NCBI RefSeq assembly: GCF_003337715.1
Contig: NZ_QPIX01000006.1
Span: 186,001-250,000, forward strand
Source: Ciceribacter lividus
Lineage (GTDB): Bacteria; Pseudomonadota; Alphaproteobacteria; Rhizobiales; Rhizobiaceae
Reading direction: 5' to 3'
Length of the DNA: 64,000 nt
Part shown: piece after piece, positions 1-64,000 of the stretch
Layout: each line of letters opens with the position of its first letter
Numbering within the stretch: position 1 is the first letter of the stretch
Made by a program: the position numbers and the translations under genes
Notes under the pieces: model-generated
The model's input: the letters and a program-made list of their open reading frames with translations, nothing else
Database searches by the model: none
Told to the model about the DNA's origin: nothing

Positions 1-64
1 TGAGGCTCTGCCTGCGGATCGCCGCTACGGTCTTTTCACCCGCCGAGCCGGCCCGACGTGCCAC
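1..64 (-). CDS. TetR-family regulator, N-terminal fragment (runs off the window)
   Basis: On the minus strand a GTG at 64 is preceded by a strong ribosome binding site (AAGGAGGC) and opens a frame reading VARRAGSAGEKTVAAIRRQSL up to the window edge. A basic leader followed by a helix of the form T-x-x-A-I-R-x-x-x-L is how TetR repressors commonly begin. A 14-base perfect palindrome typical of TetR operators lies directly upstream at 84-97, which suggests autoregulation. Only 21 residues are visible, so the family call is an inference from the start and the operator together. Confidence 0.55.
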   Translation of the reverse strand, partial: MARRAGSAGEKTVAAIRRQSL

Positions 65-83
65 GGCCTCGCCTCCTTAATTG

Positions 84-97
84 AATGAACGTTCATT
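84..97. promoter_or_regulatory. Palindromic operator, probably for the adjacent TetR regulator
   Basis: AATGAACGTTCATT is a perfect 14-base palindrome and a common TetR-family operator type in proteobacteria. It lies 20 bases upstream of the TetR-like GTG start on the minus strand and upstream of a small plus-strand gene at 283, so it could control both directions. Confidence 0.5.
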
Positions 98-282
98 TCT
101 TTAACTGAGAATTTTATCGGTCGTCAAGACGGCCACGCCGCCGAAGAGGCAACCGGCCGAGTTGAAATGGCCGCCCAGCCTTCGACGTCAATTGAGAATG
201 GAAACTCCATGCAATCTCTGGTATGCATCGCCGGTATCAGCAGGTGCGCGGCGGAGCACCTCCGGAAAGAAGGGGGAAGGGA

Positions 283-456
283 ATGACGAAACAGATCGAC
301 TATATCGCCAACGAGCTTGCGACGCTGCTCGATCTGACAAAGCTGCAGAAGGAGGAACGTCTCGCCCATCTCATCGGTCTGGCGCTCAGCGAGGCGAAAG
401 CCGAGAAGACACGCCGCACGGAGCGACGGCAGCCGGACGAGGCATCCGACCTCTGA
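283..456 (+). CDS. Small hypothetical protein (57 aa)
   Basis: The ATG at 283 follows a good ribosome binding site (GAAGGGGGAAGGG). The 57-residue product is charged and looks helical, with a run of Leu and Ala at residues 8-35 and a basic C-terminus. I do not recognise a family. It lies between the TetR-like start and modE and points away from the TetR gene, so it may be the divergent target of that repressor. A longer upstream start at 223 exists but lacks a ribosome binding site. It could still be a chance frame. Confidence 0.4.
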   Translation: MTKQIDYIANELATLLDLTKLQKEERLAHLIGLALSEAKAEKTRRTERRQPDEASDL

Positions 457-620
457 GGCCTGCACGGGTCCCATTGACAGGCGATTCTCGTCCGCAGGCT
501 GACCGGCAATCGGGTCCTCGTTCACCACGAGATTCATCCCTATGTCTTTCAGCAGCCCCCGCATGATTCAGCCGATGCCGAAGCCACGTAAGGCCTTAAC
601 GCCACGGTGCTCTCCCGCCG

Positions 621-1427
621 TCACCCCATCGCCAGAATGATCTGTGATGCCTTGATCAGGGCACCAAGTCGCTTGCCGGGCCGTATCTCCAGATCCTCCG
701 CACTGTCGTCGGTGACGATCGCGCAGAGCGTCTTGCCGTTTCCTATATCGAGCACGACCTCCGAATTGACCGCGCCCTTCTCGACCGAGATCACAGTACC
801 GGAGAGACGGTTGCGCGCGGACGTCCGAAGCGGCTCGTCCTCGCTGACGAGGATCGGCGTGCTCGCCTTGATCAGGGCATAGGCCTCCACCCCGGGCGCG
901 ATGCCGAGGTTGTCGATGCTGCGCTCGGTCACGATGACCGTCAGCACGACGTCTTCGGCCACCTTCAGTGCGACCTCCGCGTTGACCGCCCCGTGTTCGA
1001 CCGAGGTGACGATACCGTGATATGTATTACGAGCACTGGTTTTCATGATCGGGCTCCAAAGCAGGGACTGGGCAGGAAAGGAAACGGAGGGATCGCCGGA
1101 AATCGTCGTTTCGAGATTGGCAACGATCTCGCCGATCGAGGCTGTGAGCAGGCGATGAACCGTCAGCGCGCGCAGGCCCTCCGTTGTCACGCAGGCGCCG
1201 CCGCCGTGTCTGCCGCCAGCAGCGGCGATCACGATGGGGCGGGGAAAGAGGTTGTTCAGCGAATTGACCGCATCCCAGGCAGCGCGATAGCTGAGGCCGA
1301 CCATCTTCGCAGCAGCCGCGATCGAGCCGGTATCGTCGATGGCCGCCAACAGGTTGAAGCGATCCTCTCCGGCCCGGTGGCCGTCGGCGCCCCGGAAATC
1401 AAGCAAGGGTGTCAGAGCCTGACGCAT
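621..1427 (-). CDS. modE: ModE-type molybdate-responsive transcriptional regulator
   Basis: The 268-residue product has the ModE layout. An N-terminal winged-helix DNA-binding domain occupies about residues 8-105, containing GSIAAAAKMVGLSYRAAWD, which matches the ModE recognition-helix region. Two molybdate-binding MOP domains follow, each opening with TSARN and closing with LIKAS, at about residues 127-193 and 200-266. ModE proteins bind molybdate or tungstate and then repress modABC and alternative-nitrogenase genes or activate Mo-enzyme genes. The ATG at 1427 follows GAGGAAAC. The longer frame starting at 1526 would begin upstream of the sigma-54 promoter found here, which supports the short start. 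Its own promoter looks NifA-dependent, and the location beside nifQ (Mo supply for FeMo-co) fits a molybdenum role. Confidence 0.88.
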   Translation of the reverse strand: MRQALTPLLDFRGADGHRAGEDRFNLLAAIDDTGSIAAAAKMVGLSYRAAWDAVNSLNNLFPRPIVIAAAGGRHGGGACVTTEGLRALTVHRLLTASIGEIVANLETTISGDPSVSFPAQSLLWSPIMKTSARNTYHGIVTSVEHGAVNAEVALKVAEDVVLTVIVTERSIDNLGIAPGVEAYALIKASTPILVSEDEPLRTSARNRLSGTVISVEKGAVNSEVVLDIGNGKTLCAIVTDDSAEDLEIRPGKRLGALIKASQIILAMG

Positions 1428-1497
1428 GAAAGTTTCCTCTGTTGTCGTTATGCAGCTCGGCTTCATATCGGTCGGCAAGACCGACGAGGCTCGCGAC

Positions 1498-1513
1498 GCA
1501 AGCTCCGTGCCGA
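1498..1513 (-). promoter_or_regulatory. Sigma-54 (-24/-12) promoter of modE
   Basis: Read on the minus strand, CGGCAC-GGAGC-TTGC keeps the GG and GC dinucleotides at sigma-54 spacing (consensus TGGCAC-N5-TTGC). It lies about 70 bases upstream of the modE ATG and about 70 bases downstream of a perfect NifA site at 1574-1589. The first base of the -24 element differs from the consensus. Confidence 0.6.
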
Positions 1514-1573
1514 GCCATTCATTCAAGTATTTTCAAGCACTTGGCAACGTCACGCCCGGAGACTTTCCGACAA

Positions 1574-1589
1574 TGTCGGAGACCCGACA
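1574..1589. promoter_or_regulatory. NifA upstream activator sequence (modE promoter)
   Basis: TGTCGGAGACCCGACA is a perfect TGT-N10-ACA NifA site in the extended form TGTCG-N6-CGACA that also appears before nifH/iscA, fixA and nifB in this window. It sits between the nifQ stop (1600) and modE, where modE is the only gene pointing away from it. Confidence 0.65.
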
Positions 1590-1599
1590 GGTCCCCGTG

Positions 1600-2292
1600 T
1601 CATCTATCGGACAAGAGAGCAGCCACCTCGTGACCATTCTTCCACCGGGCCAGATGACTTTGGCCGCTCTCGTCCCCGAAACAGGCGTCAAAATCGCTGC
1701 ATTCGCGGCAGCTCGGTGCTGTGCAGAGCGAAAAGCCCTCCACCTCGCAGAGCTTTCGGTAGAAGTACTTCTTCCATTTCATGTTACCGGTGTTGCCCCG
1801 TGCCAGCTCGGGGAAATGGCGATTGAGCAGACGCGTCAGTTCCGCGCGTTCGAAGAGCCCGAGATCCTGCCAGAGATGATCATTGCGCATTGCCCGCCTT
1901 GCGACGATGCGGGCGAACCAGCGGCTGTCGGAAAGGCCGGGATCGGCGTGCTCCATGAGCAGATCGAGGAGCAGGTCCTCTTCCACGCCGCGCTCGGTTT
2001 CGCCGGTGTCGGGGCCGAGCCCGAGCCTCTCCGGAGACACACAGGGAAAGTGCCGGTGTATGAGGCGGAGGAGCTCACGCGGACCAAGCCCCGTCGCCTC
2101 CTCGATCGTGGCGCGGCCGCTCAGCCCCTCCTCGCGGGCGACCGACAAGACGCAGGCGAGGGCATGGCGGTCGAACGCGGTTCCCTCGTCGATCGCGGGC
2201 CACTGGCCGGCGATCAGGCTGGCATAGTGATCTGCGAACACGCGCGCTTCTCCTTCCTTGTCAGGCGGCGGCAAGCTCGCTCGCGGCGACAT
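1600..2292 (-). CDS. nifQ: NifQ, molybdenum donor for FeMo-cofactor synthesis
   Basis: The 230-residue protein ends with the diagnostic NifQ cysteine cluster C-x4-C-x2-C-x5-C (CTAPSCRECSDFDAC), preceded by a conserved W-K-K-Y-F-Y-R block. NifQ carries a Mo-Fe-S cluster and hands molybdenum to NifEN during FeMo-co assembly. The chosen ATG at 2292 overlaps the fdxB end by 32 bases; a GTG at 2319 is an alternative. It is the last gene of the large minus-strand nif block, and a NifA site for the next gene begins 11 bases after its stop. Confidence 0.9.
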   Translation of the reverse strand: MSPRASLPPPDKEGEARVFADHYASLIAGQWPAIDEGTAFDRHALACVLSVAREEGLSGRATIEEATGLGPRELLRLIHRHFPCVSPERLGLGPDTGETERGVEEDLLLDLLMEHADPGLSDSRWFARIVARRAMRNDHLWQDLGLFERAELTRLLNRHFPELARGNTGNMKWKKYFYRKLCEVEGFSLCTAPSCRECSDFDACFGDESGQSHLARWKNGHEVAALLSDR

Positions 2293-2584
2293 GCGTCTGG
2301 CAGTTTTTCGGGCAGACACGGGCGCAGGCTCCGCAGCCGATGCAGGCGCCGGCCCTGTCGACGACCATGATCATGCGGTTGAGCTCGCCGTCGAAATCGC
2401 CGCCTTCCTCCTCGTCGTAGAGGCCGAGCACTTCGCCATCCTCGTCGACGCCATAGAGATGCATCACATCTCGCGAACAGACCTTATAGCAGCGACCGCA
2501 GCCGATACAGGTCTTGCCGTCGATCGAGGTCAGGTATTCCGGCATCCAGACCGAGCCGTCACGGGTGGAGAAAGGGTTGCCCAT
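2261..2584 (-). CDS. fdxB: Nif-specific ferredoxin III (2x[4Fe-4S])
   Basis: This 107-residue ferredoxin has two cluster motifs, CIGCGRCYKVC near residue 26 and CIGCGACARVCP near residue 82, separated by an acidic insert (about residues 47-67) typical of the FdxB / ferredoxin III family found in nif operons. It is thought to carry electrons for nitrogenase or cofactor synthesis. The ATG at 2584 overlaps the stop of the upstream gene as TGATG, indicating translational coupling; a GTG one codon earlier is possible. Confidence 0.9.
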   Translation of the reverse strand: MGNPFSTRDGSVWMPEYLTSIDGKTCIGCGRCYKVCSRDVMHLYGVDEDGEVLGLYDEEEGGDFDGELNRMIMVVDRAGACIGCGACARVCPKNCQTHVAASELAAA

Positions 2585-2784
2585 CACGCTTTCTCCAGTG
2601 CCGCGAGTTCGAGCTTCGCCGCCTCGAGTTCCGCAAACACGGCGTAAGTGCGCTCGGCGACGGCCCTGATTTCCGTCCAGTTGATCGGAAGGTCCTCGGC
2701 GAGATCGTGCAATTCCATCTTCGCGGCACCGGCTCTGGAATTGAGCTTGCGAACCTTTTTCTGCAGGTCTTCGAGTTCCGACAT
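2584..2784 (-). CDS. DUF683 / CCE_0567-family nif-associated small protein
   Basis: This 66-residue, highly helical protein (two predicted helices, rich in Leu, Glu and Lys) matches the short Rop-like family found almost only in nif clusters, between the NifX-associated gene and ferredoxin III. Structural work on a cyanobacterial relative showed a helical hairpin metal-binding protein; its exact job in nitrogen fixation is not established. It is translationally coupled to fdxB through TGATG. Confidence 0.8.
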   Translation of the reverse strand: MSELEDLQKKVRKLNSRAGAAKMELHDLAEDLPINWTEIRAVAERTYAVFAELEAAKLELAALEKA

Positions 2785-2798
2785 GGCCTGGCCTCCCG

Positions 2799-3284
2799 TC
2801 AGTACTTCGCGACGTCGGGGAACCTGGCGATCATCTCCACCGCCTCCCGCACCAGCTTGTTGCCGGCTTCAGAGAGCTTTGCGAGATCCTCGAAACCGAA
2901 GCGGTGGACGTCGCGCAGGGTCTTCGTCACCACGACCAGACGCCCCGCGGTGAGGAGCACCCGCCCGAAACCCTCGTGGCTCATTTTCATCATTGGAGCG
3001 GCAATGAGCCCGGTCTCCCGCTCGATCGCCAGCCCAACCGCCGAATAGAAGATTTCCAGCCTCCACAGCACATCCGGATCAGGATCCCCGATGATCGGGA
3101 TTTCCCGGCGCTGCTCTTTCGTGACGATGAAATCATTGAGGATCGATGCGTCGGATCGACCCTCCCACGCGTCATAGGTATCCTGCGCGCGCATCAACCG
3201 GACGAGGCACTGCATGAACGGTGTTGTCATGACGGCCGGATCGGTAACGGTAGCGGTCTTTTCAAGCGTATCGGTGGTGGACAT
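2799..3284 (-). CDS. NifX-associated nitrogen fixation protein (DUF269)
   Basis: The 161-residue product has the DUF269 signature, with a central [20 protein letters not shown] block and a C-terminal [16 protein letters not shown] block. It is found directly after nifX in most nif clusters, and its molecular role is unknown. The ATG at 3284 follows AGGAG and starts 11 bases after the nifX stop, so the genes are cotranscribed. Confidence 0.88.
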
Positions 3285-3295
3285 GCGCTTTCTCC

Positions 3296-3793
3296 TCAGT
3301 CTTCGTCGTCGAAGGAAGGCTTGGCGGTCGAAACGCCGGCCTCGGCCAGCACCTTGCGGAGCCAGGGCGGCGGTGCGGTTTTCAGCATGGACTGGGTGCG
3401 CGACAGGACTTCCTCCATCGAGGACGACTGCGGCACCTTGATCGGATGGATTTTCGCCGACACGACCTTCGCGGCGGACGGGCCGCCGATCGCCAGGCAG
3501 AACAGCAGGTGACACCCCTTGAGCGCCTCGACCTTTGGCGTGATCTTGTCGTCACCCTCGGTCCTGTGCTTGCCGCTCTCGTCGGAGACCTCTCCGAAAC
3601 TGACGGCTTCAACGAAGGCCGACCCTTGCGGGGTCACGTCGTAGATCGCAAAGAACTTGGCCGAACCGAAGTGGGCATTGAGCCCCTTCATGTCCTGGGT
3701 GGCAATCGCGATGCGCAGGGCGCCTTTGGGGCGTTCCGGTGCTGGTCCCGGCCCCTCGTCAGTGACGAGTGAAAGACGTCGGACGGCTGTCAT
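3296..3793 (-). CDS. nifX: NifX, FeMo-co precursor carrier
   Basis: The 165-residue protein has the NifX / NafY-type cofactor-binding fold, with the core from IAIATQD-x-LNAHFG (residues 28-43) to [17 protein letters not shown] (about 94-110). NifX binds NifB-co and the VK cluster and shuttles them to NifEN. It overlaps the end of nifN by 35 bases, consistent with tight coupling to the NifEN scaffold genes. Confidence 0.92.
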
Positions 3794-5141
3794 TGTCGGT
3801 CTCCCTGTTGCGGAAAGGATTGAGCTCCTCCGGCGTCGGCTGATGCCCGCCGGCCTGGAAGATATTGGCGGCCTCGAAGATCAGGTCGCGCGCGCCTTCG
3901 TAGAGAACGGTGCGTCTGTGCTGACTGCCGAGCCGATCGAAGATCGGGAAGCCGACACGCATCAGAGGTATGCCGAGCCGCTCGGCGGCCTGGCGGCCAT
4001 GGGAATGTGTGACGAGAAGATCCGCACCCGCAGCCATGTCCTCGAGATCGGCGAGATCGCCGACCTGAACCGTCTCGGCCTGCACCTTCGCAAGGATCCC
4101 GCTGCTGCCCGTCGTCGTCACGGCCGCGACGATCTCAGCACCAAGCCCGGTGAAGAAGGTCGAGAGCTGGTAGAGATGATCCGGCTCGGCGGCGATCGCG
4201 ATTCTCTTGCCGCCGAAGTGGAAATGGCCGTCGAGCAGCGCGTCCTGCAGCTGGGCTCGGCGGCGGCGCACCTTCGCCGGCACGCGATTTCCCGAAATCA
4301 TCGCCAGCATGGTGACGAAACGGTCGATCGCCTTCATGCCGACGAGTTGCTGGAAAAGCACGTAGGGCACACCGGTCCTTGCCTGCAACGCCTCGGCCGC
4401 CGGTCGCATGTGTTCGCCGATGGCGATCGCCTGGAAACAGTCGCCGAGCGCGCGGATATCCTCCACCTTCGTTCCACCGTAGGTGGTCGGAATCCAGCGG
4501 TCCGGTACGGTGCCGTCGAGCGCGCCGGAAATGTCCGGGAGGATGACAGGCTGCAAACCGAAACTTTCGACGGTCTCGCGGATGAGCTCGATGTCGGCAA
4601 CCGTCAGATGCCAACCGGGAAGGATCGCCACCTTTTTCGGATCACGGGGCTGCTCGCCCGGCCGCGTGACCCCCTCGATCATGGAGGTTACCGCCTTCCC
4701 CCAGCCTTCCTCGATGGCGCCGTCGAAATCCGGTGTGTTGGAGAGCACGACTTCGGTGTCGCCGAGGTCGTCTGCCCGGCGCATCCTGATCGCGGCGATG
4801 TCACCGGCAAAATCCTCGCCCCTTGTCTCCACCAGCGCAGTCGTGCAGACGCCAATGAGACTCGGCTTGGTGCGGCTCTTGAGATTGAGGATTGCCTCTT
4901 CCAGGTGGTCGGCGCCGCCGAGGATCGTCGCCACCTCGTCCATCGCGGTCGTCTGCAACGGGATCGTCTCCTTGAAATGGCGGACGAACAGCACGAGCGC
5001 AAAGGAGGTGCAACCCTGGCTGCCGTGGAAGAGCGGCATGGCGCGATCGACGCCGAGATAGGCGAAGGCCGCTCCGAGCGGCTGCGAAGATTTCAGCGGA
5101 TTGATCGCCACTTGTCTTTTCTGCTGTACAATGCGGGCCAT
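3759..5141 (-). CDS. nifN: NifN, FeMo-co scaffold subunit beta
   Basis: The 460-residue NifN is homologous to NifK. It shows the SSQPLGAAFAYLG and HGSQGCTSF blocks near the N-terminus and a CTTALVET motif. NifN forms the NifE2N2 scaffold on which the NifB-derived cluster receives molybdenum and homocitrate. The ATG at 5141 overlaps the nifE stop as TGATG. A GTG two codons earlier is the alternative. Confidence 0.95.
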   Translation of the reverse strand: MARIVQQKRQVAINPLKSSQPLGAAFAYLGVDRAMPLFHGSQGCTSFALVLFVRHFKETIPLQTTAMDEVATILGGADHLEEAILNLKSRTKPSLIGVCTTALVETRGEDFAGDIAAIRMRRADDLGDTEVVLSNTPDFDGAIEEGWGKAVTSMIEGVTRPGEQPRDPKKVAILPGWHLTVADIELIRETVESFGLQPVILPDISGALDGTVPDRWIPTTYGGTKVEDIRALGDCFQAIAIGEHMRPAAEALQARTGVPYVLFQQLVGMKAIDRFVTMLAMISGNRVPAKVRRRRAQLQDALLDGHFHFGGKRIAIAAEPDHLYQLSTFFTGLGAEIVAAVTTTGSSGILAKVQAETVQVGDLADLEDMAAGADLLVTHSHGRQAAERLGIPLMRVGFPIFDRLGSQHRRTVLYEGARDLIFEAANIFQAGGHQPTPEELNPFRNRETDNDSRPTSFTRH

Positions 5142-6649
5142 CAGCACTCTCCCATTTCGTCGGCAGTGGTGGAGGCGAATTTGCGGAACACGTGGACGGG
5201 AGCGGCAACCGGGCCGGCCTCGGCGTCGACGAATGCGGCATCGCCAGCTTCGACGAGATTGCCGTCGTCATCCCAGGGGCAGGCTTCGCGCACCGTCTCC
5301 CAGACCGGATTGTGGATCGCGACGTCGATCTGGTGGACGAGCTCGACCATGCCGTCATAGCCGGCATAGGGGTGGTGACGCTCCTGGTTGATGTCGAGCC
5401 ATGGCATCTTCGCCTTGAGCGCGATGAACTGGGTGCGGCCGCCCGAGAGCATGATGTCGGCCTTGTGGTCACAAAGCATCGTGTAAAGATCGCGCGGTGC
5501 CATGGACTCGAAGGCGTGGTTGTCCTCCTTGAGCAACTGCTTGATGCGCTCCTTGTCCTCCGGCGTCGACTTCTTCACCGACGTTCCGACGATCTCCATG
5601 CCGATTTCCTGCAAGGCATGGACGACCGACCAGGATTTCACCCCGCCGGTGTTGAGCAGGACCCGCTTGCCGGCAAGACGCGGACGGAAAGCCTCGAGCC
5701 TGGCCCAGGCGATCGCCTCCTCCTCCGCGATCAGGCGTTCCGTCCGCTCCGCCAACGCCGGATCGGCCCCGCCTCGAACCAGCAGACTGGCAAGCTGGCG
5801 CAGGGCCTCCGACGTGTCCGAAATTCCGTAGAAAGACCCCTCGAAATAGGGAATGCCGAAGCGCTCCTCCATCTTGCGGGCGAGATTGATGAGCGCGGTG
5901 GAACAGACCATCATCGTCGCACGCGCCCGGTGAGCCGTTGCGATATCATGGTAGCGCGCATCGCCGGGAATGCAGGCGCGGATCCGCATGCCGAGCCTTT
6001 CGAGCAGCGGCTTCACCATCCAGAACTCGCCGGAGAGATTGAATTCGCCGAGGATGTTGACATCCATCTCGGTCGCGTCGTCAGGCTCCTCCGTCCCGAT
6101 CACGTGATCGAGGAGCGCCTCGCCCGCGAGCTTGTTGCCGAGGTTCTTCGAACCGACGAAGCCGGGCGCGTTGACCGGAACGACCGGCAGGCCGAATTTT
6201 TCGGAGGCGCGCCGGCAGACGGTCTCGATGTCGTCGCCGATCAGCGCGGTCACGCAGGTCGAGTAGACGAAGATCGCCGGCGGCGAAAAGGTTTCGGCGA
6301 TCTCGCGGATCGCCCTGAAGAGCTTGCGTTCCCCCTGCCCCATGACGATGTCGAGCTCGGTAAGATCGGTGGTGAAGCTGGTTCGCCAGAGGCTCGAGCC
6401 CGAGGAAGCGGCCCCGCGGTTATCCCAGCTGTTGCCCTCACAGGCGAGCGGTGCATGGATGAGATGGGCAACGTCGGTCACCGGCTGCAGCACGATCTTG
6501 GCGCCGTCGAAGGCGCAGCCGCCGGCCGCCGCCCCTGGCGTCAACGGCTTGGAGCAACCCTTCTTGCGGGCCTTGTCGTCCTTGCCCCGGTTCTTGTCGC
6601 AGCCGGGTTCGTTGAACACATCTTCGATCTTCGCCTTCAATGCCGACAT
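5141..6649 (-). CDS. nifE: NifE, FeMo-co scaffold subunit alpha
   Basis: The 502-residue NifE is homologous to NifD. It has GCAFDGAKIVLQPV, the HAPLACEGNSWDNRG block and STCVTALIGDDIE, which supply cluster ligands. Near the C-terminus is the DINQERHHPYAGYDG block. An N-terminal CDKNRGKDDKARKKGCSKP stretch with two cysteines precedes the fold. The ATG at 6649 follows GGAGAC; the frame extends further upstream into the hairpin but without a good start. It is coupled to nifN. Confidence 0.95.
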   Translation of the reverse strand: MSALKAKIEDVFNEPGCDKNRGKDDKARKKGCSKPLTPGAAAGGCAFDGAKIVLQPVTDVAHLIHAPLACEGNSWDNRGAASSGSSLWRTSFTTDLTELDIVMGQGERKLFRAIREIAETFSPPAIFVYSTCVTALIGDDIETVCRRASEKFGLPVVPVNAPGFVGSKNLGNKLAGEALLDHVIGTEEPDDATEMDVNILGEFNLSGEFWMVKPLLERLGMRIRACIPGDARYHDIATAHRARATMMVCSTALINLARKMEERFGIPYFEGSFYGISDTSEALRQLASLLVRGGADPALAERTERLIAEEEAIAWARLEAFRPRLAGKRVLLNTGGVKSWSVVHALQEIGMEIVGTSVKKSTPEDKERIKQLLKEDNHAFESMAPRDLYTMLCDHKADIMLSGGRTQFIALKAKMPWLDINQERHHPYAGYDGMVELVHQIDVAIHNPVWETVREACPWDDDGNLVEAGDAAFVDAEAGPVAAPVHVFRKFASTTADEMGEC

Positions 6650-6685
6650 CTGACCGTCTCCACCGTAAACGTTGAGAGTTCTGGA

Positions 6686-6709
6686 CCGGCCCCCGCAGGC
6701 GGGGGCCGG
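6686..6709. terminator. GC-rich hairpin between nifK and nifE
   Basis: CCGGCCCCCGC and GCGGGGGCCGG form a perfect 11-base inverted repeat with a 2-base loop, 7 bases after the nifK stop and about 37 bases before nifE. There is no T-run, so it is more likely a partial terminator or an mRNA-stabilising barrier that lowers nifEN relative to nifHDK than a full terminator. Confidence 0.55.
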
Positions 6710-6715
6710 CAAGGA

Positions 6716-8257
6716 TCAGCGCGTGAGGTCGAAGGAATAGTCGGTCTTGGACGGCACGATCGTTTCCCGATCGTAGACGTCGAAGAACTTGTCGAGGATC
6801 GCGGTCAGCACGCGCAGGCCACCCTGGTAACCCATCAGCGGGAAGCGATGATGGTGGTGGCGGTCGAAGATCGGGAACATCAAACGCAAGAGCGGCGTGC
6901 CGGTGTCACGCTCGAGATACTTGCCGTAGGAATTGCCGATCAGGAGATCGACCGGCTCGGTGAAGAGCAGCGAGCGCATCGCCCACAGATCCTTGCCCGG
7001 CCAGACCTGACAATCCTTGCCGAAGGGCGAGGAGGCGAAGAGCTCCTTCATCTCTGCTTCCCAGGCAGGCGTGCCATTGGTGGCGAGGCAATGGGTGGGC
7101 TCGCCACCGGTTTCCAGAATGAAGCGCGCCATGCCGTAGACGAAATCCGGATCGCCGTAGATCGCGTATTTCTTGCCGTGCAGGTAGGCCTGGCTGTCGG
7201 CCATTGCATCGACAAGACGGCCACGCTCCATGCGAAGTTCCTCCGGGATTTCCTTGCCGGTCATCTCCGAAACCTTCATCAGCAGGTCGTCGGTGCCGCG
7301 AATGCCGAGCGGATAGTGGAGTGAGGCCGTCTTCTGGCCGACCTCCTTGCAGTAGTCCTCGGTCTTGCGGGTGTTGTAATGCTGCAGCGACAGCGTCCAT
7401 TCGGCGTTCAGCGCATCCTTGACGTCATCGATTTTCGTGCCGCCGTCATACATGCGGTATTCGCCGTCGGAGGGCGTATCGTACTGGTCGGAGGCGTCCT
7501 GGATGAAGGTATAGTCGACGCCCATCAACGACAGCATGCGCTTCAGTTCACGGTTGTTGCCGACGCAAAAACCGTCGAAGCCGGGAATGAGGTTGAACCG
7601 CCCCTTGATCTCGGTGCGCGGCTGTCCTTTCCAGAAGTGTTCGAAGACCCCGCGGACCATGTTGTCGTAGCCGTCGACGTGACTGCCGACAAAGGCAGGC
7701 GTATGGGCAAACGGCACGTCGTAATCGGTCGGCACGGAGCCTTCGTTCTTGGCGTTCTCGATGAAGCTGCGCAGGTCGTCGCCAATGACCTCGGCCATGC
7801 AGGTGGTCGAGACCGCGATCATCTTCGGCCCGTAGAGCGTGTAGGTGTTGGCAAGGCCGTCGATCATGTTCTTCAAGCCGCCGAAGACAGCGGCATCCTC
7901 CGTCATCGAGGAGGAGACGGCAGACGAAGGCTCCTTGAAATGGCGGGAAAGGTGCGAGCGATAATAGGCGACGCAGCCTTGCGAGCCATGGACGAAGGAC
8001 ATGGTCTTTTCGAAGCCGGCGGCCGCGAAGACGGCACCGAGTGGCTGGCAAGCCTTGGCCGGATTGACGACGAGCGCCTCGCGGGCAAGGTTCTTCTCGC
8101 GATACTCCCAGCTCTTCGTGAATTCGCGCTGGTCATCGACCCATTCGCCCGGATGCGGGCATTCAAACATTTCCTTCTTGCTTTTCAGCATCTCGACATA
8201 TTCCGGCTCGCGGAAGAGCGGGGCGTGATCGAGCACTTTCTCGGCGGACTGCGGCAT
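6716..8257 (-). CDS. nifK: Nitrogenase MoFe protein beta subunit
   Basis: The 513-residue NifK has the P-cluster cysteines at C70 ([11 protein letters not shown]), C95 ([10 protein letters not shown]) and C153 ([12 protein letters not shown]), the same numbering as the well-studied Azotobacter protein. It pairs with NifD to form the alpha2-beta2 MoFe protein. It lies 151 bases after nifD, with a hairpin in the gap. The ATG at 8257 follows a GGAGGTGACC ribosome binding site. Confidence 0.97.
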
Positions 8258-8364
8258 GACTGGTCACCTCCATCCTGCGGGCCGCGCCATACGGCGGCTC
8301 CGGGACAAATGACGTTTCGACTGATCCCGACAGGTTTGTCCCGCGGGCGTTTTCATTCCGGATC

Positions 8365-8396
8365 GGCCCTGGGGCCGGACCTCCGCCCCGGGGGCG
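8365..8396. other. GC-rich imperfect hairpin in the nifD-nifK gap
   Basis: The 151-base gap between nifD and nifK contains a GC-rich imperfect inverted repeat (CCCTGGGGCCGGA against TCCGCCCCGGGGG). With the similar structure after nifK, it may protect or punctuate the nifHDK transcript. No T-run follows, so transcription probably reads through. Confidence 0.4.
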
Positions 8397-8408
8397 AAAG
8401 CCAACCGC

Positions 8409-9920
8409 TCATTCGGCGGCAATCGGCAGCGGCTGCGGCTGCTTCTTCTTCCACGGAGCGTCGTAGAGGCCCCAGACCGGATTGTTGATCGCGAGATCCA
8501 TGTCGCGCGCGAAGATCGCAAAGCCGTCATAGCCGTGATACGGGCCGGAATAGTCCCAGCTGTGCATCTGGCGGAACGGAATGCCCATCTTCTGGACCGG
8601 ATACTTTTCCTTGATGCCGGAGCCGACGAGATCGGGCCGGATCCCCTCGATGAACTTCTCCAGTTCATAGCCGGTCACGTCGTCGTAGATCAGCGTGCCG
8701 TTCTTCACGTAGTGGCTGGTGCGCTGGTAATCGTCGTTGTGGCCGAACTCGTAGCCTGTACCGACGATCTCCATGCCGAGGTCTTCATAGGCGGTGATGA
8801 CGTGGCGGGGGCGAAGGCCGCCGACATAGAGCATCACGGTCTTGCCCTCGAGCCGAGGCCGGTACTTGGCGATCACTGCATCGACGAGCGGCTGATATTT
8901 CGCGATCACCGCCTCGGCTTTTTCCTCGATCTCGGGGCCGAAATGCTTGGCAATCTTGCGAAGCGATGCGGCGATCTGGGACGGGCCGAAGAAGTTGTAC
9001 TCCATCCAGGCGATGCCGTACTTCTCCTCCATGTGACGGCAGATGTAGTTCATCGACCGGTAGCAGTGGATAAGGTTGAGCTTGGCTTTGGGGGCACGCT
9101 CGATCTCGGCGAGCGTCGCATCGCCCGACCAGTTGCCGACGACGCGCAGGCCCATTTCTTCGAGAAGGATGCGCGATGCCCAGGCGTCGCCGCCGATATT
9201 GTAGTCGCCGATGACGTTGACGTCGTAGGGACCGGTTTCGAAGGCCTCGTGCTTGTCTTCGCCGGAGAACACCCAGTCGCGGATCGCGTCATTGGCGATG
9301 TGGTGGCCGAGCGACTGCGACACGCCGCGGAAACCCTCGCAACGGACGGGCACGATCGTCTTGTCATGCTCCTTCTTCTTCTTGCGCGAGACGGCTTCGA
9401 TGTCGTCGCCGATGAGGCCGATCGGACACTCGGACTGGATCGTCACGCCGTTGTTCAGCGGAAAGAGCGCCTGGATTTCGTCGATGACCTTTTCGAGCTT
9501 CTTGTCGCCGCCGAAGACGATGTCCTTCTCCTGGAAATCGGAGGTGAACTGCATGGTGACGAAGGTGTCGATGCCGGTCGTGCCGATGTAGTAGTTGCGG
9601 CGCTGGGACCAGGAATACTGGCCGCAACCCACCGGACCGTGGCTGATGTGGACCATGTCCTTGACCGGTCCCCAGACCACGCCCTTGGACCCGGCATAGG
9701 CGCAGCCGCGGATGGTCATCACGCCCGGAATGGACTTGATGTTGGATTTCACGTCGCACTCGGAAAGAGCCTTGCCCTCTTCCGCGTCGACCTCGTCGCC
9801 CGCCTTGGCGACGTTCAGATGCTTCTTGCGGCGCTTGGCCGTCTTGTCCGGATAATGCGACAGGACTTCCTCGATGAGCTTTTCATGGAGTCCGCTGTCG
9901 TTTTCATAATCGAGGCTCAT
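8409..9920 (-). CDS. nifD: Nitrogenase MoFe protein alpha subunit
   Basis: The 503-residue NifD has P-cluster ligands C73 ([11 protein letters not shown]), C99 ([10 protein letters not shown]) and C165 ([12 protein letters not shown]), and the FeMo-co ligands C286 ([11 protein letters not shown]) and H453 ([13 protein letters not shown]). The arginine and glutamine blocks around the cofactor look intact, so a functional Mo nitrogenase is expected. It starts 85 bases after nifH in the same operon. Confidence 0.98.
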
Positions 9921-10005
9921 GGCTTGCGATCCCTCGCTGGTGGCGGCGTGCCGCCGTTTCGACTGGAGCGCCGGGTCAAGGCCGGCGCCCGGTTGAATCC
10001 GTCGC

Positions 10006-11025
<1,020 letters not shown>

Positions 11026-11094
11026 CTAGATTTTTCTCTTTTGAATCATCTCGTTAGCCTTTCCGACCGGCGAGACTTGGCCACGACATCGCTC

Positions 11095-11110
11095 TGTCGC
11101 AGACGCGACA
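11095..11110. promoter_or_regulatory. NifA upstream activator sequence 1 (nifH / iscA)
   Basis: TGTCGCAGACGCGACA is a perfect TGT-N10-ACA site with near-complete dyad symmetry. It lies between the divergent nifH and iscA promoters, about 100 bases from the nifH -24 element and about 130 bases from the iscA -24 element. Confidence 0.8.
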
Positions 11111-11170
11111 AACCCGACAGGGCTCGACGTTTTTGTAGGAAGCCGACAGCTCCTGTCGAATTGAAGACGT

Positions 11171-11186
11171 TGTCGCAAAGCCGACA
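11171..11186. promoter_or_regulatory. NifA upstream activator sequence 2 (nifH / iscA)
   Basis: TGTCGCAAAGCCGACA is a second perfect TGT-N10-ACA site, about 54 bases upstream of the iscA -24 element and 176 bases from the nifH one. The two sites probably serve both divergent operons. A nearby half-palindrome (CGACAG-CTC-CTGTCG, about 11143-11158) has the wrong polarity for NifA. Confidence 0.8.
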
Positions 11187-11231
11187 AGACGGAATTTCCC
11201 CATGTGACTGTTATTCCAAGGTCTTTTTCTC

Positions 11232-11247
11232 TGGCATGGCTGATGCA
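11232..11247 (+). promoter_or_regulatory. Sigma-54 promoter of iscA-nifU-nifS operon
   Basis: TGGCAT-GGCTG-ATGC keeps the invariant GG and GC at correct spacing, with T for C in the -24 box and A for T in the -12 box. The predicted start near 11258 leaves a leader of about 29 bases before the ATG at 11287. Confidence 0.65.
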
Positions 11248-11286
11248 TGGCGTTTCGCGTCGTCCTGCAAAACGGAGAAACGTGCC

Positions 11287-11607
11287 ATGATCACTCTGAC
11301 CGAGAATGCCATTTCCGCCGTCAAGTCCGCCCTCTCGAAGGCTGCCGAGCCCGCCGAAGGGCTTCGCATCATGGTCGAAGCCGGCGGCTGTGCCGGCTTC
11401 AAATACATGATGGGATTGGAATCGACCGTCCGACACGGCGACGCGGTGATCGACGCCGATGGGGTCAAGGTCTTCGTCGACGACCGCTCCCAGCCACATG
11501 TCGCCGGCATGACCATCGATTTCGTCACCGGCCTCGAATCCTCCGGCTTCGTCTTCGACAATCCCAATGCCGCGGACAAATGCGCCTGCGGCAAGTCCTT
11601 CAGCTGA
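11287..11607 (+). CDS. iscA: IscA/HesB-type iron-sulfur assembly protein (nif-associated)
   Basis: The 106-residue A-type FeS carrier has the three conserved cysteines: one in GGCAGFKY (about residue 37) and a C-x-C pair in CACGKSF at the C-terminus. In nif clusters these proteins deliver FeS clusters to nitrogenase apoproteins. The ATG at 11287 is chosen because the longer frame to 11017 crosses the sigma-54 promoter and the NifA sites. It is the first gene of the operon running to nifW. Confidence 0.9.
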   Translation: MITLTENAISAVKSALSKAAEPAEGLRIMVEAGGCAGFKYMMGLESTVRHGDAVIDADGVKVFVDDRSQPHVAGMTIDFVTGLESSGFVFDNPNAADKCACGKSFS

Positions 11608-11620
11608 GCGAGGGACGGCG

Positions 11621-12013
11621 ATGCCGGAACAAAGCCGCGCCACACGCATCACACTATTCGACGGCCTCGGCGGCCGCTCTTCCCCCGCCGCGCCACGCCC
11701 ACTGCCGGCAATCGTGACGACAACGCCGGAACCCCAGCCCGCGGCGCACGGAGTTCCCGACGGTCCGGACCTCAGGGCGGCCCTGATCGCCCGTCGGCGC
11801 CCGCTGATCGAGGCCGCGCTGGAGACGATCCGCCCGAACCTCAGGCGTGACGGCGGCGATTGCCAGCTGGTCAAGATCGAGGGAGACGCGGTCTTCGTGC
11901 GGCTGACCGGCGCCTGTGTCGGGTGCCAGCTCGCCTCAGTGACCGTCGCCGGTGTCCGTCAAAGACTGGTCGAAGCGGTCGGAATGCCGCTGCGGGTCAT
12001 TCCCGTCGAGTGA
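11621..12013 (+). CDS. nifU: Short NifU-type scaffold (C-terminal Nfu domain only)
   Basis: The 130-residue protein has only the C-terminal NifU/NfuA domain (about residues 50-130), with the cluster-binding C-x2-C in TGACVGCQLAS. It lacks the IscU-like N-terminal domain and the central [2Fe-2S] domain of full NifU. Residues 1-50 look low-complexity and Pro/Ala rich. It sits between iscA and nifS, so scaffold functions are probably split between IscA and this protein, as in several rhizobia. Confidence 0.88.
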   Translation: MPEQSRATRITLFDGLGGRSSPAAPRPLPAIVTTTPEPQPAAHGVPDGPDLRAALIARRRPLIEAALETIRPNLRRDGGDCQLVKIEGDAVFVRLTGACVGCQLASVTVAGVRQRLVEAVGMPLRVIPVE

Positions 12014-12024
12014 GGGTGATCGCA

Positions 12025-13200
12025 ATGCGCACCGTCTATCTGGACCATAACGCCACGACGCGGATCGATCCGGCGGTTGTCGAGGCGATGCTGCCCTTTC
12101 TCAGCGAGAGTTTCGGCAACCCTTCGTCGCACCATGCCGTCGGCGAGGCGGCGGCAGGTGCCGTGCGCAAGGCGCGGCGCCAGGTCCAGACCCTTATCGG
12201 CGCCGCGCAAGACAGCGAGATCGTCTTCACATCCGGCGGCACGGAGAGCGACAATACCGCCCTTCTCAGCGCACTTGCGGCCCTTGCCCCGCGCAACGAA
12301 ATCATCGTGTCTGCCGTCGAGCACCCGGCCGTCCTGACGCTCTGCGAACGGCTGGAGGCGGAGGGACGCGCCCGGGTGCACCGCATCCCCGTCGACCGCT
12401 GCGGCCGCATCGATGTCGCGGCCTACGAGCACGCTTTGTGCGAACGCACCGCCGTCGTCTCGTTCATGTGGGCGAACAACGAGACCGGCACGCTCTTCCC
12501 CGTCGAAACCCTCGCCGGGAAGGCGAAAGCCGCCGGCGCCCTCTTCCACTCCGACGCGGTGCAGGCGGCGGGGCGGGTACCGATCCGGGTGGAAGAAACC
12601 GCCATTTCCATGATGAGTCTTTCCGCTCACAAGATCGCCGGGCCGAAGGGTATCGGCGCTCTCTATGTTCGGCGTAAGACGCCGTTCTACCCCCTGATCC
12701 TCGGCGGCCGGCAGGAACGCAACCGCCGCGGTGGAACAGAGAACGTGCCGGCGATCGTCGGCTTCGGCGAAGCGGCCGAACGCGCCACATCGAGACTGGA
12801 AAGCGAAGCGGCGCGGATGAAGGCGCTGCGCGACCGGCTGGAACAGGGCCTGCTGGGCGCGGTCCCCGGTGCCCGCGTCAACGGCGATCCGATGGCGCGG
12901 CTCGCGAACACCTGCAACATCGCCTTCGAGGACGTCGACGGCGATGGTCTCCTGGCGCTGCTTGCGCGCGAAGGCATTGCCTGTTCTTCCGGCTCGGCCT
13001 GTTCCGCCGGCTCCATGCAGCCGAGCCATGTCCTGCAGGCAATGGCCATACCGGCGAGCCACCTCGGCGGCGCCGTCCGCTTTTCTCTCGGACGGGACAA
13101 CGACGACCGCGATATCGACCACGTTCTCGCCGTGCTGCCGTCGCTGGTGATGCGGCTGAGGCAACCCGCCGGCGCGCGGAAGGTCGCATGGGCCGGATGA
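12025..13200 (+). CDS. nifS: NifS cysteine desulfurase
   Basis: The 391-residue class I desulfurase has the N-terminal YLDHNATTRIDP motif, HPAVL, the PLP lysine in SLSAHKIAGPKG (about K206) and the catalytic cysteine loop ACSSGSACSAGS (about residues 324-335). It converts cysteine to alanine and supplies sulfur for FeS clusters of nitrogenase. It starts 11 bases after nifU and overlaps nifV. cysE downstream would raise its cysteine supply. Confidence 0.96.
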   Translation: MRTVYLDHNATTRIDPAVVEAMLPFLSESFGNPSSHHAVGEAAAGAVRKARRQVQTLIGAAQDSEIVFTSGGTESDNTALLSALAALAPRNEIIVSAVEHPAVLTLCERLEAEGRARVHRIPVDRCGRIDVAAYEHALCERTAVVSFMWANNETGTLFPVETLAGKAKAAGALFHSDAVQAAGRVPIRVEETAISMMSLSAHKIAGPKGIGALYVRRKTPFYPLILGGRQERNRRGGTENVPAIVGFGEAAERATSRLESEAARMKALRDRLEQGLLGAVPGARVNGDPMARLANTCNIAFEDVDGDGLLALLAREGIACSSGSACSAGSMQPSHVLQAMAIPASHLGGAVRFSLGRDNDDRDIDHVLAVLPSLVMRLRQPAGARKVAWAG

Positions 13201-14381
13201 TGAAAGAGACCATGATGGGATCACCCAACCACCCCGCCGTCTTTCTCAACGACACGACCCTGCGTGACGGCGAGCAGACGCCGGGCGTCGCCTTCTCCGT
13301 GGCCGAGAAGGCGGCGATTGCCGAAGCGATCGCCGCGGCCGGCGTTCCGGAAATCGAGGCAGGCACGCCGGCCATGGGCGAGGAAGAGATCGCGGCGATC
13401 CGCGCCATCGTGGCGCGCCGACTGCCGCTCCGGGTCATGGCCTGGTGCCGTATGACCGAAGAGGACCTCGAAGCCGCGCTGAGGGCCGGCGTCGAAGCGG
13501 TCAACCTCTCGCTGCCCGCCTCCGATCTCCAGCTTTCCGCCAAGCTCGGCATTGGTCGCAGCGAAGCCCTCGACCGGATCGGGCGCATGACGCGCCGTGC
13601 CGTGTCCCTCGGGCTTTTCGTCGCCATAGGGTGCGAGGACGCCTCGCGCGCCGACCCCGACCATCTGCGGAACGTCGTCGCTGTCGCCGCCGCGGCTGGA
13701 GCACAACGGCTGCGCCTTGCCGATACGGTCGGCATCCTCGACCCCTTCTCCACGATGGCGCTCGTCCAGCCACTGGCGGAGGCCGGCCTGATCGACCTCG
13801 AATTCCACGCCCACGACGACTTCGGCCTGGCGACCGCCAATACCTTGGCCGCCTTCCGCGCCGGGGCGAAACATCTTTCCGTCACCGTCTCCGGGCTTGG
13901 CGAGCGCGCCGGAAACGCCGCACTCGAAGAGGTTGCGGCAATCCTGGCGCTGAAAGAGGCCGTCGCGACCGGAATAGACCTCTTGGCGCTGAAGGACCTT
14001 GCCGAACTGGTCGCCCGCTGTTCGGGACGCCGACTGCCGCCCTCGCAGGCAATCACCGGAGGCGACGTCTTCACGCACGAGTCCGGTATCCACGTCGCGG
14101 GCCTCCTCAGCGACCGGCGTACCTATCAGGGCCTAGATCCGGAACCTTTCGGGCGTGGTCACGAGATCGCCATCGGTAAGCATTCCGGGGCAAAAGCGCT
14201 TGCCCATGTGCTGGCGGACCACGACCGCGGGTGCGAACCGGCGATCCTGGCGCGGCTGATGCCCGAAATTCGCCGCCGCGCGGTGATGACGAAAAAGCCG
14301 GTGCCCCCCGAAGTGCTGCTCGAACTCTACGACCGCGCGGCGACGCATCCGGACCGGGAGGACCTGCCATGTCGTTCGTGA
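13188..14381 (+). CDS. nifV: NifV homocitrate synthase
   Basis: The 397-residue DRE-TIM metallolyase contains [15 protein letters not shown] (substrate and metal site) and [12 protein letters not shown], and condenses acetyl-CoA with 2-oxoglutarate to homocitrate, the organic ligand of FeMo-co. GGAAGG precedes the ATG at 13188; an ATG at 13197 overlapping the nifS stop as ATGA is equally plausible. The protein lacks the LeuA-like C-terminal regulatory domain, as expected for NifV. Confidence 0.95.
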
Positions 14382-15199
14382 TGGGCACCGGGCGAGGGCC
14401 GGCCGGCGCCGGCAGAGCGACGATCGACGCCGACCGACCGGGTGAGAGGCCGCCGGCGCCAAAGTCGCTGCTGCGACTTGTTCTGGACGACATCGCCTGC
14501 GTGAAGGCCCGTGACCCGGCCGCGCGTTTCGCGCTCGAAATCCTGCTGACCTACCCGGGCGTACACGCCATCATCTGGCATCGTCTGTCCCACGTGTTGT
14601 GGCGGAAACGACTACGTTTTCCCGCGCGCCTGCTCTCCTGGCTGTCACGCCTCCTCACCAATATCGACATCCATCCGGGAGCCGCCATCGGTGAGCGCTT
14701 CTTCATCGACCACGGCGCGGGTGTCGTGATCGGCGAGACGGCGGAAATCGGTGACGACGTGACGCTCTACCACGGCGTGACCCTCGGCGGCACGTCCTGG
14801 ACGCCCGGCAGACGACATCCGACGCTCGGGAACGGCGTCCTCGTCGGGGCCGGCGCCAAGGTCCTGGGCCCGATCACGATCGGTGCCGGTTGCCGCATCG
14901 GGGCCAATTCCGTGGTGATCGAGGATGTCGCGCCCGGGATGACGGTCATCGGCATACCCGGTCGGGTGGTGAAGCCGGCGCAGGAACGACGAAGGTCCGG
15001 CGACCGCCGCATCGACCTCGAACATCACCTGATGCCCGACCCCGTCGGCGAAGCCATCGCGGCACTCGTCGACCGCATCGATTTCCTCGAGGTTCGCCTC
15101 GCCCGGTTGCAGGTGCGGACGAACCTTTCCCCGCTGACCGATGTCTCGGTCACATCCATTACAAATGCACCGGAACGCGCAGGAGCCCCCCATGAGTGA
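14369..15199 (+). CDS. cysE: Serine O-acetyltransferase in the nif operon
   Basis: The 276-residue protein has a left-handed hexapeptide-repeat domain, including [20 protein letters not shown] and [20 protein letters not shown], typical of CysE. It makes O-acetylserine for cysteine synthesis. It overlaps nifV by 13 bases and nifW by 8, so it is firmly in the operon. A nif-linked CysE is known in Azotobacter and relatives and is thought to raise cysteine for NifS. The start follows GGGAGGA; residues 1-30 are Gly/Pro/Arg-rich and not conserved in the family. Confidence 0.93.
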
Positions 15200-15575
15200 C
15201 TGTTCATCCAATTCCCGCCCGATCGACGTCGACAACATCCTCGAACGTCTGCGCGGCCTGTCCTCCGCCGAAGACTTCTTTCACACCCTCGGCATCCTCT
15301 ACGATGGCCGGGTGCTGAACGTCGCGCGGCTGCACATCCTGAAACGCATGGGCCAGTATCTCGCGGAGGAGGATTTCGAAGGCCTCCCCGACCGGGTGAT
15401 CGCGGCCCGCGCCCGTTCGACGCTGGAGCGCGCCTATTCAGACTTCGAGAGTGCCTCGCCGCTTTCGCAGCGCGTCTTCAAGGTACTGAAGGAGCACGAT
15501 CCGGAGAAGCCCGCGGAAAAACGTGGCGCCTTCGTCTCCTTCGAGGCCGCTCTGAAGCCGTTTGCCGAACAATAG
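15192..15575 (+). CDS. nifW: NifW nitrogenase-protective protein
   Basis: The 127-residue NifW shows the typical [11 protein letters not shown] start and a C-terminal [10 protein letters not shown] block. NifW interacts with MoFe protein and helps protect it from oxygen and mature it. The ATG at 15192 follows AGGAG and overlaps cysE. It is the last gene before the fixABCX promoter. Confidence 0.92.
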
Positions 15576-15656
15576 GCCTGGTGCCCTTCCCGAGGCGGCT
15601 CGTCCGCTCGACATCCGCCTGCGTCGGGCCCGAAACGACACGATGCGACACGACAG

Positions 15657-15672
15657 TGTCGAGAACCCGACA
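15657..15672. promoter_or_regulatory. NifA upstream activator sequence of fixABCX
   Basis: TGTCGAGAACCCGACA is a perfect TGT-N10-ACA site located about 80 bases upstream of the fixA -24 element. Confidence 0.78.
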
Positions 15673-15745
15673 AAACGTTCGATCACGACGGATGATGAAG
15701 ACGGGAATGAAGAGATATCAAAGGGTTATTCTTCAATCAGCGACA

Positions 15746-15761
15746 TGGCACGGATTATGCT
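15746..15761 (+). promoter_or_regulatory. Sigma-54 promoter of fixABCX
   Basis: TGGCAC-GGATT-ATGC is a near-consensus -24/-12 element (A for T at the start of -12), about 47 bases before the fixA ATG, with a NifA site upstream. Confidence 0.75.
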
Positions 15762-15807
15762 GCTGCATCTGCGTAACCTTTGAAGAAACCTGATGGAGGT
15801 GCGCGGC

Positions 15808-16662
15808 ATGCATATCGTCGTCTGTATCAAGCAAGTGCCGGATTCGGCGCAGATCCGCGTCCATCCGGTGACCAACACCATCATGCGGCAAGGCGTCCCG
15901 ACGATCATCAACCCCTTCGACCTGTTTTCCCTGGAGGAGGCGTTGCGGATGCGAGACGCCCATGGCGGCGAGGTCACCGTGCTGACCATGGGCCCGCCGA
16001 TGGCCGCAGACGCGCTGCGGAAGGCCCTGACCTTCGGGGCGGATCGCGGCGTGCTGCTTACCGACCGCTTTTTCGCCGGCTCCGACACGCTGGCCACGTC
16101 CTTTGCGCTGTCCGCGGCGATCGAAAAGATCGGCAAGGTCTACGGCAAGCCGGACGTGATCTTTGCCGGAAAGCAGACGATCGACGGCGACACCGCGCAG
16201 GTGGGGCCGGGCATCGCCAAGCGTCTCGACCTCCTGCAGCTGACCTATGTCGCAAAGATCGCGTCCGTCGACCCCGAGACACGGGCGATCACCGTCGAAC
16301 GGCGGGCGGAAGGCGGCACGCAGGTCCTGCAGACGAGACTGCCCTGTCTCGTCACCATGCTCGAGGGTTCGAACGAAATCCGCCGCGGGACGCTCGATGA
16401 TGCGTTGCGGGCCGCCCGGGCCGAAATCGTCACCTGGAGTGCCACCGACGCAGGGATCGAAGACCTGACCAAATGCGGCCTGCGTGGATCGCCGACCGTG
16501 GTGAAACGGGTCTTTGCACCGACGGCCCGTCAGGAGAAGGCGACGACGATCGGAGAACCGGGGGACAGCGCGCGCGATCTCGCCGACAACCTGATCGCGG
16601 AAATCTTCGCCCGCAAACCCGCGCTCGAAGGGGCTCTCGCGGCCGCCGGCTGCGCCGCATAG
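15808..16662 (+). CDS. fixA: FixA electron-transfer flavoprotein beta-type subunit
   Basis: The 284-residue ETF-beta family protein contains [15 protein letters not shown] near the N-terminus and the [19 protein letters not shown] block. FixAB with FixCX form an electron-bifurcating complex that couples NADH oxidation to reduction of quinone and of ferredoxin or flavodoxin for nitrogenase. The ATG at 15808 follows GGAGGTG. Confidence 0.96.
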
Positions 16663-16678
16663 GAAAGATGAGGACATC

Positions 16679-17788
16679 ATGACCGAAGAGGCCAAGAAAC
16701 CCGCAGCACCCGCCGCCGGACGCGCCGGCATGAAGAAGGAACTGCCCGAGCACTTCAAATCCTACAAGCATGTCTGGGTGGCGATCGAAATGGAACGCGG
16801 CCAGGTGCATCCGGTATCCTACGAGCTCCTCGGCTGCGGCCGCACGCTCGCCGACAAGCTCGGCGTGCAACTGGCCGGCGCGGTAATCGGTCCGCCGGGA
16901 GAAGCGACCTGGCATGCCGTGGCAGAGGCCTTCGCCTACGGTGCCGACATGGTCTATCTGGTCGAGGACCCGGTCCTCAAGGACTATCGCAACGAGCCCT
17001 ATTCGAAGGCGCTGACGGACCTGGTCAACACCTATCAGCCGGAGATCCTCCTGCTCGGCGCGACCACGCTTGGCCGCGACCTGGCCGGCTCTGTCGCCAC
17101 CACGCTCAAGACCGGACTGACGGCCGATTGCACCGAACTCGACGTCGATGACGACAAGTCGCTCGCGGCCACCCGCCCGACCTTCGGCGGCTCTCTGCTC
17201 TGCACCATCTACACGCTGAACTTCCGCCCCCAGATGGCGACCGTCCGCCCTCGTGTCATGCCGATGCCCGAGCGCCAGGACCGGCCCGTCGGCCGCGTCA
17301 TCCAGCACAGGCTGCCGATGGTGGAGGAAGACATCGTGACCAAGGTGCTGAGCTTCATTCCCGACAGCCAGTCTGCCAAGGTCAACCTCGCCTATGCCGA
17401 CATTGTCGTGGCCGGCGGGCTCGGGCTCGGTGCGGCCGAGAATTTTCAGCTGATCCGCAACCTCGCCTCGACGCTCGGCGCGGAATACGGCTGCTCGCGG
17501 CCGGTCGTGCAGAAGGGCTGGATGCCGTCCGAACGCCAGATCGGCCAGACCGGCAAGACGATCCGTCCGAAGCTCTATATTTCGGCCGGCATTTCCGGGG
17601 CGATCCAGCACCGGGTGGGCGTCGAGGGCGCCGACCTGATCGTCGCGATCAACACAGACCCCAATGCCCCGATCTTCGACTTCGCCCATGTCGGCATCGT
17701 CACCGACGCGGTACGCCTTCTTCCTGCCCTCACCGAGGCGTTCATCCGCCGCCTCTCGCCCCACAACCGCGACAAGCTCGCCAGCTGA
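16679..17788 (+). CDS. fixB: FixB electron-transfer flavoprotein alpha-type subunit
   Basis: The 369-residue ETF-alpha protein has the C-terminal FAD-binding block including [26 protein letters not shown] and [10 protein letters not shown] (about residues 240-320). It pairs with FixA and begins 16 bases after its stop. Confidence 0.96.
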
Positions 17789-17801
17789 CGGAGATGCGAC
17801 C

Positions 17802-19109
17802 ATGATCGAGGAGAAATTCGATGCCATCGTCATCGGGGCCGGCATGTCCGGCAATGCCGCCGCCTATACGCTGGCAAGCCGCGGGCTGAAGGTGCTGCAG
17901 CTGGAGCGAGGCGAATATGCCGGTTCGAAGAATGTCCAGGGGGCGATCATGTATGCCTCGATGCTGGAGAAGATCATTCCGGACTTCCGGGAGGATGCGC
18001 CGCTCGAGCGGCACCTCGTCGAACAGCGGTTCTGGATGATGGACGACAGCTCGCACACCGGCATGCACTACCGCTCCAACGACTTCAACGAGGAGAAGCC
18101 GAACCGCTACACGATCATCCGCGCCCAGTTCGACAAGTGGTTTTCCTCCAAGGTCAAGGAAGCCGGCGCGACGGTGCTGTGCGAAACGACTGTGACCGAA
18201 CTTGCCCGCGATACCAGCGGCAAGGTGATCGGCGTTCACACCGACCGCCGGGGTGGCGCGATCTTCGCCGACGTGGTGGTGCTCGCCGAAGGCGTGAACG
18301 GCCTGCTTGGAACCCGCGCCGGCCTGCGCGACATGCCGAAGCCGGAAACGGTGGCGCTGGCGGTCAAGGAAATGCACTTCCTGCCGGAGGAAGTGATCTG
18401 TCAGCGCTTCGGGCTGACCGGCAATGAAGGCTGCGTGATCGAAGCTGCCGGCACGTTTTCGCAGGGCATGACGGGGCTGGCCTTCCTCTACACCAACAGG
18501 GAATCGATCTCGCTCGGCGTCGGCTGCCTGGTCTCCGATTATGCCAAGACCATGGAAAGCCCCTATGCCTTGCTGGAGGAATTCAAGAACCATCCCTCTG
18601 TGAAACCCCTGCTGGCAGGCTCCGAAGTCAAGGAATATGCCGCGCATCTGATCCCGGAGGGTGGATACAAGGCGATCCCGCAGCTCTTCGGCGACGGTTG
18701 GGTCGTGGTCGGCGATGCCGCCCAGCTCAACAATGCGGTCCATCGCGAAGGCTCCAACCTCGCCATGACCTCCGGCCGGATCGCGGCGGAGGCGATCTTC
18801 CAGGTGAGGAGCAGACGCGATCCGATGACGGCGGAAAACCTGAGCCTCTACAAGAAGATGCTGGATGACTCGTTCGTGGTGAAGGACCTAAAGAAGCACA
18901 AGGACATGCCCGCCCTGCTGCACACCAATTCGCACAACTTCTTCATGACCTATCCGCAGCTGATGTCGACGGCGGCGCAGAATTTCCTGCGCGTCGACGG
19001 CACGCCGAAGATCGACAAGGAGAGGGCGACCGTCGCCCAGTTCGTCAAGAGCCGCAGCCGCTGGGGCATGGTCTCCGACGCCGTGAAACTTGCCTTTGCC
19101 TGGCGCTGA
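17802..19109 (+). CDS. fixC: FixC flavoprotein dehydrogenase
   Basis: The 435-residue FAD protein of the ETF:quinone oxidoreductase type has the dinucleotide site [19 protein letters not shown] at the N-terminus and a [17 protein letters not shown] contact. It carries the low-potential and quinone branch of the bifurcating Fix complex. It starts 13 bases after fixB. Confidence 0.96.
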
Positions 19110-19162
19110 CGGGCGCGAAGGCTGCTTGCGAGACGCAACAACCGACAACGAGGTATACCGAC

Positions 19163-19462
19163 ATGACCATCGCCATCAAGAACGTCCGGGTCGAGGACAA
19201 GCTGTTCCAGAACCGCTATCTGGTCGACGTCGGCCGGCCGCACATCACGGTTCGTCCGCATGAGACGCCAAGTCCGAGTCTCTTGGCCCTGACAAGGGTC
19301 TGCCCTGCCAAGTGCTACGAGCAGAACGACAAGGGCCAGGTGGAGATCACCGCCGACGGCTGCATGGAATGCGGCACCTGCCGGGTCCTCTGCGAGGCAT
19401 CCGGCGAGATCGAATGGAACTATCCGCGCGGCGGCTACGGCGTACTCTTCAAGTTCGGCTGA
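19163..19462 (+). CDS. fixX: FixX ferredoxin-like protein
   Basis: This 99-residue protein has the cysteine pattern VCPAKCYE and [12 protein letters not shown] and the [10 protein letters not shown] tail typical of FixX. It is the FeS partner of FixC and completes the bifurcating complex. Confidence 0.95.
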
Positions 19463-19503
19463 CGTCCACGCCCCGAAAACGGGCGAGCCGGCTCCGAACC
19501 GAA

Positions 19504-19531
19504 TTGACAAAGGGCGACGTCGGCGTAAGCT
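19504..19531 (+). promoter_or_regulatory. nifA: Possible sigma-70-type promoter before nifA
   Basis: TTGACA at 19504-19509 and TAAGCT at 19526-19531 are 16 bases apart, upstream of the nifA ATG at 19612. I see no NifA site or clear -24/-12 element in the 149-base fixX-nifA gap, so nifA is transcribed either from here or by read-through from fixABCX. The -10 match is weak. Confidence 0.3.
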
Positions 19532-19611
19532 GATTTGCCATATAACAAAAGACGGTTTGGGGAGGTTGCCCTTGGAACAATCCGGCCTGGGATAGTCCAA
19601 GAGGTCTTCAG

Positions 19612-21351
19612 ATGAACCGCTATGTCGAACATGTCAGTCCGCCCGGCAGGGAATCCGGCCCGTCGGACGCTGCCATTCGATCGAGCCGCCGCGCCACCAT
19701 TTCCCTGAGCGGCATCTACGAAATCTCCAAGGTGCTCGCCGAGCCCGCCCGACTGGAGATCACGCTCGCCAACGTCGTCAACATCCTCTCCTCCTTCCTG
19801 CAGATGCGGCATGGTGCCCTGATCGTTCTCGACGACGGCGGCCTGCCCGAGATTATCGCTACCGCCGGCTACTTTCACAAACCGGACGAGAGCCATTTCA
19901 TGCCGATCCCGCAGGCGGTCATCGACCAGATCGTAGCGACGGCGACCCCGCTGGTCATTGCCGATACGAGCAAGTCCGAGCTCTTTGCCGAGGAGGGTGA
20001 GCCGGGAGTGTGTCTCATCGGCGTCCCGGTCAAGGCCAATCACACCGTTCTCGGAACGCTGTCGATCGATCGCTCAGGCAAGGACGGTACCGATTTCACC
20101 CTCGATGACGACATGCGTTTTCTCACCATGGTCGCCAATCTCGCCGGGCAGACGATCCGCCTTCACCGGATCCTCAGCGAGGACCGGCAACGGCTGATCG
20201 ACGAGCAGCGTCGGATCGAGAAGGCCTTCGGCGACGGCGCAGAGACATGGCCGCGCCGTTCGAACGCCAAGAACAGCCACATCGTCGGCGAAAGCCCGTC
20301 TGTCAAGAACGTGCTCGACACCATCAACATCGTCGCCAGGACCAATTCCACCGTTCTCCTGCGCGGCGAGAGCGGCACCGGCAAGGAACTGTTTGCGCAA
20401 ACCATCCATGATCTTTCGCCGCGGCACGACAAGCCCTTCGTCAAGCTCAACTGCGCGGCCCTTCCCGAAACCGTGCTCGAGTCGGAGCTTTTCGGACACG
20501 AGAAGGGTGCCTTCACCGGGGCGACCAACCAACGGGTCGGGCGGTTCGAGCTTGCCCATGGCGGCACGCTGCTGCTCGATGAGATCGGCGAGATTTCCGC
20601 CGCCTTCCAGGCGAAGCTGCTGCGCGTGCTGCAGGAAGGTGAGTTCGAACGCGTCGGCGGCAACAAGACGCTGAAGGTGGACGTGCGACTGATCTGCGCA
20701 ACCAACCGCGACCTGGAAGATGCCGTCCGCAAGGGCGAGTTTCGGGCCGATCTCTATTACCGCATCAGCGTCGTGCCGGTGACCCTGCCGCCGCTCCGGG
20801 AAAGGCCGGGCGACATCCCGCGCCTTGCAGAGGAATTCCTCCGCCGCTTCAATCGTCAGAACAGCCGGCGCCTCAGCTTCAGCAAGATGTCGCTCGACCT
20901 CATCTCCCGGTGCTACTTCCCCGGCAATGTGCGGGAGCTGGAGAACTGCGTGCAGCGGACGGCGACGTTGACCCGGGCCGAGGTCATCGGACCGAACGAC
21001 TTCGCGTGCAGCAGCGGCCAATGTCTTTCCGCCCTCCTCTGGAAGGGCAACGGCAAGGTTCCGCACAATGCGATCGACATGCTCGCGAGCGGGCACATCC
21101 TGCCGGCCGGCACGCCAATACCGACCGTTCCCCCGGTGAGACCCGCCGCCGCATACGATGGCGGCGACAGTGACCCGGACATCGTGAACCATGCGGCGAA
21201 CGGCGGTCGGCTGACCGAACGCGAGCGTCTGATCGAGGCGATGGACCGTTCAGGCTGGGTGCAGGCGAAAGCGGCCCGCATTCTCGGCCTGACGCCGCGG
21301 CAGGTTGGTTACGCGCTGCGACGCCACGACATCCCGGTCAAGAAGTTCTGA
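19612..21351 (+). CDS. nifA: NifA, sigma-54-dependent activator of nif genes
   Basis: The 579-residue activator has an N-terminal GAF domain (about residues 45-190), a central AAA+ domain with Walker A GESGTGKE (about 252), the sigma-54 contact GAFTGAT (about 300) and LLLDEIGE, then an inter-domain linker with C-x4-C (CSSGQC, about residue 466) and a C-terminal FIS helix-turn-helix (about 540-578). The extra cysteines mark the oxygen-sensitive rhizobial class that senses redox without NifL. Five matching sites occur in this window. It overlaps the convergent SIR2-like gene by 14 bases. Confidence 0.96.
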   Translation: MNRYVEHVSPPGRESGPSDAAIRSSRRATISLSGIYEISKVLAEPARLEITLANVVNILSSFLQMRHGALIVLDDGGLPEIIATAGYFHKPDESHFMPIPQAVIDQIVATATPLVIADTSKSELFAEEGEPGVCLIGVPVKANHTVLGTLSIDRSGKDGTDFTLDDDMRFLTMVANLAGQTIRLHRILSEDRQRLIDEQRRIEKAFGDGAETWPRRSNAKNSHIVGESPSVKNVLDTINIVARTNSTVLLRGESGTGKELFAQTIHDLSPRHDKPFVKLNCAALPETVLESELFGHEKGAFTGATNQRVGRFELAHGGTLLLDEIGEISAAFQAKLLRVLQEGEFERVGGNKTLKVDVRLICATNRDLEDAVRKGEFRADLYYRISVVPVTLPPLRERPGDIPRLAEEFLRRFNRQNSRRLSFSKMSLDLISRCYFPGNVRELENCVQRTATLTRAEVIGPNDFACSSGQCLSALLWKGNGKVPHNAIDMLASGHILPAGTPIPTVPPVRPAAAYDGGDSDPDIVNHAANGGRLTERERLIEAMDRSGWVQAKAARILGLTPRQVGYALRRHDIPVKKF

Positions 21352-22267
21352 GCGCCCCGCCGTCCGAAGGTTCGGGCGCGGGCTCGGCGCCGATGACGAG
21401 ATTGATCGCATCCGACAAGGGCATGTCGATGAGGGTGATGCCGTTCGCAATGAGAAACCGGCGCTCGTTCCTCGTCAATTCGGCTCCGCTCATCACGGCA
21501 TAGTGCGGCCCCTTCGACCGCTTGATGATCTGGCGCGCATAGGTGCGCAGCATCTGGTCGTCGAAGCGGCAGCCGAGAAAGACAAACCCGAGAGAACCGC
21601 GGCGGTCCCGGACAACTTCGGGGATCGGCGTCTGGATGTCGATCTCAGTCAGAACCTCGACATAGTCGGAATCCGCCACGAGGAAATTGCCCGCGGGACG
21701 TGCCGAACCGTGGGGTTCGTAAAGGATCGTGGCCGCTGTGGAAGCGGCGGGATCGTCGGTCGCATTGCCGTCAGCGCCGTAGATCCGCGTCCAGATGTCC
21801 CGAACCTCGCCGGCGCGGGTGATCCCCTGGATACTGGCGAAATCCGTCCGACCGCTCTCCACGAGTGCGGCCCGCATGGCGCCGTCATACCAGCTGTCGA
21901 CGATGAGCGGCAGGGCGAGCCCCGCCAGCCAGCGGTGCAGCGCCGCCGGCTGCGGTTCGGCGGAAAAGATCTCGGCCATCCACGCCTTCAGCGTGTTCCT
22001 GTGCCTGCGCTGCTCGATATGCTGGGCGACCGACCACATGTTGGTGCGGATGCGCGAAGGTGCCGGTGCCCGCAAATGGAGCGCTGCCGCGACCTCTTCC
22101 GGCGCCGCCGGCACGCGCCGTTCTCCGGCTTGCAGCGCGACAAGGCCCGGTCCAAGAAAGGGTGCAAGCACGCCGCGCCTCAGGCCTTGCCCGACATCGA
22201 GAAGCGCCTTTTCCGCGGCCTCCTCCGACACAACGAACAGGAAGTCCTCGTGCAATATCGCGTTCAT
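21338..22267 (-). CDS. SIR2-like domain protein of the nifB operon
   Basis: The 309-residue protein shows the Rossmann-type FLGPGLVAL (about residues 38-46) that resembles the NAD-binding G-A-G-x-S loop of SIR2-like proteins, and a C-terminal VFLGCRFDDQMLRTYARQI block as in SIR2_2-type domains. Proteins of this kind recur beside nifT and nifZ in proteobacterial nif clusters, but I know of no established function. It starts 30 bases after nifT and is the last gene of the nifB-led transcript. Confidence 0.7.
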   Translation of the reverse strand: MNAILHEDFLFVVSEEAAEKALLDVGQGLRRGVLAPFLGPGLVALQAGERRVPAAPEEVAAALHLRAPAPSRIRTNMWSVAQHIEQRRHRNTLKAWMAEIFSAEPQPAALHRWLAGLALPLIVDSWYDGAMRAALVESGRTDFASIQGITRAGEVRDIWTRIYGADGNATDDPAASTAATILYEPHGSARPAGNFLVADSDYVEVLTEIDIQTPIPEVVRDRRGSLGFVFLGCRFDDQMLRTYARQIIKRSKGPHYAVMSGAELTRNERRFLIANGITLIDMPLSDAINLVIGAEPAPEPSDGGALRTS

Positions 22268-22297
22268 GGCATCGATCCTTTGTCTTCGCGGGTTCCG

Positions 22298-22510
22298 TTA
22301 TTCGTCGTCTCCGAGCTTGCGCGCCTCGACGGTGATCGGCAGCCGGGTATCGGCCGGCATCGGCGGAAGATCGAGACGCCAGCCGTTCTTCAGCGTGACG
22401 ACGCCGCCCCAGAGGTCCTCCGTCTCCGCCCGCACGATCGGCTCCTCGAGATCCTTCTTCGGCACATAGGCGGAAAAGCCGCGCTCGGACTTGCGGATCA
22501 TGACCTTCAT
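22298..22510 (-). CDS. nifT: NifT/FixU protein
   Basis: The 70-residue NifT has the family core MKVMIRKSERGFSAYVPKKD and WGGVVTLKNGWRLDLP. Its function is uncertain and mutants often have no phenotype. It overlaps nifZ by four bases (ATGA), indicating coupling. Confidence 0.92.
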   Translation of the reverse strand: MKVMIRKSERGFSAYVPKKDLEEPIVRAETEDLWGGVVTLKNGWRLDLPPMPADTRLPITVEARKLGDDE

Positions 22511-22818
22511 CTTTCGTCTCTCCCGATGCTGCCAGCTTCCAGAATTTCGGAACGGTCGAGGCTGGCAAGCTCCCGCGCCCGCATGCCGACCAGGGTACCC
22601 CTGTCCACCCACTCGACCGAGTAGATGTAGAACTGCTGCAGGAAGGTGCCGATGTCGCGGACGTAGCCGACATCCCCCTTGCGGACGAGGTTTTCGCCGA
22701 TGTCCTTGCCGGGATAGGTGCCGTCGTTGCGCACATGCCGGGTGGCCCGCACCCGCTCTCCGGGCCGGAACACCGGCGCCCTTCGGATTTCGATCTCCTC
22801 TTCACGCCCAAGACCCAT
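22507..22818 (-). CDS. nifZ: NifZ, MoFe protein maturation factor
   Basis: The 103-residue NifZ contains the RVRATRHVRNDGTYPG start and KGDVGYVRDIGTFLQ..VYSVE-like core. NifZ helps form the second P-cluster pair in MoFe protein. It lies 6 bases after the LRV gene and overlaps nifT. Confidence 0.93.
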   Translation of the reverse strand: MGLGREEEIEIRRAPVFRPGERVRATRHVRNDGTYPGKDIGENLVRKGDVGYVRDIGTFLQQFYIYSVEWVDRGTLVGMRARELASLDRSEILEAGSIGRDER

Positions 22819-22824
22819 GGAGCC

Positions 22825-23604
22825 CTATCCTTTCCCGTCTTTCGTCCTCTCCCGTGCGAGTTCCCGCACGGCCTCGTCCTCGTCCTCGAGGAACGGAGGG
22901 AGCTCATTGACAGCGATCCGCTCGGCAACCGCATAGCGCACGCGAAAATCCGGGTCGGCGGCCAGAAGATGAAGCCGCGCCGGCTCCAGCCTTCGGGCGA
23001 CCTCGATCCGCACCAGCGGCTCCGGATCGGCAACGAGCGCGGGCAGATGCATGAGCGGTACCCGGCGGGCCGCCTCACGGCGGATGTCGGGCTCGGGATC
23101 GTCGACAAGACCGACGAGCAGGGCCTCGTTTGCCGAACGGGCTGCGCTCAGTCTCACCTGGTAGTCGGGATCGCCGAGCAGCGGCACCAGCTCTTCTCCC
23201 GCGAGCCGGCGGGCGAGCGCGATCCGCACCCGGCGATCCGGGTCCGACCGCAAGGCGAGCACGCGGGTCGCCGGCAGCCTGATCGCGGCCATGGCACGCA
23301 CGTCGGGCTCGACATCGGAGAGAAGGGGCAGCAGCCTGAACGGCGACGCATAGCGGGCGGCAATGCTGCGCACCTCGAAGAACGGATGATCGAGGTAGCT
23401 GTCTGCGAGGCCCGGATTGATCGAGAAGAAGCGGTCGATCCGGCGCGCGCGCAAATCCCTGACACAGGCGCGACCGAGATCGCAAAGACCGGAGACACGG
23501 TTTTCCTCGTGCGGACAGTCGCGGCACGAAACCGGGTTACCGAGCCAGTCGATCGCCGGCGGCGCGTCGTCATCCTCCATCGGCTGAAGCCCACTCTTGT
23601 CCAT
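22825..23604 (-). CDS. LRV (leucine-rich repeat variant) protein with [4Fe-4S] domain
   Basis: The 259-residue protein has an N-terminal cysteine cluster (VSCRDCP, then two further Cys about ten and five residues on; roughly residues 26-45) that matches the LRV FeS4 domain. About eight LRV/HEAT-like helical repeats of the form DPD-x-x-VR-x-x-A-A-x-R-L follow. Homologues were first described near nif genes in Azotobacter; a role in FeS handling is assumed but unproven. The ATG at 23604 follows GGAGAGA. Confidence 0.85.
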   Translation of the reverse strand: MDKSGLQPMEDDDAPPAIDWLGNPVSCRDCPHEENRVSGLCDLGRACVRDLRARRIDRFFSINPGLADSYLDHPFFEVRSIAARYASPFRLLPLLSDVEPDVRAMAAIRLPATRVLALRSDPDRRVRIALARRLAGEELVPLLGDPDYQVRLSAARSANEALLVGLVDDPEPDIRREAARRVPLMHLPALVADPEPLVRIEVARRLEPARLHLLAADPDFRVRYAVAERIAVNELPPFLEDEDEAVRELARERTKDGKG

Positions 23605-23714
23605 ACAGTCTCTCCGGGCTTGCCGGGCGGGACCCGACCGGAAACGGAAGCCCGGCCGTCTCCACGGGGAGTCAAGGTCCCTGGGCGACGGCCGTGTTTC
23701 CCACCTGACGGGCA

Positions 23715-23909
23715 TCAGGCCGGAACGCAGGTCTTCGGCACCGGACAGATCGCGGCGCATTGCTGGGTCTCGAAATATCCCTCGCATTCGGTGCACTTGT
23801 TCGGGTCGATGACATAGGTCTCGCCCTTGAACTTGATTGCCCCGGTCGGGCACTCGAACTCACAGGCGGAACACTGGGTGCACTGCGATGCGATAATCTT
23901 GAAGGCCAT
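23715..23909 (-). CDS. fdxN: FdxN-type 2[4Fe-4S] ferredoxin
   Basis: The 64-residue ferredoxin has C-x2-C-x2-C-x3-C ([12 protein letters not shown]) and C-x2-C-x8-C-x3-C ([18 protein letters not shown]), the spacing of nif-linked bacterial ferredoxins. It lies 44 bases after nifB and is the likely electron donor for NifB or nitrogenase; FdxN is needed for fixation in Sinorhizobium and Rhodobacter. Confidence 0.92.
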
Positions 23910-23953
23910 TTTCGACTCTCCTGTCGGCTGCTTCGGTCACGGATTTCAAAAGG

Positions 23954-25435
23954 TCAGGCACTCTCGGCGAGAAGCTCCAGGCCAAATTCGGCGGCGTAGA
24001 GCGCGGCGATCGCGGTCTCGATATAGTCATACCCGTAGGCATCGGTGGCGCGGATGCCGGCGGTGCTGAGGCTGTCCTTCGGGCAATCGCCGATCTTGGC
24101 GCAAAGCACGACGTCGATCCCCTCCAGCGCTTCGATGACGCCGTCGAGCGTCGCGTCCTCACCGAAGCCTCCCATGCAATACTGGTCGACCTTGCGGTGC
24201 CCGACGAAGACGATGCCTTTCGGCGACGCCTCGTAAACCTGGAACTCCCTGGCATGGCCGAAATGTTCGTTGACACGGCCGCCGCCCTTGGTTGCCACGG
24301 CGACCAGCAGGGCGCCGGTGGCCTCGGTCTCCGCGACCGTGCTGAGGGCCGCCTGCTTGGCGGCAACGTGATCGCCCCGCTCACGCGCCACCACCTCGCG
24401 GTAGGTCTCGCGCGTGGAAGGATCATAGGTAACTTCCTCGGGGATCTGGTCGAGGGTGAATTCCTGGCCGCGGTCTTCGCCGAGCAGGCCGACCGCGTCG
24501 GCCCGACACTGACGGCAGTGGCGCATGAGCTTCGCCCCGCCTTCGAGCTTGTCCTGCAGGGCTTTCAGCTCCATGGCCTTCGGTCCCCGCTGTCCGGTGA
24601 GCCCGAAATGCGTGCCGTGCGCCGGATCGGAAATGAGTGGCATGACATTGTGGAGGAAGGCGCCGCGTTCCTTGACCCATTTGTTCACCTCGATGAGGTG
24701 CTCGTCGTTGACCCCCGGGATCATGACCGAATTGATCTTGGTCAGGATGCCGCGGGCGGTCAGCATTTCCAGTCCGAGCATCTGCCTCTCGTGCAGGATC
24801 TGGGACGCCTCGAGGCCGGTGTAGCGGCGGTTCCTGTAGAAGATCCATGGATAGATCTTCGTTCCGATCTCGGGATCGACCATGTTGATGGTGATCGTCA
24901 CGTGATCGACGTTCATCTCGGCGAGCTCGTCGACACGATCGGGCAGCGCCAGCCCGTTCGTCGAAATGCAGAGCTTGATGTCGGGGATATCCCGCGACAC
25001 CTCCTCGAAAGTCGCCCGGGTCTTCCTCCAGTCGTAGCAGGCATCGCCCGGTCCGGCGATCCCCAGGACGGAAAGCTGCGGCACTTCGTTCGCGACGGCA
25101 ATCACCTTGCGACGGGCCTGATCCGGCGTCAGCTTCTCCGAAACGACGCCCGGCCGGCTCTCGTTGGCACAGTCGTATTTGCGATTGCAGTAGTTGCACT
25201 GGATATTGCAGGCGGGCGCCACCGCCACATGCATGCGGGCAAAATAGTGGTGCGCTTCCTCCGAATAGCACGGATGGTCCTTGATCTTCTCCCATACGGC
25301 CGGATCCATGTCGTCGGGCTTCGCCGAGGAACCACAAGACGACGATGAGCAACCGCCGGAGGCGGCCTTGGCGAGCAGAGCCTCCATGGAGGAGGCGGAG
25401 GCGAGGCTTTCCAGGGAGATGATGGGTGCGGACAT
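23954..25435 (-). CDS. nifB: NifB, radical SAM FeMo-co core synthase
   Basis: The 493-residue NifB has the radical-SAM cysteines C76, C80 and C83 (CNIQCNYCNRKYDC), the downstream GPGDACYDW and C-terminal RQCRADAVG cluster ligands, and a fused NifX-like cofactor-binding domain at about residues 370-493. It makes NifB-co, the 8Fe core of FeMo-co. A consensus sigma-54 promoter and a NifA site lie upstream. Confidence 0.97.
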   Translation of the reverse strand: MSAPIISLESLASASSMEALLAKAASGGCSSSSCGSSAKPDDMDPAVWEKIKDHPCYSEEAHHYFARMHVAVAPACNIQCNYCNRKYDCANESRPGVVSEKLTPDQARRKVIAVANEVPQLSVLGIAGPGDACYDWRKTRATFEEVSRDIPDIKLCISTNGLALPDRVDELAEMNVDHVTITINMVDPEIGTKIYPWIFYRNRRYTGLEASQILHERQMLGLEMLTARGILTKINSVMIPGVNDEHLIEVNKWVKERGAFLHNVMPLISDPAHGTHFGLTGQRGPKAMELKALQDKLEGGAKLMRHCRQCRADAVGLLGEDRGQEFTLDQIPEEVTYDPSTRETYREVVARERGDHVAAKQAALSTVAETEATGALLVAVATKGGGRVNEHFGHAREFQVYEASPKGIVFVGHRKVDQYCMGGFGEDATLDGVIEALEGIDVVLCAKIGDCPKDSLSTAGIRATDAYGYDYIETAIAALYAAEFGLELLAESA

Positions 25436-25474
25436 CGTTTGCTCCGTGCGCTCTGTTTTCGACGAGCAATACGA

Positions 25475-25490
25475 CGCAAGTGCCGTGCCA
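25475..25490 (-). promoter_or_regulatory. Sigma-54 promoter of nifB operon
   Basis: On the minus strand TGGCAC-GGCAC-TTGC is a perfect -24/-12 element, 40-55 bases before the nifB ATG, with a NifA site about 83 bases upstream. Confidence 0.88.
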
Positions 25491-25565
25491 GGATATTTCC
25501 CAATTGAATTTCAATAGCTTGAAAGATCACCCCCCTTTCCGCATCCGTCTGCTTGACGACGATCT

Positions 25566-25581
25566 TGTCGGATGGCCGACA
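25566..25581. promoter_or_regulatory. NifA upstream activator sequence of nifB
   Basis: TGTCGGATGGCCGACA is a perfect TGT-N10-ACA site in the nifB / DUF11-protein intergenic region. The spacing fits nifB. No -24/-12 element is visible in the other direction. Confidence 0.8.
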
Positions 25582-25636
25582 AAACGTGGCGAACCGGACA
25601 ACAAGCGGCGCCACCCGCACATGTCGGCGTTCCCGG

Positions 25637-25678
25637 TTGACTTGCATCAAAACGTCGCAGACAACCATCCGATATATT
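25637..25678 (+). promoter_or_regulatory. FNR/FixK-like box with class II promoter (DUF11 protein gene)
   Basis: TTGAC-TTGC-ATCAA at 25637-25650 matches the TTGAT-N4-ATCAA anaerobox in 9 of 10 positions. A -10-like TATATT at 25673-25678 places the likely start near 25685, which puts the box centre at about -41.5, the class II position for FNR, FnrL and FixK activators. The next gene is the giant secreted protein at 25793, leaving a leader of about 108 bases. Confidence 0.65.
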
Positions 25679-25792
25679 TTAGCAATTGCGAAAGCGAGGG
25701 ACGTCAGGGAACACGATCTTCTACAGATGCAGCCGGGACACGAGAGCCGGCAAAGCTGACGCTCACGCATGTGCCAGAGGGAGGAATGGCAG

Positions 25793-28700
25793 ATGGTACC
25801 GAAGACGGCATCCCGCGCAAAGGACGGGTATCGTCCTGAAAATTTCCATGAGCGTCCCCACCCCGATCCGTGCACTTCAGCGCGTGTTCGCCGGATTTCG
25901 CCATGGCGGCATGCCCTTCGTTTCATCGCGACGCTCGCGATCAGTTCCGCCGGCCTGACGACATCTCATGTCGCCGCTCAGGAAGCATTGCAGCCGGGGG
26001 AAGCTGTCGTCACACGCTTCTCCGGAACCGTCGATGACGCCGGCCGCCGGATCATCGACACGAACGGGGCCTCGGCCAGCATCCTCGACCTGCGACAACC
26101 AGGCGGCCCGCCGATCGGCGCACACTGGTTCAACGAGAGCCAGCGCGGGGTCGTCACTGCCGGCGACATCGGTCAGGTGTTCGGTGTGGCGTTCGACGAT
26201 GCCACACCGCCAAACATCTACCTGACCGCGACGGCCGCCTTCGGCCTGCACCGCAATGCCGACAATTCCGGCTGGATGACAGGCATGTGGGGCGCAGGCG
26301 GCGGGCCCGGCACCGTCTGGAAACTCGATGCCGCGAATGGCTACCGACCGCAGGTCTTCGCCGAGATCACTCTTAGCGGGCGCGCGAACTCCGCAGCAGC
26401 GCTCGGCAACATCGCCTTCGATCCGCAAAACCGGCAGCTTTACGTTTCCGACCTCGAGACGGGCATGATCCACCGCCTCCGCCTCACCGACGGTGCCGAT
26501 CTCGGCACCTTCGACCATGGCGTCGCAGGGCGTACCGGCTTTCTCGACGTAGCGACGGGTGAATTCCGCTCGCTGCCGGAGGTCTCCTTCGACCCCGCCA
26601 CCTCGGCCCATATCTCCGACTGCTCGAGCGGCGACTTCTCCCGCACGCCCTCCTGCTGGAATCTCGCCGACTTCCGCCGCCGGATCTGGGGCCTCGGCGT
26701 CCGCATGGAGCCGGGGACAGGTTCCGCGCGGCTCTACTACGCAGTGTGGGGAAGCCAGGGCTTCGGTAACCCCGACTATGCCGCCGCCGAAGACGACGAC
26801 CGACGCAATGCGATCTGGTCGGTCGGCATCGCCGCCGATGGCAGTTTCGACAGCGGCAGCGTGCGCCGCGAGTTCTTCCTGCCCGATTTCTTCCGCTCGC
26901 CGGAAGCCATCGCCCGGGCGGGCCGCAGCCACCCGGTTTCCGACATCGCCTTCCCGGCCGTTGGCGATCAGGCCGTGATGCTTGTTGCCGAACGCGGCGG
27001 CATGCGCAATCTCGGCCTCGCCGCCGACGATGCCTTCGCCTATCCGCATGAGTCGCGCGTCCTGCGCTACGAGCTGACTGAGGCAGGTTCCTGGCGCGGA
27101 GCCGGACGCTACGACGTCGGCTACTACGATCGCAGCGAGGACGGCCCGCCCTATATACGCGCGAACGCCGCTGGCGGCGTGTCCTTCGGGCCCGGCTACG
27201 GCTCGAATTGGCAGACAGACCAGGCCCAGCCCGACGGCTTCGTCTGGATGAGCGGAGACGGCCTTTGCTCGCCACGCGGGCTCTGCCTCGACGGCAGCGT
27301 CGGCGAACACACCGACTCCTCTCAGGTGACCGGCATCGAGGGCCGCTCTTCCCAGCCCTATGAGGCCTTCGAGCCGGTCACCGCCTTCCAGCCCTATCCG
27401 TCGCCGGGTCCCGCCTCTCCGCCGGAGGGCCCAGACGGTTCCTTCATGGTCGATGCAGACATCAACACCGACGCCGCCGGTAATGCCATTGCAGCGGACC
27501 TGCAGCGCAACGATGCGACAAGAGTGGGCGACGTCGCGGTCTTCCAGCCGCCGCCGGGCGCGGGCGAAGCCGTGAGCGAAGGGACCGCGCCGCCTGCCGT
27601 AACAACCGAAGAAGAGATCACTTCCGCGTGGCCGGAAGGTCTGCCGCCGGAAGGCTGGCTGCCCGCCCCGCCGCCCGAGGACGGCTGGTTCCCGCCGCCG
27701 CCCTGGCCGATCGAGACCGATCTGGCGATCCGCAAGACGGGACCCGCCGAATGCCAGGAAGGCGTCGAATGCACCTACACGGTGACGATCCGCAATCTCG
27801 GGACGATCGCCTACATCGGCCCGCTGGCGATCACGGACACCATGCCGGCGGGCGCAACGCTTGCCTCGACCTCGCCTGGCTGGAACTGCACGCCCGCTGG
27901 GGGGGCCTTCTCCTGCATCACCAATGCCTTCGCGCTGCTGGCGCCCGGCGCCACCGCGGCTATCGAGGTCAACCTGCTGCTGCCGGCCGACATCCCCGGC
28001 CCGACAGTGCACAACTGTGCCGCCATCGACTGGTTCGAGATGGGGACGGATGACGGACCGGGGGACGGCAATGACGAGGACTGCGTCGACACGCCGGTGA
28101 CCGACGGCTTCGACCTTGGCATCACCAAGGATGGACCGGTCAATTGCGTCGAGAATGCCGACTGCGCCTTCATGGTCCAGGTCGTCAACCACGGTCCGGG
28201 TGAATTCGACGGCGTGCTCGCCGTCCGCGACCCGCTGCCGGCCGGGGCGACGTTCGTCGCCGCCGGCCTCGATCCGGGCACGGTCACCTGCGCTCCGAGC
28301 GGCAGCGATATTCTCTGCCAGACACCCGACATGACCCTTCCTGTCGGTGGAATCGTGCCCATCTTCGTCCAGATGAAGCTGCCGGACGGCATCGCAGGCG
28401 GCACGATCGAGAACTGCGCCGAGATCAACTGGGGCGCCATGACCGCGAATGACGGCGCCGCAGACGTCCACCCCGACCTTGCCTGTTTCACCGTGAACGT
28501 GCTCGACAGCGCGGGGTTCTTCGATCTTTCCCTCACCAAGCAGGGACCGGCCCACTGCAATACGGGCGGCAACTGCACCTATCACATCACCGTCGCCAAC
28601 AGCGGGCCGGACGATTACACCGGCCAGGTGGTCGTCGAAGATACGACGGAGCCAGGCGTTACACTGGTTTCAGCGAATCCCGAGTGGACTTGCGTTGCCG

Positions 28701-31321
28701 GTCCCCCGATCAACTGCACCTTGAACGGCGGTCCGCACACGCTCCATCCGGGAGATACGCGAAGCCTCACGCTGACGGTCGCAATCCCGAACCCCGCACC
28801 CGCCGACCCGATGTTCAACTGCATCACCTTCGACTGGGCAGCACCGGGCATGCCTCCGAACGACAACCCGGCGACCGGCGCTCCGGAGAAAAGCGACGCG
28901 ACATGCGTCCCGACACTGGCCGACGAAGGCTTCGATCTGGAAATCGCCAAGACCGGCCCGGCCGAGTGCTATGAGGGCGGCGCCTGTGACTTTGCGATCG
29001 GCGTCACCAACCACGGACCTGCGCCCTTTGCCGGGCTAATGACCTTCACCGACGAGATGCCCGCGGGATCAACGCTCGAGGGTGTCACCGGTGTCTTCAC
29101 CTGCAACAGCGCGATGCCGGGCAGCTTGACCTGCGTGACAGGCGGCGTCCTGCCACCCGGTGCGACGCAGGAAACGGCTCTGCATGTTCGCCTGCCAGAT
29201 CCCGTCGCCGGCGACGTTGTCGAGAACTGTGCCGCGATGAACTGGGACGCGCCACCGCCGGACTGGTACATCGGATCGATCTACACCGGCGACGACAACG
29301 CCGCCAATGACGGACCGGCCTGCGTCACCGTGCCGGTGCTTGCCGCCGATCTCGCGCCCTGGGGCGCGACGACCTGCGAGCTCGGAACGTCCTGCCCGAT
29401 CGACGTCAGGATCGAGAACCGCGGCGGAAGGCTGTTCAAGGGTGCCGCCGGCCTGCGCGGCACGCTCGATCCCGGTGTCACGATCAGCAGCATCGAGAGC
29501 CGGACCTCCGGTCTCACTTGCCGGGTGACGGGGACCGGACGTTATGAATGCGACAGCAGGGAGATGGTCCTGAAGCCGGGTGCTGCGGCGGACATTCACC
29601 TCACGCTCGACATTCCGGCCGATTTCCCCCACCGCCGCATCGTCCACCGCAAGGAGATGCTGTGGCCCGACATGCAGGTGAAGGACGGCAAGCCGGAGAA
29701 CGATCGCCACACCAGCACGATCACGATCCTGCAGCCGCAGGAGCCGACGACCCCACCCCCGACGCCGCCGACATCTCCACCGCCGGCAAATGTCGCGGCT
29801 GCGGATCTCGCAGTCACCAAGTCGGCTGGTCGCGATACCTGTGTCGCCGGCTCGCCATGCGACTTCCTGGTCACCGTCACCAATGCCAGCCGCACGACCT
29901 ATGTCGGGCCGCTCAGGGTCAGCGACGTCTTCACGCCCGGAAGTGCGAGGCTCGCAAGTTTCGAGCCTTCGCCCTGGACGTGCCGGGAAAGCCGCGGGAC
30001 ATTCCTCTGCAGTTACCCGCGCACGACGCTGAGGCCGGGAGAGTCGCGCACGCTCGCCCTGACACTCGAGCCGGTCCGCACCGGTTCGGGATCAGCGCGC
30101 AATTGCGCCCGTCTCGAATGGAACGAGACGGCCCTCGTCATGGCAGTCCAGCAGGCGTTGAACCAGCTCGGGCTTGCCGCGGGGGACGTCGACGGGCAGG
30201 CCGGCAGCAGGACGCGCAAGGCGATTGCCGACTACCAGAGAAGCGCCGGATTGCCTGCGACGGGCCAGATCGACACGGCACTCGTTCGCCGGCTCTTCGC
30301 CTCCTGGGGCGAGGGAGACGCCAACGCGGCAAACGACAGCGCCTGCGCCACAGTCGTCGTTCGTGAGCCCGTCGTGCCGCCGCCGGTCTGCAAGGCAGGC
30401 CAGACGCCGGTGGACCCTGCCCGCGCCGACGCCCTGCGCGCCCAGGGCTGGAGGATCACGGCGGTCAGCCGCGGCGGACGGACGATCCTGTGCGGCGTCG
30501 CTCCTCCGCCGCTCACATGCCCCTCCGGCTACACGGCCTATCGCGACAAGGACCAGATCCCGCCGAACTTTGAGGTGGTGCGTCGGGAACGTGGCGGTCA
30601 GGTGCTCTTCTGCGCCCGCCCGCAACCGGTCGTTTGCCCGTCGGGCTATCAGGCCTTCCAGAGCCAGAACCGCATACCGAAGGGTTGGGAGGTGGTCGCG
30701 CGCCGTAGCGGCGGGCAAGTCCTCTACTGTGCCCGTCCGCCACAACTTGTCTGCCCGTCCGGTTATCAAGCCTTCCAGAACCAGAACCGGATACCGAAGG
30801 GCTGGGAGGTGGTCGCGCGCCGCAGCGGCGGGCAAGTTCTCTACTGCGCCCGCCCGCCGCAACTCGTCTGCCCGACCGGTTACAAGGCCTATCCGAGCCG
30901 CAGCCGGATACCCGAGGGCTTCGAAGTGGTCGTGCGCCGCAGTGGCGACCAGGTGCTCTATTGTGCCCGCCCGCCGGCGACGACCGAAAGCTGCCCGCGC
31001 GGGTGGAAGCAGATCGACCCGAACCGTGCAGCGTCCCTCTCCCGGCAAGGCTGGCAGATCAGGCAGGTCGGAAGCCTGACCTGCGGGCGGCCCGGCGACA
31101 TCGTCGTGCCGCCGACCACCAAGCCCCCGGCCTGCACGGGTGGCCGGACCTGGAGCGCCAAGCAACAGGCCTGCGTCTGCCCCCGCAACACGCGCTGGGA
31201 TGCCCGACGCGAGCGCTGTGTACCGCTCCTGCTGCCGGTGGAGCCGGTTCCGGGCCAGACGACTCCGAAACCCCGCGAGACGATCCCGCCGCTGCTGCGG
31301 ATACTGCCACCGGTGCAATAG
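25793..31321 (+). CDS. Giant secreted DUF11-repeat protein with peptidoglycan-binding and Cys-repeat C-terminus
   Basis: The 1842-residue protein has an export signal (RHALRFIATLAISSAGLTTS, Ala-rich cleavage near residue 62), then a region of about 550 residues with propeller-like blocks such as GNIAFDPQNRQLYVSD. A Pro-rich linker follows, then six DUF11-type beta repeats each opening D-L-x-x-x-K-x-G-P-x-x-C (from about residues 641, 772, 909 and 1044, a degenerate one near 1185, and one near 1336). Then come a PG_binding_1 domain (about 1450-1502) and a C-terminal set of 39-residue Cys repeats. The ATG at 25793 has GGGAGGA eight bases upstream; 25769 is an alternative. DUF11 proteins are usually surface or matrix proteins. 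Lying next to nifB behind an FNR-like box, it may be a low-oxygen cell-surface factor. Function is unknown. Confidence 0.8.
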   Translation: MVPKTASRAKDGYRPENFHERPHPDPCTSARVRRISPWRHALRFIATLAISSAGLTTSHVAAQEALQPGEAVVTRFSGTVDDAGRRIIDTNGASASILDLRQPGGPPIGAHWFNESQRGVVTAGDIGQVFGVAFDDATPPNIYLTATAAFGLHRNADNSGWMTGMWGAGGGPGTVWKLDAANGYRPQVFAEITLSGRANSAAALGNIAFDPQNRQLYVSDLETGMIHRLRLTDGADLGTFDHGVAGRTGFLDVATGEFRSLPEVSFDPATSAHISDCSSGDFSRTPSCWNLADFRRRIWGLGVRMEPGTGSARLYYAVWGSQGFGNPDYAAAEDDDRRNAIWSVGIAADGSFDSGSVRREFFLPDFFRSPEAIARAGRSHPVSDIAFPAVGDQAVMLVAERGGMRNLGLAADDAFAYPHESRVLRYELTEAGSWRGAGRYDVGYYDRSEDGPPYIRANAAGGVSFGPGYGSNWQTDQAQPDGFVWMSGDGLCSPRGLCLDGSVGEHTDSSQVTGIEGRSSQPYEAFEPVTAFQPYPSPGPASPPEGPDGSFMVDADINTDAAGNAIAADLQRNDATRVGDVAVFQPPPGAGEAVSEGTAPPAVTTEEEITSAWPEGLPPEGWLPAPPPEDGWFPPPPWPIETDLAIRKTGPAECQEGVECTYTVTIRNLGTIAYIGPLAITDTMPAGATLASTSPGWNCTPAGGAFSCITNAFALLAPGATAAIEVNLLLPADIPGPTVHNCAAIDWFEMGTDDGPGDGNDEDCVDTPVTDGFDLGITKDGPVNCVENADCAFMVQVVNHGPGEFDGVLAVRDPLPAGATFVAAGLDPGTVTCAPSGSDILCQTPDMTLPVGGIVPIFVQMKLPDGIAGGTIENCAEINWGAMTANDGAADVHPDLACFTVNVLDSAGFFDLSLTKQGPAHCNTGGNCTYHITVANSGPDDYTGQVVVEDTTEPGVTLVSANPEWTCVAGPPINCTLNGGPHTLHPGDTRSLTLTVAIPNPAPADPMFNCITFDWAAPGMPPNDNPATGAPEKSDATCVPTLADEGFDLEIAKTGPAECYEGGACDFAIGVTNHGPAPFAGLMTFTDEMPAGSTLEGVTGVFTCNSAMPGSLTCVTGGVLPPGATQETALHVRLPDPVAGDVVENCAAMNWDAPPPDWYIGSIYTGDDNAANDGPACVTVPVLAADLAPWGATTCELGTSCPIDVRIENRGGRLFKGAAGLRGTLDPGVTISSIESRTSGLTCRVTGTGRYECDSREMVLKPGAAADIHLTLDIPADFPHRRIVHRKEMLWPDMQVKDGKPENDRHTSTITILQPQEPTTPPPTPPTSPPPANVAAADLAVTKSAGRDTCVAGSPCDFLVTVTNASRTTYVGPLRVSDVFTPGSARLASFEPSPWTCRESRGTFLCSYPRTTLRPGESRTLALTLEPVRTGSGSARNCARLEWNETALVMAVQQALNQLGLAAGDVDGQAGSRTRKAIADYQRSAGLPATGQIDTALVRRLFASWGEGDANAANDSACATVVVREPVVPPPVCKAGQTPVDPARADALRAQGWRITAVSRGGRTILCGVAPPPLTCPSGYTAYRDKDQIPPNFEVVRRERGGQVLFCARPQPVVCPSGYQAFQSQNRIPKGWEVVARRSGGQVLYCARPPQLVCPSGYQAFQNQNRIPKGWEVVARRSGGQVLYCARPPQLVCPTGYKAYPSRSRIPEGFEVVVRRSGDQVLYCARPPATTESCPRGWKQIDPNRAASLSRQGWQIRQVGSLTCGRPGDIVVPPTTKPPACTGGRTWSAKQQACVCPRNTRWDARRERCVPLLLPVEPVPGQTTPKPRETIPPLLRILPPVQ
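30512..30979 (+). repeat. Four tandem 117-bp (39-residue) Cys-repeat units
   Basis: Four in-frame units start at 30512, 30629, 30746 and 30863. Each reads C-P-[ST]-G-Y-x-A-[YF], a P-x-x-[FW]-E-V-V block and [RG]-x-G-x-Q-V-L-[FY]-C-A-R-P. Units 2 and 3 are almost identical in DNA, so recent duplication or gene conversion is likely. More divergent units flank them at about 30390 and 30990. Confidence 0.85.
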
Positions 31322-31324
31322 ATG

Positions 31325-31368
31325 CCGGTCCGGGATGTCCCCGATTTTCCTTCGGGGCATCCCGCCGG
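31325..31368 (+). terminator. Hairpin after the DUF11 protein gene
   Basis: A long inverted repeat (CCGG outer arms, then GGGATG-T-CCCCGA pairing with TTCGGGGCATCCC around a short T/C loop) begins four bases after the stop codon. It likely ends transcription of the giant gene, although a T-run after the stem is lacking. Confidence 0.55.
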
Positions 31369-31516
31369 TTCTGGATTCTGGAGCTTGCCATCCGCCGTTT
31401 GCTCGCTCGCAAACAGGGACGAAGGGTGCCACGCCGAACTTCGCCCAGTCCCGACGATGTCGCGTTTCCGCCCTCGCGCGGAGACGCCGAGACAAAATGG
31501 CAATCGGCAGGGTAAT

Positions 31517-32305
31517 CTACGGTCCGACTTCGATCTCGTTCACGACTTCGTCGACGCCGAATGTGTACCAGGCGTCATTCTCCGCCATGCGCCGTTGGTC
31601 GTCGCTCGGCAAATAGCCGGTGAGGCGGACGGTCCGGTTGCGAACGCCGATCTTGACCTGCGCCGCATCGATGTAGGGGTCCTTTTCCAATGCAAGCCGG
31701 ATCGCCTCAGCAATCCTGTCGGCGCTGTCCTCGTCGTCGTCCCCGGCAACAACTCCGTTTATGACGTCACGCGATCCCGGCACCCACCACGCGAGCAGGC
31801 CGATGTAGCGCTTGACGGTCAGGCCTGGAACGGCTCCGTTCAACGTGACAACCCCGTCGACGACCTCGTAGTCGACGTCGCCATGGGCATCCGGCGATCT
31901 CGAAATCGTCTCGCGGTGGCCCCCCCTGATCTCCTCGACATTCAGACTCGCAAGAGCCGGATCTTCCGCGTATTCGCGCCGCAGACGGGCGCGAATTTCC
32001 GCGTCTCCCATGGGCGATGCCGGCTTCACTCGGACGCGGTCGACGATGGCGACGACGTCGGGCATCGCTGCAGCAATCTCAAGCGCAAGCTTCTTCTGGG
32101 CGACACCATCCACTTCCGCTTCGAAGATCAGCGTTCCGTCGCCTTCCAGCGAAAGGCCATCGGCCTTGAACCGGCTCCCGAGGCGGCTTTCCGCCGACAG
32201 CCGCCCACGCAGCTCGTCGACGATCGCGCGTATCCTTTCCGGCTCGAGACCGAACATGAGACCCTCCATAACCTCGTCAAGATGCATGTCTGTCCGTCTG
32301 AACAT
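31517..32305 (-). CDS. Triple BON-domain protein
   Basis: The 262-residue protein ends with two clear BON domains: VTLNGAVPGLTVKRYIGLLA with SRDVINGVV (about residues 150-190), and IGVRNRTVRLTGYLPSDDQR with a terminal DEVVNEIEV (about 215-262). A third, poorer copy occupies about residues 45-95. No signal peptide is visible. BON domains bind membranes or small molecules in stress proteins such as OsmY. The start is either the ATG at 32305 or 32287; both overlap the previous gene, so the two are coupled. Confidence 0.75.
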   Translation of the reverse strand: MFRRTDMHLDEVMEGLMFGLEPERIRAIVDELRGRLSAESRLGSRFKADGLSLEGDGTLIFEAEVDGVAQKKLALEIAAAMPDVVAIVDRVRVKPASPMGDAEIRARLRREYAEDPALASLNVEEIRGGHRETISRSPDAHGDVDYEVVDGVVTLNGAVPGLTVKRYIGLLAWWVPGSRDVINGVVAGDDDEDSADRIAEAIRLALEKDPYIDAAQVKIGVRNRTVRLTGYLPSDDQRRMAENDAWYTFGVDEVVNEIEVGP

Positions 32306-32729
32306 CGCTCAGAAACCGTTCGAACTTCTGCCGGTCCTGATCGGTCTCCAGCTCGACCGTCACCTGGGCCGTTCCCCGATCAGGTTTCACGAAATCCTCT
32401 TCGAAACCCTGGAGAGTCATCTCCTCCGGCTCGTCGGATACCGTTCCTCCCTCGGGTAGGCCGCTCCCCAGGACGTCTTCAATCCTGATCCGCAGCAGCC
32501 AGTGTCCGCCGCTGTCCACCAATGGCTTCACTTCCAGAATCCCGACGGTGGAAAGGGCTTGGAGGTCGTCAGTCTCCGCGATCGCCTCGAGCTGACCGCC
32601 GGCATCGTCCGTGAAAAACACCTTGCTCGCATCTATCTCGAATCGGGACCTCCCGCCCGATGCAAGCTCCCGCTTCAGCCATTCGACGACATGCGCCGCG
32701 TCCAGGTCGAGTTCGTATTCCATCGCCAT
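32277..32729 (-). CDS. Hypothetical protein (150 aa) coupled to the BON protein
   Basis: The 150-residue acidic protein starts MAMEYELDLDAAHVVEWLKREL and has alternating strand and helix character, with GGHWLLRIRIEDVLG in the middle and GTAQVTVELETDQDRQKFERF near the end. I do not recognise a family. It overlaps the BON gene by 11-29 bases and may be expressed from a weak FNR-like box upstream. Confidence 0.6.
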   Translation of the reverse strand: MAMEYELDLDAAHVVEWLKRELASGGRSRFEIDASKVFFTDDAGGQLEAIAETDDLQALSTVGILEVKPLVDSGGHWLLRIRIEDVLGSGLPEGGTVSDEPEEMTLQGFEEDFVKPDRGTAQVTVELETDQDRQKFERFLSDVQTDRHAS

Positions 32730-32809
32730 CGCTCCGAAGTGTCAGGTTTCGATCTGTGCAATCGGATCTCCGATATGTTTCATGTTCTCCTCGAAGCACC
32801 CCTGCTTCC

Positions 32810-32823
32810 ATGACGCATATCAA
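32810..32823 (-). promoter_or_regulatory. Weak FNR/FixK-like box upstream of the 150-aa gene
   Basis: On the minus strand TTGAT-ATGC-GTCAT matches TTGAT-N4-ATCAA in 8 of 10 positions, 81 bases before the ATG at 32729. A class II -10 would fall near 32782-32787, where the match is poor. This is a tentative call. Confidence 0.3.
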
Positions 32824-32924
32824 TAAACTCTACTTTAGTTCTCGCTCACCGTGAAGCTGCAGACGGTCAACAGTGCGGGTGATCCCGAGCGCCTTCTTCT
32901 CCGTCGTCCGGATTAAAGTCGGCG

Positions 32925-33104
32925 GTGGACGCCAGCGGCAACGTCGCCGCAACCTGTACGGCCGGCACCGGACCCACGGCACGCCGGATGACACTCGCCG
33001 GCAGCCATGTGACCTATGGCCTGTTCAAGGACGCAGCCCGATCGCAGCCCTGGGGCAGTTCCGCCCCCATTCACACCGCAGCAAGCAAGATCCCCGCCAC
33101 ATGA
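32925..33104 (+). pseudogene. Spore coat protein U (SCPU) domain remnant
   Basis: This frame of 59 codons, ending at TGA 33102-33104, reads VDASGNVAATCTAGTG, then RRMTLAGSHVTYGLF and DAARSQPWGS. The cysteine, the R-R-M-x-L-x-G core and the Y-x-L-[FY]-x-D-x-A-R-x-x-P-W-G block are the hallmarks of secreted SCPU-domain proteins (chaperone-usher-type matrix or pilus proteins). The signal peptide, N-terminal half and C-terminus are missing and there is no good start, so it is a gene fragment. Confidence 0.6.
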
Positions 33105-33118
33105 TTTGCTGACCGGCC

Positions 33119-33144
33119 TGTAAGAAACGCCGACCTCTCGCGAC
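33119..33144 (+). promoter_or_regulatory. Predicted ECF-sigma promoter, copy 1
   Basis: TGTAAGA-N15-CGAC, shared exactly in both elements and spacing with sites at 35798 and 38638. It lies about 50 bases before the operon that contains the ECF sigma gene, which suggests autoregulation. Confidence 0.65.
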
Positions 33145-33191
33145 AAACGACCTGTGAGAAGCAACGAGACCATCCCTGGGGAGAAATAGGC

Positions 33192-33644
33192 ATGAGCAGA
33201 CAGGTATTGCTGGCGAGGCCCCATCCCTTCATTGTCAGTGAAATGAAGCCGTGGCTGGAACAGGGCGGATATTCGGTCAAACGACCGGATCACGTCGATG
33301 ATCTTGCCAGCCATGCGCGCGCCTGCGCCGGGGCAGTCATTTCGCTCGCCGTGTCATCGTCGATCGCCGCCAGTGCCGCCGACGTTGTCAAGATCGTCCG
33401 GCAGGCAAATCCGTCCCTGCCGATCCTGTTTGCAGCACTCCGCCCCTATTCGCAGATCAGGCCGGAGATTGAACGCCTGCTTCAGGGCCTCGGCATCGCG
33501 GGAGCCGTTCTCGGCGCGGATCAGGGGACTGGTTCGCCCTTCCTTGGCGGCGGCAAAACGTTCCTCTACGTATCGAAGGACGATCTTGCCGACGCCGCAC
33601 GAAGCAGCGCGGCCCGGACCCTCCTTGTCAGGCACTTTGGCTGA
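33192..33644 (+). CDS. Receiver-like protein lacking the phospho-acceptor, unknown function
   Basis: The 150-residue protein starts QVLLARPHPFIVSEMKPWLEQ, like the first strand and helix of a CheY-type fold, and continues VVKIVRQANPSLPILF (strand 4 region). The expected aspartate at the end of strand 3 is absent (AGAVISLAVSS). I therefore describe it as a degenerate receiver-like protein without assigning function. GGGGAG precedes the ATG. It is the first gene of the predicted ECF operon, 4 bases before the FAD protein. Confidence 0.6.
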   Translation: MSRQVLLARPHPFIVSEMKPWLEQGGYSVKRPDHVDDLASHARACAGAVISLAVSSSIAASAADVVKIVRQANPSLPILFAALRPYSQIRPEIERLLQGLGIAGAVLGADQGTGSPFLGGGKTFLYVSKDDLADAARSSAARTLLVRHFG

Positions 33645-33648
33645 CACC

Positions 33649-34749
33649 ATGCGCCTGGTTCTTGTCGGCGGCGGGCATGCCCATCTGATCGTGCTGGAAG
33701 CGCTGGCGAAGCGGCGTGAGGCCACGCTCGACGTTACGCTGGTAACGCCCTCTCGATGGCAATACTATTCGGGCATGCTTCCCGGCTGGATCATGGGAAG
33801 ATACGGCGACGATGATTGCCGCGTGGACCTGCGCCCTCTGGCATCCCGGGCCGGTGTGCACATGATCCTGGACCGTGTCACCGCAATGAATGCGGACCGG
33901 AACCTCCTGTGTCTGGGAGATGGCCGACACCTCGAATACGATCTTCTGTCGCTCGATACGGGCAGCGAGACCAATGTCGAATGGCTGGCGAGCCTCTCCG
34001 ATCGATTGCTGACCGTGAAGCCGGTCGAGCAGTTTTGTGAACTGTGGCGGAAGGTCTACAATCAGCTCACAGCGCTCCGAAGCTCGCGCATCGTGGTCGT
34101 GGGCGGTGGAGCGGCCGGGGCCGAATTGTCGATCGCCATGAAGACAGCGTTGTCGGCGGCCGAAAGGAAATGCGCGGTGACACTGGTCACGGGTAACTCC
34201 GGATTGCTTTCCGGCCACAATCCCATGGTCCGGCGACGCATGCAGTCGGCGCTCGAGGCCGCCGGGATCAGGGTCCGGCGCGAGCGAGCTGCAGGGGTCG
34301 AGAACGGCGTTGTCTTGCCAAGCGGCGAGCTGGTCAGGGCAGATTTCGTGATCGCCGCAACCGGGGCCCGTCCGTCGGCATTTCTGGCCCAATCACGGCT
34401 TGGTCTCAGCGACAACGGCTTTGTCGCGGTCGATAGCTTTCACAGAAGCGTATCGCATCGGAATGTTTTTGCGGCAGGAGACGTGTCTGCCCGCTTGGAC
34501 GACGCCACGACGAGATCCGGTATCCATGCGGTGCGCGCCGGACCGATACTGGCACACAACCTGATCGCGGCTGCAGAGGATCGACCCCTTCGACCCTACA
34601 GGCCCAGACGACGGTCCCTCTACCTGCTGGTGTCGGGACCGGACAAGGCGATCCTCTCGTGGGGTGGCCTGGGAGCTGCCGGGGGATGGGTCTGGCGCTG
34701 GAAAGACCGGATCGATCGCAATTTCATCAAGCGTTTCCGCCAAGGCTGA
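33649..34749 (+). CDS. FAD-dependent pyridine nucleotide-disulfide-type oxidoreductase
   Basis: The 366-residue flavoprotein has FAD site LVGGGHAHLIVLE at the N-terminus, NAD(P) site VVVGGGAAGAELSIAM (about residue 148) and FAADGDVS-like FAAGDVSARL (about 275). It resembles NDH-2-like enzymes, especially the family often fused to selenide-water dikinase (N-terminal half only). No redox CxxxxC is seen. The substrate is unknown. It is cotranscribed with the orphan upstream. Confidence 0.8.
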   Translation: MRLVLVGGGHAHLIVLEALAKRREATLDVTLVTPSRWQYYSGMLPGWIMGRYGDDDCRVDLRPLASRAGVHMILDRVTAMNADRNLLCLGDGRHLEYDLLSLDTGSETNVEWLASLSDRLLTVKPVEQFCELWRKVYNQLTALRSSRIVVVGGGAAGAELSIAMKTALSAAERKCAVTLVTGNSGLLSGHNPMVRRRMQSALEAAGIRVRRERAAGVENGVVLPSGELVRADFVIAATGARPSAFLAQSRLGLSDNGFVAVDSFHRSVSHRNVFAAGDVSARLDDATTRSGIHAVRAGPILAHNLIAAAEDRPLRPYRPRRRSLYLLVSGPDKAILSWGGLGAAGGWVWRWKDRIDRNFIKRFRQG

Positions 34750-34768
34750 ACGAGGCAGGGTCTCAAAC

Positions 34769-34990
34769 ATGCAGAAATTCTTCACTGTGGCCTTGCAGCG
34801 TCCCATCGTGACAAATTCGGTTCGCATCTCGCTCTTTGTCGGCACGGTCCTCAATCTCATCAATCAAGGGGGAACCATATTGTCCGGAGACGCCCCGTCG
34901 TGGCCTCACGTAGTCTTGAACTACGCAGTGCCGTATTGTGTCGCAACGTACAGTGCGGTGCGGATCGCAATGAAGCGCAAGGGGGAATGA
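34769..34990 (+). CDS. nrtS: NrtS-like small membrane protein
   Basis: The 73-residue protein has two hydrophobic segments (about residues 18-34 and 44-62) and the sequence NSVRISLFVGTVLNLINQG, as in the NrtS nitrate/nitrite transporter family. It starts 20 bases after the FAD gene and its stop overlaps the ECF sigma start (ATGA). The transport role is inferred only from family resemblance. Confidence 0.65.
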   Translation: MQKFFTVALQRPIVTNSVRISLFVGTVLNLINQGGTILSGDAPSWPHVVLNYAVPYCVATYSAVRIAMKRKGE

Positions 34991-35586
34991 TGAGCCTGAC
35001 TGCCGGTACTTTCGACGACCCTGCGTTTCTCAACAATCTTCGGGCCCAGATGCTGAAGTTCGCGACCCTGCAGCTTTCGGATCCGGTCGCCGCCGAAGAC
35101 GCAGTTCAGGAGGCACTCACCGGCGCACTGCGCAATGCCACATCCTTTGGCGGTCGCTCCGCCTTGCGAACCTGGGTTTTCGCAATCCTGAAGAACAAGA
35201 TCGTCGATATGATCCGGCAACGTCAACGGCGAGCCGAAATCCAACCCCTCCTGAACTTTGAATCCGACGACGAAGAGACAACGGAGCTCTTCGATCGCCG
35301 CGGCATGTGGCGACCGGAGGACCGGCCGACGGACTGGGGAAACCCGGAAGATGAACTGCTTGGCAAGGAGTTCTGGCGCGTGTTCGACGCTTGCCTCAAT
35401 CACCTGCCCGCCCAGCAGGGTCGTATTTTCATGATGCGCGAATTCCTCGACATGGCGACGACGGAAATATGCGCCGAAGCCGACATTACGGTTTCGAACC
35501 TCAATGTCCTGCTTCACAGGGCAAGGCTCCGCCTGCGCGGTTGCCTTGAAAGCCACTGGTTCGCAAAGGAGACCGCCGAATGCTGA
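34987..35586 (+). CDS. ECF-type RNA polymerase sigma factor
   Basis: The 199-residue sigma factor has region 2 (VAAEDAVQEALTGALRN, then LRTWVFAILKNKIVDMIRQ) and region 4 (LPAQQGRIFMMREFLDMATTEICAEADITVSNLNVLLHRAR), separated by a longer linker (about residues 85-125) with an RRGMWRPEDRPTDW motif. That linker is characteristic of a sigma subfamily paired with small zinc-finger proteins. It overlaps nrtS by four bases and the anti-sigma by seven. Three TGTAAGA-N15-CGAC sites nearby are its proposed targets. Confidence 0.9.
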   Translation: MMSLTAGTFDDPAFLNNLRAQMLKFATLQLSDPVAAEDAVQEALTGALRNATSFGGRSALRTWVFAILKNKIVDMIRQRQRRAEIQPLLNFESDDEETTELFDRRGMWRPEDRPTDWGNPEDELLGKEFWRVFDACLNHLPAQQGRIFMMREFLDMATTEICAEADITVSNLNVLLHRARLRLRGCLESHWFAKETAEC

Positions 35587-35786
35587 ACTGCTGGACGGCA
35601 ACCGGGCTCGCCTCGCAGGCGATGGAACGCAAACTGACGATGATGGAGCGTCTCAAACTGAACGCGCATATTGCCATGTGTTCCGGCTGTCGCAACTTCA
35701 CGTCTCAGGTTCGCGACCTGCGGCAAATGTCCCGTTTCTACTGCTCCGGAGCCGGGCAGGGTGAAAGCCCGAAAAAGCAGGACTGA
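35580..35786 (+). CDS. Zinc-finger (zf-HC2) anti-sigma factor
   Basis: The 68-residue protein has the ZAS zinc motif H-x3-C-x2-C (HIAMCSGC, about residues 30-37) preceded by LTMMERLKLN. There is no membrane segment, so it is a soluble anti-sigma that probably senses redox or zinc release. It overlaps the sigma gene by seven bases, as sigma/anti-sigma pairs usually do. Confidence 0.85.
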   Translation: MLNCWTATGLASQAMERKLTMMERLKLNAHIAMCSGCRNFTSQVRDLRQMSRFYCSGAGQGESPKKQD

Positions 35787-35797
35787 GTTCGGCCGGC

Positions 35798-35823
35798 TGT
35801 AAGATTACGCCCGGTTCCACGAC
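35798..35823 (+). promoter_or_regulatory. Predicted ECF-sigma promoter, copy 2
   Basis: TGTAAGA-N15-CGAC with an extended match to copy 1 (CCGGC before, ACGCC after). CGAC ends only 9 bases before the ATG at 35832, so the transcript would have almost no leader for that start; a TTG at 35859 with GGGGTGG upstream is an alternative start. Confidence 0.65.
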
Positions 35824-35831
35824 GAAAGGGC

Positions 35832-38018
35832 ATGAAGGCTCTTTCTCCGGGGTGGAACTTGAAACGCGCAATTACTGTCGCCCTCATAGGGATCGTCACG
35901 GGCATCGTCTACGTATATGGCAGGGAACACATCCCCTCCCTGCCCGAGCTGAAGGCGAATATGGCCTTCCTCACCGCGACGGTCGAAGACAAGCCGCTGA
36001 CCTCGGTCCTTCTGTACTTCGGCATCTATGTCGCCGTTGCTGCGTTTTCCGTACCTGCCGGCACGTTGATGACCTTGGCCGGCGGTGCGCTTTTCGGTTT
36101 CTGGGGCGGATTGCTGATCGTCTCTTTTGCCTCGAGCCTCGGTGCTCTCCTCGCCTTTCTTGTGTCCAGGCTTCTTCTCCACGATGTCGTGCAGCGACGC
36201 TACGGTTCGCGTCTTGCACCGTTCAACGATGGCCTCAAGAAGGACGGTGCATTCTATCTGTTCACGCTGCGCCTCATTCCCGTGTTCCCCTTCTTTGTCG
36301 TGAACCTGGTCATGGGCCTGACCCCCGTTCGTGCCCGGACCTTCTACTGGGTCAGCCAGCTGGGCATGCTGCCGGCGACCGCCGTGTATGTGAACGCGGG
36401 AACACAATTGGCGCAAATCGACAATGCCCGTGATGTCCTGTCGCCGGGCATCCTCGCCTCGTTCGCCCTGATCGGCGTCTTTCCCTGGATCGCTAGGCGG
36501 ATGCTCGCCTTTTGGAAGCAACGCAAGGTCTATGGCCGGTGGCGCAAACCCCACAGCTTCGATCGCAATCTGATCGTCATCGGCGCAGGGGCCGCCGGCC
36601 TCGTCAGCGCCTATATCGCTGCAGCCGTCAAGGCCAGGGTAGCGCTCGTCGAAGCCCATAAGATGGGCGGCGACTGCCTGAACTACGGCTGCGTGCCGAG
36701 CAAGGCCCTGATCAGAAGCGCCAAGCTTGCCCAGCAGATACGTAAGGCAGATCGCTATGGTCTGTTCGCCACCGAACCGGCCTTTTCCTTTCGCCGCGTC
36801 ATGCAGCGAATTCACGATGTCGTCGCGGAAGTCGCACCCCACGACAGCGTCGAGCGATACGAAGGGCTCGGCGTCGAGGTGCTGCGGGGTCATGCACGCA
36901 TCAAGGATCCATGGACCGTCGAGATCACCCTCCCGGACGGCAAGGTCCGGACGCTCACGACCCGAGCCATCATCATTGCAACCGGCGCCAGTCCATTCGT
37001 CCCGCCGCTCCCGGGCATCGACGAGGTCGGCTACCTGACCTCCGATACCTTGTGGGAACGATTTGCCGACCTCGACGTCCCGCCAGAACGGCTGGTGGTC
37101 CTGGGTGGAGGTCCCATCGGCTGCGAGCTCGCCCAGAGCTTCGCCCGACTCGGGTCCAGCGTGACACAAATCGAAATGGCGCCGAGACTGCTCGTCCGCG
37201 AGGACGACGACGTATCGCACTATGCACTCGAGGCACTGCAGAACGATGGCGTTCGTGTTCTCACGGGGCACAGAGCGCTTTCCTGCGAAGTCCATGACGG
37301 TGAAAGGGCTATCATCGTCGAGAAGGATGACGAGCGGGAGCGGATTGCATTCGATGAACTGATCTGCGCGGTCGGCAGGTCACCCCGCCTGAAAGGCTTC
37401 GGTCTCGAGGAACTGGGAATACCGGTCGGTCGGACGGTCGAGACGAACGCCTATCTGGAAACGATCTACCCGAACATCCTGGCCGCCGGCGATGTCGCGG
37501 GCCCCTATCAGTTCACGCATACGGCGGGACACCAGGCCTGGTTTGCCGCGGTCAACGCGCTGTTTGGAACGTTCAAGAAGTTCAAGGCCGACTACCGGGT
37601 CATCCCGTGGACCACATTCCTTGATCCGGAAGTGGCCCGCGTCGGCCTGAACGAGCAAGAAGCCCGCGAACAGGGCATTCCCTTCGAAGCGACTCGCTAC
37701 GGCATCGATGACCTCGACCGGGCGATCGCCGATGGAACGGCACACGGCTTCGTCAAGGTGCTGACGGTTCCCGGCAAGGACACTCTGCTCGGGGTGACCA
37801 TCGTCGGCGAACATGCCGGCGACCTTCTCGCGGAGTTCGTGCTGGCGATGAAGCACGGGCTCGGCCTCAACAAGATCCTGTCCACGATCCACACCTACCC
37901 GACCCTGGCCGAGGCCAACAAGTATGTCGCCGGCGAGTGGCGACGCGCCCACGTCTCTCGCCGCGTGCAATCGTTTCTGGAAACCTTCCACCGCTATCGG
38001 CGCGGAGAGCGCGCATGA
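35832..38018 (+). CDS. VTT-domain (TVP38/TMEM64) and mercuric-reductase-like flavoprotein fusion
   Basis: The 728-residue fusion has about five membrane segments with a VTT domain (about residues 55-205, including FSVPAGTLMTLAGGALFGF and the FFVVNLVMGL block). A linker leads to a pyridine nucleotide-disulfide oxidoreductase (about 242-728) with FAD site VIGAGAAGLVSAYIA, redox disulfide CLNYGCVPSKAL, NAD(P) site VLGGGPIGCELAQS and the catalytic H-x4-E analogue HTYPTLAE. No extra MerA heavy-metal Cys pair is present at the C-terminus. The substrate is unknown. It overlaps the CDP-alcohol phosphatidyltransferase start by ATGA. The start may instead be TTG 35859, given the promoter position. Confidence 0.88.
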   Translation: MKALSPGWNLKRAITVALIGIVTGIVYVYGREHIPSLPELKANMAFLTATVEDKPLTSVLLYFGIYVAVAAFSVPAGTLMTLAGGALFGFWGGLLIVSFASSLGALLAFLVSRLLLHDVVQRRYGSRLAPFNDGLKKDGAFYLFTLRLIPVFPFFVVNLVMGLTPVRARTFYWVSQLGMLPATAVYVNAGTQLAQIDNARDVLSPGILASFALIGVFPWIARRMLAFWKQRKVYGRWRKPHSFDRNLIVIGAGAAGLVSAYIAAAVKARVALVEAHKMGGDCLNYGCVPSKALIRSAKLAQQIRKADRYGLFATEPAFSFRRVMQRIHDVVAEVAPHDSVERYEGLGVEVLRGHARIKDPWTVEITLPDGKVRTLTTRAIIIATGASPFVPPLPGIDEVGYLTSDTLWERFADLDVPPERLVVLGGGPIGCELAQSFARLGSSVTQIEMAPRLLVREDDDVSHYALEALQNDGVRVLTGHRALSCEVHDGERAIIVEKDDERERIAFDELICAVGRSPRLKGFGLEELGIPVGRTVETNAYLETIYPNILAAGDVAGPYQFTHTAGHQAWFAAVNALFGTFKKFKADYRVIPWTTFLDPEVARVGLNEQEAREQGIPFEATRYGIDDLDRAIADGTAHGFVKVLTVPGKDTLLGVTIVGEHAGDLLAEFVLAMKHGLGLNKILSTIHTYPTLAEANKYVAGEWRRAHVSRRVQSFLETFHRYRRGERA

Positions 38019-38650
38019 TCGATCGCTACGTCCTGCCTCTGCAGAAACGGATCTTGCAGCCGGTCGCAAGCCAGGTGGCCAAGCATGGAGTTCATGCGGA
38101 CGCCATAAGCCTTTCGGGCTTCGCCATCGGCTTGTCGGCCGTTCCGCTCCTGGCATTCGACCTGTACCGCGAGGCACTTCTCGTCATTTTGCTCAATCGA
38201 CTGTTCGATGGCCTTGACGGAGCGGTTGCGCGGGCGGCCGGGCCGACCGACCGGGGTGCGTTCATCGACATTGCCTTCGACTTCTTCTTCTACGCCGCGG
38301 TGCCGGTCGGCTTCGCGATCGCCGATCCGGCCGTGAATGCCCTGCCCGCGGCAATCCTGGTTGCGTCGTTCATGGGAACGGGGTCGAGCTTCCTCGCATT
38401 TGCCATCATCGCCGCGAAGCGCGGATTGACGGCCGCGGACTACCCGCAAAAGGGGATCTATTATCTGGGCGGCCTTGCAGAGGGGGCGGAAACGATCGCC
38501 GTCTTCGTCGCGATGTGTCTGTGGCCAGATCATTTTCCGCTTATCGCATTTTTCTACGCCCTGATGTGCCTGATGACGACGGTGACCCGTTGGCATCAGG
38601 GATGGGTCGCCTTCGCGCAGAAAAACATCGATGCGAATGTAAGAACTTAG
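38015..38650 (+). CDS. CDP-alcohol phosphatidyltransferase family protein
   Basis: The 211-residue membrane enzyme has the full signature D-x2-D-G-x2-A-R-x8-G-x3-D-x3-D (from DGLDGAVARA to DIAFD, about residues 68-92) and several membrane helices. It transfers a phosphatidyl group from CDP-diacylglycerol to an alcohol acceptor, which cannot be named. It is coupled by ATGA to the VTT-reductase fusion, linking phospholipid synthesis to a lipid-scramblase-like VTT protein. Confidence 0.88.
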   Translation: MIDRYVLPLQKRILQPVASQVAKHGVHADAISLSGFAIGLSAVPLLAFDLYREALLVILLNRLFDGLDGAVARAAGPTDRGAFIDIAFDFFFYAAVPVGFAIADPAVNALPAAILVASFMGTGSSFLAFAIIAAKRGLTAADYPQKGIYYLGGLAEGAETIAVFVAMCLWPDHFPLIAFFYALMCLMTTVTRWHQGWVAFAQKNIDANVRT

Positions 38651-38663
38651 CGGCTCTGGCGAC
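38638..38663 (+). promoter_or_regulatory. Predicted ECF-sigma promoter, copy 3
   Basis: TGTAAGA-N15-CGAC overlaps the last codons of the CDP-alcohol phosphatidyltransferase and ends 37 bases before the ynjB start. Elements and spacing are identical to copies 1 and 2. Confidence 0.6.
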
Positions 38664-38699
38664 CAACGCCCATAAGCCGATCTTTCCATGGGAGACTTC

Positions 38700-39893
38700 A
38701 TGAAAAACGTTCTTCTGTTGACCGCAGCGCTGGTGGTCCACGCTGGGGGCGCCTTCGCCGACAGTGGTTGGGACGACACGCTCGCCAAGGCGCGTGGCCA
38801 AACCGTCTATTGGAACGCATGGGGCGGAGACGAGCGAACCAACGCCTTCATCTCCTGGGCGGGCGAACAGGTCAAGGCGCGCTACGGCGTGACCATTCAA
38901 CAGGTCAAGCTGACCGATACGGCGGAAGCCGTAACCCGCGTTATCGCGGAGAAGGCAGCGGGCAAGACGAACGGTGGCTCCGTCGACCTGATCTGGATAA
39001 ACGGTCCCAATTTTCTCTCGATGAAGGAAAAGGGACTTCTGCACGGCCCATTCGCAAATGAACTGCCAAATGCTCGGTTCCTCGACCTCGGCGCGAACTC
39101 CGCGGCATCGGTGGATTTCACGGTCCCGGTCGAGGGTTACGAATCGCCCTGGCGACTCGCCAAGTTCGTCTTCAACTATGATTCCGCGCGGGTTCAGGCG
39201 CCGCCGAAGTCCATGAGGGCACTGCTTGAGTGGGCAAAGGAGCATCCGGGACGCTTCACCCACCCCGATGTCAGTAACTTCATGGGCGCCACATTTCTCA
39301 AACAGGCCCTGATCGAACTCGCGCCTGACCGCAGCGTTTTGCAAAGCCCCGTGAGCGATGCCAGCTTCGAGACCGCATCCGCACCGCTTTGGGCCTGGTA
39401 TGACGCGTTGCGACCGAATCTCTGGCAGGCCGGAACGACATTCCCTGCCAATGGTTCCGCCCAGCAGCAGTTGCTGAACGACCGAGAGATCGACATGTCG
39501 ATGTCTTTCGATCCGGCCAGCGCCGCTGCCGCCATCGCCGGTGGCCAATTGCCCGACACGATCCGAACCTATTCGCTCAAGGGTGGGACCATCGGCAACA
39601 TCAGTTTCGTCGCAATCCCCTTCAATGCGGCACACAAGGAAGGAGCGGAGGTCGTTGCAGACTTCCTGCTGGAGCCTGCGACACAGGCCCATGCGCAGGA
39701 TATATCCGTTCTCGGCAGCTTCTCTGTCCTGGATCAGAACAAGCTGGATGAACAACAGAAGGCGCTCTTTGCCTCTCTGCCGACATCCCCTGCCCTGCCC
39801 GGCAACGCCGAGCTTGGAGCAACCTTGCTCGAGCCCCATGCATCATGGATGACCCGGCTTTCGGAGGAATGGGCAAAGCGCTACACGAAATGA
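38700..39893 (+). CDS. ynjB: YnjB-type ABC transporter substrate-binding protein
   Basis: The 397-residue periplasmic protein has a cleavable signal (MKNVLLLTAALVVHAGGAFA) and the YnjB-type sequence TVYWNAWGGDERTNAFISW. The ATG at 38700 is chosen for GGGAG five bases upstream and a clean signal peptide; ATG 38688 is an alternative. It is the binding protein for the transporter completed by the next two genes. The substrate is unknown. Confidence 0.88.
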   Translation: MKNVLLLTAALVVHAGGAFADSGWDDTLAKARGQTVYWNAWGGDERTNAFISWAGEQVKARYGVTIQQVKLTDTAEAVTRVIAEKAAGKTNGGSVDLIWINGPNFLSMKEKGLLHGPFANELPNARFLDLGANSAASVDFTVPVEGYESPWRLAKFVFNYDSARVQAPPKSMRALLEWAKEHPGRFTHPDVSNFMGATFLKQALIELAPDRSVLQSPVSDASFETASAPLWAWYDALRPNLWQAGTTFPANGSAQQQLLNDREIDMSMSFDPASAAAAIAGGQLPDTIRTYSLKGGTIGNISFVAIPFNAAHKEGAEVVADFLLEPATQAHAQDISVLGSFSVLDQNKLDEQQKALFASLPTSPALPGNAELGATLLEPHASWMTRLSEEWAKRYTK

Positions 39894-41599
39894 GTAGTCG
39901 CACCGGCATCTGGTTGCAGTTCTGTGGAGCCGCCATTCTTTGTGGCGGCTTCGTCGCTCCCATTGCCCTTGGTTTCTGGGAGACGCTGCTCCCGGCATTC
40001 GGGATCCTTCCCGCTATCGGCGCCGACGGGTTCAGCCTGAAGGCCTGGACTGCACTTGCCGCCTTGCCCGGTGTATGGACCAGCCTTCGTCTGACCGTGT
40101 TCACGGGGCTTCTGTCCACACTGTTGTCGCTCGGACTTGCCGTCGCCTTTTGCGCGTCCATGCATGGACGCGTGGGCGCATGGCGGGCCGAGCGCGTACT
40201 TTCTCCGCAACTGGCCGCCCCCCATGCGGCGATGGCCATCGGGATCGCATTCCTGATTGCGCCTTCAGGCTGGCTGGCGCGGCTCTTCAGTCCCTGGGCG
40301 ACGACGTGGGGAGTGCCTCCCGCCATTACGACGGTCCACGACCCGGCGGGCCTGTCGCTGGTCCTCGGTCTCGTGGTCAAGGAAGTTCCTTTTCTGCTCC
40401 TCGTGATCATTGCCGCGCTCAACCAGGTCTCCGCCCGACAGCAATTGGCCGCGGGACGCGCGCTCGGCTACGGCCACGGCGTCATCTGGATCAAGATCAT
40501 CTTCCCCCAGGTCTACCGCCAGATCCGACTGCCGGTTTATGCCGTGCTTGCCTTTGCCCTCTCCGTCGTCGACATGGCGATCATTCTCGGGCCTTCAAAT
40601 CCGCCGGTTCTCTCCGTCGCGGCCATGCGGTGGTTCATGGCGGCGGATGTCGATCTGCTGTTGCCGGCGGCCGCGGCTTCGATCCTTCAGATCGCCGTGG
40701 TCGTTGCGGGAATATCGGGCTGGTGGCTCGGCGAAAAGCTGGTCGCCGCCGCGGGTCGAGCGATGATCCGGCGCGGCGGCAGGGGACTTGAAAGCGAACC
40801 CTTGATCCGGTTCGCGACCGTCTGCGTCCTGGCGCTTCTGGCGGTCGGCTTTGCAGCAATCCTGTCCTTGATCATGTGGTCGTTCACCTGGCGCTGGTCC
40901 TTTCCGGATGCCATGCCCTCATCCTTCACGACGTCCATCTGGGTGCGATCGGCCAGCGGCTGGCTCCGGGCGCTCGCCAACACCGCAGGTCTCGGATTCG
41001 GTTCGACCCTGCTTTCGCTCCTCCTGGCAATCCTCTGGCTCGAAGGCGAGGACCGGAGTGGACGCAGGCTTCTGCCTGGTGCACCGGTCATACTCTATCT
41101 GCCTCTTCTCCTGCCGCAGGTCGGCTTCCTCTACGGGCTTCAAGTCACTTTCCTGCGCGCAGGGATAGATGGCTCCCTGGCCGCTGTTCTCTGGGGCCAC
41201 ACGCTTTTTGTTTTTCCCTACGTGATGCTGGCGCTCAGCGATCCATGGCGAGCACTGGACCGCCGCTATGTACGAACAGCGGCGGCGCTCGGCGCGTCGC
41301 CGCTCAGAACCCTGTTCCGCCTCAAACTCCCACTTCTCCTGCGTCCACTGCTGGCCGCCGCAGCCATCGGCTTTGCCGTGAGCGCCGCCCAATATCTGCC
41401 GACGCTATTTCTGGGAGCCGGCCGCATCGCCACGCTCACAACCGAGGCGGTAACGCTCTCGTCCGGCGGGGATCGCAGGATCATAGGTGTCTATGCAGCC
41501 CTTCAGGCCCTGGTCCCCTTGCTCGTCTACGGCATCGCCTTCTCTCTTCCCGGAATGATCTACGCTGGCCGCCGCGAACTCAACGGAGTGACAGTATGA
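39890..41599 (+). CDS. ynjC: YnjC-type ABC transporter permease (two-domain)
   Basis: The 569-residue permease has about 12 membrane segments in two homologous halves, each with an EAA-like loop (AAGRALGYGHGVIWIKIIFP and AAALGASPLRTLFRLKLPLL). The start overlaps the ynjB stop by ATGA. It forms the channel of the YnjBCD-type transporter. Confidence 0.88.
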   Translation: MSSRTGIWLQFCGAAILCGGFVAPIALGFWETLLPAFGILPAIGADGFSLKAWTALAALPGVWTSLRLTVFTGLLSTLLSLGLAVAFCASMHGRVGAWRAERVLSPQLAAPHAAMAIGIAFLIAPSGWLARLFSPWATTWGVPPAITTVHDPAGLSLVLGLVVKEVPFLLLVIIAALNQVSARQQLAAGRALGYGHGVIWIKIIFPQVYRQIRLPVYAVLAFALSVVDMAIILGPSNPPVLSVAAMRWFMAADVDLLLPAAAASILQIAVVVAGISGWWLGEKLVAAAGRAMIRRGGRGLESEPLIRFATVCVLALLAVGFAAILSLIMWSFTWRWSFPDAMPSSFTTSIWVRSASGWLRALANTAGLGFGSTLLSLLLAILWLEGEDRSGRRLLPGAPVILYLPLLLPQVGFLYGLQVTFLRAGIDGSLAAVLWGHTLFVFPYVMLALSDPWRALDRRYVRTAAALGASPLRTLFRLKLPLLLRPLLAAAAIGFAVSAAQYLPTLFLGAGRIATLTTEAVTLSSGGDRRIIGVYAALQALVPLLVYGIAFSLPGMIYAGRRELNGVTV

Positions 41600-42234
41600 A
41601 CCAGCTCGTACTCGAAGAGATTTCGATAGCCGCACCCGGCGCGACGTCATCGCTGATCTCGGACCTCAGCCTGACCGTCGCTCCCGGTGAGATCGTCACC
41701 ATCATGGGCAAGAGCGGTATCGGCAAATCAACGCTGCTCTCCTTCATCGGCGGACATCTGGACCGGGGTTTCAGCGCGAGCGGCACGGTGCGCATCGGGG
41801 GAAGAGATATCACCGACACGCCGGCAGAGAAGCGCAAGATCGGCATTCTGTTTCAGGACGATCTCTTGTTTCCGCATCTCTCGGTTGGGGACAACCTTGC
41901 CTTTGGCCTTTCTGCGGACGTCAAGGGACGTAAGGAACGCAGGAGATGCGTCGAGTGCGCCCTCGAAAGCGCCGGCCTTGATGGTTTCGCAGACCGGGAT
42001 CCGGCGACGCTGTCCGGAGGACAGCGTGCGCGTGTGGCGTTGATGCGCACCTTGCTGGCCCGGCCCGACGCCCTGCTTCTCGATGAACCCTTTTCGAAGT
42101 TGGACAATGGCCTCAGGGATGACGTTCGTGCGTTCGTCTTTGCGCATGGAAAAGAGCAGAGGCTTCCGGTTCTGATGGTCACCCATGACGAGGCCGACGC
42201 GGCGGCTGCCGGTGGAAGACGGCTCCTGTTGTAG
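41596..42234 (+). CDS. ynjD: YnjD-type ABC transporter ATPase
   Basis: The 212-residue ATPase has Walker A GKSGIGKST, signature LSGGQRAR, Walker B ALLLDEPF and the switch histidine in THDEA. It overlaps ynjC by ATGA, ends the ECF-linked transporter operon, and runs convergently into the next gene with a 1-base gap. Confidence 0.9.
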   Translation: MNQLVLEEISIAAPGATSSLISDLSLTVAPGEIVTIMGKSGIGKSTLLSFIGGHLDRGFSASGTVRIGGRDITDTPAEKRKIGILFQDDLLFPHLSVGDNLAFGLSADVKGRKERRRCVECALESAGLDGFADRDPATLSGGQRARVALMRTLLARPDALLLDEPFSKLDNGLRDDVRAFVFAHGKEQRLPVLMVTHDEADAAAAGGRRLLL

Positions 42235-42235
42235 C

Positions 42236-42670
42236 CTATCGGACAGTGTCGCGTCTGGCCTTGTGCAACCCCAGGATCTCCCGGCGACCCGCCAGCCAGC
42301 GCCAGCTCTCGAGTACATCAAACAAGAGGGAAGTCCCGTTCACCGCGACAACTGCCGCAGCAAAGACGTACTCATCGCTGCCCGGCGCGATTGCGTGATC
42401 GACGAATAGCCTCTGGATGAGATGAATCAGCAGCGAGATCCATATGACATGCGGAACCGACAGCAGCCGCGTCAGCCCACCCTGAATATAGACCATGGGC
42501 ATGTTGAACACGCCCACGGCCGCGAATGCCACCGCTGTCCAGCGGCCGCTGTCCGTGTCAAGAAACGCCAGGGACGACATATTCGTCAGGGCCAGAACGA
42601 CAAGCCACAGCCTGACCCACAGCGGCAGGCCCGTAAGGGAGGCCCAGATCCTTCTCCATTTCGATGTCAT
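42236..42670 (-). CDS. Hypothetical integral membrane protein (144 aa)
   Basis: Four hydrophobic helices are apparent (about residues 17-35, 46-66, 73-90 and 104-124). Recognisable blocks are GLPLWVRLWLVVLALTN and HVIWISLLIHLIQRL. It resembles small uncharacterised proteobacterial membrane proteins, but I cannot assign a function. It is convergent with ynjD and follows the AhpD-like gene on the same strand after about 97 bases. Confidence 0.6.
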   Translation of the reverse strand: MTSKWRRIWASLTGLPLWVRLWLVVLALTNMSSLAFLDTDSGRWTAVAFAAVGVFNMPMVYIQGGLTRLLSVPHVIWISLLIHLIQRLFVDHAIAPGSDEYVFAAAVVAVNGTSLLFDVLESWRWLAGRREILGLHKARRDTVR

Positions 42671-42766
42671 GATCGGATATCCGAATTGAGAGCCCAGAGG
42701 AAATACGCCGTGTCGGCGGGCAGCGGGGCGGCAAGAGGCCGCCCGCGCCATGTTCTCGAACCGCCG

Positions 42767-43336
42767 TCAGGCATCCCAGCGGTAGCCGGAGAAAACCGCA
42801 TCCAGTTCGGTATGAAAGAGATGGTTGGCGTAGTTGCTGATGGTCTTCACCGCGATCGCAAGAATGATCTCCAGGACGTGGCGTTCGCTGAAGCCGGCAG
42901 CAAGAAAGACCTGAAGCTCCCCGGGCGACGGATTCCCGCGGCCCTTCACCATCAGTCGTGTGAACACCGAAAGCGCCTGCAACCGGGCATCGGGCAGGAT
43001 GTTTCCGGCGCGCAGCGCGCTGAGTACCGCCGCCGGTACGTTGGACATCTTCTCGCCGACCATGCTGTGCGCGGCCATGCAATACTGGCAGCGATTTTCA
43101 TGGCTGATGGTCAGGAGCACGACCTCCTGCTCGGCAGGAGCGAGATGGCTCTCCGCCCGAAAATGCTTGTAACCGACCATGTAGGTGTCCAGCAGGCCGG
43201 ACGAGTTGGCCATGTTGGTATACATGTTCGGCACGAAGCCGAGGGACTTCCGGGTCCCGTCGAGCAGGGCCTTCACAGTGGGTTCGGCGGCATCGGCGTC
43301 CACGCCGTCAAGTGTCAATCGTGCTATCTCGGCCAT
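42767..43336 (-). CDS. AhpD-like carboxymuconolactone decarboxylase family protein (1)
   Basis: The 189-residue protein has the AhpD catalytic motif E-x2-C-x2-C-x3-H (ENRCQYCMAAH, about residues 80-90), a peroxidase-like active site. The GFVPNMYTNMANSSGLL block near the N-terminus fits this clade. It probably acts in peroxide detoxification. Its promoter region contains one copy of the dispersed repeat, and it is divergent from an AraC regulator. Confidence 0.82.
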   Translation of the reverse strand: MAEIARLTLDGVDADAAEPTVKALLDGTRKSLGFVPNMYTNMANSSGLLDTYMVGYKHFRAESHLAPAEQEVVLLTISHENRCQYCMAAHSMVGEKMSNVPAAVLSALRAGNILPDARLQALSVFTRLMVKGRGNPSPGELQVFLAAGFSERHVLEIILAIAVKTISNYANHLFHTELDAVFSGYRWDA

Positions 43337-43360
43337 CGTCCAGTCTCCATTGTCAACACA

Positions 43361-43428
43361 GGTTTTATTTGCGAAACGTCGGGACAGCGCTGTGACAAAC
43401 GCACCCCCGTGATCGCCTGGAGACTGTA
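43361..43428. repeat. Dispersed repeat, copy A (68 bp)
   Basis: This segment matches 59715-59778 with only a few substitutions and small indels: it begins GGTTTTATTTGCGAAACGTC and ends with CCTGGAGACTGTA. It lies in the AhpD(1)/AraC divergent promoter region. GGAGACTG at 43419-43426 is inverted relative to CAGTCTCC at 43341-43348. The repeat could be a shared promoter/operator or a duplication scar. Confidence 0.75.
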
Positions 43429-43490
43429 GCAATGGCGAGCACGGGACCCCATGTGAGGGATTCCGGAATGCATGTCCGCCTGTCCGGGAG

Positions 43491-44402
43491 ATGACGTTGG
43501 ACGCACTGACAGCCTTGGCCAATGGCCTCAACCTGCGCGCAAAGCTCGCCTACGCCGGCGGGGTGTGCGGACAATGGACGATGGACCACAATTCCGACAG
43601 GTCGATCTGGTTTCACCTCGTCGGCAAAGGGCATGGATGGGTCCACTCCCCTGCGATCGATGGACCGCTGGAACTGGCCGAGGGCGACCTGATGGTTTTC
43701 TTGCCCCATGCCGCGGAACACTACCTGTCCTATAGTCCTGACCATGTGCCGCTGGGCAACGCGAGCGGCGATCTGACCACTTGGGCGGCAGGCGAGACAG
43801 GCTTCATCTGCGGCGAGATCGAGCTCACTGCGCCGCAGTCGCCGCTCTGGCATGCCCTGCCCGCCGAAATCGTCATCCGGAAGAAGGAGGCGGGCGACAG
43901 CCTTTCAAGCCTGATCGAGCTGGCTATCGCCGAGTCCGAGCATTCCCGTTTCGGCAGCGAGGCGGTGATCGAGCGCCTGTGTGACGGCTTCTTCATTCTG
44001 CTGGTCCGACATTGCATCGAGGCCGAACTGGTGCGCGACGGCGTGTTTGCAGCCATGAAGGATCGCCGGATCGCCACAGTTCTGGAACTGATTCACCGTG
44101 AGCCCTGGCATCGATGGACGATTGCCGAACTCTGTGGGCGAGCGGGCATTTCCAAGACCATTCTCGCCGAGAAATTCGCGTCCCGGATCGGCATGTCACC
44201 CATCGAATACCTCACGGACTGGCGGATGCAGATCGCCGCTCGTTGGCTGAAGGAAACCGCCATGACGCTCGATCACGTGGCGGAGCGCTGCGGATACGAC
44301 ACGGCATCCTCATTCAGCAAGGCGTTCAAGCGAGCCTTCGGCGTCTCTCCGGCGACGTATCGGCGCAGAGGTGATCCCATACCGCCCGCAACGGGTTCAT
44401 GA
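43491..44402 (+). CDS. AraC-family regulator with cupin-type sensor (AhpD-divergent)
   Basis: The 303-residue regulator has an N-terminal cupin_6-like domain (WFHLVGKGHGWVHS, about residues 40-53, and LELAEGDLMVFLP) and a C-terminal double helix-turn-helix (WTIAELCGRAGISKTILAEKF and MTLDHVAERCGYDTASSFSKAF). It is divergent from AhpD(1) and is the likely controller of it. Confidence 0.85.
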   Translation: MTLDALTALANGLNLRAKLAYAGGVCGQWTMDHNSDRSIWFHLVGKGHGWVHSPAIDGPLELAEGDLMVFLPHAAEHYLSYSPDHVPLGNASGDLTTWAAGETGFICGEIELTAPQSPLWHALPAEIVIRKKEAGDSLSSLIELAIAESEHSRFGSEAVIERLCDGFFILLVRHCIEAELVRDGVFAAMKDRRIATVLELIHREPWHRWTIAELCGRAGISKTILAEKFASRIGMSPIEYLTDWRMQIAARWLKETAMTLDHVAERCGYDTASSFSKAFKRAFGVSPATYRRRGDPIPPATGS

Positions 44403-44701
44403 TCACACCGTGAAGTCGAATGTCGACCACGCCTGGTCTTGCACGAGACGCCACCCCTTCCGTCGACTTCTCTGCGACCTCGCCCCACCACCGGGTGATC
44501 CTCCCGCCCAGGGGGGATTGCCCTCCGCGCGCGCCATATTGCCGTCCCTCTTGCCTGAGGAATTCGCCAGCTAAACCCGCATGCGACGATGGTGCAGAAA
44601 CGACGCCAGCTTCGGCCAGAGATGTTTGATCTGGGTATCTGCCCAAGCGATGTCGGCTCAGGTCGAAAACCGGGACACGGTTCGCGGCTATCCGGGCCTA
44701 T

Positions 44702-45652
44702 TCACCGAAGAGTAGGCGACGTGCCAGATTTGGCGTCTTCTGCGCTCGTCCATGTCAACTGGTCGAGGGACGCCTTCAACCGGGGTGCTGCAAAGTCGAT
44801 GAAGGCGCGGACCTTGGGGGCGACAAGCCTCGCCTGAGGATAGACCAGATGCACCGGCTGCGGCGGCAAAGCAAAGGCATCGAGGATTGGCACCAGCTTC
44901 CCGCGGCGGACCTGATCGCTCACCATATACGACAGCGCTACCGTGACACCATGCCCCTCCTCGGCGGCCTGAATGGCGGCCGCCGCGTCGTTGATCTCGA
45001 AGATCGGGCCAAGGCTCACGCTGCCCTGCTTTTGCCCGTTCAGGAATCGCCATTCGCGGTTCGGCATGAGGCCTGTGAAGGCAATCACCGAATGGAGCCT
45101 CAGTTCTGCCGGTGACGCAGGCATCCCTCGCCTGGCGATGTAATCCGGGCTCGCGACCAGGACCCGGCGGACGGCGCCAATCCGCTTGGCGATCAGGCCC
45201 GAGTCCGGCAGGTGACCGATGCGCACGGCGACGTCGACGCCCTCCTCGACAAGATTCACTACCCGATCGAGAAGGAGAACGGATGCCGTTACCCGCGGGT
45301 ATCGACTGAGGAAACCGCAAACGACCGGCGAAAGGGCGGATCGGCCGAATGTCACAGATGCCGTGATGGTGAGGTGGCCTTGCGGCGTGGCGGTTTCGCC
45401 GATCGCCTCCTTCTCGGCCGTCTCTAGGTCCGAGAGCACGCGCCGCGCGCTTTCCAGGAAGCGTCGACCGACGTCGGTGATCGTCACGCTTCGCGTCGTG
45501 CGGTTGAAGACGCGCGCACCAAGTCGCTCTTCGAGCGCCGAGACAGCACGCGTCACGGCCGGCGGCGACAGGCGGAGCCGCGCTCCAGCCTTGGCGAAGC
45601 TGCCAGCCTCGGTCACGGCAACGAACACCTCAAGCTCATGGAAGCGATCCAT
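44702..45652 (-). CDS. LysR-family regulator divergent to the AhpD-DUF1348-PNPOx-FNR-SDR set
   Basis: The 316-residue LysR protein has a winged HTH (FVAVTEAGSFAKAGARLRLSPPAVTRAVSALE, residues 8-40) and a co-inducer domain with VDVAVRIGHLPDSGL. The ATG at 45652 aligns with the family start. It is divergent from the AhpD(2) gene across 127 bases and probably governs the downstream redox set. The 299-base gap before it, after the AraC gene, shows no convincing gene. Confidence 0.88.
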   Translation of the reverse strand: MDRFHELEVFVAVTEAGSFAKAGARLRLSPPAVTRAVSALEERLGARVFNRTTRSVTITDVGRRFLESARRVLSDLETAEKEAIGETATPQGHLTITASVTFGRSALSPVVCGFLSRYPRVTASVLLLDRVVNLVEEGVDVAVRIGHLPDSGLIAKRIGAVRRVLVASPDYIARRGMPASPAELRLHSVIAFTGLMPNREWRFLNGQKQGSVSLGPIFEINDAAAAIQAAEEGHGVTVALSYMVSDQVRRGKLVPILDAFALPPQPVHLVYPQARLVAPKVRAFIDFAAPRLKASLDQLTWTSAEDAKSGTSPTLR

Positions 45653-45779
45653 CTTTATTCCTCCATTCGAAATAAGGTGTTTCACACGACGCGTATTCTT
45701 TCAATTGCGGCGATCAGTCAAATTGTGTGCGAGCGGCGCCCGAGGGCACCGCACCAACACTCAAGGAAGGACAAATCTC

Positions 45780-46325
45780 ATGGCTCGTGTTGCCGTCATC
45801 GACCCCCAATCCGCTACCGGCGAGGCAAAGGAGCTTCTGGACGCGGTCCAGGCTGGCCTCGGAATGGTTCCAAACTTCATCCGTGTGCTGGCGAACTCGC
45901 CGGCAGCCTTGAGCGCCTTTCTCGGTATCCATGGGATTGCCGGTGCAGGTGTTCTCGACCCGCAGACGCGGGAACGGATCGCGCTCGCAGTCGCCGAGCA
46001 GAATGCCTGCCAGTACTGCGTCTCGGCGCACACGGCGATCGGTCGGAAAGCCGGCCTCGGCAACGAGGAGATGCTCGCCAACCGCAAGGGCCAGTCTTCC
46101 GACGCGAAGGCTGCGGCCGCGTTGGGCTTCGCCCGCGCTCTCGTCGATAGTACCGGCCAGGTGAGCAAAGCGGAGTTCGACGCGGTCCGCGCGGCCGGTC
46201 ACTCCGACGCGGAGATCATCGAGATCATCACGCATGTCGCGATGAACATCTTCACCAACCTGCTCGGCAAATCGACCCAGGTCGAAATCGACTTCCCGAA
46301 GGTCGACCTGAACCAGTTTCTTTGA
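45780..46325 (+). CDS. AhpD-like carboxymuconolactone decarboxylase family protein (2)
   Basis: The 181-residue protein carries [15 protein letters not shown], an E/Q-x2-C-x2-C-x3-H active site, and [14 protein letters not shown] at the N-terminus. It is related to but distinct from copy 1 in this window. GGAAGG precedes the ATG. It is the first gene of a redox operon divergent from LysR. Confidence 0.82.
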
Positions 46326-46389
46326 ACAGGAAGACGACACTTGGCGCGGCTTCCGCCGCGCCATTTCCCCCGAACGGAAGGAAATTCCG

Positions 46390-46875
46390 ATGACCCAGAC
46401 GATCCAACCTGCCGCTCGCCCACCTCTGCCGCCCTTCACCCTCGACACTGCGCTCCAGAAGGTGCGGCTGGCTGAGGATGCGTGGAATACGCGTGACCCG
46501 GAGCGTGTTTCGCTCGCCTACACGGAAGACAGCCGCTGGCGCAACCGTGCCGAATTTCCGGTCGGCCGCGCCGACATCGTCGCTTTCCTCAAGCGCAAAT
46601 GGGCCCGGGAGCTCGAATATCGCCTGATCAAGGAGCTCTGGGCCTTCGCCGGGAACCGCATCGCGGTACGCTTCGCCTACGAATGGCGGGATGATGCCGG
46701 AAACTGGTTCCGCAGCCACGGCAATGAAAACTGGGAGTTCGACGAGCACGGCCTGATGCGGCTTCGATTTGCCAGCATCAACGACCAGCCGATCCGCGAA
46801 GGCGAGCGGAAGTTCCATTGGCCGCAAGGACCACGCCCCGCGCATCACCCGGGTCTGTCGGACCTCGGGCTGTAA
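46390..46875 (+). CDS. DUF1348 (SnoaL/NTF2-like) family protein
   Basis: The 161-residue protein has the conserved DUF1348 blocks [39 protein letters not shown] and [13 protein letters not shown]. These NTF2-fold proteins often sit beside oxidoreductases and their function is unknown. It starts 64 bases after AhpD(2). Confidence 0.85.
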
Positions 46876-46905
46876 CACGCGGGATCTCAGTCTCAGGAGG
46901 ACGTC

Positions 46906-47529
46906 ATGCCACATCATTTCGCGGAGATCGCCTTCACACCGAAAGTGAAGAAGGTGCAGGAAGAACTTGGCAGCCGGTCTTCCTATGCCGGCATGGAGGA
47001 TGTGCCGGCCGCACTCAACCATCGGCTCACTGAAGCCGAGGCCAGTTTCATCGCCGCGCGGAATTCTTTCTACATGGCCACGGTCAGTGAGACGGGTTGG
47101 CCCTATATCCAGCATCGCGGCGGACCGACCGGTTTCATGCGCGTGCTCGACGAGAACACGATCGGCTTCGCGGACTTCCGGGGCAATCGGCAGTACATCA
47201 GCGTCGGAAACCTGATGACGAACGACCGCATATCGCTGTTCTTCATGGACTACCCGAACAGGATACGTCTCAAACTGCTGGGCCGCGCCCTGATCATCGG
47301 GCATGAGCGACAGGACATACTGTCACGCCTCGAGATGCCCGACTACAGGGCACGGATCGAGCGGGGCTTCGTCATCAGGGTCGAAGGCTTCGACTGGAAT
47401 TGCCCGCAGCACATCACCGAGCGCTATTCGCTCGAAGAAATGAAGACGGTGACGGAACCGCTGACAAGGCGGATTGCCGAGCTTGAGGCCGAACTGGCGC
47501 AACGCATTACGCCACAGTCGGCGCGATGA
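46906..47529 (+). CDS. Pyridoxamine 5'-phosphate oxidase-like flavin protein
   Basis: The 207-residue protein has the PNPOx-type split-barrel with FYMATVSETGWPYIQHRGGP and LGRALIIGHER. It likely binds FMN or F420-like cofactors, but the substrate is unknown. It ends near a 301-base stretch (47530-47830) in which I see no supported gene. Confidence 0.8.
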   Translation: MPHHFAEIAFTPKVKKVQEELGSRSSYAGMEDVPAALNHRLTEAEASFIAARNSFYMATVSETGWPYIQHRGGPTGFMRVLDENTIGFADFRGNRQYISVGNLMTNDRISLFFMDYPNRIRLKLLGRALIIGHERQDILSRLEMPDYRARIERGFVIRVEGFDWNCPQHITERYSLEEMKTVTEPLTRRIAELEAELAQRITPQSAR

Positions 47530-47830
47530 GCTGCGTCATGTTGCCCGTGTCTCCTCGGCATTCTCAGTGGAAAGCGCAACCTGGCGCATGTGAGAGCGCG
47601 GCACCTCTTTTCGGCGATCGACGAACATCTCCGGACCAAGAGCAGGTTCCTGGCCGGCGCACTGCAGGCCACCACGGGCGTGCGTTCCACATGTACACAG
47701 CACATGCAACGCTGGGGTCGAAACCCCATCCCGTCATTCATACCCGACTGAAGACTATGGGGCCCCTCGCGGAGGTTCTTCCCGCTCATTCCGAGCGAGC
47801 CTCGCTTCGGATCAAAGGAACGATTGTGAG

Positions 47831-48997
47831 ATGAACAAGAGTATGTCGCTCATTCCCCGGCCCCTTCTTGACGCATCAACCGGCGGTGCGAAGGCGGACG
47901 GCCTCTCAGGCGCAGGCAGTCTGCCGACGTCCGACGACGAGCATCTTCCGGTCGTTCCGGAGCAGCCTTTGATGCTCGCAGCAGCGCAGCAGGAAACCGA
48001 ACTCGTCACCTCCTACTGGCTCGCGTCACCGGATGGTACAGCGTTGCCGACGCCTCTCGCCGGCCAGTACCTGCCCATCTCGGTGGAGGTACCCGGTCAC
48101 GGTTTGCTGCGGCGAACCTATACAATATCGGCCTTTGAAGCCGGTCTCTACCGACTGAGCATCAAGCGCGAGTGTCTCCCGGACCGCCCACCAGGCCGGG
48201 TCAGCAACCACATCCACGACAATTGGACGGTTGGTGACCTCATCAGTGCCGGCGTACCGCAAGGCCACTTCGTCCTTGACGGAGCGAGCAGCCGGCCGAT
48301 CGTCCTGCTTGCGGGTGGCATCGGCATCACGCCGCTGCTTGCCATGCTGCGAGAGCTGGCGGAACGCGAGGCGCGCCGCAACGTTGTCCTCGTACTGGCG
48401 ATGCGCCATCAACACGATCATCCGTTCCAGAGCGAGGTGGCGGACCTCGCGTGTCGCATGCCGAACCTGACTGTCCATGTCCGTTACAGCGAACGGCTCC
48501 CGGGCGCCGTGAGCGATAGGGCACCTGACAGCCACGGACTGGTCGATGAGGCTCTCCTGCGCGACCTCGTCCCCTCGCCGAACGTCGACGTGTATCTTTG
48601 TGGTCCCGCCCCCTTCATGAACGCAATGGACCAGATCCTCACCGCACTCGGCGTGGCCGACGAGCGCGTCCGATACGAATCCTTCGGGCCTGCGACGCTG
48701 GAAAGCCGAAGCAAGCAGGCCCAAGTGACGAGATCCGGGGAGAATGCGGTCGTGCGCTTCGTCAAGGCGGGCATTGCCGCGCCGTTCGACCCGCGGGCAC
48801 TGAACCTCCTCGAATTCGCCGAGGATCTCGGGCTCAATCCTCCCTTCAGTTGTCGTTCGGGGCGTTGTGGCGCGTGTACGACCAGAAAGCTCTCCGGCGC
48901 GGTCCGATATGACCACGTGCCGGCAGCCGCCATCGCGAAAGACGAGGTCCTGCTCTGCTGCGCTCTGCCGGACGGGCCCGTCAGCCTCGAACTTTGA
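47831..48997 (+). CDS. Ferredoxin-NAD(P)+ reductase-like protein fused to a plant-type [2Fe-2S] domain
   Basis: The 388-residue protein has an FAD motif RRTYTIS (about residue 93), a dinucleotide-binding [15 protein letters not shown] (about 160), and a C-terminal [2Fe-2S] domain with C-x4-C-x2-C ([15 protein letters not shown]) and a distal Cys. The first 50 residues are non-conserved. It resembles reductase components of Rieske/P450-type oxygenases and is likely an electron supplier for the adjacent oxidoreductases. Confidence 0.85.
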
Positions 48998-49037
48998 AAC
49001 AAGAACCTTCAACACTCGTAACCAGCTAACCGAAAGA

Positions 49038-49826
49038 ATGAAGATCATGACGAACTTTAAGCGAACCCGGACCCTTTTCGTCGGCGGCGCCAGCGGCATG
49101 GGCAAAGCGACCGCTCGCATGTTGCTCAACGACGGCGGCGCGGTCGTCCTGCTTGGCCGCCAGCGCGCCAAGCTTGAAGCCGCGCGCAGAGAACTCGCGC
49201 AGATCGGGCGCGTCGACATCGAAGTGCTGGACATCACCGATACGGGGGCCGTGCGCGCCTTCACCGACCGGGTGCCGGACGATTTCTCCGATCTCACCGG
49301 TCTCGTGAACGGTGCCGGCGTCTTCCTGCCGAGACCTTTCCTCGAGCATTCGGAGGAGGACTATGACCGTTACCTCGACCTCAACCGTGGCACCTTCTTC
49401 CTCACGCAGGCCGTGGCCAGGGCTATGACCGTGCGCGGAAATGGAGGTGCAATCGTCAACATCGGGTCGATGTGGGCGCAGCAGGCCGTCCAGGCAACAC
49501 CCTCCTCCGCCTACTCAATGGCGAAAGCCGGCTTGCACGCCATGACCCAGCATCTCGCGATGGAGCTGGCCGAGCATGGCATCCGCGTCAACGGTGTCTC
49601 ACCGGCGGTGGTCGAGACACCTATCTACGAAGCCTTCATCCCGAGGGAACAGGTGCACGACGCGCTCCAGGGTTTCAACGGCTTCCATCCGATCGGGAGG
49701 ATCGGAACTGCGGAAGATGTGGCAAATGTGATTGCCTTTCTACTCTCGCCCAAGGCGGGTTGGGTGACCGGGGCGGTTTGGGACGTGGATGGCGGCGTCA
49801 TGGCAGGTCGCAACGCCCAGAGCTGA
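49038..49826 (+). CDS. Short-chain dehydrogenase/reductase
   Basis: The 262-residue SDR has the cofactor motif GGASGMGKA, the NGAG loop and the catalytic S and YxxxK ([11 protein letters not shown]). NAD(P) specificity is not obvious. It starts 40 bases after the FNR-like gene and ends the LysR-divergent operon. The 720-base stretch after it (49827-50546) has no gene I can support, except the hairpin near 50506. Confidence 0.9.
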
Positions 49827-50505
49827 GAAACCTGCGTGCTCCAGGTCCGATGTGAGTACAGCGCTGCGAAATCACCCTGCGCGACGACCAGCCTTCACGT
49901 CCCATCACCTTTGCCCCAACCGGAGCACCTGTTGCTCAACCGTGAAGGCCGCGAGATTGCGCGGGTGATAATCATCATCCGCCATGGACCGGGATCTCGC
50001 GCCTCGTTCACTGAACATGGCGACGCAAGAGAATCCGGCGGGAAATCCGGCTACTTATCCGCAATCATCGAATGCCGCCCATGCAATCGCTGCGGCCTTT
50101 GACGCGGCTTGCGGGCCGGAACACTGCCTTTTCCTCCGTCGGTGCGAAAACGCACTGACGGACGAAGGCTGGCGGCATTGCCAGTAGCCGGTGCGGGAAC
50201 CGGAGCAGATTTCAAAGTGCTTCGTGCCGGCCCCTCCGCATTGGACTGCGAGGATCAGCCTCCAACTGCCGACCGAACAGGCCGAAAATGTTCAGAGGAG
50301 GCTTGGGCAGGCCTTCCGGGCAACCTCAGAGCAGCAGCGTCAGGCTGTGCCCTCCCTCTCTGCGTGACTTACCGTCATTTCCGGCTCTTTCACGCAAACA
50401 ATTGCGGCCCGGGCGAGGTTGCCGGGCCGCAAGGTGCGCGAGGAATCGTCGGCGGTGGATTTCTGAGGACCTGAGTTTCCTCGCGACAGGCTTGTTCTCT
50501 GGCGT

Positions 50506-50542
50506 CTCGGGGGAGGCGTAGAGGGGACTAGCCTCCCCCGAG
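50506..50542 (-). terminator. Strong hairpin downstream of the isochorismatase-type gene
   Basis: CTCGGGGGAGGC and GCCTCCCCCGAG form a perfect 12-base inverted repeat around a 13-base loop, four bases after the stop of the minus-strand gene at 50547. No clear T-run follows, so it is a likely, not proven, terminator. Confidence 0.55.
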
Positions 50543-50546
50543 CCAG

Positions 50547-51401
50547 TCACTGGGCGGCGGCAATACGGCCCAGTGCATCCTCCGTCGACCAAACGGCATT
50601 CGCCATGTATCGGAAGTTGGTGATGGCGGCGAGGTATCCGTCGCCTTCGGGAAGGATCGCAGCGGCAGTGGCATCCTTGACGACCGCCACCTCGAAGCCC
50701 TGCTCGAGAAGTTCGCGCATATGGGATTCGACGCAGAGGTTCGCTGACATGCCCGCCAGGATCACCTGGCTGACGCCGCGCTTGCGCAACTGAAGCACAA
50801 GGTCGTTCGTCTCGGGACCGTACACCTTGTGCGGCGATACGATCACAGTCTTGTTGTCTTCGATGTATTCCTTGTACTCCGGCATGAAGTCGGCACCCGA
50901 GTTGCGGAAGTCTGTCAGATCGAGGGGACCTTTTCGGTCGAACATGCCGATCGAATGCATGAGTTTCTCCAGCGCACCCTCGAATTTCCAGCCGTGGTCG
51001 GTGGGGTAATAGTAGTGCGGAGACACCGCCACCGTGAGGCCGCCGGACTTCGCGGCGGCGAACAACTTGCCGATGTTGCTGACGACGTTGTGCTCAGTGA
51101 CGCTCGGCCCGACAACGCCCCATGTCACGCCCTTGGGGCTGAGGAAGTCGATCTGGGGGTCGATGACAACGAGCGCCGTCTCGGCCTTGCGCAACTGCAT
51201 GGTCGATGCCGGGAGCGCGGGTTCCTTGGGGTCGGCGTACTTGTCATTCTTGCTGGCGGCGGCTTCCGCGGGGGTGCTCAAGGCGACCGACAGCGCTGCG
51301 GTGGCAGCGACACCCGCCGAGAGAATGGCTTTGCGTCTTGTCAGACCCGCGGGTTCGATCTCTGCGTGGTCACAATGGCGATGATCGTCGTGGCTGCACA
51401 T
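50547..51401 (-). CDS. Tat-exported isochorismatase-family cysteine hydrolase
   Basis: The 284-residue protein has a twin-arginine leader (LTRRKAILSAGVAATAALS) and an isochorismatase-type fold with TALVVIDPQIDFLSP (catalytic Asp), a K-x-Y region (IVSPHKVYG) and catalytic cysteine ILAGMSANLCVESHMRELL. The substrate is unknown. A His/Asp-rich MCSHDDHRHCDHAE stretch precedes the twin-Arg. It is divergent from an AraC regulator. Confidence 0.85.
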   Translation of the reverse strand: MCSHDDHRHCDHAEIEPAGLTRRKAILSAGVAATAALSVALSTPAEAAASKNDKYADPKEPALPASTMQLRKAETALVVIDPQIDFLSPKGVTWGVVGPSVTEHNVVSNIGKLFAAAKSGGLTVAVSPHYYYPTDHGWKFEGALEKLMHSIGMFDRKGPLDLTDFRNSGADFMPEYKEYIEDNKTVIVSPHKVYGPETNDLVLQLRKRGVSQVILAGMSANLCVESHMRELLEQGFEVAVVKDATAAAILPEGDGYLAAITNFRYMANAVWSTEDALGRIAAAQ

Positions 51402-51481
51402 TTCCGGTGTACTCCTGTAGTTTGGGACGCTACAGTCGTAACCGATCAAATGTTCTCTATCGTCTCATTTGCGTTTGAACC

Positions 51482-52408
51482 ATGGAAATCGAAGAAATCC
51501 TCGAATCCATCGTCGTCGATACGAATCCCTTTTCTCTCTGCGAGCTCGAACCCCGCAGCAGGCTGGACATGCCGAGATCACAGTTGGTGAGCCTCCACTA
51601 CGTTCTCGACGGAGCGGGTACGATGGAGATGCCGGGACAACGACCCCGAGCGCTGAGGAAAGGCGACCTCGTGCTCATTCCGGCAGCACAACACCATTGG
51701 CTGACCTCATCGCCCGGGACCTACCTCAGCCAAGCGGTATGCAAGCCTGCCAGCATTGGCCTGGACTCCGTCCGACAGGCTTCAGCAGATACCGACGGGT
51801 CCGCGAAGGTCGGCCTCGTGGTGCTGTGCGCCCATCTGACGGTGGGCTTTCGGGGAGCGGGCGCGGTCATCGACCTTTTGCAGGTTCCGATCGTCGAACC
51901 CCTGTCGGAAGACAGGCTTGCCATGCGCGGGCTAGACCTGATCCTGGCAGAATTGCAGGAGCCGCGCCTGGGAAGCAGGGTGATGATAAAGACCCTGCTC
52001 CTCGAGATAGTCCTGAACCTGTTACGTCTGCGGGTTGGGGCCAATGATCCGAGCACATCCTGGCTCGCGGCACTCGGCGACCAGAAGCTTTGGCCCGCTC
52101 TCAAGGCCATGCTGGAAAAACCCGGTGCGATGCACACGGTGGAAAGCCTCGCAGAGCTTGCGGGCATGAGCCGCTCTCGGTTCGCACACCGCTTTTCGGC
52201 GAGCTTCAGAACCGGTCCGATGGAAATGCTACGCGGTCTTCGCCTGCAGTCTGCTGCGAGACAATTGATCGAAACCGATGCGGGCATGGCGCGTATTGCC
52301 GAAAAGTGCGGCTTTCTAAGCCGGAGCTATTTCAGCATGCAGTTCGCTGCAGCCTTCGGCATGACACCAAGCGAGTTCAGGAGGAGCGCTCGGAGAAAGG
52401 AGAATTGA
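51482..52408 (+). CDS. AraC-family regulator (cupin sensor), divergent from isochorismatase
   Basis: The 308-residue regulator has an N-terminal cupin region (VSLHYVLDGAGTMEMPG, GDLVLIPAAQHHWL) and a C-terminal double HTH (MSRSRFAHRFSASFRTGPMEM and ARIAEKCGFLSRSYFSMQFAAAF). Its ATG is 80 bases from the isochorismatase start. The 280 bases after it (52409-52688) contain no supported gene. Confidence 0.85.
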   Translation: MEIEEILESIVVDTNPFSLCELEPRSRLDMPRSQLVSLHYVLDGAGTMEMPGQRPRALRKGDLVLIPAAQHHWLTSSPGTYLSQAVCKPASIGLDSVRQASADTDGSAKVGLVVLCAHLTVGFRGAGAVIDLLQVPIVEPLSEDRLAMRGLDLILAELQEPRLGSRVMIKTLLLEIVLNLLRLRVGANDPSTSWLAALGDQKLWPALKAMLEKPGAMHTVESLAELAGMSRSRFAHRFSASFRTGPMEMLRGLRLQSAARQLIETDAGMARIAEKCGFLSRSYFSMQFAAAFGMTPSEFRRSARRKEN

Positions 52409-52688
52409 GCATGGCACGGAGACGTGGCTGGGGTGACCTGAACAGCCGCGACAAGCGGAATTTCCGCCTGACTTTGGCCCATATGCCGGAAACAGGAAAG
52501 ACCACCGCGAAACGACCATGCCGCCTTCGTCCCGTCGTTCGCGGTCCGCTGGCGTAATCGCTCTCTGTCAAGGCGACTTGTCCCAACCACTCGCCATCTT
52601 TCGCCCGCTTGGCCACATAGGCCGCAAGCGACGCGGCCGCGCCAGCGGCGTGAACGTCACGGCTTCCTCCAGCGGCACGAAGCAGAGG

Positions 52689-53456
52689 TCACGTCCTTCT
52701 CAGGCGACGAAATGGCCTGTCTTGCCCGTTTGCGGCTCGGTCTCTTTCGGCATAGTCAAGAAAGTTGAGCAAGATTCTCCGCGCGACCGGAGTGTCCTTT
52801 AGTGCCTGCCTTACGGTGCGACCGACCGCCTCGTTCACCGCCACGCTTTCGGCGAGCACATCGATATAGCTGTGCATGACCGCTTCCGACATCTCCGGGT
52901 GAAACTGCACACCCCAGGCGCAGTCACCGACACGAATGGCTTGGTAGGGTTCAAGCGGGGAATGTGCGAGGACGATGGCACGTTCCGGCAGTTCGACGAC
53001 AGACTGCCAATGCACGACCTGGGCCGGAAAAGTCGGCGTCAAATTGCCAAACAGAGGATCGTCGATAGCGGCGCTGGTCAGGCTGACCTCTACTGTGCCC
53101 AGCTCGGCACCGCAGACTCGATCTTCGACCGATCCCGCCATCGCTTGCGCCAATATCTGATGCCCGAAACAGATCCCCAAGAGCGGGATACGCCGGCTCA
53201 CCGCTTGCCGAAGCCAGACCGCCAATGACCGCATCCAGCCTGTGTCATCGCTCAACATTGCGTGCGATCCACTGACGACAATTCCGGCCAAGACAGCGGG
53301 GTCCGGCATCGCGGCCTCATTTCGTGGATCCACAACGATAACGTCCACGTCCTTGGTCCCGAGGCCATCACGGATCCAGCGCTCGAAATCGCCGAAGCGG
53401 CGATTGATTTCGGGAAACGTTTCTCCGGTTTTGACGATCGCGATTGGGCAAGTCAT
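52689..53456 (-). CDS. Class I glutamine amidotransferase
   Basis: The 255-residue protein has the nucleophile motif GICFGHQILAQAMAG and the His-Glu block FHPEMSE of class I amidotransferases. Similar proteins act as GMP-synthase-like or gamma-glutamyl-amine hydrolases. A start at 53474 with GGCGG upstream is an alternative. It lies downstream of the permease gene on the same strand, 155 bases away. Confidence 0.82.
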   Translation of the reverse strand: MTCPIAIVKTGETFPEINRRFGDFERWIRDGLGTKDVDVIVVDPRNEAAMPDPAVLAGIVVSGSHAMLSDDTGWMRSLAVWLRQAVSRRIPLLGICFGHQILAQAMAGSVEDRVCGAELGTVEVSLTSAAIDDPLFGNLTPTFPAQVVHWQSVVELPERAIVLAHSPLEPYQAIRVGDCAWGVQFHPEMSEAVMHSYIDVLAESVAVNEAVGRTVRQALKDTPVARRILLNFLDYAERDRAANGQDRPFRRLRRT

Positions 53457-53611
53457 TGAATGACCATTATCCATTTCCGCCTGCGACACCCTACGCTTCT
53501 CCACAACCGGCACCCTTCCGTGATGTTGAAACAGGCGAACCGGTTTGCCGTTCGCCTGTTTTCTCCTGTGTCTACGGCGTTTCAGCCGTCATTGTTGCGC
53601 TCAGGGCGCGA

Positions 53612-55213
53612 TCACCACAGACTGCCATGGAAGTAGGCATTTGCTCCGAAGACGAGGGCAAGGCCGAGAGCGAGTGCGCCGAACGGAAGCCAGCCGGCCT
53701 TCGGAGCAGACAACAGACCGTCGGCGGTGTGCAAATCCTTCAGCATCTCGGCCGGGAACACGCCCTTGTCGACGATGTAGTGCCGATACCAGAACACCGG
53801 AAGAATGAGCGCCAGTGCGATGCTCCCGGTCACCAGCGTTCCCGCGCCCCAGACATTTGCCCCGGCTCCCAGCAGGAAGGCGTTGACGAAGCCGAGCGTG
53901 ACGCCGATCGCCATGATCCAGTTCGGGCAGCGATACGGGCGCTTGATATGGGCATTGTCGATCCGGTGAATCCAGCCGGACTGCAGGTTGAGGAAGATGA
54001 AGACGAGATAGCAGATATTCGAGACCGCGAGCACGAACAACGAATCCGACAGGGTCAACAGCACGACATTGAACCCCAGGTCTGTCCACATCGCCCGGGT
54101 GGGAGCACCATGCTCGTTGACCTTGCTCAGGTAACGCGGCAGCCAGCCGTCGATACTGCCCTGATAGAGGGTGCGCGACGATCCGGCCATCGAGGTGCTG
54201 ACGCCGAGGAGCAGTGCGAGAACCAGCATGACGATGATGATGTTGCCGATCACGCCGCTTCCGCCGGCCATGGTGGCCATGACTGCCGCCACACCGGAGC
54301 CATCGACGATTCCGGGCGCCGTCATCCCCTCCTGCCCGAGATAGCCCTGGAAGGCCATCGGAACAAACGTAAAGGCGACAAGGCAGAGCACGCCGGACCA
54401 GAAGATGGCCTTGAACGTGTCCGTCTCCGGATTGCGGAATTCACGCGTGTAGCAGACCGCGGTCTCGAAAGCGTAGGACGACCAGGCCGCCAGATAGATG
54501 CCACCGAGAAAGAGGGTCCACCCCGCCTTGTCCCATGCGCCGCTCAGCGGCACGAACGGCGTGAAATGCGACGACACCACGTCGCCGGTGATGAAGGGCA
54601 CGACGCCGATCAGAAGAAGGGGCGTCAGAGCGACCAGCCCGATGACTGTCTGGACTTTTGCCGTTCCGAGGATACCGCGATGCTGGATCGCAAAGGTTCC
54701 GAGGAGAAGGATCGTGGCGACGACCGAAACGGCGTTGATGCGGACCTCGAGCCCTTCCTTGAGCATTCCCAGATCGAGAATGGTCAGCTTCGCCGTCATG
54801 ATCGATGCGGTCGACGGGAACATGTTGGCGAGAATGTAGCTCGCTGCAACGCTGGATCCCACGGTCAGCACCGGCGTCCACGCGAGCCAGTTGGACCACA
54901 GGGACAGTGGAGCGATGATCTTCGAGTAGCGCACCCAGGCGGCGGCACCATAGACCGACGCACCGCCGGATTTTCCGGGAAACAGTCCGGCGATCTCTGC
55001 ATAGACGAACGCCTGGAAGAAGCCAAAGATCACCGAAAGCGTCCAGCAGACCCATGATGGGCTGCCCACGAGCGCGGCGATGCCGCCGATCGAAAACAGC
55101 ACCAGCGCCGGCACGCCGCTGGCGACCCAGAAGGCATCTTTCCACGTTATCGAGCGTTTCAGCTCATAGTTTTGAAGGGCCAAGCCTTCGGACACATCGT
55201 TGATGACACTCAT
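53612..55213 (-). CDS. APC-family amino acid/amine permease
   Basis: The 533-residue permease has 12 or more membrane helices, with SIGGIAALVGSPSWVCWTL and SGGASVYGAAAWVRYSK typical of the APC superfamily. The ATG at 55213 has AAGGGGA upstream. It lies in the minus-strand group with copper amine oxidase and probably imports the amine or amino acid substrate. Confidence 0.85.
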   Translation of the reverse strand: MSVINDVSEGLALQNYELKRSITWKDAFWVASGVPALVLFSIGGIAALVGSPSWVCWTLSVIFGFFQAFVYAEIAGLFPGKSGGASVYGAAAWVRYSKIIAPLSLWSNWLAWTPVLTVGSSVAASYILANMFPSTASIMTAKLTILDLGMLKEGLEVRINAVSVVATILLLGTFAIQHRGILGTAKVQTVIGLVALTPLLLIGVVPFITGDVVSSHFTPFVPLSGAWDKAGWTLFLGGIYLAAWSSYAFETAVCYTREFRNPETDTFKAIFWSGVLCLVAFTFVPMAFQGYLGQEGMTAPGIVDGSGVAAVMATMAGGSGVIGNIIIVMLVLALLLGVSTSMAGSSRTLYQGSIDGWLPRYLSKVNEHGAPTRAMWTDLGFNVVLLTLSDSLFVLAVSNICYLVFIFLNLQSGWIHRIDNAHIKRPYRCPNWIMAIGVTLGFVNAFLLGAGANVWGAGTLVTGSIALALILPVFWYRHYIVDKGVFPAEMLKDLHTADGLLSAPKAGWLPFGALALGLALVFGANAYFHGSLW

Positions 55214-55312
55214 CGTCATTCCCCTTTTTTGTTGGTTTTGACTAGTTATTCAATGTTCCCGTCGGCGCCCCCAATCCGCCGACGGGTTTCTGCGTTGCCC
55301 CTCCCAAGGCCA

Positions 55313-56044
55313 TCAGGTCGGAGTGGCCAAAGCCTCCGGCGCCGTCCTCAGGCGCCCCATCAGGTCTCCGAAGAAGAAGATGCCGGAGGCTACGATCAAG
55401 AGCCCTCCTCCGAGGCGTTGATCCGGCACGGCATCCAGCAATGGCAGCCAGTTCACAGGCGGCGTGATACAGCCCGGCATGGGGTAGAGCGGCGGGCTTG
55501 TCATGAGATAGATGCCCGCCGCCGTCTGCGGCGCAGCTATGGCGATGTTGAAAGCCACACCGCGCAGGATATCCCTGCTCACGGCGTTGTTTTGGCCGGC
55601 GACGACGTTGCAAAGCAGGATTCCGCTGAGCGCCATGCCCCACTTCATGAGGCTGTAAAGACCCGCACTTTCCATCAGCGTCACATGCAGGTCGGGTGAC
55701 AGCCACAGCAACGTCATGCCCGTAAAGGAGAACAGCACCAGGATGGTGGCCGGCGTGGAGCCGAAGACCCTTCCGGAGCCGGGCATGACACGACAGGGAT
55801 TGATGCCCGCAAAAAGCATGAGAAGAGGGCCGAGATGGTGGATCATCAGGCTTTGAAGGCTATGGAGCCACACCGAGTGCCTGGCGATGGCATCGAGGCC
55901 CGGATACATGCCCGCGAAGAAGAGGAATCCGGCCGATGCAGTCAGAACCGGATGCTTCTGCCATGCTTGGCGATCCGCCATGATCGAGGCGACCAGAGCG
56001 ACGATCAAAAGCAGCTCCCAAGGCACGTCAACTGCCAGCCCCAT
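55313..56044 (-). CDS. Cytochrome c oxidase assembly factor CtaG-like (caa3_CtaG) membrane protein
   Basis: The 243-residue protein has about seven membrane helices with LHSLQSLMIHHLGPLLMLFAG and NWLPLLDAVPDQRLGG; the histidine-rich SLQSLMIHHLGP helix and the D-Q-R-L-G-G block are caa3_CtaG features. This family is linked to copper delivery to oxidases. Placed between the copper amine oxidase and the permease, it may help mature the amine oxidase. The start was chosen for AGAGGGA before ATG 56044. Confidence 0.7.
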   Translation of the reverse strand: MGLAVDVPWELLLIVALVASIMADRQAWQKHPVLTASAGFLFFAGMYPGLDAIARHSVWLHSLQSLMIHHLGPLLMLFAGINPCRVMPGSGRVFGSTPATILVLFSFTGMTLLWLSPDLHVTLMESAGLYSLMKWGMALSGILLCNVVAGQNNAVSRDILRGVAFNIAIAAPQTAAGIYLMTSPPLYPMPGCITPPVNWLPLLDAVPDQRLGGGLLIVASGIFFFGDLMGRLRTAPEALATPT

Positions 56045-56161
56045 CGCATCTGTTCCCTCTTGATGTTCGCTATGATTAGGCACGCTTCCCCCCATATCCG
56101 TGCATGGGTGCCCCATGCACGGATCGCTTGACTTGGTTGGCCAGGAACCAAGGGAGCGCGC

Positions 56162-58171
56162 TTACTCGGCTGCGTGACAGCAAGCCGAACCGCTTCCGAG
56201 CACGCTCGCGTGATCGCGGACGGCCGGCAGATCCATGGCCGGGTTGGCTTCGAAAAAGTTGTTCGGCTGAAGTCGGAAGCCGACATACATCACCGGCATG
56301 ACCGGAAAATCCTCCGGCTTGCATACATGCGTGTGGCCGAACGTATGCCAAACGACGAGATCGGTATTCTCGACCGGACGGTCCTGCTGCACCCAGATCG
56401 GCAGGCCATCGCCCTTGTTCTGGTTCGGATAGTCGCCGGAGCCGTAGCGTTCCTTTTCATCGTAGGGCGTTACCCACAGATGATGCCGGGCAAATCCCGC
56501 CCGCTTGCCGATATGGCTTTCCGGAGCGGCGAGGATGACCGGATTGTGCTCGGCAATCAGCTTGTAGCCCGGATTGTTGCCGACCGAGTTCCGGACGTTC
56601 GGATTGACGATCTTCCAGAAGCGTCCTGTCGCGCCGTTGGCGTCGCGGCAAGCCTCCAGTTCCGTCTTCAACGTGGTGGTCTCGATGTTGAAGACATTGC
56701 CCCATTTGTTGCCTTCACCGATCGGACGTGGCGTTGCATTGGTCTCGACCACCGAATTCTTCTCACCGTCGACCATCATGTGCAGGCGGGCGCTGAAGAA
56801 GTGTTGGTGCGACGGGCCGTAAATCTCCGGCGTCACCATGCCGCCGGCCGGCTTCTGGCCCGGCGTTACCGCGGCCGTCTGGATGATGCCCGTGAGCTTG
56901 GCCTCGAGTTGGATGGTGCCGTCCTGGTAGAGATACCAGTAGAAGCCGTAGTCGTAATTCGCGACGGTGCAGAAGAAGCTGATGACGAGACGGCGGGAAC
57001 GGCGGATTTCGAAGACGCCGGTACGGAACTCGTAATGCTTCCAGAGTGTGCCGTAATCCTCCTCGTGCATGCAGACGGCGTTCTTCATCACGATCGGCTC
57101 GCCGAAGTCGTTGACCGATGGAATGTCAAAGTAGTGGATAGCGCCGAGGCAGTCGCAACCGAGTTCGAGCTGGTTGGCCAGACGACCGAGACCGTATTCC
57201 CCGCCATCGAAGGCGCATTTCCAATAGTGGTTGAGTGCTTCATCGGAATAGGGAACGCCCATGTCGGTGACGCTGGCGCGGTAGATGATGGGGCGCAGCT
57301 TGCCGTTGTCGCGATAACCGAGCTCATGCAGGACCAGGCCCTCGCGTGGCGTGAAGCCCACGCGGAACTCCCAGTTCTGCCAGTTCACCTTCCAACCGTC
57401 GACGGAGAAGCTGACACCTTCAGGCTGGACGATGTGGAGGGGCTTCAGGCCTTCGCGCGGCTCGCCGAGGGAGGGGGTGTCGTAGTTGCGGATATCCTGT
57501 GGGATCGGCGCGGCCGGGCCGTCGTCGAGGAGCTCGATCACCTTGCCTTCGTTGAGGTCGATGATGGCCACCAGCCCCTCGATCGGATGGGCGTACCCGT
57601 TGTCCGTCCTCTTGTTGCGATGGAAAGCGACGCCGCGCATCAGCCGCTTGCCACGGTATTTCTCCTCGTCACCGAAATAGCCGAAGGACCAGGGATCGAT
57701 CTGGATGTTTTCGATGTCGGCTTCGGTGAGGCCTCTCTTCTTCACGGCTTCGCGCCAGGCCGCATCGTTCTGGACAATCTCGACGCAGGTGTCGAATTCC
57801 TCGATCATGATCGGCGCCTGGCCCCGTGTCTCGATGTCGAGCTTCTCCCAGCTCGTCACCTTTCCGGCGTGAAGATCGACGACCGCCTCGAAAGTGTCGC
57901 CTGTGGCGCGGTCGAGCGCCAGCGCAAAGGCCTTCCGGCTGAACGGCTTGCCGGGTTCGAAGGCAACGACCTCGGCCTTATCCGGTTCCTGCAATTGCAG
58001 ATAGGGGAAACGCCAGGTGCCTCCCAATCCCTTCTCCTGCCGCAGGATGCCGGTCGCCTTTGCCAGTTCCGTCGTGCTCAAGGGATCGAGAGGGTGGATG
58101 GCAGCTTCCGATTGCCCGGATTTGGCGCAGCCGTGATCACTGCCGCTCTTGACGGCGTTTTCGATGTTCAT
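56162..58171 (-). CDS. Copper-containing (TPQ) primary amine oxidase
   Basis: The 669-residue enzyme has the TPQ tyrosine in TVANYDYGFYW (about residue 390), the catalytic base region YSDEALNHYW (about 305), and copper ligands H-x-H (PSHQHFFSARLHM, about 440) and a distal histidine in HTFGHTHVCKPEDFP. It oxidises primary amines to aldehydes, ammonia and H2O2. The C-terminus ends SACCHAAE, a small Cys-Cys-His tail. ATG 58171 follows GGAGAGGAG. Confidence 0.93.
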   Translation of the reverse strand: MNIENAVKSGSDHGCAKSGQSEAAIHPLDPLSTTELAKATGILRQEKGLGGTWRFPYLQLQEPDKAEVVAFEPGKPFSRKAFALALDRATGDTFEAVVDLHAGKVTSWEKLDIETRGQAPIMIEEFDTCVEIVQNDAAWREAVKKRGLTEADIENIQIDPWSFGYFGDEEKYRGKRLMRGVAFHRNKRTDNGYAHPIEGLVAIIDLNEGKVIELLDDGPAAPIPQDIRNYDTPSLGEPREGLKPLHIVQPEGVSFSVDGWKVNWQNWEFRVGFTPREGLVLHELGYRDNGKLRPIIYRASVTDMGVPYSDEALNHYWKCAFDGGEYGLGRLANQLELGCDCLGAIHYFDIPSVNDFGEPIVMKNAVCMHEEDYGTLWKHYEFRTGVFEIRRSRRLVISFFCTVANYDYGFYWYLYQDGTIQLEAKLTGIIQTAAVTPGQKPAGGMVTPEIYGPSHQHFFSARLHMMVDGEKNSVVETNATPRPIGEGNKWGNVFNIETTTLKTELEACRDANGATGRFWKIVNPNVRNSVGNNPGYKLIAEHNPVILAAPESHIGKRAGFARHHLWVTPYDEKERYGSGDYPNQNKGDGLPIWVQQDRPVENTDLVVWHTFGHTHVCKPEDFPVMPVMYVGFRLQPNNFFEANPAMDLPAVRDHASVLGSGSACCHAAE

Positions 58172-58635
58172 GGTACTATTTCTCCTCTCCTGGCGCGCAT
58201 ACACGCGCAGGATTACTTTGTTCCCAGGTTCTTGCTTATGATGGGTGGCGATGATGAGCTTTCACAAAGCCACTTTTACGTCAAAATTTGCTCGGATCAG
58301 TCTTCGGTAATTTCAGAACCTGCGGCTTGGATCCGTTTAGTCTGAGAAACTGAAGCACTATGTCCGTTTGAGCTAATTTGACACTTGACAAATGATACAC
58401 TTGCATTTCGTCAAAAAAATTGCAAAATACGACAAAACAGATGCAATACGTGCCAATTGCATTTCTTTTTGTCGTGCGCAAATTTTGTGCGAGTGCGTTC
58501 GAATTTGACTTGTTTTGGGCCGTCTGTGGTTGGCGATGACACACTCGAAACAGCTGTATTCCTTGAACAAGTCCTCCGCGAACCGATGTGCGCGACGGAT
58601 ACTGCGTCGCAGCAGATAGCCCCGGGAATACGTCG
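58172..58635. promoter_or_regulatory. AT-rich control region between amine oxidase and AraC
   Basis: This 464-base divergent region is clearly more AT-rich than its surroundings at 58370-58520 and contains several TGCA-centred elements (TTGCATTTCGTC, TTGCAAAATACG, ATGCAATACG, TTGCATTTC) in both orientations. They are candidate AraC sites. I see no open frame I would call a gene. Confidence 0.4.
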
Positions 58636-59676
58636 ATGCCCCCACGCCTGACGAAATCCTACGAGGCCGGTCTGCAACCGCTGGCGAGCATCCGCTCCTC
58701 GGTCCTCGGCGTCGTGGTCGATGCATTGGAAGCGAGACAGTTTCCGACTGACGACGTGTTGATGCGGCACAATCTCTCGAAAGCTACCCTCGAGGACCCC
58801 TACGATCCGGTGTCGCTCAAAAGCTATGTTGCTTTCTTCGAGGATGCGGCACGCCTGAGCCGGCAGCCTCTGCTCGGGATGCGCCTTGGAGAGACCATCA
58901 AGCCGGAGGATTTGGGTCCTGTCGGCGTTCTCTACACCATGATGCAGTCGCTACGCGTCGCCATCGTCCGCTTCAGCCGGTTTTTTCCTGCGCTGCAAAG
59001 CAGCACCAGACTGGGACTTCGCATCGAAGGTGACGAAACATGGTTGGAATACCAGATCGAGGATCCGGCAATCTGGCCGCGGCGTCACGACTCGGAATTC
59101 ACGCTTGCGCTGATTTGTGCGCTGACCCGTAGCCGCCTCGGGAAAGGTTGGGCGCCCGAGGAAGTGCATTTCGAACATGCTGGTCCGCGCGACCATACCG
59201 AGATGTCACAATTCTTCGGGGCGGTGGTTCGCTTCGAGCAGCCGATCAACCGAATGTTGATCCGTTCGGAAGATCTCGATCTCTCGTTCGCCTCGGCGAA
59301 TGCAGCCGCAATCGCCATCATCGAACAGCATCTCACCGACCTTATTGGCGACTCGGTTCTACAAACCTTTGACGATGCCGTTTCCAATGCCATCATGCGG
59401 TGCATGAAACAGGGAAAAGTCACACTGGAGGCCGTCGCCTCGCGGCTCGGAATGGGACCTCGCACGCTCCAGCGCCGTCTTCATGATCGAGGGAAGACAT
59501 TTCGCGACGTCGTGCAGGAGCAACGCCATCGGACCGCTGAAGCTCTGCTCAGAAACGAAAAGATGTCGTTGGGAGCGGTCGCCGGGGGCCTTGGCTATGC
59601 GGATGCGGCATCGATGTCTCGTGCGTTTCGAGCCTGGACCGGGCAGTCTCCTCGCGCTTTCTCCAGAAGCCGTTGA
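58636..59676 (+). CDS. AraC-family regulator (arabinose-binding-like N-terminus), amine oxidase-divergent
   Basis: The 346-residue protein has the AraC_arabinose-binding-type N-terminal domain (YDPVSLKSYVAFFEDAARLS, about residues 55-75) and a C-terminal HTH (LEAVASRLGMGPRTLQRRLH). It is divergent from copper amine oxidase and is its probable activator in response to amines. Confidence 0.83.
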   Translation: MPPRLTKSYEAGLQPLASIRSSVLGVVVDALEARQFPTDDVLMRHNLSKATLEDPYDPVSLKSYVAFFEDAARLSRQPLLGMRLGETIKPEDLGPVGVLYTMMQSLRVAIVRFSRFFPALQSSTRLGLRIEGDETWLEYQIEDPAIWPRRHDSEFTLALICALTRSRLGKGWAPEEVHFEHAGPRDHTEMSQFFGAVVRFEQPINRMLIRSEDLDLSFASANAAAIAIIEQHLTDLIGDSVLQTFDDAVSNAIMRCMKQGKVTLEAVASRLGMGPRTLQRRLHDRGKTFRDVVQEQRHRTAEALLRNEKMSLGAVAGGLGYADAASMSRAFRAWTGQSPRAFSRSR

Positions 59677-59714
59677 CCAATAGTCAGTCGATTTCATCGA
59701 TCATTATCAATGCT

Positions 59715-59778
59715 GGTTTTATTTGCGAAACGTCGGGACAGCCCTGTGGCAAACGCCCCCAGTCACCTGGAGACTGTA
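59715..59778. repeat. Dispersed repeat, copy B (64 bp)
   Basis: Second copy of the repeat at 43361-43428, here just downstream of the AraC gene at 59676 and overlapping the end of the PhzF remnant. It begins GGTTTTATTTGCGAAACGTC and ends CCTGGAGACTGTA. The sequence just beyond it (TTGATAATG on the minus strand) still resembles the region before the AhpD(1) start (TTGACAATG). Confidence 0.75.
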
Positions 59779-60106
59779 CATCGGACCTCAGCGTGCCCTT
59801 CGAGATAGAAGACGCAGCCGCCCGCGAGCTCGACCCTCTCGCCGAGAAGACGGCACCCGCTCTCACCACCTCGACCGGCCGCGCTGCGAGCGCTTCCGTC
59901 AGTCCCTGAGGCGGCTCGACAGGCTCGGTCGGACGGGCCGGAAAATTCATCACATAGCCGTCGGGCCGACGATCGACGGTCAACGCCCCGCTGATTGAAT
60001 GAAAGACGACACGCCGCCGATGCGGCGACAAACCCTCCATCGCGACAGCGGCGCTGGCGAGGGCGGCGGGTCGTTTCCCCGCTGAAAGCCACAGAGTCAC
60101 AAACAA
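59765..60106 (-). pseudogene. PhzF-family isomerase pseudogene (internally deleted, frameshifted)
   Basis: In one minus-strand frame the region reads ALASAAVAMEGLSPHRRRV, VFHSISGALTVDRRPDGY, VMNFPARPTEPVEPP and ALAARPVEVVRAG, which is the N-terminal domain pattern of PhzF-like isomerases. In another frame it continues ESGCRLLGERVELAGG, CVFYLEGHAEV and a stop at about 59765, resembling the end of the C-terminal domain. The middle of the protein (about 150 residues) and the start are missing. This looks like a deletion with frameshift. Confidence 0.6.
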
Positions 60107-60416
60107 CCGTCAATCAAAAATCCACGTTAAGCTGAGTTCCCAGCCGTGCGTCACCTGCGACGCCATTGACGGTACTCATCTTATCTGTAAACTATTTCAT
60201 AGTATGACTTTCAAATAAGCATGCCAGCTTGCCGGAAGGCGTTTCGAGCGGCCATGAGGAGGAGAATTTCCCATCGACCCTGAGCTTGGCGCTCGCCGTT
60301 GGCGGCAGTAACTGCCTTTTCTCTCTGGCTGCCATCCATGCCATGGGCGGCTCCGCCCGCACGCGCCCCTTTGTATGCAAGCCTTAGCTACCTATTCAAA
60401 TACGGGAGTATCCAAA
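60107..60416. other. Gene-free stretch upstream of uxuA-like gene
   Basis: I see no convincing gene. The 11-base palindrome TCATAGTATGA at 60197-60207 shares half-sites with TCATATGA at 63784-63791 before the uronate dehydrogenase, so it may be a common operator. A short minus-strand frame ending QLNVDF near 60113 resembles an outer-membrane-protein C-terminus but is too short to claim. Confidence 0.3.
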
Positions 60417-61379
60417 ATGTATGTCGGAACGCAGCTTCCAGCGCGCCATGACGATGACTACCGCGTCATGAAGCAACTCGGCGTCAACAATGTCTCTGCC
60501 AATCCGGATGGTTCCTGGCGCGACTGGGATCGCCCGACATTGGAGCGCTTTCGCGAGAAGATCGAGGGTTTCGGGCTGACGCTGGACATGCTGCAATTGC
60601 CTTTGCATTCCGCCCCGGTTGATGGCGCTCCGTGCAAGGATATCCTGCTGGCCGGACCCAATCGGGACGAGCAGATCGACGGCCTATGCCGGCTGATCGA
60701 GAACTGCGCCGCCGCCGGCATTCCGTCGGTGCGCTACAACTTCAACTATATCGGCATTCCCCGCACGCCGATGGAGCCGGGCCGGGGGGGCTACATGGCC
60801 GAAGCCTTCCGCTGGGATCTGGTCGACCAGAACGAGCCAGGCCCGGCCGGCGTCATCGCGGAGGAGACGATCTGGGAAAGGGCCGATTATTTCCTCGCCC
60901 GTGTCGTGCCCGCGGCGGAGGCGGTCAATGTCCGGCTTGCCTGCCATCCGCACGATCCGGCGACGCCGCCGGGCTACAAGGGGGTGACCCGAATTCTCGG
61001 CAGCGTGGAGGGCATGAAGCGCTTTGTGCAAATGCATGAGAGCCCCGTCCATGGCCTCAATTTCTGCATCGGCACGCTTGGCGAAATGCTGGAAGACGTG
61101 AGCGAGGCCGCCGAGGTCACGAGGTGGTTCGGCGAGCGCGGCAAGATCATGAACATCCATTTCCGCAACATTGTCGGCAAGCGCTATTCGTTCCGGGAGA
61201 GCTTCCTGGACGATGGCGACATCGACATGCCTTCGATCATCGATGTGCTGCGCGACGTTGGCTACAAATACATGGTCATGCCCGACCATGCGCCGACCCT
61301 GGCCGGAGACAATCAGCAGCAGGTGGCGTTCGCCCACTGCTATGGCTACATCGCCGCGCTCCTGCAGACGCGCGGCTGA
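60417..61379 (+). CDS. uxuA: Mannonate dehydratase (UxuA)-like protein
   Basis: The 320-residue TIM-barrel protein has the UxuA-type core: PSVRYNFNYIG, a metal-binding CHPHDPATPPGYKG, FCIGTLGEML and MNIHFRNIVGK, and MPDHAPTLAGD near the end. The family dehydrates D-mannonate to 2-keto-3-deoxygluconate. It is shorter than Escherichia UxuA (about 394 residues), as many alphaproteobacterial homologues are. The ATG at 60417 follows GGGAG. It is probably cotranscribed with GH28. Confidence 0.85.
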   Translation: MYVGTQLPARHDDDYRVMKQLGVNNVSANPDGSWRDWDRPTLERFREKIEGFGLTLDMLQLPLHSAPVDGAPCKDILLAGPNRDEQIDGLCRLIENCAAAGIPSVRYNFNYIGIPRTPMEPGRGGYMAEAFRWDLVDQNEPGPAGVIAEETIWERADYFLARVVPAAEAVNVRLACHPHDPATPPGYKGVTRILGSVEGMKRFVQMHESPVHGLNFCIGTLGEMLEDVSEAAEVTRWFGERGKIMNIHFRNIVGKRYSFRESFLDDGDIDMPSIIDVLRDVGYKYMVMPDHAPTLAGDNQQQVAFAHCYGYIAALLQTRG

Positions 61380-61456
61380 AGTCCTCGTCACTTTCGGGTC
61401 GCCGGTCCTCGGGCCAGCCGGCGTCCGGCGTCCAACCGAGAATCACGGATAGACTC

Positions 61457-62812
61457 ATGTCCTCTCCTCATCATCTGAGTGTTTCCTCGCGGCCGGGAAA
61501 TGTGAGCGCGTCCCTGCAGGCCATTCTTGACGACCATGAAGGCCCCTTGCACATGAGGTTCGAACCGGGCGTTCATCGCTGCGGCGGATTGCGTTTGCGC
61601 TCGGATCTGACAATCGAAATTCCCAAGGGGGCGGAGCTTCACTTCATCCCGGACTACGCGGCCTATGAGGCCACATCCGTGTCCATTGTCGCCGAAGAGA
61701 GCGACCGGGGCATGTTGGTCGCCGCCGACGCGAGCAACATTTCGATCATTGGTGGTGGTCGCATCTTTGGTGATGGCGCCACTGCCTTTACCCATGGCGA
61801 GGATGGTGACATGGGCACGCTCGTCGCCCACAAACTCAGGCCTCGCGTGCTGGTTCTCGAGAACTGCCGGAATGTTCGGGTCGAGGGTATTCGCATCGAC
61901 GATTCTCCCATGTGGACCATGCATTTCGCCGGCTGCGAAAATCTGGAGATCGTTGGCGTTTCCGTCGACAACAATCGTCGCATGCCCAATACGGACGGGA
62001 TCGTGATCGACGGATGCCGTAATGTCCGCATCCGCGGATCGAGCTTTCGCACAGCTGATGACGGCATCGTCCTGAAGACGACGCGGCGCGAAGATGGGCG
62101 ATTGACGGGGGATTGCGAAAAGATCCAAGTCAGCGATTGCGTCGTGGAAAGCCGCTCCTGCGCGCTCAAGATCGGCACGGAGAGCTTCTCGCCGTTCCGC
62201 GATATTTCGTTCGAACGGATAAGGATCGAGGGTTCCAACCGCGGGCTCGGCATTTTCTCGCGGGATGGCGGTCTGGTCGACGGCGTGCGGTTTTCCGGCA
62301 TCACCCTGGCCTGCCACGAAACGCCGGCGGGGTTCTGGGGCTCGGGCGAGGCCGTGACGATCAACACGATCGATCGTCGACCGGAGGAAGGTCCGGCTGG
62401 CCGGGTGAGCAACATCGTCATCGAGAATGTCACGGGCTCCATGGAGGGCGCTATCAACCTCGTTGCGGAGCGTCCCGGCGATATCGCCAATGTCGCGATC
62501 CGGGGCGTGCACCTCAAGCAGCGTCCCGGACCGCTGGGAACGGCGCTCACCTATGACATTCGCCCGACGATCGATGACCGTTTTGATCGCTTTCCGCAGG
62601 ACAAGGGGGCCGGTCGCGTCAATGCGTGGCGTTTCGGTCCGGACGGCAAGATTATCGGGCTGGTCCCTTATCCGGGCGGCATGCCTGGCGTCTTCGCCAG
62701 GGGAGTTTCCGGATTGTCGCTGGACGACATCGAAATAGATCGGCCGGCGCAGTTGCCAGAAAGCTGGAACGCCTCGGTGATCGTTGAATTGGATAGGATG
62801 GTGGGCGCCTGA
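61457..62812 (+). CDS. GH28 polygalacturonase-type glycosidase (cytoplasmic)
   Basis: The 451-residue beta-helix protein has the GH28 motifs NTDGIVIDGCRN and DDGIVLKT and a CALKIGTES strand. No signal peptide is visible, so it is likely an intracellular exo-acting enzyme on short oligogalacturonides. The start was chosen at ATG 61457; the 77-base gap after uxuA has no other start in frame. Confidence 0.83.
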   Translation: MSSPHHLSVSSRPGNVSASLQAILDDHEGPLHMRFEPGVHRCGGLRLRSDLTIEIPKGAELHFIPDYAAYEATSVSIVAEESDRGMLVAADASNISIIGGGRIFGDGATAFTHGEDGDMGTLVAHKLRPRVLVLENCRNVRVEGIRIDDSPMWTMHFAGCENLEIVGVSVDNNRRMPNTDGIVIDGCRNVRIRGSSFRTADDGIVLKTTRREDGRLTGDCEKIQVSDCVVESRSCALKIGTESFSPFRDISFERIRIEGSNRGLGIFSRDGGLVDGVRFSGITLACHETPAGFWGSGEAVTINTIDRRPEEGPAGRVSNIVIENVTGSMEGAINLVAERPGDIANVAIRGVHLKQRPGPLGTALTYDIRPTIDDRFDRFPQDKGAGRVNAWRFGPDGKIIGLVPYPGGMPGVFARGVSGLSLDDIEIDRPAQLPESWNASVIVELDRMVGA

Positions 62813-62849
62813 TTGGCGTGGATTTTCCGTGACAGGCCCTCCCAGGCCC

Positions 62850-62887
62850 TGTGCCCGACACCGCGATCAGACGCGGTGTCGGGCACA
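62850..62887. terminator. Bidirectional intrinsic terminator between GH28 and udh
   Basis: TGTGCCCGACACCGCG pairs with CGCGGTGTCGGGCACA over 16 bases around a 6-base loop, followed by GTCTTTTA on the plus strand. It separates the convergent GH28 (+) and uronate dehydrogenase (-) genes. Confidence 0.85.
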
Positions 62888-62908
62888 GTCTTTTATAGCC
62901 TCGCGATT

Positions 62909-63706
62909 TCAATCCTCTTTGAAGATAGGGTACTCGGTAAACGGGCCGCCCTGGTATAACGCGGAGCTAGACTGCGGATCCGGGAGCGGTACCGTCTCCT
63001 CGATCCTGGCACGATGGAGCCCTGCATTGTCTCTGGGCTGCCAACCGAGGAAGTTCGCCCGGCTATTGTCCCACCAGCGGGCGTCGTTATTGGATACGCC
63101 CCATATGACGGGGCAGCCGAGCCTAGGCGCCTTGAACACGCATTCGGCCAGCGAGGCGAAGTCGCCGTAGGACAACCACGACGCCAGCATGCGGTGATCG
63201 CGCGGATGCTCGAAGCAGGAGCCGATGCGGACCACGGCCGTCTCCTGTCCGAACTTGTCGAAATACATCCGGGCAAGCGCTTCGCTGAAGCACTTCGACA
63301 CCCCGTAAAGCCCATCCGGACGCAGAGGGACGTTGGCATCGAAATACTCGTCCTGCCGGTAGAATCCGACCGTATGCAACGAGCTTGCAAGCAAAATCCG
63401 CGGCATGCCATTGGCCCTTGCCGCCTCGTACAGGTTGTAGCAACCCGCGATGTTGGCATTCATGATCTTTGCGAAGGATGCCTCGCCGGACATGCCTCCG
63501 AGATGAACGATGGCGTCGCAGCCCTTGACCAGATCATGAACGCCTTTGTCGTCCCCCAGATCACAGGAAACAAGCTCCTCGTTCGGGGCGGCTTCACCCA
63601 GGTCACAAATGTCCGAAAGACGCACTATCGTCGCAAGAGGCGCAAGCCGCTGGCGCATGATCCGGCCGATGCCGCCGGCCGCGCCAGTGATAAGAAGTCG
63701 ATGCAC
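62909..63706 (-). CDS. udh: NAD-dependent uronate dehydrogenase
   Basis: The 265-residue protein has the Rossmann motif LLITGAAGGIG, the D-L-x-D loop (VSCDLGDDKG), and the catalytic YGVSK (GLYGVSKCFSEAL), matching the uronate dehydrogenase of Agrobacterium in length and motifs. It oxidises galacturonate or glucuronate to the aldaric acid lactone. The start is GTG 63706 with GGAGA six bases upstream; a TTG at 63718 is the other option. Confidence 0.85.
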   Translation of the reverse strand: MHRLLITGAAGGIGRIMRQRLAPLATIVRLSDICDLGEAAPNEELVSCDLGDDKGVHDLVKGCDAIVHLGGMSGEASFAKIMNANIAGCYNLYEAARANGMPRILLASSLHTVGFYRQDEYFDANVPLRPDGLYGVSKCFSEALARMYFDKFGQETAVVRIGSCFEHPRDHRMLASWLSYGDFASLAECVFKAPRLGCPVIWGVSNNDARWWDNSRANFLGWQPRDNAGLHRARIEETVPLPDPQSSSALYQGGPFTEYPIFKED

Positions 63707-64000
63707 GGAAATCTCCAAATGGTCGGTGCGTGGGAAGCTGACACGGATAGATCATATATAAAGGCCGATTTTGCAACAACCTATCATATGACATGACCCG
63801 TGGTTCTCTTGATGTCGGTTGATATTTATGACAACGTGAGCGCGAACTCTTCGGTAACGGACGTCTGATCAAGGTCACTGCATGCTGAGACGCCGCCATT
63901 CGGTGGCATGGTGGCAGCGAACTGGATTCGGGCGACAGTCAACGGCATCTAGCACGGGAACTCAAGGTGATAGCAGACGCACGGCAGGCTTCCAGGACGC
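63707..64000. promoter_or_regulatory. Upstream region of udh with candidate operators
   Basis: The 294-base right edge holds no recognisable gene on either strand. TCATATGA at 63784-63791 and TCATATATA at 63752-63760 lie just upstream of udh and share the TCATA half-site with the palindrome before the uxuA-like gene, so a common (for example GntR-type) repressor is possible. Confidence 0.35.

Follow-up and report, generated by a model that had tools for sequence, protein, structure and literature searches.

The locus of Ciceribacter lividus considered here raises the question of whether a short sequence, repeated three times along a run of ten genes, places these genes under the control of the ECF sigma factor encoded among them. 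A first-pass annotation had claimed three sites with identical elements and the same 15-base spacer, and a pattern search of the window (the whole stretch of 64,000 nucleotides that was analysed) finds TGTAAGA-N15-CGAC at exactly those three places, all on the + strand. The three copies, designated P1, P2 and P3, also have in common the downstream extension CGAC-N-A-A. The genes that the annotation had assigned to each site are as it described them, with the addition of gene 1, of a second candidate start for the VTT-flavoreductase gene, and of the overlap of P3 with the final codons of the phosphatidyltransferase gene. The features are:

33119..33144, + strand: P1, predicted ECF promoter TGTAAGA-N15-CGAC(AAA), before the sigma operon
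33192..33644, + strand: gene 1, small protein, receiver-like fold suggested by a low-confidence AlphaFold model (pLDDT 63.7)
33649..34749, + strand: FAD/NAD(P) oxidoreductase, TIGR03169 (Nterm_to_SelD; 341 bits, cut-off 310)
34769..34990, + strand: NrtS-family small protein, NF038050 (35 bits, cut-off 25)
34990..35586, + strand: ECF sigma factor, TIGR02943 (246.6 bits, cut-off 162.2)
35580..35786, + strand: anti-sigma factor, NF052368 (62.4 bits, cut-off 50)
35798..35823, + strand: P2, predicted promoter TGTAAGA-N15-CGAC(GAA), before the VTT-flavoreductase gene
35832..38018, + strand: VTT (DedA/TVP38-like) domain fused to a pyridine nucleotide-disulfide reductase (VTT-flavoreductase)
38015..38650, + strand: CDP-alcohol phosphatidyltransferase (49% identity over 199 aa to E. 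coli YnjF)
38638..38663, + strand: P3, predicted promoter TGTAAGA-N15-CGAC(CAA), before the YnjBCD-type transporter
38688..39893, + strand: substrate-binding protein, NF008633 (41% to E. coli YnjB)
39890..41599, + strand: ABC permease (50% to E. coli YnjC over 124 aa)
41596..42234, + strand: ABC ATPase (51% to E. coli YnjD)

For the product of gene 1, neither Pfam nor NCBIfam gives a match over cut-off, and among the loci compared by tblastn it recurs only in two near relatives. The VTT-flavoreductase holds two cysteines, 282 and 287, which are invariant across nine aligned sequences; its membership of the mercuric reductases (MerA) was rejected, as it scores 363.5 bits with TIGR02053 against a cut-off of 454.45. 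The start of this protein is probably TTG 35859 rather than ATG 35832, because the CGAC of P2 ends just 8 nt upstream of that ATG, whereas the equivalent site of Sphingopyxis sp. FD7 ends 36 nt upstream of the annotated start. The YnjB-type gene begins at 38688 or 38700, and its product has no PDB sequence relative at E 1e-5.

We take the sigma factor and inhibitor of the window to be of the Neisseria sigma-E / Haemophilus RpoE2 kind, and Neisseria sigma-E presumably belongs to TIGR02943. The comparison covers the published promoter, motif and descriptions. The facts used in this and the following comparisons come from parts of the published sources (PMC2893595, PMC3240639, PMC12452194, PMC12668002, PMC10127716, PMC6180224, PMC8315932 and PMC7907618). 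In these parts, the consensus of Neisseria sigma-E is given as GTMAGBWTT-N12/13-CGTCTAAH, which has the same GTAAG core and the same 21-nt distance to CGNC-N-AA as the window sites, but differs from them at base 6 of the -35 element (B, against A in the window) and at base 3 of the -10 element (T, against A). P1, the candidate promoter of the sigma operon itself, is of this GTAAG / CGNC-N-AA type at 21-22 nt, with those two consensus bases different. The operon of sigma-E in Neisseria meningitidis (NMB2140-2145) is described as polycistronic and autoregulated, and encodes the zinc-motif anti-sigma MseR directly downstream of the sigma factor, as in the window unit. Induction by HOCl, repression by a 67-aa zinc-motif anti-sigma and targets in periplasm repair have been reported for RpoE2/HrsE from Haemophilus influenzae (PMC7907618), and inhibition by the anti-sigma has been published for relatives. 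The homologous anti-sigmas share the motif C/H-X23-26-H-X3-C-X2-C; the small protein encoded next to the window sigma factor, annotated earlier as zinc-binding, does contain it intact (C4-X25-H30-X3-C34-X2-C37). As for targets, those described for Neisseria sigma-E comprise msrAB and the rpoE operon, which includes a DoxX-like gene; those of Haemophilus RpoE2, whose autoregulation is weak, are msrAB, dmt and a DoxX cluster (PMC7907618). The DUF692/DoxX operon and msrAB characterise the regulons of both species but do not enter into the definition of the sigma family. VTT-flavoreductase, YnjF and YnjBCD, all present in the window, go without mention in the parts of the sources that deal with Neisseria sigma-E.

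A search for the motif before orthologous operons of related genomes, which the annotation had proposed, was carried out. Ciceribacter thiooxidans, a close relative, carries all ten genes at 82-99% identity. In two close relatives, the three sites are kept before orthologous genes with every element base retained, and across the three genomes none of the 33 element columns varies, compared with 82 of the 394 spacer and flank columns (p=0.0009). Three sphingomonads, two of which are not independent because both are Sphingopyxis with identical second sites, show GTAAGA before the FAD oxidoreductase-NrtS-sigma-anti-sigma genes and GTAAGC or GTAAGG before the VTT gene. At loci L044, L126 and L142, the order FAD oxidoreductase-NrtS-sigma-anti-sigma-VTT is accompanied by both the first and the second site.

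A relaxed form of the element, GTAAG-N16/17-CG[AT]C, was picked after sites with GTAAGG, GTAAGC and GTAAGT had appeared. It occurs 44 times before genes of the set, in 30 of 80 VTT-flavoreductase loci kept from at least 586 confirmed, while 29 anagram controls give a mean of 0.7 sites and a maximum of 5 in the same 80 loci. The distance between its two halves is 16 at 27 sites and 17 at the other 17, all other spacings yielding 0 to 3 sites, and A is the commonest base at both positions of the extension (32 of the 44 sites at each). This element is found in 13 of 17 genomes with the sigma family and in 3 of 32 without it (p=4e-6), a test that is not blind because the element was chosen after such sites had been seen, and whose p-value, like the others given here, is optimistic because the compared genomes are related. 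Six control anagrams do not track the sigma family. An initial table, drawn up with a narrower hexamer, showed a smaller difference (8/17 vs 3/32, p=0.005). Among the discordant genomes, the sigma-positive L096, L112, L134 and L135 lack the motif in the examined locus, and the motif-bearing L097, L132 and L151, all titled MAG, gave no sigma match above cut-off.

Seen from the sigma gene, a site lies upstream in 15 of 18 other sigma loci of the genus. In 20 phylum-wide sigma loci, the strict hexamer shows no excess at N15 (1 site; other anagrams up to 2) and gives 4 sites at N16, and the relaxed pattern gives 13 sites in 9 loci against a control mean of 0.2; three of these 13, just upstream of the anti-sigma gene, are probably inside the sigma coding sequence. 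The unit does not stand beside the sigma gene in 18 of the 21 sigma loci examined in the genus. Co-occurrence of the genes with the sigma factor was another check put forward at annotation: among 69 long flavoreductase loci, sigma co-presence with the ynjF-like gene, the FAD oxidoreductase or NrtS was not significant, and with arsS it reached p=0.06. The earlier interpretation that one sigma promoter links the three groups is supported by the way the motif tracks the sigma family and by its occurrence in 30 of the 80 loci. Judging from these comparisons, relatives of the membrane-redox genes tend to carry promoters that would fit a stress sigma factor of their own genome.

Chance is almost certainly not the origin of the three repeats. 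About five random matches to TGTAAGA-N15-CGAC per genome would be normal, given that the pattern read backward occurs 2 + 3 times, but the three window sites are the sole matches in the genome (4.52 Mb, 32 contigs) and are clustered within 9.1 kb, where ~0.01 would be expected (P ~2e-7); none of 100 shuffles yields three matches (mean 0.00, largest 0), the element columns are invariant, and placement, spacing and sigma tracking hold across taxa. A looser search of the genome, TGTAAGA-N15/16-CGWC, adds two sites, one within an ORF and the other ~90 nt upstream of a 385-aa ORF, which were dropped as further regulon members because the backward control gives 6 + 10. It is also quite improbable that the window sites belong to another ECF sigma factor with a similar -35 element, for example the ECF16-type sigma of the same genome. 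In the sources consulted, ECF16 promoters share GTAA with the window sites and the SigF-NrsF systems of this group (Brucella BcrS, Sinorhizobium meliloti RpoE7) respond to oxidants, as is proposed here; flavoreductase genes of other genomes have ECF16-like sites before them, and the window's genome holds, away from the unit, an ECF16-type NrsF, near which a weak match to a sigma factor and a DUF692-family gene are located on the same contig. However, ECF16 is described with the promoter GTAAC-N17-CGAA and a six-transmembrane anti-sigma, whereas the window combines GTAAG-N16-CGAC, which differs in -35, spacing and -10, with an adjacent anti-sigma of NF052368, and on these grounds its assignment to ECF16 was rejected. 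Moreover, the one site by the NrsF and DUF692-family genes is GTAAC-N17-CGTA, and the 3.8-kb stretch in which the DUF692-family gene, the only one of the genome, is located has no GTAAG-type site. Across genomes, the GTAAG form goes with TIGR02943, as the GTAAC form does with NrsF (7/15 vs 0/25, in a test devised after the GTAAC sites had been seen and taking in 7 of 13 GTAAC loci).

The two promoter types are also separate at the flavoreductase loci, where 30 of 80 have the promoter described here, 10 an ECF16-like one and none both. As to neighbouring genes, 27 of 69 loci have arsS near the flavoreductase, 25 a ynjF-like gene, 17 neither and none both; this either/or of promoter type and of arsS versus ynjF-like gene is new here. 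In many genomes, flavoreductase relatives with the same kind of promoter have arsS and genes of glycosyltransferase and methyltransferase-like type as neighbours, which could point to an arsenosugar or arsenolipid pathway, but such a role for the window unit is very improbable: arsS and the ynjF-like gene never co-occur, and an arsenosugar pathway was rejected for the window because the best ArsS score in its genome is 25 bits against a cut-off of 300. The arrangement into three operons, as annotated, is less certain than the three sites before three gene groups. The ten genes share one strand and, going by the first-listed starts, each overlaps its neighbour or is separated from it by no more than 49 nt (72 nt before the VTT gene if it starts at TTG 35859); no + strand terminator-like site lies in the intergenic space upstream of the VTT gene or of the YnjB gene, for which reason there may be a single ten-gene transcript, with P1 as the main promoter and P2 and P3 as internal boosters. 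The elements of P2 and P3, however, are invariant to the same degree as those of P1, and in genome G527 some 174 kb separate the sigma gene from the output genes, where ynjB is preceded by a TGTAAGG-N15-CG site. We consider the single transcript, which is compatible with sigma control, slightly less probable than an even chance.

The best explanation overall, which we hold with good confidence, is that one TIGR02943 sigma regulon extends over P1, P2 and P3. The three predicted promoters are well supported as parts of one regulon, and the promoters, family assignments, zinc motif and promoter-sigma coupling are supported by sequence and by comparison between genomes. We infer the inducer, the release mechanism and the joint membrane role of the outputs, and the term "stress-responsive membrane/redox system", used at annotation, is read from gene families. 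According to this proposal, the sigma factor would be kept inactive by the small zinc anti-sigma factor until the zinc-thiol centre of the latter comes under attack, the most likely agent being an oxidant or a thiol-reactive metal or metalloid. The freed sigma factor would then transcribe its own operon from P1, providing positive feedback, and the downstream genes from P2 and P3, for extra expression of the outputs. These outputs (the membrane-anchored disulfide reductase, a second flavin oxidoreductase, NrtS, a YnjF-type phosphatidyltransferase and a YnjBCD-type importer) may act jointly in redox or metal(loid) repair at the membrane.

The complete unit, which the annotation had called unfamiliar, was not found in print in literature searches, but its gene set has a counterpart in E. 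coli K-12, where homologues of VTT, YnjBCD and YnjF also come together (ydjXYZ-ynjABCDE plus ynjF) and YdjZ is 41% identical to the VTT domain. The 18-kb E. coli stretch differs in having no sigma gene and VTT proteins not fused to a reductase, and no protein of the unit matches YdjY, YnjA or YnjE at E 1e-3. Literature titles and abstract starts yielded no function for ydjXYZ-ynjABCDEF, for whose relatives the unit supplies a testable regulator, a promoter and a likely class of signal. The data also suggest that the same output genes were taken over by unrelated ECF systems and had their promoters replaced to match, which, if upheld in a phylogeny-aware analysis, would offer a clear view of regulon rewiring.

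A broader idea, which we regard as speculative and rather unlikely, is that the VTT-flavoreductase is an envelope-stress core plugged into TIGR02943, ECF16 and, in this genus, second-ECF cascades, with mutually exclusive arsenosugar or YnjF/YnjBCD branches. If so, the second ECF sigma gene of the genus would carry a TIGR02943-type promoter, forming a sigma cascade, and the YnjF/YnjBCD branch would import a headgroup and use it to make an unusual phospholipid. Of the 23 YnjB loci examined in the genus, 17 have their output genes next to such a second ECF sigma factor, with other upstream patterns. The candidate patterns noticed in that arrangement are TGARATC and GTAAC-CGT.

The three predicted promoter sites that the first-pass annotation had placed before an ECF sigma operon and two sets of output genes are exact and all lie on the forward strand; shuffling the window repeatedly gave no match. 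The gene families were assigned with Pfam and NCBIfam, and the features are as follows.

33119-33144, + strand: predicted promoter P1, TGTAAGA-N15-CGAC
33192-42234, + strand: unit of ten genes
Gene 1: small protein with no family; a low-confidence structure model is receiver-like
Gene 2: TIGR03169 flavin oxidoreductase (FADox)
Gene 3: NrtS
Gene 4, 34990-35586: ECF sigma factor, TIGR02943
Gene 5, 35580-35786: anti-sigma factor, NF052368, zinc motif intact
35798-35823, + strand: predicted promoter P2, same pattern
Gene 6: fusion of a VTT domain and a disulfide reductase (VTT-flavoreductase)
Gene 7: CDP-alcohol phosphatidyltransferase, YnjF-type
38638-38663, + strand: predicted promoter P3, same pattern
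Genes 8-10: three subunits of a YnjBCD-type importer

Exact patterns were used to search the 4.52 Mb genome for a regulon, and no further copy was found outside these three. Because the reversed pattern occurs five times, single copies carry little weight; the improbable feature is the cluster of three within 9.1 kb (0.01 expected). A TGTAAGA-N16-CGTC sequence on another contig (G000:C10:162997-163023), about 90 nt upstream of a 385-aa ORF, could be a chance match.

The VTT protein scores under the mercuric reductase cut-off. Its start codon as listed, an ATG, comes only 8 nt beyond the CGAC of P2. In Sphingopyxis sp. FD7 the matching site ends 36 nt 5' of the annotated start, and since the gap to TTG 35859 in the window is similar (35 nt), this TTG is the likelier start. 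Upstream of the unit, a very long ORF (25769-31321, 1850 aa) has a translation with repeated segments, while directly past it lies a carboxymuconolactone decarboxylase-like gene (42767-43531, - strand), present in both near relatives too; E. coli YnjA is annotated as AhpD-like, and the query used gave no match to it.

The expectation that the motif would precede orthologous genes was borne out in two genomes of the genus, which hold the whole unit and all three sites. Across the alignments of P1 to P3 from the window and these relatives, 0 of 33 columns vary within the elements and 82 of 394 in the spacer and flanks. The order FADox-NrtS-sigma-anti-sigma-VTT is kept in three sphingomonads, with GTAAGA upstream of FADox and GTAAGC or GTAAGG upstream of VTT.

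For a wider comparison, 80 VTT-flavoreductase loci, many from MAGs, were gathered from named genomes with a profile of nine flavoreductase proteins, and sites were counted up to 200 nt upstream of set genes other than those for sigma and anti-sigma factors. The relaxed element GTAAG-N16/17-CG[AT]C, picked after variants were seen, gave 44 sites in 30 of the 80 loci, against a mean of 0.7 (maximum 5) for 29 controls with rearranged -35 letters and 0 to 3 for other spacings; its extended -10 is CGAC[TC]AA. TIGR02943 was searched in 49 of the genomes, and the motif was found in 13 of 17 positive genomes versus 3 of 32 negative ones; 13 of 30 further genomes had a sigma match inside the locus. This comparison of sequences supports the promoter-sigma link.

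A second form, GTAAC-N16/17-CGAA, occurs in 13 of the 80 loci (0.5 sites for rearranged controls), and 13 of its 14 sites have exactly N17, the spacing published for ECF16 promoters. It lies upstream of the flavoreductase or arsS in L098, L106, L110, L117, L128-L130, L150, L156, L164 and L165. In the 40 of the 80 genomes searched for NrsF, the ECF16 anti-sigma family, the motif was present in 7 of 15 positive genomes versus 0 of 25 negative ones, although in two of the seven (L126 and L146) the site precedes DUF2282- or DoxX-type genes and not the flavoreductase. Upstream of the flavoreductase, arsS or FADox, the two forms never share a locus: GTAAG sites are present in 30 loci and GTAAC-N17 sites in 10, and the other 40 have neither. 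C. lividus has its own ECF16-type system on another contig (G000:C11:14688-17587), where NrsF and a DUF692-family gene have an upstream GTAAC-N17-CGTA and no GTAAG-type site nearby.

Within the genus, the sigma factor is found at at least 61% identity in 28 of 60 genomes, C. lividus included, a 29th giving a 28% match. Of the 25 genomes with YnjB, 21 are among these 28 (p=1e-6, kinship ignored). Among 20 sigma loci compared of the 27 others, the unit adjoins sigma in the two near relatives and is absent beside it in the other 18, 15 of which have a GTAAG-type site upstream of the sigma gene.

Twenty of the 22 other YnjB loci were also compared. In one genome, G527, the output genes have no adjoining sigma gene, TGTAAGG-N15-CG lies upstream of ynjB, and a TIGR02943-like sigma is encoded about 174 kb away. 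In 17 of the remaining 19, a different ECF sigma factor stands beside the output genes, 62-68% identical to one from Pseudooceanicola algae and 31-33% to that of the window, with a weak anti-sigma match close by; the Pseudooceanicola sigma does not reach the cut-off of TIGR02943, and its partner anti-sigma factor does exceed that of NF052368. Raw, uncontrolled counts give TGARATC-N-CGTA upstream of ynjB in 16 of the 19 loci and GTAAC-N-CGT[CA] upstream of VTT in 11. The exact TGTAAGA-N15-CGAC precedes the second sigma gene in 14 of 17 loci (rearranged GTAAG controls, mean 0.4 sites), the simplest reading of which suggests a cascade where the TIGR02943 sigma would drive the second. Of the 17 genomes, 15 also encode the first sigma, and 13 of these have the site; of the two that lack it, G545 has the site and G517 does not, numbers that do not allow tracking to be judged.

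The regulator is of a known kind: published reports describe for Neisseria and Haemophilus an ECF sigma factor with a small zinc-motif anti-sigma factor, with oxidants involved. The Neisseria -10, CGTCTAAH as given there, resembles CGAC[TC]AA, whereas the -35, GTMAGBWTT, bars the A that the window sites carry at the sixth base. E. coli ydjX/ydjZ, ynjB, ynjC, ynjD and ynjF are relatives of the output genes. The sigma factors of Neisseria and Haemophilus, we presume, belong to TIGR02943. The VTT-disulfide reductase is described as the most frequent fusion in its DedA subfamily (PMC10127716). What is new is the joining of this known regulator type to an output set not found for it in the literature searched.

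Oxidation of the anti-sigma zinc-thiol centre, or its capture by a metal(loid), would release the sigma factor to fire P1 to P3, P1 providing feedback on the sigma operon. At the membrane, thiols or quinones would then be regenerated by the reductase anchored there and by the flavin oxidoreductase. A small molecule would come in through YnjBCD, and the predicted role of the YnjF-type enzyme is to put a headgroup on CDP-diacylglycerol. Apart from the promoter-sigma link, we infer these steps from protein families.

Near the VTT-flavoreductase, arsS and the ynjF-like gene are mutually exclusive: in 69 loci of at least 12 kb, 27 have arsS, 25 the ynjF-like gene, none both and 17 neither (p=7e-8; here as throughout, relatedness among genomes inflates significance values). 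In four loci (L068, L083, L088 and L159), bufferin-type clusters of DUF2282/DUF692/DoxX-type genes have as near neighbours both a related sigma gene and YnjBCD/ynjF-like, flavoreductase or arsS genes.
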